Shown: positions 1-64,000 of the stretch, in pieces
Position numbering within the stretch: the first letter of the stretch is position 1
How the letters are laid out: each line of letters starts with the position of its first letter
Assembly (NCBI GenBank): GCA_034231615.1
Contig: CM067298.1
Span: 65,153,585-65,217,584, forward strand
DNA: 64,000 nucleotides
From: Meghimatium bilineatum
Lineage: Eukaryota > Mollusca > Gastropoda > Stylommatophora > Philomycidae
Direction of reading: 5' to 3'
Notes under the pieces: generated by a model
Seen by the model: only the letters and a program-made list of their open reading frames with translations
What the model was told of the DNA's origin: nothing
Database searches by the model: none
Program-made: the position numbers and the translations under genes

Positions 1-839
1 TCAGACCTAATTTCTTCTGCATGCACCGTGTTGAGTAACAGTGACTGTCGAATTAGACTCCGATTGATATACCTTCATAGACCAGGTGCTGCTTTGCCAC
101 ACACATTGGGGGGTCTGGGATTGGACCTGTGAAATTTACACGAAGTCGTCTCGTTCGCTTGTGATGGCCATCTAATCCATCGTCAGTCGCGGCGTGTGTA
201 TTTTGACTCTTCGTCATTGCGTATATTACCCAACGACGTGGGTAGATTACACTTATCTCAGACAATGAGCTTCACAATGATCCCTTGGGTACTGAACACA
301 ATTCTCTCTGTATGAGCCATGTTGGGCAACGGCCGTAATTTGATTTGGGCTAGGTTTGCTGTGTCGTTAGTGACGCGTCCCCCTCCACGTTGCCGAGGGT
401 CCAGAGTCCGAGTCTAAACACAGCTTCGTTCAGAAATGTGAACAATGTGCTCGCCAATATTTCTTCAATGCTTGTCCTGTGTGCAGTGGTGAGATGTGTT
501 AGAGGTTTTCTTTGATACCCAGGTGTACATGTTCAAGTTGGCTTATCCAATGCCCAAGACATCACTGCTACTTTGAATGGGGTCTATTGTGGTGGGACGT
601 GTAGCTTCTGTGTGTTCTTGAGCATGAACAGCACTTCCGCCAGTTGGTCTCGTGCTGGACAATTATCACGCCGTTGCTACTATATCGATTCACATACACG
701 GCGCTGCCCTCTAACACATTTTGTCATTTCCATTTTTAATGTGTACCATAGAGTCATGATATTTTAGCGGGATCTAACCAAATGGGGCATTTACATTAGT
801 TGTCCCTCAAATGTTTCTACAGTTTTTGCTATACGAGGC
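1..839. other. No gene recognised
   Basis: I see no protein family, spliced exon or RNA gene here. The short open frames have no recognisable motif. Base composition is more balanced than in the flanking AT-rich DNA, so this may be the far part of an old repeat whose end lies at 840-1125, but I could not align it to the full-length copies. Confidence 0.4.
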
Positions 840-1125
840 ACAATGCACAGATGCCATTCGTCACTGTGTGCCGACATTACTACTGGGTGTGTTTGCGTAG
901 AGGTCTAGGTGATAGTGTGTGTCTCTTTGCAGGAAATTCTCATCCCATCTTCAGCCTCCACATTCACTGACACGAGCCTAAAAGTATTAACCAGGAATAC
1001 AGCAAGAACGTCTGTATTTCTGTTTTCTGTATGCACTACGAGGAGGTACTTTAATGATCCTGGAAATCTGTTAACCCTTGGGTCAGCACGAGATCAATGT
1101 GAGAATCTTTGCACCCCACAGCAGA
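840..1125. repeat. Diverged end of the 12-bp-TSD repeat family
   Basis: This segment aligns by eye with the last ~280 bases of the complete copy at 25030-26346. Both contain CCTCCACATTC, a CTGTATTTCTGTTT block, a block like CTGNTAACCCTNGGGTC, and the terminus TTTGCACCCC. It is more diverged than the two complete copies, so it is an older relic. The other end of the element is not recognised here. Confidence 0.6.
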
Positions 1126-1200
1126 GAGTTGGAATCTCCTTTGTATAAAGAATAACTCAGAGTTGGTAGTCTCCTGTGTATAAAGGAAACTCTGGAGGGA
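1126..1200. repeat. Short tandem duplication
   Basis: A unit of roughly 35 bases containing GAGTTGG, TCTCCT and GTATAAAG occurs twice in tandem with a few differences. It directly follows the TTTGCACCCC end of the preceding repeat. Confidence 0.5.
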
Positions 1201-1259
1201 GACGTCACACAAATTGTAGATACCAAACAAGACCGCTATCAATGGTAATTCCGGGGGAG

Positions 1260-2990
1260 CGAAACAAAAAAATATTCTTGTATTGATGTGTTTAATTCAA
1301 CAACTTTTGTTATTACTGAATTATACCTTACGTTTTATTTAGAGATTGTTAGTTGTAATTTTTATTATTGAATTTTATATTGTCTTTACACATTGTTTGC
1401 AATACTTTGTTGAGCTCTAACATTATATAGCAAAGCATAATATTGATTGCTCTGGATAGGATGTTCCTCGTGTAGGATGAATTTCTACACGATATATATA
1501 GCTTATGCAGTGTAAAGGCCGACGAGGATCATAATCAGGAAAACGTTTATGTTGCTGTTGCTTTGAACAAGTTGAACTTGGAAGTTTCTGGTCGCACACG
1601 ATGTCGGCACAGTTTATTACATTACCGCTAAAATACACATTTTGTATTCTTCAAATTATGAAAAGAAAGCAAATATGCAAAAGGTCTTCGAAATAATTCT
1701 TTATAGGCAAGTGTTGCCATATACTACATTAGCGTTGAAGTTGGACAACGCATTCGAAATTGCAGCAAGTGACAACAGATCATATACACAACACATGGAA
1801 ATATAAGCATCACACTGTAAGAAGTAACAATGATAATTTTGTTGTAGAACACTGGAAAACTACTCACATGAACATCTCTACAAATTAAGTTGTGGGGATG
1901 CTTTAACAAATCGCTTTATATTTGACCAAAATCGGATTAGAAGCAAAAGTAATAAAACGCAGAAGAAAAGTTGGAGCAAATTTGAAGCCTCAACGTAGAA
2001 AATGCGGTATGTAATAAAGGAGCAAGGACGAAAGATTTGCATTGAGAAGATGCACATTTGAAGAAAGATAAATCTGTTTATGTTTATGTTTGTATCACAT
2101 ACACAGTTGCCGTCTCTATAAGTAATAAATGTAACGTGAATAAGAATGTGCAATCCTTTGTTCATAAATACATTATCACACTCATCACCAAGGCTAGGAC
2201 AGATATTGAAAATGATTTGATATTTTGATTTATGATTTATTTATAATATGATTTGATACAATGGAATTGTTACTGGTCTGTGTGTGTGTGTGTGTCTGTC
2301 TGTAGAAGTGTTAATACGATAGCTCAATGAAATGAAAGCAATAAATTGTGATCAGAAATGACGCGTCTCTCAAATAATTAATCACGCTTGCTCTAATCGC
2401 GTAGATTTTTCATGATTACAAAATAAAAATGTATTCCATTACAGTACAAATGGAAATTGCGGTATGTTTATACATATATACCGATAATCCTGGTTTGCGC
2501 CATTGCCCCGACACATCATTCCTCGGGGGGGGGGGGGCATCAATATAAAACAGAGATGACAACACACTGCTGTTAACATCTGGGTGAATAAACAGAAACT
2601 AGAGAAATTGATACATATACATACTTCGGATCTTACATGACCAGTAATGGAAGCGCTAACAAAGAAATAAAGATTAGACTTGCAATAACCACAGCTGCAA
2701 TAAGTAAAGCAGCTGTGTGAATATAAACATGTATAAATCTCTATCACCAAAGTTGCATTATACAAGACTATTATTATTCCAGCACTATGCTACCAGTGCC
2801 AAACCTGGACAATGACAGCACAATACAAAAGAAAAATAGTGACAACAGAAATGACATGTCTACGATGAATACTCGGAGTGTCATAAGAAGATTTATTTAA
2901 CAAGATAACTACTTATCCTCATAATAAATAATTACCGTTTTACTTTAAGTTAGAAACAAAAATATAAAATTGAAAAATGCTATCAGTTTA
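1260..2990. other. Unannotated AT-rich spacer
   Basis: No coding or RNA feature is supported. It holds a short TG microsatellite near 2279-2296 and a run of about 13 G at 2525-2538. The open frames on the minus strand look like random AT-rich translations. Confidence 0.5.
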
Positions 2991-2992
2991 GT

Positions 2993-3115
2993 TAGTTAAT
3001 TTGTTCCTTTCGTGCCGCAAGCGACACATAGGGCAGAAGTTTTGGTTCTCCATATGATGCGGTCCGCTGCCTGCAGCGTTAGATTCTGGATGGTCTTGCA
3101 GCATATTAATTCCCC
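2993..3115 (-). mobile_element. LINE 3' end fragment (GHVLR-type LINE)
   Basis: Reverse-complemented, this matches the 3' end of the LINE fragment at 20193-20620. Both share AACTTCTGCCCT, a TGTGTC(G/A)C block and GAAAGGAACAAA, then a TAAC-like tail (seen on + as TTAGTTAGTT). Only the 3' terminus is left, as expected for 5'-truncated retrotransposition. A third copy lies at 31870-31965. Confidence 0.6.
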
Positions 3116-3389
3116 TTCTTTAAGATGTTTAACGTTATGAAATATAGAAAGACAAAACACTTTATAAGAATATGGTTAAAAGAGACATGGAGATGAATAA
3201 CATTGTAGAGTGATTATAATATGATCAAGAGAGAGCCATATTACAAGAGGTGAATGACAAAATCTTATTTCGTCATGAACTTTCTAAATAATATTTCAAG
3301 AAGACTCCTATGGGTGTCTTAGACTTCCTAAGCATGTGTAGAAGATTATGCATAATGATGGCTCACTTGGTTCTAGTTAAACAAACCAT

Positions 3390-4680
3390 CGCTCGTCTAC
3401 GTGGTAGCACGCCCATCTTGAGACAGGTCTCCTTCAAGAGAGCCAATGTGGTTTACGAAAGGGAAGAGGTACAGCTGACATAATATTCACCGCCAGAAAA
3501 CTACAGGAAATGTGTCGCGAACAGAACATTGGTCTCTACATTACATTTGTCGACCGAACTAAGGCATTCGATACTGTAAATCGTGAAGGACTATGGAAGA
3601 TCATGGCAAATTTGGATGTCCCGAAAAATTCATGGTATAACAGCCTGTGTGCAAGATGACGACGCACACTCAGACCTGTTTCCAGTAACTAACGGTGTCA
3701 AACAAGGTTGCGTCCTGACTCCGATGCTCTTCAGCATGGTGTTTTCTGCCATGTTAACTGATGCCTTCCGGAAAAACAATGCAGGAATTTGTTTTCGCTA
3801 TCGAGCTGATCGAGGGCTGTTTAATCTTAGTAGAGTAAGGGCGAAGACCAAAACTAAGACGGACTTGTTCGCGACCTCTTGTTCGCCGACGACTGTGCAC
3901 TAAACTATACCGGTCTGAAAGACATGCAGGATATCATGAACCTTTTTTTATTGGCCTGTGATACGTTCGGTCTCACCATCATCACAGCGAAGACATTAGT
4001 AATGTATCAACCAGCGCCAGTTGTCTCCTACACAGAACCAGTAATCACAGTAAATGGACACAAACTCAATACTGTAAAGAAGTTTGTATATCTCGGCAGC
4101 ACCCTATCTCAAACTACTACAATTGACGATCATGTTGCCCTACGTAATGCTCGCGCCAGTGCGGCATTCGGGAGTCTTCGTGCCAACGTCTGGATCAGAC
4201 GTGGTCTCATTTTGACACCTAAGTTGAACGTGTACCGCGCAGTGGTTCTACCAACACTGCTTTATGCAGCATCATCCTGGACTGTCTATGCGAAACACGC
4301 TCTACAGCTTAATTATTTTCACCTTCGGTATCTAAGAAACCTCATGGGAGTACGTTGTCAGGATCGTGTACCAGACATGGAAATCCTTTAAATGTCCCGT
4401 ACGCAAAGCATCCATGTACTGCTTATTAGGTCCCAACTTCACTGGACTGGCCACATCGTCCATATGCCAGACATGGGTATTCTAAAGAGATTGTTCTATG
4501 AGAAGCTGTGTAATGGTAAACGTTCAAGCGGCGGACAGAAAAAGCGCTTCAAGGATCACCTAAAAAACTCTCAAGCACTGCAGCATCGATACTAGCTCCT
4601 GGGAGACTACAGCCTTGATCGCTCAGCTTGGCACACCCAGATCACTGCTGGCATCACTAAATTTGAAAATAAATAACACT
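3390..4680 (+). pseudogene. Decayed LINE reverse transcriptase, C-terminal half
   Basis: Frames at 3540-4595 together carry the middle and end of a non-LTR reverse transcriptase. A catalytic-palm context (FVDRTKAFDTVNREG) lies near 3548-3590. It is followed by GVKQGCVLTPMLFS (3694-3735), a degraded FADDCAL catalytic segment (3882-3902), a KKFVYLGSTLS strand and a LHWTGHIVHMPD tail with a GGQKKRFKDHLK box. Frameshifts and stops separate the pieces, including one just before the FADD segment. The tail matches the LINE at 60895-61330, so both belong to one family. No endonuclease domain is visible, so the copy is 5'-truncated and dead. Confidence 0.8.
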
Positions 4681-4689
4681 GCGGGAAAA

Positions 4690-5390
4690 TTATAAGCGAT
4701 GAAATCGGAAGGACAAATCCGAAAACTCTCCTACTCCAAACCCTCTACACTCCTGTATGCACTGCAATATAAATTTCCTGGCACAAACCGGACATCTACG
4801 AACTCACAAACCCAATTAGACCATATCGTAAATATTTGTTGTTTTTCTACTTGTTCATCACATTTATTGTTTTTCATATCATGCTCATCAAGGCTTGCGA
4901 AGAAGGAACACAACACGCCACTTCTCGTGTCATATTTAATTCCAATGCATGTCAATAGATATCAATTAGCAATAAGATTAAAATGTCGTATCATTCAATG
5001 CATCATTAACTAAAAGTCGTTTTATGTGTAATACTAATTCCATGCGTGAAGACTAGCCCTAATCACTTCCATATATGTTACAGGACTTTGATTCAATGTC
5101 CGTCTGCAGCTTAATGCGTCAAACTTCACGCGTTTAAAATACGCAGCACGTGATATCCAGCAAAAATGATCACTCTAGTATGCCTGAACGACAGATCGAT
5201 ATTTATGTTACCTTTCTTTCCATTCTATTCCTAGCTACGGACATCGATATTCTCAGCTTATGTCTCGGCCTAACACACTTGGACTGCTCCGTGTTGTCAT
5301 GGTAACGAGACATCGTCACATTGTTGAATCTACGGAAACCGCTATGTACAATAAATAAATTTTCGTTGCTTGCTATTCACATTACGGCAA
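4690..5390. other. No gene recognised
   Basis: Open frames at 4699-5013 show no family resemblance. I see no repeat shared with the rest of the window. Confidence 0.4.
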
Positions 5391-5399
5391 GTCTTAGCA

Positions 5400-6320
5400 A
5401 TTAATACAATTGGAGAGTACTTTGAAACAAATGTGGGAGTTGGCAGGGATGCAAAATGTCTCCAGTACTTTTCAACATTACAGAGCACATTGTCTAGGAG
5501 GTCTTTCAGGATTATAATACGTCTATATAAATCGGAGTATTTACAATTTGCGCTTCGCTGATGATAATTATTTTATACCTTGTCAGAACAAGGATTTCAC
5601 GAGTTAACAGCAAAATTGGATGTAGTTATCTGCAGGTACGAAAAAGAAATAAACACAGAAAAGATAAACATCTTGGTTAACAGCAGAAAAACAGAAGCAC
5701 ATACCATCACGATGAATTGGTATAAACTTCAGGACGTGAATACTTTTAAATACCTCGGATTTAGCATATGCAGCGATGAAAAAAACAAACCAAAATTAAA
5801 GCTAAGGCTGGAGATAGTTTCGGATTCTATGTCACGGTCAAACTTAATGTGCAAAAGTAAATCGGTGTTAGAGTGCAAATCAAATGTTATAACGCACTAG
5901 TACTTTCTATTGTGTTATATGGTTGTGAGAGTTGAATATTCACTTAGGATATAAAGAGAATTATAGGCCTTCGAACACACATTTTACAGAATTCTATGAA
6001 TCTCCTATAGAGAACATAATAGAAAAGTATACAGGTCCACAAGAAGCATTTATTTCAATAGTGAAAAGAAGAAAACTCGCATGGTTTGGACATGTATGCC
6101 CGCATGATATCCTGTCGAATCTATACTGAAGGGAACAGTCGAAGGTGGAAGAAGCAGAGGAGAACAAATACAGTCATGGACATGCAACATCAGGGACTGG
6201 AAAGGGCAAGATTTGTCCTTATTTATCGGCATCATTGATGATAGAAATCACTAGAAGACTGTGTGTTGATACATCCAATGTAGTACCCCTACGACGCTGA
6301 CAAATTGCGGGTTTATAGAT
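5400..6320 (+). pseudogene. Decayed LINE, RT thumb to 3' end (WFGHV family)
   Basis: A broken LINE frame shows NLRFADDN near 5540-5570, KINILVNSRKTE (5660-5700), TFKYLGFSIC (5741-5772) and a KRRKLAWFGHVCPHD tail (6064-6108). It ends in the untranslated 3' block also found at 16420-16593 and 45650-45940 (GTACCCCTACGAC near 6283-6296). Several stops and frameshifts make it non-coding. On the 45.6-kb copy the 3' end carries a TTGA tail. Confidence 0.75.
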
Positions 6321-7171
6321 AGATTCACATTAGTGATTGTTTTCAATTTTCAAATTGACCATCAACCAGTAAAGTAACGAGTGCGCAACCTTCTCATTAA
6401 AATTTGCCTATTTCTTTATTGTCTTCCTATTCGTAGTCATTATTCTAGATGTTATGGGTTCCAATCCGGCTATTGATGTCTTTCGTTTGAACAAACGTGT
6501 TTCCTTGGGAGGGAAGAGGACATAGGAAAATATAAATAAAATGAAATACATCCTTTAAATTTATGTGAGCCATTGATAATATTAGATTTTTCTTTTTTAA
6601 ATTTACACATGATCTCCGTTATTCCTGTCCTGATAACTTTATTAACAATCTCCACACACAATACAAGCCGAATAAATCTCTAGTATCACTTAATTCATGA
6701 CGATATTCATATATTTTTGCTGATATTTTCCAAGGACTTCTTCCAGGTTAGAAATTGTTCATGTCCCGAAATGTTGACGATATTTTGTAGATCAGCTGTG
6801 CAGACAGCGTGGACAGATTATATTGTGTTATTTTCTATCTTCCCTATTCAAAGAGAAATCTTAGTAACACACAGTTTTTGTATGTACTAATCTGTGACCA
6901 AGTATTGTATATTCAACATATGACGACATATTTTCCATTGCCCACATATAGTTGTGAAACGTAGCAATGGGAATGTTATAAATATTTTAGAATGGAAAGG
7001 CAATCTCATTTATTATTGATGGTCATGATATGACAAAGGTGGATTTCATGGTTGAAAGAAAAATGACTCACAAAAATTGACGAAATTTCTTATTTAAGAA
7101 AGGTGTGAAGAAATTCACAAAACTTATCAAAAGCAATGCATACTAGCAGTATCATATTGTTTACCTTAAGC
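6320..7171. other. No gene recognised
   Basis: AT-rich spacer. No exon, RNA gene or recognised repeat. Confidence 0.4.
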
Positions 7172-7325
7172 CAAGGGTTTCCTAAGTGTGCGTTGCGGCG
7201 CCCCCGGGCGTCGCGGTAGCCTCGCCAAAAAAAAAAAATATAAGTTTTGTTTCATATTAAGGGCGTCGTCGGAAATAATCTGAACGTTAAGGGCGCCATG
7301 GCTTTAAAATGTTTGGGAACCCCTG
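7172..7325. mobile_element. Short hAT-like MITE
   Basis: The 154-bp unit begins CAAGGGTTTCC and ends GGGAACCCCTG, whose reverse complement is CAGGGGTTCCC, typical of hAT terminal inverted repeats. Flanks CCTTAAGC and TCTTAAGT share the 6-base core CTTAAG, consistent with a decayed 8-bp hAT target duplication. The GC-rich interior repeats GGGCG. There is no transposase. Confidence 0.65.
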
Positions 7326-8695
7326 TCTTAAGTCATTGACATATCAGCAACCCATATTTATTTGCGTTTGATACATTTAAAATTTAATAACAGTGTTTTG
7401 TAATAACACGATGTTTTTCTTTGTTTCGTCATAAATCTAAGGCGTTATTACTTTATTATTACTTGCTGCTTTTCCACACAATTGAGGTTCCAAATCAAAC
7501 TGAATAAAAGGTCGAGAATGCAATAATTTTGTGGCAGTGCAAGTGTTAGCTGCATTACTTTCTATTAATTTGAGTTATTACTTGTATCGCAGACTCGATA
7601 TCCAAATCTAACAAAATGAAACATTAAAATTGTATTGGCAATCAAACGTTATAAGTTATCGTAAGATTTTTAGATTAATGGTAATAGTTCCATACGCTTA
7701 GTGATCTCAGTGATGCCGCATTAAAAAAGCAGATGCAATGTATATTTTACATACAACGAATCGTCTAATCTTAGTTTGTCATCTACAGTATGTAACTAAT
7801 GAAAACTGCAACTATTTTCTGTTTACTGAAATATGATAGTTTCGGTTACTTTTAGTATGATATTAGTAGGCGTAAAGAAAATATATTGTCGCAACTTGAA
7901 ACTCTTTAGTGACTAACAATACTTCTGCTACTTAAACAAAATCCTTTTTTTTTGTATGCTTTTATATCGCATTAATTGGTGACTTGGCATTTATACTCCT
8001 CAAATTACGGCAAACGAATGCTATAAATAAGTATACAGAAGAATTCTTTAGCTGATTATATGATAATATAAGGTGAGTGAGTGTAAACGGTGACCATTTA
8101 TATGTGTAAATATTGATTGCTTGTAAAAATATTGATTGTATGATGGAAGCAGAGATTTGTGTGAGTAGAAGATACACGAGAAAATAGATAAAACTTAAAA
8201 GATTTAGCACGACGATATAAACACAAACGCCTGACAAAAATATAGCTAGAGAAATAGCGCTGTTTTGAGAGCAGTCAAAGTTTACAACCGACAAGTACTT
8301 TTTTTTTTAGATACTTTCAAATACTTAGATGTGTTGCTATCCATATTATGTTGGGTAATACTTTGTTATATCTGTTATCATATCCCGTTCAATTTTCAAT
8401 AAAACCCGCTACCATGACTACATGTTTCCACATACATAATTGTCACCTTGAACTTGGTATTGTTTACATGTCAATAGTTTATCTAGTGTCTCTGTGGTGG
8501 TAACATTGTTTTTACTGTTTTCATTATTTTTCACTGTTTGTTTTATAATTTTTAAGAAAGACCAAGCGGTTAGAAACGTTGAACATTTCATGTGTATTGT
8601 AAATTGTATGTTTTCTTGTTTACACCTCATAACCCCTTAGTCTTAGTGATAGTCCGTCTGTTGTATTCAAGTGAAACATCAAAAACCTGTGTTCT
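7326..8695. other. No gene recognised
   Basis: AT-rich spacer without recognised exons. A minus-strand open frame at 7962-8294 has hydrophobic composition but no family features and no supporting splice context. Confidence 0.4.
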
Positions 8696-8699
8696 ACGT

Positions 8700-10018
8700 A
8701 AGTACTAAAGGTTATATTAAGGACTACGCACTTTTGTCCGCAACGATTATTCTCTAGTGCCATTAAGGACTGCACACAAATGCCATTACATACTGCCCAC
8801 TAGTGCATCAAAGACTACCCACTACGCCATTAGATACTGACCACTAGTGTTATTAAATACTGACTATTTAGTACCATTAAATATTGTCTGCTCGTACTAT
8901 TAACGACTGTGCACTAGTACCATTAACGGCTGTGCACTAGTGCCATTAATGACTCCACACAAATGTAATTAAATACTGACCACCGTTGTATTTAAAGACT
9001 GCCCACTAGTGTCATTAAAGACTGTCTTCTGGTACCATTAGCGACTGTCAGTTGGTACCAATACAGACTGTGTGCTGGTGCCATTTAAGAATGTCTTCTA
9101 GTATCTTTAAAGACTGTCTGGTGGTACAATTAAAGACTGTCTTCTTACCATTAAAGACTGACATCTGATACGACTAAAGACTGTCTGATGGTAAAAGATA
9201 GTCTTAAAGACTATCTGCTGGTATTATTCAAAACTGCCTAATCATGCACTTAAAGACTGTCTTCAGGTACAACTAAATACTGCATAATAGTACCATAAAA
9301 GACTATCTGCTAGTACTATTAAAGTCTGCAGGTCACTAGTATTAATAAAGACTGTCTGATGGCACCATTAAAGACTACTACTAGTACCATTGAAGACTGC
9401 CTGTTGGTACCATTGAAGACTGCCTGTTGGTACCAGTGAAGACTGTCTGCTGGTATCATTGAAGACTGTCTGCTGGTACATTAAATACCTCTGATAATAC
9501 CATTAAGACTTCTTTTGATACCATTGATTCTTCTTCTTCTTCTTCTGCGTTCGTTCTCAAACTCCTGCAGACTAGCAAGATGTAGTCCGGAGAACGGAAT
9601 ACGTTGTATCATAGTTTACAGCATTGCTGCGATATCTGCGCCTTTCGACCTGACACATCCGACTTCAGCATGGCTTTGGGTCACTGACCCTATATGGGAT
9701 GGGGCAGCCAACTCCATCCCATAACCTCCTTGATCGCCTTTTACGGCATGCGTGGAAGGTAAACAGTGTTGCTATTCTTTGCTTCCCTTTCGGGCCCCGG
9801 CAACACACGGGCAAGTACCATTGATGTCTGTCTGCTAATACCATTAGAGACTGACTTCTGGTACCATTAAAGACTACCTGCTGTAACTATTAAATACTGT
9901 CTAATGGTACCATTTAAGAATGCAGGCCGCTAGTACTATTAAAGATTGTCTGATGATATCATTAAATACTGTCTTCTAATATTTGTAAAGAATGTCTTGG
10001 TTTCATTAAAAATCATCT
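8700..10018. repeat. Degenerate ~23-bp minisatellite array
   Basis: About 40 degenerate copies of a unit close to TACCATTAAAGACTGTCTGC plus about three bases run head to tail. Left-hand units more often read CTAGTGCCATTAA(A)GACTG-CAC; right-hand units read CTGGTACCATTAAAGACTGTCT. A 287-bp retroposon interrupts the array at 9529-9815. Units are direct repeats with no unique spacers, so this is not a CRISPR array. No open frame spans it. Confidence 0.85.
9529..9815 (-). mobile_element. GAA-tailed short retroposon with 10-bp TSD
   Basis: The 287-bp insertion splits the minisatellite and is bounded by TACCATTGAT at 9519-9528 and again at 9816-9825. On the minus strand it ends in a (GAA)n tail preceded by GAGTTTGAGAACGAACGC, so it reads as a retroposon in minus orientation. 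The target is itself repetitive, so the duplication is supportive rather than decisive. I see no clear pol III A/B boxes. Related copies are at 21690-21912, 33270-33600, 36180-36460 and 51158-51480. Confidence 0.75.
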
Positions 10019-10821
10019 GGTCCATCAGTAATAATTTGTCAGTTCACCAAGTTGTTTATGCGGTAGAATAAGGATCAATAACAATAATTTTCATGAACTA
10101 CTGGTCACTTCATTATTATTTTAATTAAATATCTGGCATACACGGTTTACCATACAGAAAGACATCACATTTGACTCGGTTCCTGCCATTCTGGTTCATC
10201 TGACGTCATATAAATGACACTGACGTAGGCGTGAACCGGAAATTTTAACACAGTAGCACCAGATTGTTGGCTTCTTTAGTAGAATTCATTTCTTGCTCAT
10301 TTATGGAACTAGAAGGCTGTAAACAGAGATAACTCACACAACGTAAGTGCTGCTATCTGGCAATTGTTTGAATTGTATATTTGATCAATTAACGTGCATA
10401 AATGTAGACGGTTCGTTATTGATAACAAAGTATGTTATAATTAATGTTATGTAGGACTTCTTGCGCAATTCAACATAATCGTACAAGACAATTATCTCGA
10501 ATATGAATGATCATCGATGTCCCAGCTCTCTGATAATTAATTAATATGATAATTATCGAGTCCGACTTCCAGTCAGTGATTCGAATGAGTTAAAACTATC
10601 TGAGTCTGTGTCGGTTAATGCTATATTTTTAATGAATTATTAAGGGACGAAGTTATTAAATGCTATTGACAAAATTAAGTGTGATGTAATGCGAGAGATG
10701 GCAATCTTAAACTCGATGATGCATATAGTGTTGGCGATAGAGATAGATTAGGAGGTAACATCACTTACATTACTTTGCGTTCACCTTCTGGATGTGGGCA
10801 CTACGTTTCATGATACATATG

Positions 10822-10823
<2 letters not shown>
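10019..10823. other. No gene recognised
   Basis: AT-rich spacer; nothing beyond simple sequence. Confidence 0.4.

Positions 10824-10825
<2 letters not shown>

Positions 10826-10870
<45 letters not shown>
10826..10870. repeat. (TA)n microsatellite
   Basis: An uninterrupted TA run of about 45 bases. Confidence 0.95.
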
Positions 10871-10872
<2 letters not shown>

Positions 10873-11039
10873 GTTCTTTCAGTGCCATATACTGTGCATA
10901 AGGCAAAAACTAGAGCTCTCCTTCTTGAGTTGGATGTGTGTGTTAATTCTTGCATGTTATGGAACACATAGTCATATCTTCTTTGATGATTGTTCTGCGA
11001 AAAAAAAAAACCTTTCGTTACTGCATGTTTTTCTGTGAG

Positions 11040-12330
11040 GGAGGATCATGTTTCTCCACGACTGTCTGTCTCTTGTGTTGTCAATAAGCTCGGTTGGTGA
11101 ACTTCTACTGTGCCACAATGCTAGTCCATCTAGCTACTTTTCTCTTTGTCGTCCCCTGTCTCTTCTCACTTTGATCTTTCCAGTGGTTATTAAGTGTTAT
11201 TCTCAGCACATGCCCTAGAAATCTTGACTGTCTGCCTAATGTTTGATATGATTGATCTTTTTACGCCAGCGTCAATGGAACATCTGCATTAGTTTTCTTA
11301 GCTGTCCATGGTATTTTCATCATTCTTCTCAGAAACCACATCTATGTAGCCTCTAATGTGTTTTGAATTTCTTTGTTTACAGTCCATGCTTCACATCCAT
11401 AACAAAAATAATTGGTTTGATATAATATCTCATCACTCGAATTCAGGTCTGCATTGATAGTCTTCCATTGTACAAAATGGTTCTCATTTTTTGGAATGCT
11501 GACTTGGCTTGTGCTGTTCGGCTCTTTATTTCACTTAGGCATCTAACTTCTGATGTTAACAGGTTGTCAAGATATTTCACTTTTTCAACTTGTTTTAATT
11601 TTGTGTCGTTAATTATGTTGCATCTTGGTGGTATATGTCTCTTTGAAACAACAATTATTTCTGTTTTCTTCTTGTTTAAACTGGGGCCTTTTTCACATTA
11701 TTTCACTACTTTATCTAACAGGGATTGTAGTTCTTGTTCACTTCCTGCGATCAGTACTGTGTCGTAAGCATATCTCAAGTTATGTATATTGCTTCCTCCC
11801 ACTTTTATTCCTGGCATATCTTCTATATTTCGCATAATATATTCTGTATACAGGGAGAAAAGATCCGGTGACATTGCACAACCTTGCCTCACACCCATTT
11901 CTATCTTTTGAAATCTACATATAGTGTTGTTAACTCTCATCGCAGCCGTTTGTTTCCAATACATATTTCTGACTATTCTTAGATCTTTCCCATCAACGTT
12001 AAGATTTTCTAGCAATTTTATAATCTCTGTTTTATAATCTTGTCGAATCCTTTGCTGTAATCTATGAAGCACAGATAAAGGTTTTGCTGTACTTCTATGG
12101 CCCTCTCCATTAATGTTCTTATTATAAATAGGGCATTTCTTGTGCATTTTCCTTCTACGAATCCGCATTCTTCGTCTGCTATCTATGGTTTTAATATTCC
12201 TCTTATACGCCTCATTATTATGTGCAGTAGAATCTTGGTAATGGGATCTGACTCATAAGGCTTATTGTTCTCAGGTCTTCGCAACCTACTGCACCAGGTT
12301 TCTTTGGTAGGGCTATGAAAATTAATTGCA
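11040..12330 (-). pseudogene. Decayed LINE reverse transcriptase fragment
   Basis: The minus-strand frame 12168-11698 carries a non-LTR RT palm: MGVRQGCAMSPDLFSLYTEYI and a catalytic box degraded to LRYAYDTVLIAGSEQEL (expected YADD; the first Asp is Tyr). Downstream on the minus strand (11650-11050) are broken pieces typical of the thumb and connection region, including a KKTEIIVVSK-like strand and a WTVNKEIQN-like stretch. Start, endonuclease and 3' tail are missing. The altered catalytic pair and the stops mean it is inactive. Confidence 0.8.
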
Positions 12331-14042
12331 GCGAATCAGATTACTGTTGTAAATGTCATTTAAAATGTCATATCAATTTAGATGTCATATCAAGTTCGTC
12401 ACTTATTGTATTTGTGGGAAGAATGAATTGGCAAATGAGAATTATAACATACATAACCAAAGACGTGTATGCCTGAGAAATAGAAGTGAGTAGACAGAAA
12501 GACATGCAAACACTATTTATATACATCATTGGTCCGGATATATGGTAGAAAAGTAGTGGCTTTCCAAGTAACTCGGAAAGACGAGATACTTGGCTTGATT
12601 TCAGCTGCAGATAGTTGGGCATCTTGTGAACTGTTCAGGAAACAATATAAAGCTACTGAACGTAAATTGTATCTAAAACATTGTTATAGCAAATAAATGC
12701 TGGATTGGTCGCTACTTCTTGAGTAAGAATGCTACTAAAGTATAATTGATTATATAATAACAATGAATAACATTGGTATATTTTAGTAACTATACATTCT
12801 ATTAAAAAATGTAGAGCAAAATTTAAAAAGCCTAAAAACTTTATGAATGCTAAAAAACTATGAATGTTGTTATGTAATTAAACTTTCATTTTTAACCAAA
12901 TATTTTAGATAATTTATTAAATTTGTGCACTAATTTTTGAAAATAGTGGCTTATTAAATATGTGTTATTTAGTTATGAAAGGACGGCATCATTGAAAACA
13001 ACAACAAAATGCTAACACAAATGATGCCACTGAGATGGTTTGATCATACATTTTATATTCAGTGTGAACAAGAAGCAACATCGACCACTTTATTGATCAG
13101 GCTGGCTGAGCTATTTTGTCAGTGTTTATATTGATCACTTTCACTATGCGTGGTTGTATGTATGTGCATGCGTGTGATCGCGTGCGTGTGTGCGTGCGGG
13201 TATGTTTGTGTGACAGTATGCGTGCGTATGTGCGTGATGTTTGTGTGTGTGTGTGAAGCATACATTTATCTGAAACGTTGTGTTGTTGTATTCAGTAATA
13301 ATGTCCTGTAATTCTGCAACTTGGTAGATGGAAGTTTCTAGAGAGCAATATGCTTGACTTGCTTGAATCTTTAATTTAAATTATATCTATATATCTATTT
13401 AAGTTCCTTCAGTACTGAGCACGATCCATTGGACATAAACCATAGTTCTACAGTTCCAGCGATGAGATACTAATGTGCAATTCTTGCATGTTAATGAGTT
13501 TTCAAACGTTTTCAGACTTGTGTTAACACATCTCTCTTAGGTGTGCAGGAATGACTAGAACTAGAATTTTGGAATATAATCTCTACAGATGGTAGTTGGG
13601 TGTCAACAGCAGTGCTTAGAATACGAAAAGATGGGGTGCAGATCAGCACCTCCAGAATGGAACATCTTCACAAACTCATCAAGTCAATGATCACTAAACA
13701 AACTTGGTACAATTATACGCGCCGAGTCAGAGATCTCAGCATTTTCAGATGTATCTGGAGAGCAATGCTGCTATGACAGAAACATAAATATATCGAAACT
13801 TGCATATGCATTAAAACATATGCAAATACATAGGTTTATATACGTAAATACATACTGGAATATTAAAACCTATGCACGCAATAATGGTGTACTGGAATAT
13901 TTTATTTATATGCTTCGATCACCAGGAATTACGAAAAATTAATATCGTGTTTCCTAAGTGCACATTTAGTGATTTTCTCCAGAGCTCCCTTTCATATTAA
14001 GAAAAACTGATTACAATGTTGACGCATACAATTAATTTAGAG
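12331..14042. other. No gene recognised; GT-rich stretch
   Basis: AT-rich spacer. Positions 13145-13256 form an imperfect GTGTGC/GTGCGTG simple-sequence tract. No exon or RNA gene is supported. Confidence 0.5.
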
Positions 14043-14452
14043 CAGAGATCGGGAACCCATGGCTCGCGAGCCAGATGTGGCTCTATTGATAGCTGCATCT
14101 GGCTCGCAGACAAATGTTCGATTATAAAAGAAATGTTTCTTTAGTTTCCTTTGATCTACATATTAATTGCATATCAATATTTAATTCTACAAATGAGCTA
14201 AATTCTACTGCAGCTCAGCATCAGAAGTCGCATTGATGGTAAGAAATAATCATTATTGATTAGCAACAGCATAAAAATGATATTAAAAAAAGTTCAGAGA
14301 CATAATTATTGTACTTTTAGTGTTGAAATTACACAAAATGCACACATTTACTTGAATTTTTAGTTTTAAACATAATGTATGGCTCTCACAGAATTACTTT
14401 TCAAAATATGTGGTGTACATGGCTCTCTCAGACAAAAAGGTTCCCACACCTG
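14043..14452. mobile_element. hAT-type MITE with perfect 8-bp TSD
   Basis: The 410-bp element starts CAGAGATCGGGAACC and ends GGTTCCCACACCTG; reverse-complemented, the end reads CAGGTGTGGGAACC, giving imperfect terminal inverted repeats of hAT type. The 8-bp ATTTAGAG lies directly on both sides (14035-14042 and 14453-14460). Subterminal regions repeat GGCTCGC and GGCTCT motifs. There is no transposase frame, so it would need transposase supplied in trans. Confidence 0.92.
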
Positions 14453-14544
14453 ATTTAGAGTGAACTATATACTCAGAATATACCTACACAGATACACACA
14501 CCAGCGTGCTATTCATGTATCTAGATATAAAAATATACACATGT

Positions 14545-14576
14545 GAACACACACACACACACACATATATATACAC
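14545..14576. repeat. (CA)n/(TA)n microsatellite
   Basis: Short run of CA followed by TATATA. Confidence 0.8.
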
Positions 14577-14599
14577 ACTTATACACAACGTAACGTGTC

Positions 14600-15560
14600 C
14601 TCACTGCCACTCTGTAAATCTCTCTGTTCTGACTTGCAAGATGTCCTTCTTCTTATAGTGTCATGTTCAGAAGGTCTTCGATGTCATGTGTCCATTGTAT
14701 TCTTGGACTTCCTCTTCTTCTCTTTCTCGGAACTTGTCCATCCATGATTAAACTGTCTAAACCATTGTATCTTTTTTTATATCCGAAATATGTTAGCTTG
14801 CGTCTATTTTATAGTTTTGAGGAGCCAGTCGTCTTCATTTATTTTCTTTTCTTAGCGGACGTCTGCGGTGGTTCGTCATTCTGTCCACGATATTCTTAGG
14901 ACCATTCTATAACATTTCATTTCAAATGCCGATATTTTATTTTCCATTGCAGATGCCATTGCCCACGTCTTACAACAATATGTTGTCACTGGAAAGATAT
15001 AGCTTCTTAATAGTTCCAATTTTTTTCTGTTTGCCCCTTGCCATAGATTTTTTTCATCTGTGATTTGTTTTGTAGGGCTATTGCTAATCTCTTTATGATC
15101 TCTGTTGAGCAATCTTCTGTGGTGTTGATGGTTGACCCGCGATATTCAAAATTGTTAACATTTTCGAGTTGTTATGTGTCAATGACTATTGTGTGTCAGT
15201 TCTTCTCTTCTTATATGCATACCTTTTTTTTGCATTGTGGAAAAATGTTGTGCCTCGCTATAATTGTTGACTGACTTAATACTGTGTTTGTGTTTTGCAC
15301 ACACAAAAAAAAACCTGTGCGGCCTCTTAATTTCTGGGATCTCATGTCCTCCGATATTAATTGTTTATATATGTAATCAGGTGACATATTCTTTCGAGGA
15401 TGTAGTCTTCTGTATAGACGATCTGAAGAACTTTTGATTCTGGGAAGTGCTAACCTGCTGCAACCAAAGAAAAGTTTAAATACTTTGAAAAATCATTTTT
15501 TCCACCGTCATCTGTGCGACCTACTGCTCTGTTTACCAGTAACACTGTCTTCCATTACTA
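14600..15560 (-). pseudogene. Decayed LINE C-terminal region
   Basis: The minus frame 15112-14876 reads LWQGANRKKLELLRSYIFPV followed by TTYCCKTWAMASAMENKISA and FEMKCYRMVLRISWTE. This is the conserved post-RT block of many LINEs (usually VFPVLLYGCETWTL then AFEMWCYRRMLRISW). Pieces before and after are frameshifted. The copy lacks an intact RT and endonuclease and is non-coding today. Confidence 0.8.
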
Positions 15561-15609
15561 GTTTTCCCACGTTATTGGGTATCTAAATACATAAAACACT
15601 CAAACTATC

Positions 15610-15848
15610 TTGTTAGAATTTTGTTTATTCTTCCTCTTCTTTTTTCTTCCTTTTTTAGCCCTTTACTGGTGTCGAGGGAGATACAATTTTCTTGTTCTCG
15701 CTTTTCTGGCAGCTTCAGATAATGTTATTTGGTGTTCGTGTAATGACTCTTTGATGTCGATCCAGCGTACTCTAGGTCTACCCTTGGCTCTTCTTTCTGC
15801 TTCTCCTCTCTTCATATATGCTTTATAAACTAATGAATCACACAGCAT
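15610..15848 (-). pseudogene. LINE 3' coding end
   Basis: The minus frame 15848-15663 reads KGRPRVRWIDIKESLHEHQ followed by SEAARKARTRKLYL. This matches the basic C-terminal tail (GRPRTRWID...EAxxxAxNR) that ends many LINE ORFs. It is a 3' remnant, possibly from the same insertion as 14600-15560, though the intervening sequence does not read through. Confidence 0.65.
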
Positions 15849-15849
15849 T

Positions 15850-16415
15850 CTGTTTATTTTGAAAAGTATATTTAAAAGTCACATCTTTTTCACATTTAAT
15901 GTTGATAACGTTTAATGATTCGTTTATTTCGCAATTTATTTCTATGACATTCTCCATATATTAATGCGGCGACTCTCAACTTGGACCATATGGCAATTCT
16001 GGTTGGTACCCATAGCGATTTGAAGTGGGACCACGGATACACATTTTGTAATTGGGGCTGAAGACCTGTCTGGGAAAAGTGCGAATGAATGTGGCCACTT
16101 GGACAGCAAGAATTATGTTGATGATGCCTTGGTGAAGAATAAAGAAAGTTCATGGACTTTAAACACAAAATTAAGACACCTGGTGGGGAAGGATGGGCGG
16201 AAGAGAAGTTGCTTCAAAATGGGGCATGGGTCCTATCAAAAGGGTTGAGAATCATAACTCTAATACACATACCTCAACAAACTTATTCAGAGAAACCAAT
16301 ACTCACAAAAAATACATTCATAAGTAACAAGACATGTGCGAACAGTTCATGTTTAGATTTGCTAACGGGAGATTTAAACACCCCAAACCCCTTTTATCTA
16401 CGGGTCTTTATACTA
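15850..16415. other. No gene recognised
   Basis: The open frame at 16152-16556 is partly a LINE 3' end read in the wrong frame and has no host-gene features. Confidence 0.4.
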
Positions 16416-16419
16416 CAAT

Positions 16420-16716
<297 letters not shown>

Positions 16717-17124
16717 CAGATAGTGATCATTGAAAATGCAAAATGTCTACCGATTGCTTCAGAGTCATCACATTATATTCGGAAGAAGGAGTCATGCTTT
16801 TGATTGTTTGTCTGATTATTTTGACAAAAAAGTGCCACATAGAAGAGATAAAGCTCCAGTTTCGAGAACCAACCAGAAACAGAAAATATTGACTAACTAA
16901 CTACGACTATTCGATACTAACCCATGTGTCATACAGGAAACTTCACATGCCTTGGTTGCATCTTCATGTTTGCTTCCCTCCGTCCGGCTTTAGATTCCGT
17001 TCCCGCGTTTCCTTCTACCACAGGTTGTCCATTCTTCGGCCCTGAGTTCTCATGGTCTCTATTCTATCACGCATCTTTTGTCTTTTATAGTACAGCGTAC
17101 CTCTCACCCATCTATACAGTTATA

Positions 17125-17442
17125 CAGGGGTGGACAAACTTTTTGTGCAGAGGGCTGCATTGAAAATTGTAAAGCTATTGGAGGACCGCATATACTATTA
17201 TGTATGTTTTTGTTTAAAATTCTCGGTAAGTAATCAATTAAATATTTTTATTGTAAAGAAAGGTAGTTTTACATAATGTAAATACCTTCTGAAATAAATT
17301 ACACTTCTAACAGACTTACACTATAACAGTATATTTTCTAATATGGATAAAAGGTTTTGCAAATATTTTAACAATGTTCGTGTATTTAAAAATGTGTTTG
17401 AGGGCCGCAAAATATCCAATGGCCGTAGTTTGCCCACCCCTG
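17125..17442. mobile_element. hAT-type MITE
   Basis: The 318-bp element begins CAGGGGTGGACAAAC and ends AGTTTGCCCACCCCTG, giving terminal inverted repeats of about 14 bases with one mismatch. Flanking octamers CAGTTATA and CAGTAATT share five or six positions, consistent with a mutated 8-bp target duplication. GAGGGC(T/C)GCA appears near both ends. No transposase. Confidence 0.88.
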
Positions 17443-17639
17443 CAGTAATTCCTTCTTATAACACACATGTCAAAGACGGTCTTCACTGTTTAGTAGTGCC
17501 TTATTTGGCACCTTCCCCTTCTCCCCATCACCGAATGTCCACCTAGTGTGGCACGCCTCTGTTATATTTCGTGGGTCCTCGCCAGCTCGCTACTACGATT
17601 CCTGACTGAAGTTTTCCACCTACTTCTTTTCTTCTCTCA

Positions 17640-18390
17640 CTATTCTCGTCTAGGTTGTTTTGTTAGATCGTGATACTTGCGCATTTTGTCTCCCTCCGTC
17701 TCTATCCGATCCTACCCTCTGCTTCGCTTTGATCCCGCTGTGGACACTGTCAACAGTACTCTTTTGTCTCATCTACGGGCTTACCATACGTCTGATCATT
17801 CCTTATTGTCTCTGCCAGCATGAAGTGGTGGCCTATTTATTTTCCGACTTCTGTCTGCGTCCTTTATCTATCTTCGATATTCCCGTGTCCATCACGTCAC
17901 CTTGGACACATCATTCTTTGGTAAAGTATAGTGTGTTGGGCAGGCCATTTTACCGTCGGCTACCACCTGGAGAACTACACTGCAATACGTAACCCGTTTT
18001 ATTATCAAATTTGTGTCTTATCTAACCACCAAGGCTAGATGGTAAGATTTCTATCATCACAATCTCAGCCACCATTCTCGTTATGATATGGTTAACTTCT
18101 ACTACTATATTGGACCCTTCAAGCTTTGATCTTTCTCTTTCCCATGACATGTTTATTACCACGCTTTAATCTCTTCCTCCTATCATCCTCATATGTGCTT
18201 TCTTACGTTTAGCATATTGTTTATTGCATTTGTTATCTTTCGTCCTGGTGAAGACGTTTAGTTGAAACGTCATCTGTCGCTCAGTCTCGTTATTTGTTTT
18301 ATTTTATTGACTAATATTCCTTATTGGTAACACCTGTGCCACATATGTGCTTGGTTTTGGGGAAATAGTTTGGAGGACAAAATAAAACAC
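17640..18390. other. Possible retroelement remnant with a short hairpin
   Basis: The pyrimidine-rich 17640-18000 stretch gives long frames, but no domain is certain. At 18253-18271 a perfect 7-base inverted repeat (GACGTTT / AAACGTC) follows CTGGTGAA. Motifs of this shape occur in tails of several retroelement types. I cannot assign the region to a family. Confidence 0.25.
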
Positions 18391-18471
18391 ATTTAAAAGC
18401 ATATGCAATTTTTTTTTGAAAAGTTGTAATATTCTCATCCTATTTTGGAGCATATGCCTAGACATATTTAT

Positions 18472-18748
18472 GGAGCCGCGTTAGCGCAGTGGTTAGTACA
18501 CTGGCTTCGCATATGAGTGGTCCTGGGTTCATTCCCCAGTTGAGGCGGAAATGTTTTCAGATCGCAACGGCTCCCAGGTCGACCCAGCCTTAAATGGGTA
18601 CCGGATTAATCCGGGAAGTAAAGACTGCGAGGGAGAGGAGATGGCTACCGCCCTCATTTGCAGAGCCTGTGAAATGTGAGATCGCTAACATCTCACACCC
18701 CTACGGCATTAATAAATGCTATGGGTTACTTTACTTTACTTTACTACC
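18472..18748 (+). mobile_element. tRNA-derived SINE
   Basis: The ~277-bp element has a tRNA-like head with a pol III A box (TTAGCGCAGTGG, 18481-18492) and B box (GGTTCATTCCC, 18526-18536). A tRNA-unrelated body contains GGTCGACCCAGCC, and the element ends in a (TTTAC)n tail at 18726-18746. The internal promoter would make it a pol III transcript mobilised by a LINE in trans. No clear target duplication was seen. Confidence 0.85.
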
Positions 18749-18829
18749 ATACATCTCTAGAAAAACTAGATGTGCTTTAAACTAGAACTATGCTTTAAAC
18801 TAGAACTATGCTTTAAAAACTAGACAAGC

Positions 18830-18965
18830 GCCTGTCATTTGATTTTCGGAGATTTTCGCATCATCAGTTTTCGGAGACATAAGTTTTCGAAATTCTTTAA
18901 TTTTTGTTCTGTTGCTTGAGATGACCAGCTTTCACTTTCATACGTTATGACATGTTTTAATTATT
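18830..18965 (-). mobile_element. LINE fragment (GHVLR-type)
   Basis: The block from ATCAGTTTTCGGAGACA to CTTTCATACGTTA is repeated almost identically at 20538-20622 inside a longer minus-strand LINE. This is an internal fragment of the same family. Confidence 0.7.
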
Positions 18966-19686
18966 ATGACATAATAGTGTTTCAGTTTCCTGTTGTTTTC
19001 ATTTCCATTATTTGGTGCCAAGACCGTAGTAGATACGAGGGAGAGGTGTGTTTAAAACCCTTTAGCAAATCAGAACATGACTTTTTGCACTAGTAATATA
19101 GCCAAAAGTTGAGTAAAAGACATAGCCCCCCCCCTCGCAATTTAAAATATGTTCATAAAATGGTCATCACATTTTTCACCAATAAGAGGGAATCAGCAAA
19201 TGGCTTTGTGTTTCATTTTATTTAGAATAAAACCCCTACGTATTTAAAATGTATCTACAGTTCTATTGCAGGCTCACACATCGCATCAGCATTTCTGTAG
19301 AATATAATTCTCATTGAAATCGGTATAACTCTGAATAAGTCAGTTCTTCTGTCTTCTCTTTTCTTGAGACAAAGGATTGATATAGCATCCTTTGTCAAGA
19401 TCTACTTGGCCTGGCAGCTTCTATTACAACTAATGCCTACCTAGATTGCTGCAATGACTAAATGTGTTACAGAAATGTCATCTTTCTGGGACACAATATT
19501 GACAAAACATTTGGAATGCGGGATATATTTCAGTATCTTTTTGTTGTCAATAATTTAGTTTGCTCAATCATTTTGTTGATGGATAGTTTATTATTATATT
19601 ATGAAGGTGTGTATAATTGTGGGGACTATATGCCTATATATAAACGTACAAATTAATATTATTTACATGATATCTTTCTTTTTCAG

Positions 19687-19830
19687 AACACAAACAAAAT
19701 GTTGACTTTGGTGTCTGCTGCATTATTGTTCGTGATAACACAACATATAACGAATAATGTATTTGCTGCTCCACAACCAGGAAATACTGAAGAAATAAAC
19801 CTACATATGCCCAAAGTTAAGCCACAAGAG
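19687..19830 (+). CDS. PHM: PHM coding exon 1 (with 12 nt of 5' UTR)
   Basis: Acceptor TTTTTCAG ends at 19686, so a 5' UTR intron precedes this exon. ATG is at 19699-19701 and the donor GTCAGT begins at 19831. It encodes residues 1-44 (phase 0 end): signal peptide, then LHMPKVKPQE, aligning with the (R)MPGV segment before the PHM core. Confidence 0.92.
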
Positions 19831-22800
19831 GTCAGTGTATCAAAAGAATATTTTACATTTGTTGTGATATCTTAAAATGAAACTGTGCGCTATATCAGCA
19901 GCTGTTGTTAAATATAAAATATTTGTCTTGAGGTGTATTAACTCATTATAGCATAGGCTATGTGTACAAGTTTTCTATTCCTGGTGTAAATTAATATAAA
20001 ATTTGGGATTTTATTAGCTTACCAGGACAGTCGATAGTTTTGTTAAGGTTTCATTGCTTATTTGGCATAAACAATTAATAACAACTTTTAAAAATGAACT
20101 TGCATAAAGCATGTGCTAAATATAACAAGGAACATGGTTATAGAGATAGTTTAAGGATGTATAGTTAATTTTATTTTCAATGATGCATTCATTAGTTAGT
20201 TTAGTTTGTTCCTTTCGTACCGTATGTGACACACAGGGCAGAAGTTTTGATTCTCCATGTGTTGCGGTTTGTTACTTTCAGTTTCTATATCGTCTTGCAG
20301 ACTATTATTTCCCTTTCTTTAAGTATGATGTTTTGTATGGTTGCTTTAGGTCTTCCTCATTTTATTTTACCCTCAGGTATCCACATAAGGGCTTGTTGGT
20401 TTATTCTATTTTCAACTAGTCTTAAAACATGACCCAGGTATTTCCATCTGCGCTTTCCTATGACGTTTAACACATATTCTTGGTGTGTTGTGTTTATTAA
20501 ATCACTATTTGTGACGAAATCGCTCCATTTTATGTTCATCAGTTTTCGGAGACATTTGTTTTCGAAATTCTTTAATTTTTGTTCTTTGCTTGAGATGACC
20601 AGCTTTCACTTTCATACGTTAATACAGAGGCAATAGAGAAGTGAATAGCTTTAGCATGGCGTTTCTTCCTAGATCTTTGGATTTCAAGATATTATTTTAG
20701 TGAATCATTCTCATTGATTCAGTGAATAAAAGAACTTTAACACCTTCTTTCCATTGACGATGCTTTTCTTTCCAGTTGATTTGTCCATCTCATGATGTTA
20801 CCTTTTAACTTGCATCTCTGTTTACATATCATTTAATTAAATGATGAAAGTTGGAACAGGTTAATGACGTTTTGCTAATAACTGGAAACACACATAATAA
20901 CACACACAAATTGACATTTCGATCATAAAGGTCTTTAACAAGAATACATTCACAGCAAAAAATGACTAGTAAGAGTGGCACTATTGACGTTCACATGGCT
21001 GAGCTAAATATGGACATCACCTGGAAGAGTTAAAACCAGACGGTCAGAGGGGAATCAACACAAACATAAATAGGCCAAATACACCCAAACTTTTGTGAAC
21101 CATGATAACAGAGAAATGACGGAACAGCAATATATCATCCATACGACTGATTAGAATTGATCATCAAAGGTTCAATCATTCCAAATTTATATAGATAGCG
21201 GTTCGGAAGTGCATGTCGGGTCGGGTTCAGTCATCTGAGAAGCATGACTTAGTGGCTGTCACATGATATGAATATCATGGGCACCATGATGACCTATTCC
21301 AAGTAAATGGTCAGCAACAGGTGCACCAGTCTGATTTTTGATGTTGCACAGATTTTCACAGTCTGTTAGCTTCCTTCATGTCTAAATCTATGTACGTCAG
21401 GGTGCAACGCTTGCAGATGATGTTGCAGGACGCACTTATGAAACTCTCTTAAATGGGGGAAAAGGTGGCTTTGAGGAATGTCACAAGAATGAGTTTGGGT
21501 AACATAGACATTGGCCAATGTGTGGCATTTACTACTTTTGCATCTAATGGTGCCAAAATAATTAGGAACATCTGGCGATATAAATATTTTAGTCAGTTGA
21601 CCCTACACCTACTAGAAGCTTGTTAATTGTTCATGTATTTTTAACCATATCATATGGGACTATTCGTTTTCTACACTCCTAAAATTGCTGTTGTTTAGTA
21701 GGATGTATTCTGGAGAACAGATAATGCATTATGTCATGGCTTAAAGCATGACTGATATATTGACCTTTCAGACTGACACATGAAACTTCCGAATGTTTTT
21801 GGGTCAATTTGTCCTTTGGAGTGAGACACTTAATTCCACTTCAAATACCTTAGTAACTTTCTATATGACATGAAGTGGCAGCTCATAATGCTAATATTTT
21901 TTGCTCCCCTATCAGATCATGTAACATAGGCCTATTTGCAGTAGAACCATACCTTAACGTAAAGCAGGTCTAAATGTAGAATATCATCTTCATTTTTAAT
22001 GTGATAAAAGGATTTCTCTTTTTTAGTATTTGTACCCACTTCATGCATCCAATAATCATTTGTGATCTTAACTCTTTCTTACACCCTAAGATCTCAGGAC
22101 ATACCACCTCAGGATATACTTTCTTATACTGTAATATGTACCAGGTACTAATGTAACTTGTTTGTATCTAATTATAATGTCCTTTGTGGGAATTATATAA
22201 AAAAATCTGGTATTGATATTGAATCACTTTCACATACAGGTGAAATTTGGTAAAGGGTAATGAAATTATGCTCATCTCTAGTAACACATACAATAACACA
22301 TATAAATAGAAGTTTCGATCAAAATGACTGTATCAAAAATACAGCCTAACATAAGAGTAACAACTGGCACTGTCTACGTTAACATAATAATAGATGGATT
22401 GGATAAATGTATGGAATTTACATGTCTTATGTTGTGTTCTTGATAATGGCATGTAGTCAAAATGTTAAATTCTGTGTTTTATCATGTAGGTCTTTATTAT
22501 CAAAATGATTAGGAAAACTTCATCAAAATTGTCAAAGTTTCACCTGTTGGACTACAGTTTTGCTGCAATTATTACCTATTTTCGTTTTCCCGTACATTGG
22601 ATTTCAGCCACATCTTGTCTATTTCATCTCATGTACTGTCATATATTTTTTTTAACATACAAAGCCTACTACTTGCACACATATGCTACTTGCATACATG
22701 ACTGCAAATTTTATTTTTCACTTTTAAAAATGTTACAAATTTATAATTTTAAAATTTTATTTTAAAATTTTATTTTTCATTTTTATTTTTTTATTTTTAG

Positions 22801-25800
22801 GACTAGAAATTGTCTGCATGTATTTATGGTAGAGGTCATTTATAAATACTTTTTCTGATTGACCTCAAGAATGAAACAATCTAGAATGTTAGATGTGATT
22901 TCATACTGAAGGTACCTATCTAGTTTAAATACATAGATATATAAATAAATGGGTACATTGTGTATAAAATATAGGTAAATGCCTAGAGGAGGATAATGAT
23001 ATAGGGGCTATTAAGAATTTAATATGTAGGCCACTGAAAAATAGAAAACACAGCAACTACAAAACAAGAACTTACAAAAAAGAAGTTCAAATCATAGGTC
23101 TAGTTGTTATTTTGTATACAAAAATTTGCTACTAAGTGCCATCTATTTGATTGATATCATAATAACAGCTCTGCTTTATCTAACTCCACAGCCTGACACT
23201 TATCTTTGCATAGCACAGAAAGTGGAGGAGGCACATCGATATATCAGTAAGTACTTCATGCATTTGTCATGAATGGGATTATATTGCTCTTATTGATAAT
23301 TGGATACTGTAGTAACCTCATAATATTCCTGGTAGACCCATATTTTCACCCTGTCCTAAAATATTTCAAGGTCTAGACATGCATTAGGTTTTTGCGGTTC
23401 TCCAGTTAAAAAACAGTCCTTATTTTGCTGAATGAAGCTTACATACCCAATCCTACATGTGTAGGCCCTTTTATAAGATTTCGAATTGCAGTAAGCACTA
23501 TAGATGCCATCATATCATCAGTGACAACACACGTGTTTTGTGTCACATACAGTTTCACTTGAACAATGAATGTATTCATTCTTTTCAATTGTTGATCTCC
23601 TGATTGTGTGGTGTTATTCTATGACCAGGAGGTCCACTCATTAAAATCTTCGCCAATGCTAACGGAGTGTATGGGAGCTGAAGTCTTTGTGAATGTAGCA
23701 GCTATTACACGTTTTTTTTTAAAAATGCGACCAAAATAAAGAGGCCTAAACGAGTTACATGGGGATCACACATTGAAGAGACGGAAATAAAAGGCACACG
23801 TAGACTACAAATAATGAAAAAGGCCATCTGCGACAGATTGGGAAGCTGACATAAAACCATAAAGCAAGTCTATGTAGTAATATTCGTCCAGCACTGTTGA
23901 ATGGATTGAACACATATGCAACGGCAGTAAATACCAATCTTCAGAAGCTGAACAAAATTCAGAATGCAGCCTAGGTCTCCGAATTATAAAAGGAGGACTC
24001 AGGAGCACACCTATAATGTCAACGGAAGCAACAGCAGGTTACAAAATTTAACAAGTCGCAGGGATGAGAAAATGAAAATAATGACTGAGAAAACAAATTA
24101 ACAAAATACAAACTGACTGAAAAGACCAAGCTTGAATCACCTATGAAAAAAACGTATGTAATCCAATGAAGAAGTAACCAGCAACAACCCGAATGAATGG
24201 GAACATCTAGAAGCATATTACAACATCGCAAACATCCCCCCCCCATGCAAAACTTACATCCCAGAGCATTGAGAGCAAATATATGGAAACCCCTACTGCC
24301 CTTAAGGCAAAAACACTTGATCACCTAGGTACCCAATACCCAAGCTAACAGTGGATTCACGTCTTCACAGATGGATCATCAGAGGATGCAGTAAAGAAAG
24401 GAGAAGCTGGGATACTAATGCTCATACCAACACCCTAAAACTAGAACTCTCAATCGCTACTAGCAAATTATCAACAAACTACAGAGCAGAGGTACAAACA
24501 ATCTTAGAAGCATCAAAGGCTCCAGAGGAACAGAGACTCAAAGAAGCTAATATATGCATGTCAGTACTCCAGTCCATCCGAAATAAACCTAAAGATCTAA
24601 CAAAAACAACTGTATACATTTTTAATTCAAGTAGGAAGCATGAGGATATATGAAAATAATTCTTACAACTGACGGGAATTGAACCAGGTCTGTTCTAGCA
24701 GCACCGAGTCGCTTTGTAACACAAGTAAACAGGTTTTCCGTACTTGACCAGCCACATTCTCAACAAAAAAAATGTGATCTCGTCAAGACTTTCAGCCTGT
24801 GTACTCAAGTCACTGAGAACAGACCAATCGAAACAATGTCAATTACACCATCAACAAACATCCCGTACAAGCATTAAAGTATACTTAAGAACACAAACAC
24901 AAAACATGTATATTCGTACACAAGGACCTAAAGGCCTTCTTGTAAATATAAATAACATAGAGATAGAACAATATTGCTTAAAATAATATCTGATACAAGT
25001 AAATTCAAGTAGGAAGCATGAGGATAAATGTTTGTTTGTTTTGCGTTCGCTCCATTGTAATCGGCACGGATATCCGTGTGATTTCCGCCGGGAGGTGATT
25101 ACGTTGTTCCACCGTTATGCGCCTTGCAGGCCTAGCACATCCGATTTCGGCATGCCTTGACAATTCGGGCGGGCTATCCTAGCCTGTGACAGCCTCCTTA
25201 TCTGTCGCCAGGCACGCGTGTGTGTGGTGACTCTTCGCCCAGACGATTTTTGATCACGTCAGCACGAGGTGTTCCACTGTCTATAAACTTGCCTCGTGTA
25301 ATTGGACGTACTGTGCCTCTGCCCATCGGGCACTGAACTGTTTCTCATCCGTGAGCCTAGTTCTTTAAGAGGAAGAACTCAGCAGAAGAAATGGACCATG
25401 GCTCTTTCGCCCTCTTAGCCGTAGTGTCATTCACAGACATCGTGAACCCCTCGCCAAAGTTCGAGTCTCACACCACGCGTTTGAGAGCAAGGCGTTCTCG
25501 AGCTGAGCGACCTTGAGCCCATCAGGCACTGAACCCTTTCTCTCTTCAAGTGTATTTTCGGTATAGGAAAACCTGACAGTAGAGTTGGGCCAGGGCTAAA
25601 ATCGTTGTCTCTTTAGTGCTTGAGCCCATCGGGTACGGAACCCTTTCTCTCTGTAAGTGTATTTCCGGTATAGGAAAACTTGACAGTAGAGTTGGGCCAG
25701 GACTGCCATCTTTGTCCCTGTTTGCCTGAGCCTAACGGTTACGGCGCCCTTTCTCTTTGCGAGCATGTTTCCGGTATAGAATTACTCGACATTAGAGTTT

Positions 25801-28800
25801 GCTTCCATGTCTTTTTTGCTTTGCTAGACGCCCATTATTGGGTATGGGTCTCTGCCTATAAGGAAATCAAATAACTAGAAGTTCGTCACGAGCTAACAGA
25901 GCTTGTAGTTCCCATTTCCGTAATCGTTTTCACGTTCTATTTGCAGTTGGCGCTGCCCTCTAGCGATGTTCTGCCCTTTCATTTTTTCCATTGTACTCAG
26001 TATGAAATCTGTCTGTCTTTCGCCATGCATGCACCTTTTCATGCTTTTTTCATTGGCCGACCCTCCAATGTTCGGACTGGAATGACTAGCGTCACTGTAT
26101 GTCAACAGTGTCGTTGTATGTGGTGATGCCGGTGGTGTCGGAGATATTGTCTGTCTCTTATGCAGTCAAATCCCTTTCCATCTGCTACCTCCACATTCTC
26201 AGACACGATCCCCAAATGATTTGGCCAGAATCAGCTCGAGCTGCTGTATTTCTGTTTCCAGGGTGCACCGCGTGGAGGTACATTTGGGATCTTGGTTATC
26301 TGCTAACCCTGGGTCCGCGGAGAGCAATGCGTTCCCTTTGCACCCCATGAGGATAAATAAAAATAATTCTTACGAGACAACTGACGGGATTCGAACCAGG
26401 TCTGTTCTAGCAGCACCGAATCGCTTTGCAACACAAGCAAATAGGTTTTCCTCTGTTTTTTTGTTTTGTTTTGTCTATGTTTTCCCTCTGTTATTGGTCT
26501 GTTTTCAGTGACTTGAGTACACAGGCTGAAAGTCTTGACGAGATCACATTTTTTTTGAGGATCTGGTTGCTCAAGTACGGAAAACTTGTTGGCCTATTAG
26601 GCCTGTTTATTTTCCTCTTCGCACACCAGCCACGTCCATAGGTGCTCAGATCTCCACTTCAGTAAATCTCTTAGGGTATAACGGCTGATGGTACCGGTTC
26701 TATGTTGGTTCACTGGTCTTTTTCAGCGATTTGTCAGGGGTTTTCTACGGGCCACGCCCATCTTCACTCCCAATTCCCGCATTCTCGATATTGATTCATT
26801 CTCAATTAACTAAAAATCCTCAGATCGTGAAGACTTACGAAGAACAATGAGTATGTCTGCTCGGTCCATAGGCTGACCTACTGTTGTGGTGGCGAGGCTA
26901 GCTAATTTGTTGGCACGTTCGTTTCCCTCCGCGCCTGCGTGTCCATGGACAAAGATAAGCGTGAGTTTTCGTAGTGATGCCCGTATTTTAACTCTCTCTA
27001 ATGACTCCACCCATTCCCTACGTACATCAATTGTTTTCACTTTTTGAATCATAATCATTGAGCCACTTAATATGCACGCATGGGAATATGCTTGCGATTC
27101 CAGCCAGTTGAGTGCCTGCGTTACGGCGAATATTTCCATTGTTAGACTTCTTGTTGTTGCGGGAAAAGTACTACTGGCTTCGTGTACTGTTCTTCCTTTT
27201 GATCTGGCAGTAAAGGCCCATGCGCAGCGATGGTGACGGATGACCGACCCGTCCGTGTAAATCACATCTGTGTTATCATTATTCTCGCATATTAATGCGT
27301 TGACCTCAGCGTCCACGCTCACAGGGCTGTGTTCCCTGCACTCTCTATTGAGTGTAATGAGGGTCTTGAATGCCTTTGAAAAACCGCAGGAATAGGTATC
27401 TATTTTACGCCAGGAGTTATATCTTCTGGAGCGCAGATATATTTAACGTTACCCTCGGCACGACCCATCCACGATTTGTCTCATTTGAGCCTGCTTCCCT
27501 TTACGCGAGGGAGCTGGTTGTATAGTGGGTGGTCTATGTCAGAACTCACTCTGAGGTATGCACGGGCAGGCCACATTAATTATGTCACGGTGTAGACATT
27601 GAATAATACGGGTGAGAGGGGAGATCCATGTAGAAGACCTGAACGTATTGTTATGGAATTAGATGTCCAACAACCGCACCTAAGAGCCAACTTCTTCTCG
27701 AGCAACGCCGCTGATATTCATCTGACGATAAAAGGGTTAACAGTTTAGCGAGAGCATGTTGATGAGGTACTCGAAAGTCACTCTGTCATACGCGCCCTCC
27801 AAGTCAATCGCAACAGCACACATTTCCAGTCCTGCGTGGAAGCCCTGGAATACGTCGTAGGTGAAAACAGCGGAATTGTGCCACGTTTATTTCTGACGTC
27901 TGTAGCATCCGAGCGTGCCCGGGAAAATGTGTCTCTCTTCCAGGTCTCGAGCGAAGTGCTGTGCTATAATCTTCTCAAAAAGTTTCCCCTGGTGTTCTGC
28001 ATTGTTATGATTCGGTCGCCGTTGATCTGTGCGTAGTTTTTATTAGGCTTCTTTATTGGCAATAGGCAGCTGTGTAGCCATTCTTCCATTATAGTACCGT
28101 TCTTGATACTTCCCTTAATCTCACCAACCAGGTCGTTTATGTCACTCTCCTTAAGGAAGGCGAAGTCCTCATAATGTATACCGTCAGGGCCTGGGAAGTA
28201 TTCCGCGACCACTTAAGAGTGGTTTTTACGGTCTCTGCCGTGATGTGTATGCTCTCCTTCCACTCAGCCTCCGTACATAGTCCAGGCAGCGTGGTGATAA
28301 TCCCCCGCCTGACATATAGATTGTTTTGGTCCGTCTGTTGAACTTAATGCTCAAGGAAGACCTTTTCCGTATCTTCGTCTGATTTCTGCCATGTCAGATC
28401 TGTGAATTGAAAATCGTAGACGTGATAGGTTTTTAGACTGATGCTCAGAACCACAGCAGAAAAATAAATAGGTGGTAATACCACATATCCCCAGACAAAA
28501 ATACCTTCTTCTATCTATATATATTGGGTCAAAGGGCATGGATCTCTGGATCAGCAACCAATCAACCAACTACCGATCTATATATATATATAGGCCTATA
28601 TGTGTTCATTTAGCATAAAAAAACAGAGCATAGGGTAGAAATCACTGCTCTCCATTTTGAGTATATGATGCAGCTCGGTGTAGTTTTTTGTAACACGGAA
28701 CTGCATAAATTTCTTTTTTCAATGATAACTTGTTACGCCATTGATCATTTTTCAGACCTCCAATCAGCTATTTTAGGGTTATCAGTATTTAATATAACCT

Positions 28801-31800
28801 AGGAGCGCCATTACTTTGACTAATCATTAAATCAAATCATCTAGCCTTTATAGGTCTATCACTAAATATCATTGAGATTCTCAAGACACGGCATAATACA
28901 TATTTCCTTTACATTTTGTACCATCTGCATTACATTCATTGTTACTAATCAATTGTTGTTTTTCTGTGATCTTCAGCTGGTTTTGTACCTGATGCTGATT
29001 CCAATATAGCTCATCACATTCTGCTATATGGCTGTACAGTACCAGGTGCTCCTGCTGGTGAGGTATGGTAAGTATGTAACATTTATTTCTTGACTATCTC
29101 ATGTGTGTGGGCGGTTGTGCATGTTTATGTATGTATACATGCTCTGTGTATGTCTTCTGTAAAATATTGTATTCAATATTACCCTAAACCTCTCCACTCT
29201 GTGCAAGATAACATGCCTTCATCAGTGTCATATTTATATGATAACATCTAAATATGTTAAATGCCTTGTTTCCGTCAACATTTCTTCACAACCTTCATTT
29301 CTCTTTCCTGAAATCTGTACTTCCAAGATTGACATCCAAGTGTACCACAAGCCAACCTAATAAATAGGTTTATGATTACGTTTTTATGACATGTCTTAAA
29401 TAGATGTCTACAGATGCATCTCAATGAAATTATTTTGACATGTTTGCTATGAGTGTCCGACTCTGGTAGAAGTATAGAGCAAGTCCTGTGACCGCAACAA
29501 ACAAGATTGAATGTCTACAATAAGCAGTTGTTTATTTGTACCATTCAGAAAATAAAAGCAAACAACTGAACATAAACATAGGGCATATCAAGAAAAGACA
29601 ACAGCCTGGCCAAAAAATGTCATGGTTCATGGCTATATACTGAATAGGATATTATTTTTTATACTAAGAGTTAGTCTTTCTGAAACATTGGGTCTTCATG
29701 GTTCATGGCTATATACTGAATAGGATATTATTTTTTATACTAAGAGTTAGTCTTTCTGAAACATTGGGTCTTTTATGTGTCTGCAAATGTCAGCTTGCAT
29801 TTCATGATATTTTTCAGAAGTCAACCTTTGTTTATGCTAAAACCTGAGAGACATATATTTTGTTGTTCAGATCTAGATATTTCATTCACTTGAAGGTGAT
29901 CCAAAGTTTGACTTCACATCATGTAAGTCAAGACTTCTTCTCTGGCTTTCTTGACATTCTAAGGGAAATTTATATGGATTTTTTCTTTGGACTGCATCAA
30001 TAGAAGTACCCAGGATGAGCTTTGTACTCTTTATCTTGTACATTGAACTTATGTCTTTCTATTCCAGTTGATAACTCTCCTCCCAACTAATTGTGTCAGG
30101 GTTGATTTTTAAAACTTTCTTTCAAATCTCAGATGATTGCTTAACTCAATGTGGTTGTAGTATACAAGAAATTTAGTCATGATTTGTACATCTTTGAGAT
30201 ACATTCCACATTGAAGGGTTGAATACCTTCATTCTGGACCATCATAGTGTCAGACTAAATCAGAAAATTTAGCACATTCTCCTTTTTACATTGTTAAAAA
30301 GGAACCTTATTATGCCATGTAAACTGATGCATAGTCTGACTGTAAATTTATAACTATAATAAAAATGATATATAAGCCTGATAATAATTTGTCAGGTAGT
30401 TAATTGAATCTATTCTGATAAAGGTTGCAAAAGAGAGAATTAAATGTTTAACTTTTTTTGATCCTTAAACACCAGCTGCTTTTGTATACAGCATTTGAAA
30501 TTCCAATACAGCCACGTGTTGTGGGGACCTGAAAAATGCACAGAGAATATAGCAATCCTGTGACTTGCCATGTATGTAATAAAATACTAGTGAGGTTTGG
30601 TGATGGAATTGACTATTCCATCCCATAAAATATATCAATGTGACACACACAAATGTTGAAGTTGGATGTGTAAGGCTGAAGGAAGCAGATAGATTCAAGC
30701 TATAAACCATGCCACAACAGTCAATTCTCAGAGATTCTTGATTAGGAACAAGCATCACAGCACTTGGGGCGTTCCCATATATGCTCTGCTTGCCATTCCT
30801 TCAGCCATCTAAATGTGTATAAGCACAGTGTCCCAGTCAGTTGCTGATAACGTGTTCTTCTGATCTTTCCGGAGAGGGAGCACTTTCTCCCATCACCTCT
30901 AACCACTCCCATTTCTACCATTCTCTGAATATGTGTTCTGAATTCTCAGAGAACATCCTGCTAACCAGTAGAAGCTCGAGATGAACATTTAAAAAAACAA
31001 GAAATGTTGATTAGTTAGCTTAGTGATAGTTCAAGAAATAGTTATGCAAATTAATTAACACCACAGAGTGATTCAGAAGAAGCAGGAAAACAAATAGAGA
31101 AATAACAGCAGACAGTTGTGATCATTTTTTTTTCAAATTTTTAAGCATTAGGATCATATTTGCAGGGACTGTGGAGAGATGTCATCAACATCTTCAAATT
31201 ACAGACTTGGTGAGGTCTGTCAAGAAGGAAACAACATACTTTATGCATGGGCAATGGATGCACCTCAATTATCCCTCCCTAAAGGTTGGTAAAACTACAA
31301 ATATGATTATTGAGTTTCAAATATTCATTTATGCTTTGGTAGGTAATCCTCAGTGTTAATTTATACAATTGTATAATGCTCCTAATGTTTCATTTTTACA
31401 GTGATGCAATACCCCCGCTATATCATCTACAAAGTGATTTGATTGTTCATTGTTACAGTGGTATGACATCTAAACATATTCATTTATACAGTGGTGTAAT
31501 GCATCCAATATTTACTTCTACAAGAATGTAATGTAAACTTCATGTGCACAGATGACAATGACGAATCACTTCACTGGATCAGGACTAGATCATCATATAG
31601 GTAAAGTTAATCAAGCTAAATGGCTTTGGGTCACACATCCATATCTATCTAACCAGTGGTTGACAAGAGACTAGTGCCATCTTGAACACCTACATCTTAG
31701 CAATTGTGCCAGTACTTGGCTTTTCTTGCATATGTACCATATAATCCATCTCTAGTTGACTTGGTTCACTACAGAAGTTTTTATGCAGTCAACATGTCAG

Positions 31801-34800
31801 GAGTCAAGTAGAAATTGGACTGCTTAGTAAGAGTAGAAATGAACAGATTAATTAATTTGTTTTATGCTGAATACATATTAGTTAGTTAGTTTGCTCCTGT
31901 ATTGCCAAGGGTGGCACATAGGGCAGAAGCATGTTTCTTCATGCCTTGTGGTTTTCTGCAAGTTGTTGTTGTTTTTGGGTGGTGTTAATACCCATTGTTA
32001 TTTCCTTATTCTTGATTGTTCTTTGTAGTATTGTCCTGAGCCTTCTATATTTTCATTTTCCTATCAGAGACCATGACAGAGCTTGGTGGTTAAGTCTGTT
32101 CTTGTCTGATCTAAGCACATATGCCATGAATGCATATGCCGTGAACTAAAACTTCAATTTTTATATATGGTAAAAAAAGCTCTGATATAAACAAATTAAA
32201 CCCACATTAAGCACATGGTTAAAAGACTGATATATGAAAGACTGCTTGAATTAAAAGTGTTTGACACTATTTCAAAGGATGAAAGCAAGAAGTTGGTTAA
32301 CTCATTGCATTGGCAATTCTCCATCATTTCTACAAAATGGTAACTCATGAAGGAGAAACAAAACGGCCGTTCATTTTAAATGTATTTATTTATTTTCTAT
32401 GTTGTTTATTCTAGTTTCAAACACCTCCACAATTAACTAGTTTTCTTTCTTCCATTTCATGCAATTAATTTACTGTTTTGCCATTTAAAATTGTTGACAA
32501 TTTAGTTAATTATGCATGTGATTTTTCTTGTTGATTTTTAATATAATAATAATTGTCCAAGTGGAACTGGGAAACTTAAAAGACAGCTAAATAAGCAATC
32601 GGCCTAAAATAAATTGATGATGCAGAATAAATCAGATGATTATAAATGTTGCATGTTTGTATAAGTATGCTTATATAGGGCCTATTTGGTGAAATATTAA
32701 TGGAAAATTGATACAAAGAATATATGTCATCATTGATTCTCAGTGTGCACTATGTGGCACGCTCCATGAAGTTTTACCTATTAATTTAACACATCTGTAT
32801 CATGGTTGGTTGGTTGGTTTCTGATCCAGCGGTTCATGGGCTCATGTCCTTTGACCCAATGCCATTGTGTGATATATGCATGTGTTTGTGAGCTGTTGTT
32901 TTGTTCCATATAATGTGTTCCATTTATCTGGCCCTGGAGGGAGAAGCATTTTCCCGATGTCATCCAGCGCTGGATCTGTATCATAAAAAAATTACTTTCA
33001 TCAAAATAGTAGACCTGAATAGATATTGTTATTGAATCCAAGTGTTGGTTACATGAACAATGGTATTATTTCATCATGAATGCATCTCTTGATGAGTAAT
33101 TTTGGTCATTCTTTTTAAAAAAATTTTTAATTTTACTCACCCTTTGTCCCATACATGACTAATCATATATTATGTTCTGTTAATAATTTCATCCTGTTTT
33201 ACAGTCATTTGATATATAGACTAATCTTGATTCAAAATACAAAAGTTAGTAAATTCTGAACTTGATGGAATGTGGGTTTTTTCTTCTTCTTCTGTATTTG
33301 TTTTTAAGCTTCTGCAAATTAGCAGAAAGTAGTCCAGAAGATGAAATGTGCTGTGTCATGGATTACAGCTTAACTATGGAATACAACATGGATTACAGCT
33401 GTGATATATGAATCTTTCATTCTGATACATCTGACTTCAGCATAGTGTTTTGGTCACTTTGACCCTTCTTGGTATGGGATAGCCAGCATCATTCCAAAAC
33501 ATCCTTAGTTACCTCATAAGTCATGCATAACAGATAAACACTAGCTATTCTTTGCTCCCCTTTTGGGTTCCAACAACATGAAGACAATTTAGTGGTTGCA
33601 AATTCAAAGAAAGAAAATTCTGTCCAGAGGAAAAAAATAATTATAGAGTAAATAGATAAGAATATTCAGAAAGACAGAAAAGAAAACAAATTCAATACAT
33701 GGTTTCCGCCGAAGACGGATGTGTCGGGCCATTGGCACAAATAAAACGGCGACACAGTGCATTTCCATTCTCTGGACAACATCCTGCTGGAAATCTAGTA
33801 GGACAATGGTCCTGCTACAAGAGAATTCTGCAGGAGTTTGAGAATGAACGCTGAAGAAGAAGAATACATGTTGCTTTACTTTTAACAAATTCTTTGTTAT
33901 ATAATCTATATAGAAATCTTACTATATCATTTAGGCCTATATTAAAAGACCTGTTTCCTTTTCTTATGATCTGCTATGCATGTCACTCTCTTACATACAA
34001 ATAGCATGATAGATAATAGGCTAACTGTACTTTGTACAGTTTGAACCGCCGAAGATGGATGTGTCGGGCCATTGGCGCAAATAAAACGGCGACACAATGC
34101 ATTTCCATTCTCTGGACAACATCCTGCTGGAAATCTAGTAGGACAATGGTCCTGCTACAAGAGAATTCTGCAGGAGTTTGAGAATGAACGCTGAAGAAGA
34201 AGAATACATGGTTGTGATAATGCAATTGAAGTTTATCTGTCAATGATCCGTCTTTACACAATTGAAGATTAATTTGAGGAATTATCTACAGAATAGTCAC
34301 ATATTGCATTGTTTCTCTTTCACAGATGTTAGTTTTGAGATTGGTCAGGAAACAGAAGTCAAATTCTTGGTGCTACAGGTGCATTACAAAACTGTGACCA
34401 AGTTTCTACCCCCTCGTAAGTCACCAGCAAATTTAATATATCCAAATAATAAATTGTGCTTTTTATTTCTGCTAGATGTCTTTCAGGATGAAATTAGGGC
34501 CTATTCTGGGGTTTGGATGGAATTAATTTTGGTCTGAATAAAGTACCAAAAGAAAGAAATGAATTTGAAATGCATAAACAATAAAAAATATAAGAATTAT
34601 ACAAAAATTACAACACAAGCAGAGACATTAAACTAACAAAAAATGTTTGACACATAATTTGTTATGCTCAACTGCAATTTTACTTCTCATGAAATGTTTC
34701 TATCCAATTCTTACTGAGGCATCTGTCTTAACTGCCCATTTACTGTTCATAATTCTTTGATTTGAAGTAAACAGTTCAACCGCTAGTGTTTTATGTCACT

Positions 34801-37800
34801 CTTTGTCTCCCAATTCAAATTACAGAGATGAACAAAATAGTGTGAAAATTCATATTTATGAACTGTTTACATCTGAGTTATTTATTCCTATTTTTTGTAT
34901 GATGTGCCCTAAAACATGCTTTTGGGCAGAGGTGGGGGGGGTTCGTCTATATACCCCACACAGTAATAACGGCTGCATTTTTTCAGCTTTGATTTCTGCA
35001 TTGTGCACACTACCTGTTTGTCATAATCAACTAAATATACAGTGTCAACAAATACTTTATCCTTTGAGAGTACTGATGGCTTTTTATTTTCTCTTCTGTA
35101 TAAGCATTTATAGACCTATTTGCTACAAAACTGTAAGTAATATCAGTTGTCAACAGTGTAAACAGACAGTCCAGTGGTGAGGAATTTTCATTAAATGGTG
35201 CCTGGATACCAGATGCAGTCAATCTAAACAGAGATGACCTGTAAATCATTTTGTTCAACTTATTCCACTCGATATCATCATTAGATCTGTTGTCTGTATA
35301 ATGTAGTGCAAGAGTATCATTGCTGTCACTATCTGATTCTTCAGAAATAGAAGCAATGGGAACATTCTAGATTTTTTTAGCTGTTATTTTTTCCCCTTAC
35401 CAATAATATCAGTATATTTCTTTTCCAATTTATGAAATTCTCTACCACTGTCAAAATCTAAATCACTGTTTTCCAACTCATCACTTAAAATAATATCTTC
35501 AGCTATAAAACTCTAAACAAAAAATAGTCTGATTTTAGCTAAATCTTTCAGCTCTCTTATTAGTGGAAGACATACATAAGACACATATATAGGCCCTATT
35601 ACACATTTTATTAATTTCACAAAAGCTAAATCTACCTTGATCGAGCAAATTTTAATTAAAATAAAAATATTATCAATGTCTGATCACATTGTACCACCGT
35701 AGTTTCGTTTCGTTTACCAAATTTCTATGCTTTAAACAGCTGAATTAGCTAATCCAATTTCATTTATAATAGAAATGAAACAAAAGTAGACATTCTATCT
35801 GTAACAATGACATATAATTTTTACATTGAACCTGGACTGTTTTATCCATAACATTCTAAGTCCAGAAAGAGTTAACTTGTTGGCTGCATAGGTCTAATGG
35901 GTTTAAGGTTAGTATGGAATTAATTGTTTTTTACACATCCATGGCAGGAATAAGAATTAGTACTTCTAAATGTATTTTAAACTTGTGTCCAATTAGTGCC
36001 TACCAATGTTTACAATGATCATAGTTTTTAAAAATATCCTGATTGTATTTTTAAAATATTGTTAACTATAAGCTTACACAATTTATGTTCTCCTTTAATA
36101 CAATGACATTAAATTTGATTTTGTTAATTTATACATTAGTTTAAATTTAAAATATGAATTGTGTGTTGAAAATATTTGCTAATATCTTTTGCATTTGTCC
36201 TCAAGCCACTACAGATTAGCAGGATGTAGTCCAGAGAACAGAATATGTTGTATCACATTTTACAGCTTGGCTATGATATCTGCACCTTTTGTCCTGGCAC
36301 ATCTACCTGTAGCATGGCTTCTGAGTCACTTTAACCTAATATGGGATGGGGCAGCCAACTTCACTCCAAAACTACTTAGTTTCCTCTTATAAAATACTTG
36401 GCAGATAACAGTATCTCTATTCTTTGCTCCCATTTCATATAGCAGCAGGCAGATGTTTACTCATGTGAAAATGAGGTTGCTTGAACAAAAGTTAGTTCCA
36501 TGCACAATGGAAAATTATTTGAGGGAGTGTTGCACAAAATATATTATTATGTAGGCCTATGTATTTACCCATAATCATAAAATAGAAAATGACTCTAATG
36601 AAGTCCAAATAACTGACAGAAACCTGGGGCATAACAAAAATTCCTAATGTTACTTTGCCTATCTGTAAAGGATGATGTTATAAGTATTTTATTTGGCAGT
36701 ACCTATTTTGAATTTGAGGTAATCACCACTAATTAGAACCTACTACTAATCACGACTATTCTCTACTAATAACCATTTATCACTACTAGTCACCACTAAT
36801 CATCACTAATTCAATTATATTTGTATGTGGTTGTATAGAAAATGGAGATGATAGCTCAGGACTCAAACTGCATATGACACATGTTCCGTAAGTATTTATT
36901 CACATGCAATAAGTTTAGACATAGGGCCTAAGTTAATTTCTGTATAATAAAGTACAGCTATCTGTTTACTCTCAGAGTTCATGTCTTAAAATATGCCCCT
37001 ATTCAAGAACTGACATAACTCACTATAGACTTTCTGATTTATGGACTAAAAACAAATGCTGATACAATAACGTCTCAATTCAACAGTGATAATAGGTAAT
37101 CACTGCAGCAAAACTGTAATCAACAGGTAAAATGTGAATGAGTGTAATGAAGTTTTACTAGTCATTGGTAACAAATATAATAACACATACAAACCAACAT
37201 TTTGACCAAAAGGCCTTTATCAGGAACACAATATAACACACTATGTGTAAGAAATGTCCATGTCCATATATTACTGGCTAGATGGGATAAATCTGGAAGT
37301 CCAGAAGAATGATCAGCCCCCATCAACAGATGTTGACCACAAAAATTAACACAGACAAAAAATCAAAAACGTGAAGGAGAAATATCAAAGAACAGCCCCT
37401 ATTAGTAGAATTAATAATACATCCAAGAACTTATTAGATTAGGATCATAGGGGTGCAGCAAAGAATGCATCAACAAATAGAGATTTACATTTTCTTCTCC
37501 TCTCTCCAGTGCAAAAGAGTGTAAAGAATTCAAGTTCAGTCCATTCCTTGATATTATGAAGACAAGATTTTCTCTTACTTCCACTGCTTTTTCACTCCAA
37601 TATTGATTTTGATAGAGTTTTTTCAGGTGACATAACCAAACCAAATCAGCTTTTTTATATAGCTGTAGGTATGAGTGTTTCTTGGAATCCAGCGCACATG
37701 TTGCTTTACTTTTAACAAATTCTTTGTTATATAATCTATATAGAAATCTTACTATATCATTTAGGCCTATATTAAAAGACCTGTTTCCTTTTCTTATGAT

Positions 37801-40800
37801 CTGCTATGCATGTCACTCTCTTACATACAAATAGCATGATAGATAATAGGCTAACTGTACTTTGTACAGTTTGAACCGCCGAAGATGGATGTGTCGGGCC
37901 ATTGGCGCAAATAAAACGGCGACACAACGCATTTCCATTCTCTGGACTACATCCTTCTGGAAATCTAATAGGACCATAGTCCTGCTACAAGAGATATCCA
38001 GTGGGAGTTTGAGAATGAACGCTGAAGAAGAAGAAGTACAGTTTGACATCAATATTTTTGTTTTGTTTCTTCATGTTTCAAAATCTTTACATAATCACCA
38101 AAGGATCACCCCTGGCAATTTTTCATTCATCTATTGTTATTTCTGTCTATCAATAATGCGCAAAACATATTCAACACAAGTGATCTGTCATTTACCAGAT
38201 ATGCTTGGTGCATCTTTACTTGGGAATGTTTTGTGGTGAGCAAAACATATCCATGTCATTAAAGGTTTAATATTTGTATGGTCCTGTGTGTTTTTTTTAT
38301 TGTTTATGTTTCTTGGGTTGGACTATAACGTGGACAAATTTTCTTGTTATTTTGTTTATTTCTAGTAATTTATTTTTAGCATTGTTTGTTAGGATTTAAT
38401 AGTAACCTTTGTACTTTGTGTAGTATATATCACTTAGGGCCTATTCATTTGGCTACTGCTGCACTCTCTATTTTGTTGGACATCCTCTGAAATTTTAGTT
38501 ATTTATATTCATAGACTACAGCACAGCCTTTGACAGAGTCCAACATAAAAAATTAATTGAATGTAGGCCCTAATCAAGAAATAGGCATAGATGCGAAAGA
38601 AATCAGACTTAACAATAACTGCATCAATAAGGTGTGAAAACAGCTACTAACTGTACATAGAAATAAGAAGATGGGAATGACTAGTTTTTTCACCAGTCTA
38701 TTTAATTTCTACACAGATAACATTTTAAACATATAGAAGGAATACCATGACTCAAGATTAGTGGGAAAAAATTCTTCAATAAGAGATGACACTGTCCTTT
38801 TAGCAGAAAGTGAACAGGACTTACACAGATTAATTGGGGAGATGATCAAGTCACTTAATCAAATAATATGGACTGGGTATAAACATCAAAACAAAATAAA
38901 AACAATGGTAAACAGAAAAATCACAGAACAGGAGAATACAATTGGCTAAAATTACTTTCACCAACATGTGCAAAATATTGACATCTAAAGAAATTACAAA
39001 ATGAAACTGAGAATTATAAAATGCTACACCTAATATATGTTAATGTATAGCTCAGAGACATGGACAATGAACAAACAACTAGAAAGCCTTTGTGATGTGG
39101 ATAGAGGCATACATAAAAGAATAGAGTAAACTTAATGAAAAGTACACTTTGTATGAAAAAATAACTTTTCATGTTGTTCATTGAGACCAAGTGACAGAAG
39201 ACAAATGTAAAAAAATCAAGACAAGATAAGGAAATAGACATCAAAGAAATATAATATTTTGGACATAAAAGACATTACACCTTGTTGAAGACCTTACTTG
39301 ACGGTAGTCAAGGGGAGGTGAGTGAGAGCCTTTGTAGGAGGAGATACAAATGGGAAACATCACAAGATGGATGAGATCCAGTCTAGCAGAGTGCACCACG
39401 AAAGCAAGAGACAGAGGATTTTGAAGGTCTATGTGGTCAACTTTCATTACAGATATGGCACTTGATGATGATATTTAGCTAAAAAATAAATGTTTTCAGC
39501 AATGATTGCAAAGATTTTGGCCTTTAATTAATATTGATGTATGATCTTGTAAGACCCCATCATAATCATCCAAGTTAAGATTGAATTATGGGTGCATGTT
39601 TAGTACACGAAGTGGGACATTCCACTGTAGTAATACCCTAGAATCATCACTTCCTGCCCAAAGCATAGCATAGGCTACACTTCAGTGCCAACTAGCCCAT
39701 CATTTTTCTGTCAGATCTGTTGAACCGTGTCTGCATTTGTGGTATTCATAGCATTCCCCACCACCTAGAAGTCTACCACAAAAGGACAAAGGTGCAATAT
39801 CCGCTGACCTGCATATCTTCCTCATTTCTTAAGACCAGGTGATAGAGGAAAAATGTCAGAAATGAAGACAAGACATGCATTGAAAATGATGATTTTCACA
39901 GGTGAGAGGTATTCAGTCCATCTCCCAACTTGTTTTAGTCATTTCCTATGAGATGATGCCTTTGAGATGTGGGTATAGGCCTATAGAAGAATAAGGAGAA
40001 TATCATGGAAAGAGAAGAAAACAAATAAAGAGGTGCTAAAGACACTTAATATGAAGAAAGAACTAATAAGAAAAATAAAGATCAGGCAAATAAAATATTT
40101 TTGACACATTAAAAGACATGACACTTTATTGAAGACCTTACTTGAGGGTAAAGTCAAAGGGAGGCGAGCAAGAGGTAGGCAGAGATACAAGTGGAAGAGT
40201 AACATCACACGATGGACAAGTTACAGTCTAGCAGAGTGCACCACCAAGACAAGAGACAGGGGATGTTGGAGATCGGTTGCAGCCAACCTTCGTTGCGGAG
40301 ATGGCACTTGATGATGATGATGATGACATGATGGTAGCTTAGTTGGTAGAGAGCTTGCTTGCTATCACCAGGATAAAGCGTGTATGGTTCGAAACCATGT
40401 CCAGATACACAAAAATCTGGGTTGTGATTTCTCACTTGATGCGACCACTCCTCCAGTCAACTCAGCTGTAAATGAGAACCTCACACATGCATTAGGGAGG
40501 TAAAGACAGCTAGAAATGAAACTGGTCACCCCATCTAATAGTTGCTGCGGCTTAGTTCATTCAGTTATCTTCATCCCTGATGGCAGATTGCTGCCATGGG
40601 ACCTACCTATAGGCTTACATGTATAATATTCCTTGAAAGAAGATAATCGCCAAAGACAGATGTGTCAGACCATTGGCACAGCTAAAACGGCGACACAACG
40701 CATTTCCATTCTGTGGACTACATCGTACCGCATATTTAGTAGGAGCAATGTCCTGCTACAACAGAGATCCAGCGGGAGTTTGAGAATGAACTCTGAAGAA

Positions 40801-43800
40801 GAAGAAGAAAGAAAACAGGTGGTCCTACTCTGTGCGACCTGAATTAGAAGATCAGATCCAGGTTGCCACATGAGCATCAGAAATAGATAGAATATATAGG
40901 CCAGAATAGTTTTATAATTCTATGTTGGGCCTGCTTCATTTCTTAGTGGCTAATATTTGTTTTAATCACCTCAGGACCTCAAAACAGGCAGCAGTGTACA
41001 TCATGATGACTGATGGCCATATTCCTGCTCATACAATTGGTAAGAATATCAAAAACATTTCATAGTAAAATATTTGCCAGATTTTTATTGATCTACAGGT
41101 AATTTTAAGTTTTGTTATGATGAAAATACAGAGCAAATAGAACTAGGCCTATATCATTTTGTGACAGAATATTATTTCAAATAATGTTCTGTCACACAAT
41201 AGTAGGTCTATATGCCTATTTTTGTCATGGAAAAAGAAGAAAATGAACAGAGAAGACCTGACAAAACTGCATATTAAAATCTATATCTTTGAAATAATTA
41301 AAGACATGACATCTTGTTAAAGACTTTACTTGAGGAAAGAATTGAGGAGAGGGAAGCAAGAGGTAGGAAATATACAAGTGGGAGGGAAATATGGTAGGCA
41401 TGATACAGTCTAGCAGAGTGCATCTCCACAGCAAAAGACAGAAGATCTCTTGCAGCCAATATTCATAGATGGCACTTGATGATGATTTTAAGAGTTGGAT
41501 AAGCTCAGTTGCTAGTATGCAGGTTTGAGGGTCGAAAAGTTCTAGATTTCAGTCACCACAATATAGGCCCTACACATGCATACCTGAAATGCACAGTTGG
41601 GAAGATTAATAATACAAGGACTGTCCCATTCACTTAAGATAAGCCTGAGGGTTAGGTTTATAATACTGTGAGGTAGAATACATTTTTCCAATTTCTTAAC
41701 TCTAAAGCAATCACAGATAGGCTATATCTATCAGCTATTTGAAGAAGCTATATGTGAACAATAACCAATATAGGGCCTATCAGTTTTGGTTTCAATTAAC
41801 CATATTTTGATTAGTTTAGGACTAGGCCTCCTATAGACCTACTTTGTGGTTCATTAATACAGAATTTTATGTTAAACCAATTCTTGGGGTGCAAAGGAAA
41901 CGCATTGCTCTAGGCGGACCCAGGGTTAGCAGATAACCAAGATCCCATATGTACCTCCGCGCGGTGCACCCTGGAAACAGAAATACAGCAACTCGAACTG
42001 ATTCTGGCCAAATCATTTGGGGATCGTGTCCGAGAATGTGGAGGTAGCAGATGGAAAGAGATTTGACTGCACAAGAGACAGACAATATCTCCGACACCAC
42101 CAGCATCACCACATATAGCGACACTGTCGACATACAGTGAAGCTAGTCAGTCCAGTCCGAACATTGGAGGGGTGGCCAATGTAAAATGCACGTGAAGGTA
42201 GATGCATGGCGAGAGACAAATCGATTTCATACAGAGTACAATGAAACAATGAAAGGGCAGACCAGCGCTAGAGGGCAGCGCGAACTGCAAATAGAAAGTG
42301 AAAAGTCCCTAGGAAAGGGGAACTACAAGCTCCGTCAGCTCGAGGCGAGCTTCTAGTTACCTGTGTTCCTTACAGGCAGAGACCAAGACCCATCCATTGG
42401 CGTTTGGTAAAGCAAGAAGACCTAACCCAACTCTTATGTCGAGCCTTCCTAAACTGGAAATATGCTCGCGAAGAGAAAGGGTTCTGTACCCGATGGGCTT
42501 AGGCAAGAAAGGGACAACGATGGTAGTCCTGGCCCAACTCTACTGTAAAGGTTTCCTATAACGGAAGTACACTTACAAAGAGAAAGGGTTCCGTACCCAA
42601 TGGGCTCAGGTGCTATTGGGACAAGGACGCTCAGATCGAGAACTCCTTGCTCTCAAACGCGTGGTGTGAGACTCGACCGTGGACAAGGGGTACACGATGT
42701 CGGTGAACGACACCTCGGCTAAGAGGGCGAAAGAGCCAGGGTCCAACTCCTCTGTTGAGTTCTTCCCCTTAAGGAACCAGGCTCATGGATGAGAAACGGT
42801 TCAGTACCCAATGGGCACAGGCACAGCACGTCCAATTACACGAGGCAAGTTCATAGACAGTGGAACACCTCGTGCGAGTCAGATGAGAGCAAAAATCGTC
42901 TGGGCGAAGAGTCGCCACTACACGTGCCTGGAGACAGATATAGAGGCTATCACAGGCTAAGGGTAGCCCACCCGAATTGTCAAGGCATGCCGAAATCGGA
43001 TGTGCTAGGCCTACACGGCGCATAACGGTGGCTAACGTAATCATGCTCCCGGCGGAAATCGCACGGATATCCGTGATGGTTACAATGGAGCGAACGCAAA
43101 ACAAACAAACAAACAAACCAATTCTTTACTGCTACATGTGAGAATACTTCTATGTTTACTAAAAACAAATGTCTTTTGTTTCTAAAAGCTGACTGTTTTC
43201 ACTTTAACATCTGTAGTATATTTCTGACTGAGACATATTGACAAGTGCAACTGCTTCTGGATACAGCATGGAACAAACTACCTGTATTGTTCTTATTCAT
43301 AGCTGTTCAGAGACAGAAGATTGCAATAGCAAGTATAGGCTACTAATAGTTGTAATCTTCTCAAGGACAAATATTAAAGAGGTTTGAATTAGGGTTAGTA
43401 TTTTTGATACATGTGGCCTATAAGTACACCACTTAACACCACTGTCAACACCACTTAAACATCAAAGAGCAGTGATCACATAACAATAAGCGTTTAAGAA
43501 AATAGAATGACTAAGTTCATTTCAAATTGGTCAAAGTAATAACATAAATCTGTATGTGGAGATATTTTACTCAATAGACACAAATCAATATGTAGTAAGT
43601 GAACAAAGTTTGTAGATAATGAAAATGTGGTGATGTAGGTCTATATTTATTAATATATTTTTTTGCTGTGATTTCTAGAGAGATAATATGGCTCATCTTT
43701 TGGAAAGTTGTCTTGATCTTCACCATAGAATGCTTCATCTTTCTTATAGACATTGCTAAGAAAGTCTTCACTGAAGGAGATTGTAAAAATATTGTAGTAT

Positions 43801-46800
43801 TTCATCCAATCACAAAAATTTTAAAGTCTTTCATCGTGACTACTTATCAGTTCTGGTGCAAATAACATCGTTATTTCAATTGTCTCATGCGTTCAGAAAA
43901 GAAGTGAGAAATTATCATAGAAAAAAACAAACATTCAAATCATCATCATGTGACATATTCTCTCCAGAACGTTGTCTCCCAATGAACTCCCTGAACCCTT
44001 CTCTGTCTTTGGTCATGAGGCTTGCATTTTCTGACATATTCATGTTATTTTAATGTGTTCACCCCATTGTCTTTTTGGTCTGTCCTTTCTCTTCCTCCCA
44101 AGTACTCTGCCCTCCATAAACATTTATGTCAAAACACTTGTGGTTTTCCTTTTGCTATTGTGTTTAATAACCAACATTCTGCCACCTTCAGTGTGTTTAT
44201 AATACCAGAGTTTCTCCTTTTTTCCTTCCATGAGATTCTAAGTATCTATGCAGCATTGCATCTCAAAGACTTTGATCTTCTTTGCTACTGTTTTACTTAG
44301 AGTCCATATTTCACAACCGTATATTGCAACTGGAAAAATAACAGTTCTTCAAATCATCACAGAACTTTTATTTATACAAAGAAACATTTGAAATGTTTTA
44401 AATACTATAAATTACTGTGATTTAGCGGTCTTTACCTATACACGAGTACAAGATAATTTTTTATAAATAACGTCAAATCCCATTAGCAGAGCAAAAAAAA
44501 AAACTATAAAAAAACCTAAACCAAAATATAGTCTCAAAAGAGTTATGCTTTCTAAATAATTCATTTATTTTAGTAACACGGTCAATTTAATTCCTAGTAT
44601 ATTGGGATCACCTTCACAGTTAAGTGGTGCATGCCTTACAGATAGTCATTAGGACTATATGGTATAGGTCCTAATATACAATATAATCACAAAATTCAAG
44701 AGAGAAATAGAGAGTGAAAGCTCCTATCTTCATAAAGATTGTAAAGACAAAGATAGAATAATAGAGTAAATTTGGGATAGATTTGGGAGGCTAATGGTAC
44801 AGAGAACATTTCACATTCCAAACATACCATTTTTGAAACAGTCACAAGTAATTTGGAAACTAAATCATTCAGAAAGTATGGTACCTTATTGATTGTAGAG
44901 TTAGACCACTCTTGTTTGGAAAATCAGTACAATGAAAATACTTGTAGACCAAATGCAATGTCCTGGAAAAAATTCAACGAACAGCTTATAAACAATAGGA
45001 CCTACTTATTACATACTACTTGTATAGGGCCTTATGCATTTTAAAACTAATGCTTCAGTTTGAAATTTATAGCAGAGTTTTATAAAAATATTAACTTAGG
45101 CCTATAAGTAGTAGGGCCTATGTTTTCATCATGCTATTCCTCTTTGCTTCTTTAGAATATTTTGAATCAGCCTGTGAGTTTGAAGAGGACATTGAGATTG
45201 TTCCATTTGCTTACAGAACACATGCTCATAGTCTAGGTAAGTTTGATCTGTTTGAAGCATAATTATTTGTATTTGTGGGCTATCAATGCATAGTTATTTA
45301 CTACTTCTAAATCCTGTAGTTGGATTTACTTCCTTTCAATTGATCCACAAAGTATGTTTGCATTAAATGATTCATCATTCATTTCCTAAATGGCTATTCA
45401 TAGAATCATATAGGCTATGTGAAGCCTAAAAAAGCTTCCTTGCAATCCTTAACAGGAAAATACACAGTCATGATGGAAGTTATTTAGGCTATGTTGCTAT
45501 AGTTGAGTCGATGTATTTTATGTGCACCACTAGCTAAACCTTTTGCCCACTGAAATAACAATTGATAATCACACACAGAGAATACAGAACAAAGCTCTTA
45601 AACTTGTACGTAAGAAATAAAGTAGAGATGTGTGCAGGTGTTCAGGAGCTATTGCTTTCAATAGTGAAATGACGAAAACTAGCATGGTTCGGACATGTAT
45701 GCAGGCACGATTCCTTGTTAAAAACAATACTGCAGGGAACTGTCAAGGGTGGAAGAAGCAGAGGAGGACAAATAAAGACATGGACAGACAACATCAAGGA
45801 ATGGACAGTGCAAGATATTTCCACACTCATCCGCATCGCTGAGGATAGAAATTTGCTGGAGGACTCTGTGTGCTGAAGCATCCAGTGTGGTACCCCTACG
45901 ACCCTGAAGAGTTATGGGTTTATTGATTGATTGATTGATGTGCAATAGGTCTATCATACGTCAATAAGACGTATGTGCTGTAACAGAGTGGAGGAGCAGT
46001 TATAGCATGGTGTGTCTCACAAGTGGTATTTAGGCGCATTAGGTATGATGGTTAGGTTCAGGGATATGTTCTTTATTTTTTATTAGGAACAAGCATCACA
46101 GCACTGGGGGCATTCCCCATATAGGGCCTATGCTCTCTTTGCCGTTCCATCAGCCATTTAAAAATGTATAAGCTCAGTGTCCCTGTCAGTTGCTGATTAC
46201 GCATTCTTCTTATCTTTCTGGAGAGGGAGCACTTTCTCCCATCGCCTCTAGTCACTTCCACTTCTAACTTTCTCTGAATATGTACATTGTCTTGTTAGAC
46301 TTCCTCCCCATCTTCTCGTAGGGTATCCATGACTGCTCTAATCAATTCGATCCTGTTTCTTTTCGTCTTGAGGCCGTTCACCAAGGCTTTACCAGCAAAC
46401 ACATTGGCTCTTTCGTTTCCCCTGATTTCATCATGACCTGAGCAGTAGATCCATGTAATGCTCTGCGCATTATTGAGAAGAGAGACACATTCAGTTCTGA
46501 TCATACACTTTTCTATCTTGCACAGCATACTTTGAAAGTCCAATAGAATCACGGAGTCTGTTGGTGGTTGCGTCGCCAGCCAAAAAGTCTGTTGTTACCA
46601 CTTTTATTTCCATTCTCATACTCGATGTTGTAGTGGGGTACGCACCTGACTTCTCAGCTAGTTTCTTGCCATTTTGGTAGGCTACGAAACCCCAACCACA
46701 ACTGTTTGTTTCTTATGTTACTAAGTCATCTGTGTCAATTATCGTATCGTCTGGCTTTGAGTACTGCAGTATGAGTTCTTAAATCATTCCTTCTGTTCTG

Positions 46801-49800
46801 TTGGCAGCCCATTCGCGGCACTCTCTTCCCATCTGTATCATAACTGTTGTCAATAACTTTCTCTCTTTACCAAATGTCGCCCATTCACAGCCTCTTCCCA
46901 CTTCCTCCAGCTCACAAATTCTGAGTAGGGTATCTTCTGCTTCTGCCATCCAGGACCTTCCTCTCTTGATACATCTTCATTTTGTGTTGTCTAGAGATTG
47001 ATGTAAGAGGTGATGATCAATATTGGTGACCTTGAAGTATTCTTTAACCTAAACTATTTTATTTCTTGATTTGTTGCTCATATATAGGGATAGGTTCATT
47101 GGTGTTTTATCACCAAGAAATGAGCAATATCTCTTGATTCCTTCATGGAATGGGAAAGTATCTTAAGAGCAATTTTTGAGCTAAAACATAATTCTGTCCA
47201 GACTCTGGTTTGGTCATTTTCCATATATTTCAAAGGTTCAATACCAGGTTATGATGTCTTGATTACATTTCTAGATGGCGAAATAAGAGTACAACAGTCT
47301 ACATATTTTTAGCCATGTGTTTTCTTATCTCACAGAAGACTGTCAGAAGTCCTTCAGTAATAGTTCTACATCTCATTCTTTCCTATGTTTCTGTTAGTAG
47401 GTTTGCAAATGTGATTATTTTTCTTCTTCTTCTGTGTTCAGTCTCTGATAAAGAACAAGAAATGTGTATAATTTCTGCCAAGGATTGGGAAGTACATTGT
47501 ACTTCTGGTTTCCAAGTGGTTCTGCATTATTTTGCATCTTTTGGTCAAGCATATTCATTTTTGGCATGCTTTTTAATTCAAATGAGCTTCCCTAGACTGT
47601 TACAGCCTTCTATCTGTCACAAGGCAAACAAGTAAGTATCTGCTCTACACTCTGACAGTTTATCACCGACTATGCCCTTGGAATTTACAAGATAAAAACT
47701 TATCCCTGGATGGCAGTTTCTGAATAGATAGTCAACAGGGATTATGACTTGGGTCAACTACATCTATCTCATATGTGATGTTCTGCTGTTAGTGAACTTA
47801 TTTTCTGTAATTAAGACACTATTGCCCCCTATGTCCTCAGTTACTGGCTTTTGTCTTGACTGCAAGTTTCTTTCAGTAAAGGTAATTTTTCAAACAGTAA
47901 TGTTAAACTAGAGTTTATTCATTCTCTTAGCCAAGATTTTGTTTACCAATATCGTGAATACCTAGTCCAAGTTTGAGCTTCTACCAAGATTTTCTTTGTA
48001 CCTGGATAGTATGGTATCTTACCTTTACCATTCCATATAACTTGTTGCCAGAAAACAGCTTGTTCTCGAGCATAAACATTGCTTTCGGTTATGAAATTCT
48101 CACTTAAATTCTCACTTATGGTGCTGATCTTTAGTGCTGTGCTACCTTTGTGTGTACTCAACCAATGAATTATACTTCTCTATGGGTATTCTTGCCAGAG
48201 TGAGGTTTCAGACATGCCAACCAGAACTCCAGGACAGCTATTGTTTTTTATATGTGATGGGCCGAGGTTCTATTAATAGATATTGTCTGTCCAGTGCAAA
48301 CAGTTCTTATTCCATGTCAGTCTGCACTGCCCAGACACGATCCATAAAGTATTAGCCAAATTTCTTTGCACAAGCTTTATAACAATCTGTTTTCAGGATC
48401 ACAATGAGCAGGTGCATTTAGGATCTTGGTTATATGCTAATCCTAGAATTGCACAAGAGCAATGCATATCCCTTTGCACCCCACAAACGTTTTAGAAATT
48501 CAAAAATATTCAATTTTAAAACTGCCCATCTGTCTAAGCTATCAAATGTCATGTCACTGCCAAAAGTTCAATGCACAGCAAAGAATTCAGTTCTAAACTT
48601 GTTATATTATTATGGGTATTATAGCTAGTTGGACTGTACACAGTCTTTTCTGTTGAAAACAAACACAACCTTTAGGCCTATTCTGTAGCTATTTGTGTAA
48701 GATATTTTTTAATCTTTCTAGGTTAATCCTATTTAGTATTATTTCTGAAACTGATAATCTCCTGTGATTTGTATAATCATAGTTTTTTTTTTGTCCCTTT
48801 TTGTATTTAGTTTGACACATTATCATTCTTTTAAATTTCTTGATATTTTTTTATCTCTCCCATAATTTTGCACAGTAGTTTGGAAATAATTGGAGATAAC
48901 TGTGGCAGGATTACTTGAACTTCCACCTCTTCTACATTATAATGTTGTGTCCTAAAAAAATTGGCTTGCATCTCTGGGAAAGAATCATGCTTCACTTTGA
49001 AGAGAATTTAATCCACAATCCACCAATTAATGAACTAATATTCTTCCATTTTCTTTTTTTTTTCACTTGGAATGTGCTTATGTTTGAAGTTTTGTCTCTT
49101 CTATAAACTTGATTGTTTCTTGTAACTTACAGAGGTCCATAGAGTTTTTCTTCCAGTTTTGTTTCTCTGGGCCAGTGTGTTTGCCACAGCATTTCATATT
49201 CTGGGCATTCCTGAAGAATATTCTCTGCTGAGGTGCTTGTCCACTTACACATCACTGTGTTGTCAATTTTGAACTTTGTTTAACCTACATGTGGCTGCAG
49301 AGTTGATTGTGTCCTATTCTAGGGCACATAATGATTACTTATTCTGGTGTGTTCGTAATTTCATCATCATCTTGTGTTGATTTTGGCTTTCTAATTGCTT
49401 TGATAATCTGTTTTTTAAATTGTATGTTAATGGTACATCTGGTTGATCTTCAGCAATAGCCAACTTAGTCAAATGTTCTGCTTTCTCAATGATATTCCAC
49501 AGTGTGATAGTATCCACTGTATAGCTACTTTATTATGATTGCTTCTTTGTTCAATAGTATTTGCAAGTCTGTTAGTTTTCTGGACTAGAGAACTTGAAAT
49601 ACTGATCTTGCATGTCAGGAATACTGCAGGCTGTGGACTGAGATTGGCACTAAGCATAATTTCTGCGTCATAATTATGACATAATTTCCCAGTTTGTACT
49701 TTGACTGCATCCCTAATATTGTTTAGTTGCTCTACATATATTCCAACTGTTATAGTTTTCACTGCATTCTCTGCTGACCATTCTGTATATACTCTGATCC

Positions 49801-52800
49801 TTATGTCTTGTAGAAATTCATTATCCAGGAAACTGAGAATAAATCTCTTATGTTGTACACTATTCTGTTTATTCCAACAAAGGCTGAAAACTAAGATTGG
49901 CCAGGCCCACCTATAATCGAGAAAGACCACAAGTTCTGAAGATGGAGGCAAACAGCCATGAGGCGCACCAGAGTAATCAGGATGTCACGCACCAACCCAC
50001 AAAATGAGAATATATTTTACCAATATTATGATTATCAGGTAGCATATCCAGGACAGGAGTAGCATTCATCACAGGCTTTCAAAACTTCTGCAAATCTTGA
50101 GCTACTTTTTGCATTACTATCATGTTATAAAGGTCTTGAATATTTTGTGTCCATCTCCTTGAAAATGGTCTATCTTGAATATCACATTTTTATATTAAAC
50201 ACTGTCCACAACTCAGTTGGATACACTAAACACAAATCTGGAGCTTGTAATATATAAACTGAAACATTTTAATCTTGCGTTGTTATACTCACAGGACGTG
50301 TCATCTCGGGTTACCGCATTCGTGATGGTCAATGGTCTGAGATTGGCCGGAAAGATCCAAGACTACCAGAGGTAAATGAGCTGTTTATTTAGTCATAAAA
50401 AGTAGACAATGAATCAATTGATAAAAAGATATACTAACTCCTTCATGTGTACATAAAAGATGCATAATATTGCTGCCTTTTTATTGAATATATTAATTAG
50501 AACAAATGATATTGTCTGATTATCAATATCATCTTTGGGCTATGTGTAGGCATATATATATATATATATAGGCATATATGATGCCACTGACATCGTCTTT
50601 CAGAAGATTTGTTTTTTTTTAAATGTCATACTATATTTTTCCCATTAGGGAGTTTCTGAGAGTATTCAAGTGTTTTGTCTGATAAAGGCCATATGCCCTT
50701 AATGTCACCATGTCTTATTCAGGGCACGTTTTTTTCATTAACATTCTGACAGAGAAAACCCAGCCCTTACTAGGAATCAAACTCAGGACCGCATTTAATT
50801 TAAATATTTTTTAAATTAAAAAAAAAAGGCATTTGGTGTTAAAAATTGATGTTTTTATAAGAATACGTAGGCCCATATGAACTTTTTTAAATTTATATTT
50901 ATGTAAAAAATAAATTGACAAGCTATACTAGATGTTATTTCCGTTGTTTCCCAAGTTTTGGATTTCCATGGTCAACATTTGTTTCAACAAGACTAGCAAT
51001 ATTCAAATTTATTCTTTCTCAACAGATGTTCTACAATACCAGTAACCCTGGCATGACAATCAGACGTGGTGATATTTTGGTAAGTGTTTATATATACTCA
51101 TGAATATAATATGACAATAATAATAAGACACATAGCCCATCAAGTCCTGCTTCTTCTTCTTATGCGTTCATCCTCAAGCCCTTGCATATTAGCAGGATGT
51201 AGTCTGGAGAATGGAATGTGATAGGCCTATGTCATGGTTAACATCATAGCTGTGATATTTGCACCTTTCAGCCTGACTCATCTGACTTCAGCATGACTTC
51301 TGGGTCACTTGGACCTCTATGGAATGGGAGAGCTAATTCACCCCCCCCCCCCCAAACCTTCTTAGTCACCTTTCACCATGTGCATGATAAGTCACAATAA
51401 CAGTGCCACCAATTTTTGCTCCATTTTCGGATCCCCACACCACACGGGTTGGCCCATGACCATCTACAGATATAGAAGACCTAACCGCTAAATGTAAACA
51501 GTCGTTATTCGGTATGGTTTTGATTATTGTCATATTTTCCATTGGTTACTATTTATATAATTGTAGTAGCCTTGGCTATTTTTGGCATGTGATTCCAAGT
51601 ATATAAATATCGGCCATCGAAAATCATGGGAATAATCAAGAAAAGTAATGAATTGAGGCCTTGTTAATTTTGTTAGGAGGCCTGTAGTACTCCATCAAAA
51701 GCCATGGCTGATCACTGATCTATAACACATAGCACAGTCCACATCACACGGGTTAACCACTGATCTAAACCATATTGCACAGTCATTGTTTTCTTTTTGT
51801 TTTTTCTCACATGTCCTAATGTTGAATCTGAGCACCAATCTTACTTGCATGAACTGTCCTCAAGAGATAGAAATAGGGCTCTGTTTACTGGTAGAAAACT
51901 CAAAAACTTTTGTGTCTTAGATAGTCACTTTGACTAAACATAATGCTTCATAAATAACATTTAATTTAGTCATAGTAAATACAGAATTTGCCACTTTATA
52001 GAAGGTGGTTTTACATTTGCAGTCAATTGGAGATAATAAAAACAATTGTCAACAGATTTGTTTTAGCAATTATTATGTGAAAATAAAGTTAAGAAATCTA
52101 CTAATGCTACTAATATATATATATCCACACATACACTTAATATATTTCAAATGTTTCACATAAAATATGAACAACTGATATACTCAAATAACCACTCTAC
52201 TTGTATTAAACTTGCTTGTAGACTAAGAAATAACTTAGAGCAAAATTTACAACAGTTTAAACTTAAGAGACACCATGTTCAAATGATATTTTTAATAGAC
52301 AGGAAGTTCTGCACTGAATAGTTGCTGCACTTGTTGCTATGTAGTGCAGATTGCTGTTTCATTTCCTGGGGCAACTTTCACTGTCAACAATGATTTCGCA
52401 TGTGAATCCCTTAACGATTTTTACTCTATCATTTATACACAGGGACAGGAAATATATAGGTGAAAGTGGCAAAAGACTAAGTGACTATTTCTTCCGACAT
52501 GTTCATGTCATTAACTACAGAACACATATGCCCTTCTCCTGTCACTATACATTTCAGTGGCACTGTTTGTTGTGGCGTCTATAATATTTAGACTGACGAT
52601 AAAGCTAGATACAGCCTTGAAAATCATTACATATTGCAGTTTGGTACCCTCTGGCCATTTGAATACCACACATTCTTTTCTTTAGTATTGGGGGGGGGGG
52701 GCTTTGTTGTGTTGTCATTCATGTTGTTTTCAAGCATATTTGTTTTATTTCGTTCTTTTTCCCATATTATTTAATGTGTCTCTCTATGGTAGTGGATGTG

Positions 52801-55800
52801 TATCCGTACATTATTGTTATCCTGGATGTCTCTGCTGTTAAATGTCTGCTGTCTATTTTTTTTGTGATAATGCCATTATTTTTACTGTTTTTATTCCCCA
52901 TCGAGGCCAGAACCTTGAAGTGGTGATGGGGCTTAGTTCAGCCATCAGAGGCTGGAAACTAAGACTGGTCGGGCACTCCCACTCGAGCAGGACCATAGTC
53001 CGGCCCAAGTAAGCAGAGTGCTGAAGACGGAGGCAACCAGCCAAAAGGCGCACAGATAATCAGGTTGCCACGCATAAAACACAATGGAAACATGTCTGCA
53101 TCTAATAAACGTTATGGTGCCTGCCCTGTGGCGGACGTTCAGGCAGGGACGGTGCCGGGCCCTATACCTCGAAAGGGCCCAACCTCAGTTACTGGAAGTC
53201 CTTCTCAATTGCCCCGAGGAGCCAGGAGGCAAGGGAATAGAGCTACTGGCCAAACAAACAAACGACCAATAAAAATAATGCACTGGAATGCTGAGGGTGT
53301 CAACAGTAAAAGAGATGGATACAGCAAAAAATTGGAACTTGAAAATGTCCTCAGTGAAGAACAAGTTAATATATGCTGTATCCAAGAAACACACCTCAGC
53401 AGCGACATAGCCTTCAAAATCAGAGGCTACCAGTGCTACCGATCTGACCGAAAAGACAGGCGAAAGGGTGGAATTCTGACACTAGTTAAAAACAATATCA
53501 GTGCATGTCAGCTGGAAGTATACATGGACGGGGCAGAATACCAGATGCTCCACCTAAAAACAGACAGTGCAGAATTCCATCTCCTGAACTACTACTGCCC
53601 AAATGATAAACCATTGGCACTAGACACAATTCCAGACAAAGAAAGGCTTATGGTGTGTGGTGACTTCAACAGCCACTCTCAGAGCTGGGGCTACGATCAT
53701 ATCGACAAGAGAGGTGAGGAACTTGAGAGCTGGCAGGATGAAAATAATCTCATTCTTATTAACCAGCCAGCAGACTCACCAACCTTCTACTCGAGAGCAT
53801 GGCACACCACCTCTACACCAGACCTGGCATTCTACTCACCAGGCCTGGAATGGAACATCACACGTATCGTTGGAAAGCAGCTTGGGGGTAGTGACCACAG
53901 ACCAGTATTTCTGGAAATTCACAATGAATATACCAAGGACAGCAGCACGCTCACTAGGTGGAACTATAAGAGGGCAGACTGGAAAATGTACCAGCATTTA
54001 ACCAGTGTTCTAGCTAAGGACATGAACTTGGACAAAGACATCAATAGAGCAGTGAGTGAATTTAATAGATGTATACTACATGCTGCTAGTAAAACCATAC
54101 CCAGGGGGGCACGCAAAAACTACAAACCCTACTGGAATGATGAACTGGAAAAGCTGCAAAATGAGATGGAAACATCTAGAAAGCAGGCTGAGAACAGACC
54201 TAGCCAAGAACATCACAACAAATATCAGCAAACAAAGGCTAAATTTCAAAGAGCCAAGTTACAAGCCAGACAGAACAGCTGGAAAGAAAAAACAGAGTCG
54301 CTGAACCTAGAAAGAGATACTAGGAAATTATGGAAACTTGTAAAACAACTAAATGATGAAGGTACAGGGAGAAATACCAGGATCACACTTTATAAAGATA
54401 AAAACATTTTAACAGGTAAACATGCAGCTGATTACTTTGCAGATTCCTTTGCAGAAGACAATAACATCAAAGTCAGCCCAGACAAACAACAGGGGGTTCG
54501 AGAGAACCAGCAAAACATTGGACAAGGCGAACCTATACCTGAAGTCATGGAGGCACCAATCACAATGAGAGAACTGGAGCATGCAATATCCAAATTGAAA
54601 ATGAAAAAGTCCCCTGGAGCTGATGGAGTGTCCAATGAAATGATTAGAAACCTGGGAATTGCAGCAAGAGCAAAGCTACTGCAGATCTTTAACACACGCT
54701 GGTCCACGGGTAATGTACCACAGGCGTGGAGAGAAGCAATAATGATACCACTCCTCAAATCAGGAAAAGATGGCAACACAGTCTCCAACTACAGGCCCAT
54801 CAGCCTCACAAGCTGTCTATGCAAAACAATTGAACGCATTATCAATCTTAGGATGCAGTGGTACCTAGAAAGTGAAAACCTTCTGGTATCACAGCAAGCA
54901 GGTTTCAGACAGTGCTACTCTACTGAAGATCAGGCAACCTACCTCTCCCAAGAGATTGAGGATGCCTTCCAAGATAAGAAACTGGTACTAGCAGCATGGA
55001 TAGACCTCAGGAAAGCATTTGATAAGGTCTGGAAAGAAGGGCTCCTAAAGAAATTGCGAAATTGCAGGGTTAGCTCAAGAATGTATAAATGGGTAAAAGC
55101 ATACCTGCATAATAGAAGAGCCAGGGTACAATTAGATGGTCGCAAGAGCAAGAAAGTTCTACTGCGTCATGGAGTCCCCCAGGGAGGAGTCCTGTCGCCC
55201 ACACTTTTCTTGGTTTACATCAATGACCTAGTTGCTGAACTACCACACGGGATCAAAGTGGCAATGTATGCTGACGACCTGGTGATCTGGTGCACAGAAG
55301 AACATGCGACAGTGGCCACTAAACAAATACAAAGAGCTATCGATGCCATAACCTTATGGGCTAATAGATGGTGCGTCAGCATTAACACAGATAAGTGCAG
55401 CACTACACTCTTTACCCTCTCACCAAAACAAAAAGCTGGTCATATCAAGATAGATGGAGAGCTCTTGAAAGAAGACAAACAACCCACATACCTCGGAGTT
55501 ACTTTTGATAATAAGCTGACATGGAAGCAGCACATAAACAAAGCAACAACAAAAGCCAGGAGGAAGCTAGCTATCCTGAGAAAACTAAGTGGAACCACAT
55601 GGGGAGCCAGTGGAAATATACTCAGTAAAGTTTACCAGCAAGGCATAAGACCACACCTGGAATACGGTTCAGCTGCGTGGTGTCCTGCATCAAACACCAC
55701 ATTGCAAGATCTAGATAAAGTGCAAAACCAGGAACTTAGAATAATGTTGGGAGCAATGAAATCAACACCCATAGCAGAGATGCAGAAAATGGGAAGAATG

Positions 55801-58800
55801 CAAACACTTGGCGAACGCAGAGACACAAAAGTACTAATTCAGGCAGAAAAGTTTCAGTGTATGCCAAGTCATCCAATGAAGGAAAGATTCCAAAATCTAG
55901 CAATGGGACGACTGAAAAGAAGCAGCTTTATCCATCAAGCTAAACGACTCCGCAGACAACTTACAGACCTACCTGAAGTTGACAGCCCCTTAAGGCCTGT
56001 ACCAAAACAAACCCCGTGGAGTGAAAGACATGGAATGCCAATATATATTCAGACCCATGTGAAAGGAATACTAAGCGTGGACGAACAGAACAGTGTGCAG
56101 CGAAGGACAGTCACCCTCAGTTTCCTGGATGAGGAATATCCACAAGATATATGGGTCAGAGTGTACACAGATGGGTCAGCACAGAATGCCGTGAGGAATG
56201 GAGGTGCAGGTGTATATATAGAATATCCACACAAGCCTAGAGATACAATCAGAACACCGACAGGAAAATTCTGCAATAATTATGATGCAGAAATCCAGGC
56301 AATTAGTGTGGCAGCTAAAAAACTGCTGAACTCCAACTCTGACCTACAGCCTGTGGTATTCCTGACAGATGCAAGGTCAGTGCTTCAAGCTCTCCAGTCT
56401 GAAAAACTAACAGACTTGAAAAAACTACTTAGCGAATTGTCTTACCAGTATAGGGTAACCATGCAGTGGATACCCTCTCACTGTGGAATACCAGGAAATG
56501 AAAAAGCAGACCAACTGGCTAAGGAAGGTGCTGCCGAAGACCAACCAGATATACCAATCACCTACCATCAGAAAAAACAGATGATAAAGTCAATAAGAAA
56601 GCCACAAACACCAACACAAGATGACTATCATATTATGAACAGACCAGAACAAGTTATAACTCTCCGTCTCAGAACAGGACACAACCGACTCCGCAGTCAC
56701 ATGTATACAAAGTTCAAGATTGGCAACACAGCCATGTGTACATGTGGACAGGCAGCACAGAGTGCCAAACATATACTTCAAGAGTGTTCTGAGCATGAAA
56801 CGCTGAGGCAGACATATTGGTCAGAGGAAACAACACTGGAATCAAAACTCTATGGGACACTGTATGAACTACAAAAGACAGTGAGTTTTATTAAGGAGAC
56901 AGAATTACAGATATAGACATGTTTCAAGTGAACGAAAGAAGAAGAAACTGTTTTTATTGTTTGTTCACTGTTTTTCTTGTATTTTCTTTAAATAATCTCA
57001 AGATTGAAACTATCTTGTATAGGCTACTGTTATTTGTATTTTTCCGTACTGATAGGGGCCTACTCTATAGTCTGTGTGCTCTTTGTAATGCTGATCGACC
57101 TTCTGTTCTACATAAGTACTAATGTTATACAGATTTACAGCACCCTTACTCATTATCTACTGGTGCCTGTCACGACAGGAAGTACTGCACTGAAGACTAC
57201 TGGCGACTGTTCAAACAGGAAGTGCTGCATGAATAGTACTGGTGCCTGCTCAGCAAAATTCTCCATGAAAAATGTGTTATTCACAGACAAGAAAAATTGT
57301 ATGTGGCAGTGAAAGGGACTTTGTGCTTCAATTTCATTTGTAGTTGTGAGCAAAAATATGAAATAATTTTATCATATGAACATGTTATTTGTATAAACAG
57401 GCTGCCCGATGCACAATGGAAAACAATCTGGATCATGATGTAGCTGTTGGGTAATTACTTGTGTTCTTCTGTGTGATTCTATTATGAGTGTTCAATAATA
57501 ATTAGTCCTATCCTACACTGTGGTAAAAAGAATAATTTCCTCATCTGTAGGTATAAAGTTCCAATTCCTTTTAACCTTTAGCGTGCTAGTTTACAATTAC
57601 GTAATATTCTCCTCTGCCGCTGACTGCCACGACATTGGTTTTCGCAAATGTTACGCAATCGCCGGTGGCTGTTTTGAAATTGCAATAACTTTTTTGTTGT
57701 TACAGATATTTAAATAATATTTGCACATATAAATATATAATTAAATTCTACATATATTGGTGTAAGTTTTGTTTGTGTGTGTGATACGAGATGTGTGAGA
57801 AAGTGATAAAGTCAAATTTAGACCTATCTCAATCTAGACCTTACCGTATTTTTGATCGATCGTAAGCTGTGAAATCTGTTGAATATTATATATTTAACCT
57901 AATGGAAACACTGTGAAATACTTTATAATCACAAATGAAGAACTTACCTTTAATAATTTGCTAATTTCCAGCTGTGTAATCATTGATTTCACTGAATATA
58001 CTATTTAGCAAATAGTATAATAAACATGATTCATTGTCTTGTCACTTCAACACGATGCAGAAAACCACAAATTCCTTGAATTTCCATGACAAAATCACTT
58101 CATATTGGTTTATTCATCAATTTAAACAAAATAGCTGTTAAATTTCTACCCAATGTTGCTATCGGATTCTGTCAAATAGTTACACAATTTTCGGAATTCA
58201 ATTTTTTTTTTTCGGCATCAGGTTTTCCGAATCGGGCAGTAGATTTCGACTTCAGCGATCAATATATGCCAAATTCCGGCGAAATTCTTCACCCAAATTT
58301 TATACACAGAATGCTTAAGGTTAAAGTACTCTCCTCAGGATTGTACACACTTCTTCCAGCACTCTTTCCATTATTGGAAGCATTACTGGAAGATCCCATT
58401 GTGAATGGAGTACAGTTGGACCAACATGTTCTGTATGATGCCTTCTCATGTCTCAAACAAGGTCTTTATAATTTTGTCAGCTTGGGGACCAGTGACATGT
58501 CAGAAACTTCCATGTCATAAGATTATGGAGCATGTTGAAGAATTCAAATTCGGAGACAATAGAGATAAATGGATGCTAATATCATTTGGAGATGTTATTT
58601 GCTTGTAAATGACTTCAACTATATCACTATTAAATATTATAAACATCTCTCTCAAACACCCTACATTGATCTACAGTAACTGAATCACTTAAGCTTTAAG
58701 ATTTGTCATTTTCTGAATCATAATTTGTGAATAAATTGCGAAAATAGTTTCACCAAAGCTAAGCCTATGCAGTTTGGTTTCCAAAAGTCGAATAAATTAT

Positions 58801-61800
58801 GACTGTGTATTTATATCGCTAAGGAAAACTAAGGAGCAATAACTCTAGCACACATTTACAATAAAAGCATGATGGAAAATAAACAAAGATGATTGTTGCC
58901 CATGACTACCTCGATGTAGACATTTTTCTACGTTGGATGTCTATCGCTGGATGACATTTGTAAAATATCGGTTGCTACAGGTTAGTCACATTATATGAAG
59001 CATATGAAGAGACATAGGACCCCCCCCCTATGTCACAGACAGTTACTGTATTAATTTACTAATAAATACATCACATGAGACAAATTCTGAACATACGAGA
59101 ACAAAAGAATAATATTAAAATAAGCAAACTGGCAATAAATGCTGGTCTATCTAGAATTACATAGACCTATGCCTTGTTGCCAGACAAATATTTTCTTTAG
59201 GTATGTTCCTTTTAATTTTCTGTTATATCACCATTATTATTATTATTATTATTGCCAGTGGAAAAATTAAACAAAATGTAATGAAGTTTTGCTAATCCCT
59301 GAAAATACATAAGAAAACGATTCTTGATATAGGAACCAGCATCACAGCATAAGGTGCATTCCAATAAATGTTCTTCTTACCATTCCTTCAGCCATCTAAG
59401 AGCATATGTCCCAGAGTATAAAAGTATAATCTCAGTGTCCCAATCAGTTGTTGATACTTCTGGTCTGTATAGTGAGCACACTGTACACTTTGCACACTGC
59501 TCCCTCCCATTTCCATCATTCTCTGAGAATGTACATTGTCAACAGGAAAACATAAATAAATGTTTCATTCAAAAAGCCTTTATCAAGAACAGAACATATA
59601 ACATTACAAGTAAAGAACAGCATTAGCATTATCCATGATTACATAACAGAGTTTTATTTAAATATGTATTAATTACCTCTGTAATGTGATATTGGATAGT
59701 GCTATTCTTTACTCATTGTGTTCTATATTGTATTCTTGATAAAAGCCTTTTGGCTGATACATTGATTCCTGACTATTTCCGAATCCTGTGATTAGTAAAA
59801 CTTCTTAATCCTGTTTCAATTTTCATTTGTTGGATTACATTTCCTTTTTTTTAGCCTATCATGATTTGCCAGCAAAGCTTTTTCTGAATTTGTGTAATGT
59901 ACATTCCAATACTCATTTGTTAAAGAATTTGAACAGGTGCCTTATCTTTCCAGTATGACGCAGAATGATGAAATGTGCAACTTCTATATAATGTACTACG
60001 TTAATCATCCACCAATTATGAGTAATCACATTTGTTTAACTATGGGCCCTCCCAAATGGTACTGGTCAGACTTTCCAGATCAGAAGAGACTCAACTTAAA
60101 GGGAATTCCAGTGACAGCAAGGTAAGCACTTTCAGACAGTAGAAGAGAAAGTCATTTTTAATTTGTTTATTGGATACATACACAAAGCTATATTTGCAAG
60201 TCACTTATAGCCAAGTAATAGACAATTAATTTTACATAAGGAACTACTATGAAATATTATTCACAAGAGTATGGCATAAAATGTTGTATACGTAAGGTTA
60301 TTTAACTATTTTAGGACCAATCGCTGATATATGGGATATTAAAATCTGAAAATAAAAATAGGGGAAGAATAGGGTGCCTAAGAGGAATGATGGTACAGTG
60401 ATATTTCAGATTGTTTAAACATGTCTCTAGCTGCGGCAAGTCAACTCGCCCGGAATCGTGGAGTATTCAAAGAATCCATAAGAAAGACCACGTTCTGGAA
60501 AGAATATCTCACATAATGATGATGAATCTGAAATAAAAAATTAGAATAAAAAAAGTTGACATGTTCTGTTTTAAAGCTAATTATATCTTTTGTCAAATTG
60601 GATGATCGTTGTAATCATTTATATCAGTGTCTCCCAGCTTTGTATCAGTATCAGCAACTTACTCATGACATCAGTATTTTATTATTGAAAGTATTTTCTC
60701 TGAGCTAAAACATTTCAAATCATTCTCTTGTGCTTATTTAACATTTTATTGATTTTTACAGCCACGAATATAGTTCTCAATCATTTTCACTGTATGTTGT
60801 TGTTGTTGTTCGTCCATCGCAAGTGATGATGACCATTTGTTACATCCACTTTTAAAATTCAATTTTAGTTATGTCCTTGATTATGAGTTCGTAGATGGCT
60901 AATGAGGACCTATTCGAGCTGTAAATGTCCTTGGACAGTTTGGACATGGAATAACGACTGTAGATGGATCTTGGTCTATCCGTGACTTTCTAGCTGCTCT
61001 CCGCTGTTGAGCTGCTGCATTTCTCTTTTTTTCACAAGATGATGCGCTCTTTTTTATTTTAGAACGCCATGTAGATCTATTTTGTGCAAGTTCTTCCCAT
61101 GTATCGTGGTCTATTTCAAAGGCTTTCAGTGAGTCCTTTAACGAGTCCTTGTAGCGCTTCCTTTGGCCACCTTGAGATCGTATACCCTTCTCTAGCTCAC
61201 CATAGAGAAGTATCTTTGGCAGACGATGGTCTGGCATGCGCACCAAATGACCTGCCCAACGAATCTGTGTCTGCATCAGGATCGTGTCAATGCTTGGGAT
61301 ACCAGCTCTATCATTTTCACTGTATAATGCAGTCAAGATTATACTCTGCAACACCCACACCAGGACTTCTGGTATCAAACCAACACTTCTCTTTGAAGAA
61401 CATCTCAAGATTTCCAGAAAAACAGCAAAATCCCCTCTGAAGTAGAAGACTGCCAAGTTTGTGTCATTACATCCAACATCAACATTGAATAAAACAACCA
61501 TCTGGGACTAGCTAAAACTCTGGAAAATTTACTCATAAAAAATAATGACAGAGAAACTCTAGTTTGAAGTTAGCAGTAAAACTCTACTGTGTGGCATGGA
61601 AGCAAAAATAACAAAACATGTACTCTTTCAATGTTCTACCATCATCATTAGCAGACTCTTCATCAAAATTTGATCTCTCTTTGCTGTTTATTCTGATGGA
61701 ATATTTTTCCAGAGTTATTTTTAAGATCTCATAATCACAGAAAAATGCATTTATCCAGTGCTCTGAAGTTAATATGTCCTTGTCACAGTTATAATCATTA

Positions 61801-62010
61801 GAGATTATTGTATTTCACCTTGTTGAGCAAATGTTATTTTGCTAAATGTCATTTTGTTTCAGTGTCATCCCAGGCACAGAAAAACCTTTGATTCAGAATG
61901 CAACATATTTGGATGAAGAAAGAACTGGTGAAACTATGATGGACATGCCTGGAAACTTTGGAGATGTAAATGATGAGGAAATTGCAGAAGAGGTAGCACC
62001 TATATTGTAA
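19699..62010 (+). CDS. PHM: Peptidylglycine alpha-hydroxylating monooxygenase (PHM), 13 coding exons
   Basis: The joined frame encodes 392 residues. PHM hydroxylates the alpha carbon of the C-terminal glycine of secreted prohormone peptides, using two coppers, ascorbate and O2 in the secretory pathway; a lyase (PAL) then releases the amide. Residues 1-24 form a signal peptide (likely cut FAA|PQ). By alignment with the vertebrate enzyme, CuH ligands are H75, H76 and H152 (LQVHY); CuM ligands are H223, H225 and M295 (DEMCNFYIMYY); substrate anchors are R221, N297 and Y299. Disulfide partners C50-C95, C82-C111, C207-C315 and C275-C296 are kept, but the first conserved pair is absent. Potential N-glycosylation sites are N257 and N356. 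The protein ends with an acidic tail and a stop, with no PAL or membrane segment, so it should be a soluble PHM near the size of known monofunctional forms. The ATG is the first in its exon and starts the signal peptide. Confidence 0.95.
20193..20622 (-). pseudogene. LINE 3' region (GHVLR-type)
   Basis: The minus frame 20539-20357 reads IGKRRWKYLGHVLRLVENR followed by QQALMWIPEGK, the conserved LINE C-terminal GHVLR/WTPEGK block. Downstream on the minus strand is the untranslated 3' end shared with 2993-3115 and 31870-31965 (AACTTCTGCCCTGTG). It is 5'-truncated and sits antisense to PHM in intron 1. Confidence 0.8.
20866..21020 (+). repeat. Foldback-family repeat, single arm
   Basis: Shares an ordered set of blocks with 22255-22470, 37140-37300 and 59277-59830: TAATGA(A/C)GTTTTGCTAA, a run like CACATAATAACACA, then TTTCGATCAT-AAAGGTCTTTAACAAGAAT. 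The reverse complement gives a conserved TTGTTAAAGACC-loop-GATCGAAA stretch. Confidence 0.6.
21690..21912 (-). mobile_element. Diverged GAA-tail retroposon copy (tail lost)
   Basis: Aligns with the interior of 9529-9815: TAGTAGGATGTATTCTGGAGAACAG, GACTGACACAT, GGGTCA and TTTGCTCCCCT occur in the same order. The TTCTTC end is not recognisable. Confidence 0.6.
22255..22470. repeat. Foldback repeat with two inverted arms
   Basis: The left arm (22255-22350) contains TAGAAGTTTCGATCAAAATG followed by GTATCAAAAATACAG. The right arm (22420-22470) carries the inverse order (TTCTTGATAATGGC, then GTCAAAATGTTAAATTCTG). This makes an imperfect inverted repeat. Confidence 0.5.
23192..23246 (+). CDS. PHM: PHM coding exon 2
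   Basis: Acceptor CCACAG ends at 23191 and donor GTAAGT starts at 23247. It encodes residues 45-62 plus one base (phase 1): PDTYLCIAQKVEEAHRYI, aligning with the vertebrate (S)DTYFCMSM strand; C50 is the first retained disulfide cysteine. Confidence 0.9.
23740..24640 (+). pseudogene. Decayed LINE, RT tail plus RNase H
   Basis: Broken + frames read LNKIQNAA and LRIIKGGLRSTPIMSTEATAG (23945-24040), the connection region of I/jockey-type LINEs. Then comes an RNase H start HVFTDGSSEDAVKKGEAGI (24350-24405) and, one frameshift later, STNYRAEVQTILEASKA and MSVLQSIRNKP. This is the same domain order as the intact LINE at 53065-56916, but clearly a different, older family. Multiple stops are present. 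Confidence 0.8.
24650..24735 (-). repeat. tRNA-like repeat, copy 1
   Basis: On the minus strand this contains a B-box-like GGTTCAATTCCCG preceded by CTAGAACAGACCT and AAGCGACTCGG, resembling a tRNA T-arm to anticodon region. It is almost identical to 26363-26450, where the B box is GGTTCGAATCC. This suggests a tRNA-derived SINE head that duplicated locally. It is too irregular to be a functional tRNA gene. Confidence 0.55.
24736..24832. repeat. Left arm of an inverted repeat (partner 26490-26590)
   Basis: The reverse complement of this ~95-base block matches 26493-26585. Shared pieces are ATTGGTCTGTT, CAGTGACTTGAGTACACAGG and CTTGACGAGATCACA followed by a T run. Arms lie about 1.65 kb apart, or about 330 bases apart when the inserted retroposon is removed. 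Confidence 0.85.
25030..26346. mobile_element. 1317-bp retroposon-like element with 12-bp TSD
   Basis: Flanked by a perfect 12-base duplication ATGAGGATAAAT (25018-25029 and 26347-26358). One end is (GTTT)n then GCGTTCGCTCCATTG; the other is CCTTTGCACCCC. There are no terminal inverted repeats. Read the other way it has a GGGGTGCAAAGG head and an (AAAC)n tail, so the transcribed strand is uncertain. It contains the palindrome CACGGATATCCGTG and four ~108-base internal repeats starting near 25322, 25518, 25625 and 25731. No conserved domain is visible in any frame; it looks non-autonomous. An inverted, complete second copy is at 41886-43114. Confidence 0.85.
26363..26450 (-). repeat. tRNA-like repeat, copy 2
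   Basis: Nearly the same sequence as 24650-24735, with an intact B-box-like GGTTCGAATCC on the minus strand. It follows directly after the right-hand target duplication of the 25030-26346 element, so the element landed inside this duplicated unit. Confidence 0.55.
26490..26590. repeat. Right arm of an inverted repeat (partner 24736-24832)
   Basis: Inverse complement of the left arm with few mismatches; ends in a T-rich run before CTCAAGTACGG. Confidence 0.85.
26650..28300 (-). pseudogene. Decayed LINE with RT fragment and RNase H
   Basis: Minus-strand order: GPDGIHYEDFAFLKESDIND and IMEEWLHSCLLPIKKPNKNY (28190-28030), the N-terminal RT fingers of jockey/I-like LINEs. A degraded middle follows, then an RNase H domain (27322-26810) with VIYTDGSV, TMEIFAVTQALNWL, LSGSMI and VHGHAGAEGNERANKLASLA. 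The RNase H catalytic Asp after FLTD-type motifs is replaced (SGS). The RT core is largely lost and stops interrupt it. It lies antisense in PHM intron 2. Confidence 0.82.
28371..28572 (-). repeat. Repeat with TTGG-rich end, inverse copy of 32803-33000
   Basis: Reverse-complemented, it begins GGTTGATTGGTTGCTGATCC and continues with CCTTTGACCCAAT. This matches 32803-32862 (GGTTGGTTTCTGATCC, then CCTTTGACCCAAT). The rest is diverged. Probably a short interspersed repeat with a simple-sequence end. Confidence 0.55.
28977..29067 (+). CDS. PHM: PHM coding exon 3 (CuH HH motif)
   Basis: Acceptor ATCTTCAG ends at 28976 and donor GTAAGT starts at 29068. It completes T63 and encodes residues to V92 plus two bases. 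IAHHILLYGC carries copper-H ligands H75 and H76 and disulfide cysteine C82; PGAPAGEVW aligns with the vertebrate loop before WFCDEG. Confidence 0.95.
29621..29772. repeat. Perfect 76-bp tandem duplication
   Basis: 29621-29696 and 29697-29772 read identically, each starting CATGGTTCATGGC and ending CATTGGGTCTT. No mismatches were seen, so it is recent or an assembly artefact. Confidence 0.9.
30735..30950 (-). mobile_element. LINE 3' end (QQLTGT family)
   Basis: One of three similar copies (others 46073-46290 and 59328-59540). On the minus strand it encodes traces of GRKCSLS-KIRR, QQLTGTL and FRWLKEWQ, then GTGCTGTGATGCTTGTTCC. The 46-kb copy joins this to an RNase H domain, showing it is a LINE C-terminus. 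Confidence 0.7.
31166..31284 (+). CDS. PHM: PHM coding exon 4
   Basis: Acceptor TTTGCAG ends at 31165. The donor is the weak GTTGGT at 31285; using the next GTAAAA would create a stop with the following exon. Residues 93-132: WDCGEM, then a loop about 12 residues longer than in vertebrates, then GEVC(111) and NNILYAWAMDAPQLSLPK. NILYAWA is a hallmark PHM strand. Confidence 0.93.
31870..31965 (-). mobile_element. LINE 3' end fragment (GHVLR-type)
   Basis: TTAGTTAGTTAGTTTGCTCC followed by GGCACATAGGGCAGAAG matches the tails at 2993 and 20193. Diverged. Confidence 0.55.
32803..33000 (+). repeat. Repeat with (TTGG)n end
   Basis: Starts with TTGGTTGGTTGGTTT and shares TGATCCAGNG and CCTTTGACCCAAT with the inverse copy at 28371-28572. 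No coding content. Confidence 0.55.
33270..33600 (-). mobile_element. GAA-tailed retroposon copy
   Basis: + strand order TTCTTCTTCTTCTG, GCAGAAAGTAGTCCAGAAGATG, CTGATACATCTGACTTCAGC, GGGTTCCAACAACA follows 9529-9815. It contains a small internal repeat of GGATTACAGCT. Non-coding. Confidence 0.7.
33703..33870 (+). mobile_element. GAA-tailed retroposon, second subtype (copy R1)
   Basis: Starts GCCGAAGACGGATGTG, contains ATAAAACGGCGACACA and ends in GAATGAACGCTGAAGAAGAAGAA. Its 3' 113 bases match copy R2 (34098-34210) base for base by eye. The GAA tail here is on the + strand. Confidence 0.8.
33866..34210 (+). repeat. Duplicated block: donor copy joined to retroposon R2
   Basis: 33866-34097 reads identically to 37696-37927 (232 bases, no gaps), including the palindromic AGGCCTAT motif and the first third of a retroposon. 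34098-34210 then reads identically to 33758-33870. The block is therefore a mosaic of two sources. Confidence 0.88.
34326..34415 (+). CDS. PHM: PHM coding exon 5 (CuH third ligand)
   Basis: Acceptor TTTCACAG ends at 34325 and donor GTAAGT starts at 34416. Residues 133-162 plus one base: DVSFEIGQETEVKFLVLQVH followed by YKTVTKFLPP. H152 in LQVHY is the third copper-H ligand. Confidence 0.95.
36180..36460 (-). mobile_element. GAA-tailed retroposon copy, tail lost
   Basis: Shares GATTAGCAGGATGTAGTCC, AGAGAACAGAAT, ATATGGGATGGGGCAGCCAA and TTTGCTCCC with 9529-9815 in the same order. The TTCTTC run is absent. Confidence 0.7.
36720..36812. repeat. Degenerate short tandem repeat (CACTACTAAT-like)
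   Basis: Eight or so degenerate units around CACTACTAATCA. Confidence 0.7.
36839..36887 (+). CDS. PHM: PHM coding exon 6
   Basis: Acceptor TTGTATAG ends at 36838 and donor GTAAGT starts at 36888. Residues 163-178 plus two bases: QNGDDSSGLKLHMTHV. It aligns with vertebrate NHKDCSGVSLHLTRL, but the cysteine position is Ser here. Confidence 0.93.
37140..37300 (+). repeat. Foldback-family repeat, single arm
   Basis: TGTAATGAAGTTTTACTAG, AATAACACATACAAACCAAC, TTTTGACCAAAAGGCCTTTA, TCAGGAACACA. The reverse complement gives CCTGATAAAGGCC-TTTT-GGTCAAAA, the cleanest version of the family core. Confidence 0.65.
37696..38040 (+). repeat. Source-like copy of the intron block plus GAA-tailed retroposon
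   Basis: The first 232 bases match 33866-34097 exactly by eye. The following retroposon body (to 38036) differs from R1/R2 at several positions (for example TGGACTACATCCTTCTGG), so the identity stops inside the retroposon. Confidence 0.88.
38510..39478 (+). pseudogene. Decayed LINE (GATGAT-tailed family)
   Basis: + strand traces: IDYSTAFDRVQHKKLIE (38505-38555), DDTVLLAESEQDLHRLIGEM (38784-38843) and a C-terminal RHYTLLKTLLDG (39268-39303). The 3' end reads GATATGGCACTTGATGATGAT. Stops and frameshifts throughout. Shares its 3' end with 40086-40325 and 41270-41492. Confidence 0.78.
40086..40325 (+). pseudogene. LINE 3' coding end (GATGAT-tailed family)
   Basis: Reads RHDTLLKTLLEGKVKGRRAR, GRQRYKWKSNITRWTSYSLA and ends AANLRCGDGT then stop, with the tail (GATGAT)n at 40310-40325. 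This short piece is open, the best preserved of three copies. Confidence 0.8.
40330..40610 (+). mobile_element. tRNA-derived SINE
   Basis: The tRNA-like head has an A box (TAGCTTAGTTGG, 40335-40346) and B box (GGTTCGAAACC, 40386-40396), spaced as in a tRNA. The body then contains GGGAGGTAAAGACAGC. It sits immediately after a LINE (GATGAT)n tail. No SINE family name is claimed. Confidence 0.75.
40645..40812 (+). mobile_element. GAA-tailed retroposon, second subtype
   Basis: GCCAAAGACAGATGTG, ACGGCGACACAACGC, GGGAGTTTGAGAATGAACTC then (GAA)n. Diverged copy of the 33703/37877 type. Confidence 0.75.
40975..41039 (+). CDS. PHM: PHM coding exon 7
   Basis: Acceptor CACCTCAG ends at 40974 and donor GTAAGA starts at 41040. 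Residues 179-200 plus one base: PTSKQAAVYIMMTDGHIPAH. It matches the vertebrate AGMYLMMSVDTVIPPG strand. Confidence 0.93.
41270..41492 (+). mobile_element. LINE 3' end (GATGAT-tailed family)
   Basis: AAGACATGACATCTTGTTAA, CAGTCTAGCAGAGTGCAT, then ATGGCACTTGATGATGAT. Third and most diverged copy in 3 kb. Confidence 0.75.
41495..41670 (+). mobile_element. Weak tRNA-like SINE candidate
   Basis: Directly after a LINE tail: TAAGCTCAGTTGC resembles an A box, and ATTTCAGTCACC a poor B box 45 bases on. Decayed; could be coincidence. Confidence 0.3.
41886..43114. mobile_element. 1229-bp retroposon-like element with 12-bp TSD (inverted copy)
   Basis: Inverse complement of 25030-26346 over its whole length. 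Flanked by perfect AAACCAATTCTT at 41874-41885 and 43115-43126. Begins GGGGTGCAAAGGAAACGC and ends GCGAACGCAAAAC(AAAC)n. It carries three of the ~105-base internal units (near 42475, 42585, 42790) against four in the other copy, which accounts for most of the size difference. The GATATCCGTG palindrome half is near 43065. No protein domain. Confidence 0.88.
43955..44350 (-). mobile_element. Decayed LINE fragment (tentative)
   Basis: The block starting TGTGACATATTCTCTCCAG recurs at 63160 (TGTGACATATTCTTTCCA). The minus strand near 44300 reads like TVVKYGL and VAIYGCEIWTL, a typical LINE post-RT motif (on + AGAGTCCATATTTCACAACC). Heavily mutated. Confidence 0.45.
45156..45236 (+). CDS. PHM: PHM coding exon 8 (CuM HxH motif)
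   Basis: Acceptor TCTTTAG ends at 45155 and donor GTAAGT starts at 45237. Residues 201-227 plus one base: EYFESACEFEEDIEIVPFAY then RTHAHSL. H223 and H225 are copper-M ligands, R221 the substrate-carboxylate arginine and C207 a disulfide cysteine. Confidence 0.95.
   Translation, partial: NILNQPVSLKRTLRLFHLLTEHMLIV
45650..45945 (+). pseudogene. LINE 3' end (WFGHV family) with TTGA tail
   Basis: Frameshifted KLAWFGHVCRHDSLLKTI, then TVKGGRSRGGQIKTWTDNIK-like and IAEDRN, ending TACCCCTACGACCCTGA and (ATTG)n at 45920-45938. It preserves the family's real 3' tail, missing from the other two copies. Confidence 0.8.
46073..46770 (-). pseudogene. Decayed LINE RNase H and C-terminus (QQLTGT family)
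   Basis: Minus-strand traces in order: NSCGWGFVAYQNGKKLAEKS, YPTTTSSMRMEIKVV, then DSV-LLDFQSML, CSGHDEIRGNERANVFAGKA and the tail GRKCSLSRKIRR, QQLTGTLSLY. RNase H motifs are recognisable but the frame is broken. This links the repeats at 30735 and 59328 to a LINE C-terminus. Confidence 0.8.
47640..48160 (-). pseudogene. Possible LINE endonuclease fragment
   Basis: The minus frame 48161-47943 includes YAREQAVFWQQV and KGKIPYYPGTKKILVEAQTW, reminiscent of the N-terminus of jockey/Loa-type LINE endonucleases. Could be the 5' part of the element whose 3' end is at 46073-46770, with the RT lost. Tentative. Confidence 0.4.
48283..48482. repeat. End fragment of the 12-bp-TSD repeat family
   Basis: Shares AGACACGATCC, TGCATTTAGGATCTTGGTTA, TAAT-CCTAG, AGAGCAATGC and CCCTTTGCACCCC with the 26150-26346 end of the complete element. 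Only this end is present. Confidence 0.7.
49040..49885 (-). pseudogene. 3' part of a second copy of the intact LINE family
   Basis: Minus-strand protein matches residues ~1008-1283 of the 53065-56916 ORF: KQNSVQHKRFILSFLDNEFL, IRVYTEWSAENAV, GKLCHNYDAEI, WILSHCGIS, then TSAENILQECPEYEML and KLEEKLYG. The RNase H catalytic Asp is lost (YTEW for YTDG) and frameshifts are present. It is joined at ~49885 to a 5' UTR piece in opposite orientation. Confidence 0.88.
49886..50012 (+). mobile_element. Inverted 5' UTR piece of the same LINE copy
   Basis: AGGCTGAAAACTAAGATTGG, GAAGATGGAGGCAAACAGCC, AATCAGGATGTCACGC match 52946-53075, the 5' leader of the intact LINE, on the + strand. The adjacent 3' part is on the minus strand, so this copy has a 5' inversion. 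Confidence 0.85.
50295..50371 (+). CDS. PHM: PHM coding exon 9
   Basis: Acceptor ACTCACAG ends at 50294 and donor GTAAAT starts at 50372. Residues 228-253: GRVISGYRIRDGQWSEIGRK then DPRLPE (phase 0). Matches vertebrate VVSGYRVRNGQWTLIGRQ(N/S)PQLPQ. Confidence 0.96.
50372..51025 (+). other. PHM intron 9
   Basis: Short 0.65-kb intron, no recognised repeat apart from a small TA run at 50552-50571. Confidence 0.85.
51026..51079 (+). CDS. PHM: PHM coding exon 10
   Basis: Acceptor TCTCAACAG ends at 51025 and donor GTAAGT starts at 51080. Residues 254-271: MFYNTSNPGMTIRRGDIL, in phase 0. NTS at 257 is a potential glycosylation site; RRGDIL matches vertebrate TFGDIL. Confidence 0.92.
51158..51480 (-). 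mobile_element. GAA-tailed retroposon copy
   Basis: TTCTTCTTCTTATGCGTTCA, AGCAGGATGTAGTCTGGAGA, CTGACTCATCTGACTTCAGC, CACACGGGTTGG follow the order in 9529-9815. A 12-C run at 51341-51353 interrupts it. Confidence 0.75.
52880..53064 (+). promoter_or_regulatory. 5' leader of the intact LINE
   Basis: Segment 52946-53064 is shared with the inverted 5' piece at 49886-50012, marking it as element sequence. LINEs of this type usually carry an internal pol II promoter in the leader; no specific promoter motif could be recognised. The exact 5' end is not fixed. Confidence 0.55.
53065..56916 (+). CDS. LINE ORF2: endonuclease, reverse transcriptase, RNase H (I/Nimb-like)
   Basis: One uninterrupted 1283-residue frame. 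AP endonuclease spans ~70-285 (HWNAEG with N75, QETH 107-110, GDFN 199-202, SDHRP 276-280). The RT spans ~510-780: SPGADG, AGFR, AWIDLRKAFDKVW, GVPQGGVLSPTLF and catalytic YADD at 735-738. RNase H spans ~1030-1155 with all four acidic residues (YTDG D1036, E1076, LTDA D1102, ADQLA D1149). The C-terminus has RLRTGH and a zinc knuckle CTC-H-C (C1225, C1227, H1236, C1241). Domain order EN-RT-RNH-zinc places it in the I superfamily; Nimb-like is a guess. Residues 1-69 are basic, low in motifs; no separate gag ORF1 was found upstream. It lies sense within PHM intron 10 and looks young. Confidence 0.95.
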   Translation: MPRIKHNGNMSASNKRYGACPVADVQAGTVPGPIPRKGPTSVTGSPSQLPRGARRQGNRATGQTNKRPIKIMHWNAEGVNSKRDGYSKKLELENVLSEEQVNICCIQETHLSSDIAFKIRGYQCYRSDRKDRRKGGILTLVKNNISACQLEVYMDGAEYQMLHLKTDSAEFHLLNYYCPNDKPLALDTIPDKERLMVCGDFNSHSQSWGYDHIDKRGEELESWQDENNLILINQPADSPTFYSRAWHTTSTPDLAFYSPGLEWNITRIVGKQLGGSDHRPVFLEIHNEYTKDSSTLTRWNYKRADWKMYQHLTSVLAKDMNLDKDINRAVSEFNRCILHAASKTIPRGARKNYKPYWNDELEKLQNEMETSRKQAENRPSQEHHNKYQQTKAKFQRAKLQARQNSWKEKTESLNLERDTRKLWKLVKQLNDEGTGRNTRITLYKDKNILTGKHAADYFADSFAEDNNIKVSPDKQQGVRENQQNIGQGEPIPEVMEAPITMRELEHAISKLKMKKSPGADGVSNEMIRNLGIAARAKLLQIFNTRWSTGNVPQAWREAIMIPLLKSGKDGNTVSNYRPISLTSCLCKTIERIINLRMQWYLESENLLVSQQAGFRQCYSTEDQATYLSQEIEDAFQDKKLVLAAWIDLRKAFDKVWKEGLLKKLRNCRVSSRMYKWVKAYLHNRRARVQLDGRKSKKVLLRHGVPQGGVLSPTLFLVYINDLVAELPHGIKVAMYADDLVIWCTEEHATVATKQIQRAIDAITLWANRWCVSINTDKCSTTLFTLSPKQKAGHIKIDGELLKEDKQPTYLGVTFDNKLTWKQHINKATTKARRKLAILRKLSGTTWGASGNILSKVYQQGIRPHLEYGSAAWCPASNTTLQDLDKVQNQELRIMLGAMKSTPIAEMQKMGRMQTLGERRDTKVLIQAEKFQCMPSHPMKERFQNLAMGRLKRSSFIHQAKRLRRQLTDLPEVDSPLRPVPKQTPWSERHGMPIYIQTHVKGILSVDEQNSVQRRTVTLSFLDEEYPQDIWVRVYTDGSAQNAVRNGGAGVYIEYPHKPRDTIRTPTGKFCNNYDAEIQAISVAAKKLLNSNSDLQPVVFLTDARSVLQALQSEKLTDLKKLLSELSYQYRVTMQWIPSHCGIPGNEKADQLAKEGAAEDQPDIPITYHQKKQMIKSIRKPQTPTQDDYHIMNRPEQVITLRLRTGHNRLRSHMYTKFKIGNTAMCTCGQAAQSAKHILQECSEHETLRQTYWSEETTLESKLYGTLYELQKTVSFIKETELQI
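56917..56950 (+). mobile_element. LINE 3' untranslated end
   Basis: After the stop, TTTCAAGTGAACGAAAGAAG corresponds to CCAAGTGAAAAAAAAAAG on the minus strand near 49065-49085 in the second copy. The similarity ends soon after, so the 3' end is probably within this stretch. Confidence 0.55.
57158..57258. repeat. ~40-bp tandem repeat, 2.5 units
   Basis: Units begin TACTGGTGCCTGT and contain ACAGGAAGT(A/G)CTGCA(C)TGAA, with periods 40 and 39. A related single piece (GACAGGAAGTTCTGCACTGAA) lies at 52299-52319 on the other side of the LINE. Confidence 0.75.
57401..57450 (+). CDS. PHM: PHM coding exon 11
   Basis: Acceptor ATAAACAG ends at 57400 and donor GTAATT starts at 57451. Residues 272-287 plus two bases: AARCTMENNLDHDVAV. 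AARC aligns with vertebrate AARCVF; C275 pairs with C296. Confidence 0.93.
58086..58608 (+). other. Unassigned open frame region
   Basis: A 144-residue open frame and an overlapping 67-residue frame run here. Local base composition is less AT-rich than the flanks. A stretch of LLPALFPLLEALLEDPI followed by VNGVQLDQHVLYDAFSCLKQ looks more protein-like than the surroundings and is vaguely like retroelement gag helices. I do not recognise a family, and the start codon region looks like intron. It may be a transposon relic. Confidence 0.25.
59277..59832. repeat. Foldback repeat with nested insertion
   Basis: The left arm starts TGTAATGAAGTTTTGCTAA and resumes at 59556 with AATGTTTCATTCAAAAAGCC then TTTATCAAGAACAGAACA. 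The right arm (59692-59820) is its inverse: TTCTTGATAAAAGCC, TTTTGGCTGATACATTGATT, AGTAAAACTTCTTAAT. A LINE 3' end is inserted at ~59313-59545 in the left arm. Confidence 0.7.
59328..59540 (-). mobile_element. LINE 3' end (QQLTGT family), nested
   Basis: AGGAACCAGCATCACAGCA, CCATTCCTTCAGCCATCTAA, CAGTGTCCCAATCAGTTG match the 30735 and 46073 copies. It splits the foldback left arm, with imperfect flanking GAAAATACATAA / GAAAACATAAA. Confidence 0.7.
59954..60121 (+). CDS. PHM: PHM coding exon 12 (CuM methionine)
   Basis: Acceptor CTTTCCAG ends at 59953 and donor GTAAGC starts at 60122. Residues 288-343: GMTQNDEMCNFYIMYYVNHP onward. M295 is the copper-M methionine, N297 and Y299 bind substrate; C296 and C315 are disulfide cysteines. 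The tail WYWSDFPDQKRLNLKGIPVT covers the end of the PHM core. Confidence 0.96.
60122..61862 (+). other. PHM intron 12
   Basis: 1.7-kb intron with an antisense LINE 3' end; 60130-60880 and 61510-61860 are otherwise unremarkable. Confidence 0.85.
60895..61330 (-). pseudogene. LINE C-terminus with C2H2-type finger
   Basis: The minus frame reads IRWAGHLVRMPDHRLPKILL, YGELEKGIRSQGGQRKRYKD, then a basic stretch and CPNCPRTFTARIGPH. This is the conserved tail of a common LINE family, whose ORF ends in a single C2H2 finger (CxxC...F.ARIGL..H). The second His of the finger pair falls after the stop. Same family as 3390-4680. The frame continues upstream to 61501 into unrelated sequence. Confidence 0.85.
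61863..62010 (+). CDS. PHM: PHM last coding exon 13 with stop
   Basis: Acceptor GTTTCAG ends at 61862. Residues 344-392: SVIPGTEKPLIQNATYLDEE, GNFGDVNDEEIAEEVAPIL, then TAA at 62008-62010. Contains glycosylation motif NAT (356) and an acidic tail. A possible donor GAG|GTAGCA at 61993 lies 15 nt before the stop codon, so some transcripts might splice on to a lyase exon outside the window. Confidence 0.92.
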
Positions 62011-62063
62011 CTGAGAAACAAATTAAGATAAATGAAAGCATTAAGAATTAGAGAGCATATAAG

Positions 62064-62069
62064 AATAAA
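62064..62069 (+). terminator. Candidate polyadenylation signal AATAAA
   Basis: First AATAAA after the PHM stop, 54 bases downstream. It fits a short 3' UTR, though later signals could also be used. Confidence 0.6.
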
Positions 62070-62603
62070 GTAACATTAGTGATATTTTGCATTAAAATAT
62101 AGCATTAAAAGAAGTAATGTTTGTGTGGAAGACATTTTAAAATATCTTTTTGGTGTATGATTTTCTTGAATATGAATTGTGTAGAAAATTTTAATTTGCA
62201 GTCAGATTGTAAATTTTCATTCTAAAAATTGAGATTTTCCATCATGTCAAAATCATCAAGATACTTCCTGAGAATCAAGTTCACTTAAGGAAAACATGAG
62301 TCTCTGCAACACTATTATATCTTTGACATATAGGGTTAAGGTTTTTGCTAAATCAAACATCATAGAAAAATTTTAATAATTATCCGGTAATGATTCATTG
62401 TTAAAATCAGTGAACAAATGACAAGTTTCCCTTGTTCATGCCTGTAGTATATTACAGAATTTGATGTTAGGCCAGTATTTTTCATTGAACTACATGGTAT
62501 ATTAATTGATGATATGCTCAGCATCGTACCTGCCACCATTACTTTCCCAGAAGGGTTCTTCTGTGAAATATGAACCAAGCTACTTTAGTGAACCTATTAC
62601 TTA

Positions 62604-62815
62604 AGTGTAGAGCATGTGGACATATGGCTAGAACATTGGTCTCAGAAGTGAGAGGTCCCAGATTCAATCCACAGTTTGGATATGGATTTTTGCCTTTCGG
62701 AGGTGAAATAATATATTCTTCCTGTACACGCCAAAGGGACAGCTGTGGCGAAGCGACCTTTATTTCCAGATCCAAGAAGCCTTCCAGCACTCCTTATCAG
62801 AAAAACATGCAGTAA
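62604..62815 (+). mobile_element. tRNA-derived SINE candidate
   Basis: AGAGCATGTGGACATATGGC resembles an A-box region, and GATTCAATCC (62661-62670) a B box at tRNA-like spacing. A non-tRNA body follows with CCAAAGGGACAGCTGTGGCG. It lies just downstream of PHM. No second copy in the window. Confidence 0.5.
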
Positions 62816-63149
62816 TGAAAGTTTTTAAAGTTTTTTTTATTATTGAAGCATCTGATGCTGACATAGAATTAAATGAAATACAGGTATATGCCCCAAGTCA
62901 AGGCAATGGGAGATAACTTGTACAGGAAAATAGTAGTAGCAGACACACATGATCCCAGGTAATTTTGCAAAATAATGCTTGGATTAAAACTGCCTGGTGA
63001 CTACCCACTTTAAATTGCCTGTGGGAAAACAAATACTCATTCAGTTGAGTACATTTGAATAGGTAATTAGTTCAAACTTGTTCAGTTGGGTAGAAAACTC
63101 ACAGCAGCTAGCAGCACTGAGTCACTGCAACCTAGTGTAATAATTCCTC

Positions 63150-63540
63150 GGCTTCTTCTGATGTGACATATTCTTTCCAAAACGTAGTCTTCCTTATGGA
63201 TTTTCTGAACACTCCATGATTCTAAGCGAGTTGACCCTCCATAGCTAGAGACACATTTAAGCAATCTAATATATCATTGCATCATCATTATCTTGGGCGA
63301 CCTCTTCTTCTGTTGCCATTAACAGTTATTAATCTTTCCATGCTGTTATATCTTTTTTTATGACCAAAAAAAACTACAGCTTTCTTGTTAGGATGTTGTT
63401 AAGTAGCCAGCCCTCTTCGACGTTTATTAATCTTAACACTTCTTGATTTGTCTTTTTCAGCTGTCCATGGTGTACGTAAATTTCTTCTGTAGTAGATTCT
63501 CTTTGCTATTGTTTTATTTCATTGGCTACAGAATTTAAAT
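63150..63540 (-). mobile_element. Decayed LINE fragment (tentative)
   Basis: Shares the TGTGACATATTCT(T/C)TCCA block with 43955. On the minus strand, sequence near 63440-63500 resembles a TPWTAEKDKSRSV-like LINE tail region. Strongly mutated. Confidence 0.4.
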
Positions 63541-64000
63541 ATAGATTATGGCATGATTAGTTTGTGCTTCATTTTCTTCCCCAATGGGGGATGAAGAAAC
63601 TGAGCTGCAGTTGTCATAATTATAAATTATTTAGACAAATTATAGGTCCTTGTGAAGACAAATTAAATTATTTGTTCTAGTCTGTCAAGATAGAATAACA
63701 AACTTTGACAGCTATATCTTTTATTTAAAAAATCAAAACAATATATAGGCCTACACAAATACAAGAAAATAGAAATATTCACAATGTCAACTTACTTGAA
63801 AGTAAAAGTTCCTAAAGCATAATATTATTATTTCTTAATGATGTAGATAGTAGATCTATATCTAATCATGAACAAATGAAGCACAAGATGATATAAATTA
63901 GCAAATGTTTATGATGTCAGTAACATATGGAACAATAGCTACCTAATTTCACATTCACAAATTCTCAAAAGTGTGATGAAAATTCAAAATATATAAATAT
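63541..64000. other. No gene recognised
   Basis: AT-rich sequence with a GGCCTA motif at 63748. No exon, including none resembling a peptidyl-alpha-hydroxyglycine lyase. Confidence 0.5.

Follow-up and report, generated by a model that had tools for sequence, protein, structure and literature searches.

The repeat family at 25030..26346 and 41886..43114 of the window (the whole 64,000-nucleotide stretch of DNA analysed here) very probably consists of non-autonomous non-LTR retrotransposons that carry a predicted ribozyme at the head and a LINE-recognised 3' end, and that would be inserted by target-primed copying with nicks spaced approximately 12 nucleotides apart. The features of such elements are all found in the family, namely target-site duplications, a simple 3' tail, the lack of terminal repeats, and the lack of an encoded protein.

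Two complete copies are present in the window. The first, e1, lies on the minus strand (25030..26346, 1317 nt), with its 5' end at 26346 and an (AAAC)n tail at 25030, and is bounded by the duplication ATGAGGATAAAT at 25018..25029 on the 3' side and at 26347..26358 on the 5' side, as seen both by direct reading and in the duplication survey. The second, e2, is inverted relative to e1 (41886..43114, plus strand, 1229 nt) and lies between exact 12-mers, AAACCAATTCTT, at 41874..41885 on the 5' side and 43115..43126 on the 3' side. The two copies are 84-86% identical over their two main BLAST pieces, and direct reading and BLAST confirm what an earlier note on this DNA had claimed, that both are complete and flanked by perfect 12-base duplications. 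Direct reading of the two ends of e1, and of those of e2, shows no inverted repetition between them, again as noted before; a separate inverted-arm search took in only arms of at least 60. Within e1, a repeat search revealed 2.7 copies of a 107-bp unit (25512..25799, minus strand). The previously described absence of a coding domain also holds, as evidenced by 10 translated pieces of at least 50 amino acids, five of which have weak Pfam matches and none of which reaches the cut-off.

The orientation of the element requires one revision. The (AAAC)n-like end is confirmed in the family and represents the 3' tail, which varies in length and composition between copies. The opposite end, CCTTTGCACCCC, is indeed fixed as the earlier note stated, and reads GGGGTGCAAAG on the other strand, but it is the 5' end of the element, the sequence having been read from the 3' end. 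The element starts at nucleotide 3 or earlier in 47 of 49 copies. Two loci that were thought to keep only this end (840-1125 and 48283-48482) are instead diverged colinear copies that match past nucleotide 250. One, c3, occupies 1..1117 of the minus strand, with its 5' end at 1117, and extends to the window edge; the other, c4, occupies 47420..48482 of the same strand, with its 5' end at 48482, and is colinear as far as the 3' end at about 47420. Their best local scores are 277.5-311, and the maxima over 60 shuffles of each locus are 246.5-265. In the genome, at least 41 matches to e1 were listed, from a scoring of the best 40 of 11,380 first-look candidates.

HDV-like ribozymes are characterized by a 7-bp P1 at the cleavage site, a P2 pseudoknot, a 3-bp P3 with the P1' strand directly behind it, a P4, and a C-N-R-A motif in J4/2. 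Descriptor and pairing analyses find this set of features at the 5' end of the family, where the first 140 nucleotides are predicted to adopt an HDV-like self-cleaving ribozyme layout beginning at nucleotide 1. In the case of e1 (26207..26346, minus strand), the predicted structure includes P1 (1-7/81-87), P2 (56-66/129-140), P3 (68-70/78-80), an L3 of UCCACGC, P4 (93-104/112-121), and CCAA at 123-126. The corresponding prediction for e2 (41886..42025, plus strand) has one U-U mismatch in P2. The descriptors were composed after the sequence had been seen; the strict version matches once in the window, exactly at 26346, and never in 100 shuffles, the relaxed version is unspecific (209 matches in 100 shuffles), and the anchored version is satisfied at 55 window positions. 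Over 12 chosen sequences, 92.5% of the predicted pairs are retained versus 34-51% for slid versions, and the number of cells changed on both sides is 10 versus 3.1 by shuffling (0/500). Another covariation measure is flat, with 8 further pair types versus 8.1 (380/500 shuffles), and four sequences alone give a weak covariation signal (62/500).

The only Rfam match to the e1 stretch is drz-agam-1, a ribozyme linked to RTE elements of Anopheles, which falls at the same place as the prediction with 24.2 bits (E 0.0077 on 301 bases); it is also the only match to the e2 stretch, at 20.4 bits. Neither score reaches the gathering score of 37, three further copies (L050, L051 and L053) were not listed, and no Rfam family reaches gathering over the whole window. 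The family resembles drz-agam-1 (Rfam RF01787) in a P3-L3 of ACCUCC(N)CG and a C-Y-A-A in J4/2, and differs from it in a longer J1/2, with P2 starting at nucleotide 56, and in the score under gathering. The minimum-free-energy fold of e1 is no better than that of shuffles (z -0.02), by a method that cannot show a pseudoknot.

The near-fixed 12-bp duplication, a claim based earlier on two copies, is upheld among 52 full-length genome copies, and the earlier view of the family as unusual is also right. An exact duplication is present in 38 of the 52, measuring 12 bp in 20 and 11-13 bp in 31 of the 38; the remaining 14 have no exact flank match of at least 7. In a control, none of 2650 mismatched flank pairs has a match of 10 or more. 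The leading AAAC of the e2 duplication may derive from the tail, and e2 alone indicates a length of only 8-12. The earlier note named no class with such a duplication; a conserved 12-bp size is described for ingi-clade retroposons (PMC3820030). The flanks differ among the 52 copies, indicative of dispersed insertion sites, and this together with the mismatched-pair control led us to reject R2-type insertion at a single 28S rRNA site. One copy of the family is nested in a LINE, and the window copy of that LINE shows the empty site.

An autonomous partner sharing the ends of the family had been proposed as something to look for, and a candidate is present in the window: a 4051-bp LINE (52896..56946, plus strand) flanked by an exact 12-bp duplication, ACTGTTTTTATT, at 52884..52895 (5' side) and 56947..56958 (3' side). 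Its open frame (52999..56916, plus strand; 1305 amino acids stop to stop) encodes an APE endonuclease, a reverse transcriptase and an RNase H, the single-frame arrangement of the ingi clade. A predicted HDV-like ribozyme (52896..52970, plus strand) starts at the first base of the LINE, with P1 CCCCAUC/GAUGGGG, P2 GGCCAG/CUGGUC, P3 ACC/GGU, an L3 of UUGAAGU, and CUAA; it does not align with that of the family, and Rfam gives five weak matches to this 5' stretch, none to an HDV family. LINE duplications are 11 bp in eight copies and 12 bp in six, that is, in 14 of the 16 readable among 21 examined; the size is conserved, with 11 bp slightly commoner than the 12 bp described for the ingi clade. 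The duplication of a 5'-truncated LINE measures 12 bp, or 13 counting one base shared with the element, and at two of three further LINE pieces checked no duplication was found. Exact copies of the first 79 nucleotides of the LINE occur at 776 places in the genome, which point to recent LINE activity. These were counted by pattern search; a word-based DNA search with the same 5' end missed even the window copy, presumably from words that are very common.

The 3'-terminal motif of the LINE, AGTGAACGAAAGAA (56927..56940, plus strand), is common to some non-autonomous copies, with C or T as the third base, and both the family and the LINE can terminate in AGYGAACGAAAG. In 266,189 fetched bases, from loci chosen for family or LINE ends, AGYGAACGAAAGAA occurs 23 times, always at LINE or family 3' ends, and AGCGAACGAAAG is the reading at 49 places where the letters upstream are LINE-like. 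Of 37 family 3' ends, 20 carry CAAAAC and six carry AAAGA. The e1 end scores no better against the LINE end than shuffles do (540/2000), that of copy L017 is borderline (151/2000), and when the remainder of the window is searched with the LINE, neither e1 nor e2 is hit. With the motif and a similar duplication length in common, this LINE probably supplies the copying enzyme to the family.

We propose that the element is transcribed within a longer host RNA, and that the predicted ribozyme in its first 140 nucleotides then cuts just before nucleotide 1; the 5' end GGGGTGC would be fixed because of cleavage at this position. In a third step, which has support, the reverse transcriptase of a LINE, for example the one at 52896-56946, would recognize GAGCGAACG and the A-rich tail in trans. 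Duplications, tails and the nested insertion support a final step of target-primed reverse transcription, in which a second nick approximately 12 nucleotides from the first would result in the near-fixed 12-bp duplication at each copy. The LINE would follow the same plan with its own predicted ribozyme.

It is improbable that the family is an ordinary LINE-mobilized repeat with no ribozyme, its fixed 5' end acting only as a promoter or as an aid to full-length copying. The Rfam scores under gathering agree with such a reading, as does the flat conservation along young copies, in which conservation is 0.961 for the predicted ribozyme and 0.956 for the body. Against it, the first base as defined by the duplication is exactly where the predicted P1 starts in e1, in e2 (with an alternative P2) and in the window LINE, and double changes in the 12 chosen sequences leave P2 and P3 paired. 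The earlier note expected variable-length duplications and a LINE with the same 3' end for an ordinary LINE-mobilized SINE; a LINE family can indeed share the 3'-terminal motif, but duplication length does not vary much (31 of 38 at 11-13 bp). A SINE with a tRNA head was rejected, there being no sense A or B box pattern in e1 or e2 and no tRNA in the window; with no Rfam family at gathering there, no Pol III promoter or tRNA, 5S or 7SL head was found. A cut-and-paste DNA transposon making a 12-bp duplication, for which the near-fixed length and the one fixed terminal sequence would speak, is extremely unlikely and was rejected: the ends are not inverted repeats, no transposase domain was found among the translated pieces, the other end is a variable tail, and a LINE exists with a shared terminal motif and similar duplications.

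The identity of the helper is less certain. A LINE other than the window family, acting by the same mechanism, is a possible but distinctly less favoured variant whose probability is included in that of the retrotransposon reading. In its favour, the 3' motif in common is short, the tail reads CAAAAC in most copies, the modal duplication lengths of the family and the window LINE are one base apart, and further LINEs are present in the genome, whereas the window LINE has the terminal motif, the duplication length and the 5' ribozyme layout in common with the family. The RNase-H LINE adjoining e1 (26813-27442) was rejected as helper, as reading 20 of the 150 loci scored revealed no shared end; the sole match outside e1 with E <0.05 in that test, in L082, is weak and in opposite orientation. 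It is very doubtful that the family arose simply from the window LINE by internal deletion, as a SIDE. A SIDE of this LINE does exist, joining LINE nucleotides 1-300 to 3958-4051 within a 12-bp duplication, but the LINE does not match e1 or e2; a SIDE takes both ends from its LINE, and in the family the 3' motif alone is common.

For the retrotransposon reading, several known systems offer comparisons. Retrozymes are likewise non-coding retroelements with a self-cleaving ribozyme (here predicted), but have hammerheads and circular RNAs (PMC7761336), and in the window no Rfam family attains its gathering score. Drosophila R2 SIDEs and R2/R1 hybrid SIDEs combine a 5' HDV-like ribozyme with a LINE 3' end, sometimes from two different LINEs, and the R1 type has 14-bp duplications; they occupy fixed rDNA sites, whereas the family here is dispersed (PMC3414825, in part). 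In the literature searched, Repbase not being covered, no family of such build was found outside trypanosomatids and rDNA; novelty in the literature is not claimed.

A close likeness is that to trypanosomatid L1Tc/NARTc, ingi/RIME and SIDER, in which a fixed 12-bp duplication and a 5' HDV-like ribozyme are the signature of ingi-clade pairs, where short elements that encode no protein accompany an APE-RT-RNase H LINE (PMC3820030 and PMC4035085); the screen described in the latter took duplications of 7-11 nt. We read the family and the window LINE as a putative counterpart of these pairs in a far larger genome. There is about an even chance that the arrangement is an ingi-like LINE with a parasite that has a second, unrelated HDV-like ribozyme and has copied only the LINE 3' motif, with neither a Pol III head nor an origin by LINE deletion. 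If so, the ribozyme would be a swappable head, in the role of the tRNA in ordinary SINEs, and SINE-like parasites of a large genome could rest on a self-cleaving ribozyme rather than a Pol III promoter, requiring no fixed insertion site such as rDNA. The fixed-12-bp, ribozyme-capped pair would extend beyond trypanosomatids, and the near-fixed duplication would be tied to a particular LINE type. Unlike the trypanosomatid pairs, the short family here has a predicted ribozyme unlike that of its LINE, is 1.2-1.3 kb long with an internal 107-bp repeat, and resides in a 1.6-Gb genome, which offers two predicted ribozymes, of a LINE and its presumed parasite, for comparison.

The two complete copies of the non-autonomous family, e1 (25030-26346, minus strand) and e2 (41886-43114, plus strand), and their two duplications were recovered as first described when the window, part of a 1.61-Gb assembly of 32 contigs, was re-read. 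In the opposite orientation, both copies read GGGGTGCAAAG...(AAAC)n. The earlier note also held that two further loci keep the end only, a claim that has to be withdrawn, since c3 (1-1117, minus strand) and c4 (47420-48482, minus strand) also match beyond nucleotide 250 and are therefore diverged copies and not bare ends. Surroundings of e1 include a 75-bp repeat on either side (24665-24739 and 26377-26451), one copy of which has the B-box-like GGTTCGAATCC, and, outside these repeats, a 65-nt inverted pair (arms 24764-24828 and 26493-26557). A diverged array of a 23-bp unit (8854-9994) and an exact 76-bp tandem duplication (29620-29771) are also present in the window.

The fixed end of the family is a predicted ribozyme of the HDV type (nucleotides 1-140). 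In e1, P1 pairs nucleotides 1-7 (GGGGUGC) with 81-87 (GCACCCU), the first position being a G-U pair, P2 is 11 bp with one bulge, and P3 (ACC/GGU) encloses a 7-nt L3; the fold is completed by the P4 stem-loop and by the J4/2 sequence CCAA. The sole Rfam match in the stretch, drz-agam-1, coincides with this structure, scoring 24.2 bits in e1 (E 0.0077) and 20.4 bits in e2 (E 0.067), both below the gathering score of 37. Two descriptors were composed after the sequence had been seen: the strict one has a single match on both strands of the window, starting at 26346, the first base of e1, and none in 100 shuffles, and the relaxed one matches twice, at 26346 and 41886, with 209 matches across 100 shuffles, P1 being full in 21.

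Covariation was assessed in 12 sequences (e1, e2, c3, c4 and eight hand-picked genome loci), where 92.5% of cells are paired versus 34-51% when the alignment is slid by 1-3 columns. Five pairs are changed on both sides versus 2.2 by shuffling (5/500 shuffles), as are 10 cells versus 3.1 (0/500), with no excess of further pair types in the same sequences (8 versus 8.1). These double changes, which include A-U to G-C in P3 (in L050, L051 and L053) and, in P2, U-A to A-U, are few independent events; with four sequences only, 82.9% of cells are paired and double changes are weak evidence (62/500 shuffles). Across 64 5' ends, each at its best placement, all seven P1 pairs form in 45, six in 11 and five in 8. 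In young copies (32 rows, one duplicate removed) the predicted ribozyme is not more conserved than the body (0.961 versus 0.956), a pattern to be expected under neutral decay of most copies.

The genome copies examined are the best-scoring ones and not a random sample, since only top candidates were scored: the best 40 of 11,380 first-look candidates in the whole-element search (41 matches listed), of 2,139 in the 3'-end search and of 1,144 in the 5'-end search. The 63 places considered comprised 39 fetched stretches together with 22 loci and the two window copies, and a criterion for both ends kept 52 of them; the 11 that failed include L052 and L059, with the last 220-230 nt only, and L056, where both end regions flank a different middle. 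Exact duplications of at least 7 bp flank 38 of the 52 copies, with lengths of 12 bp in 20, 11 in six, 13 in five, and 7, 8, 8, 9, 10, 15 and 25 in the remaining seven. Any of these lengths may be off by one or a few bases where the tail merges into the duplication. L023 and L024 may be a single insertion event, because their flanks are identical at the insertion. The other 14 copies have no exact match of at least 7, several of them (for instance L021, L028 and L034) having a duplication with substitutions; flanks taken from different copies shared at least 10 bases in 0 of 2650 comparisons.

The candidate helper is a 4051-bp LINE at 52896-56946 (plus strand), with a 1305-aa frame encoding endonuclease, reverse transcriptase and RNase H and an exact 12-bp flanking duplication, ACTGTTTTTATT. 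Its 5' end is predicted to fit the HDV layout from the first base. An anchored test of this layout, which 55 positions on both strands of the window pass, is passed by the LINE (0/20,000 shuffles), by e1 (2/20,000) and by e2, for which the P2 partner picked is an alternative one. The genome has 776 exact matches to nucleotides 1-79 of the LINE (reversed control, 0). Duplications are readable in 16 of 21 LINE copies examined, at 11 bp in eight, 12 in six, 9 in one and 15 in one, with 0/420 mismatched flanks reaching at least 9; for two of three further LINE pieces no duplication was found. The third, a 5'-truncated LINE in L007, has GACAACTGTAGA twice (12 bp, or 13 if a base common to the element is counted), and an internally deleted LINE in L132 (51-445; 395 bp, nucleotides 1-300 joined to 3958-4051, with a 12-bp duplication) is a true SIDE. 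A diverged relative at 49051-49912 (minus strand) has 70% DNA identity over LINE nucleotides 3189-4048, 3' end included. The RNase H fragment at 26813-27442 (minus strand) belongs to another LINE of a very large family (best 150 of 54,092 candidates scored), in which 20 loci read had no end common to e1, with one weak reversed match in L082.

The family and the LINE can also share a 3'-terminal motif. AGYGAACGAAAGAA lies in the window solely at the 3' end of the LINE, and its 23 occurrences in 266,189 fetched bases, from loci that overlap and were chosen for LINE or family ends, are all at LINE or family 3' ends. Beyond this, the readable ends of 37 family copies continue as CAAAAC (20), AAAGA (six), AAAAAC (six) or otherwise (five), and AGCGAACGAAAG is the reading at 49 places with LINE-like upstream letters (control, 0). 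Compared with the last 60 nt of the LINE, the end of L022 is above shuffles (6/2000), that of L017 is borderline (151/2000) and that of e1 is not above them (540/2000). Such sharing supports, and does not prove, copying of the family by the LINE's enzyme. In L133 a family copy lies within a LINE copy, LINE nucleotides 1-3228 being followed by the family element and the LINE resuming at nucleotide 3218; the 11-nt repeat carries a single mismatch (longest exact match 6), and the uninterrupted version of the site is in the window LINE. Structure, duplications and 3' motif all fit a single mechanism well.

Comparable pairs are known from other LINEs. Conserved 12-bp duplications are described in PMC3820030 as a particularity of the ingi clade, and PMC4035085, a study that screened for duplications of 7-11 nt, places HDV-like ribozymes at the head of long and short trypanosomatid members of that clade. 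For R2 and R2/R1 SIDEs, a ribozyme plus a LINE 3' end suffices, according to PMC3414825. The family described here stands apart in that its predicted ribozyme and its body are not those of the candidate helper LINE, and in its dispersed insertion sites.
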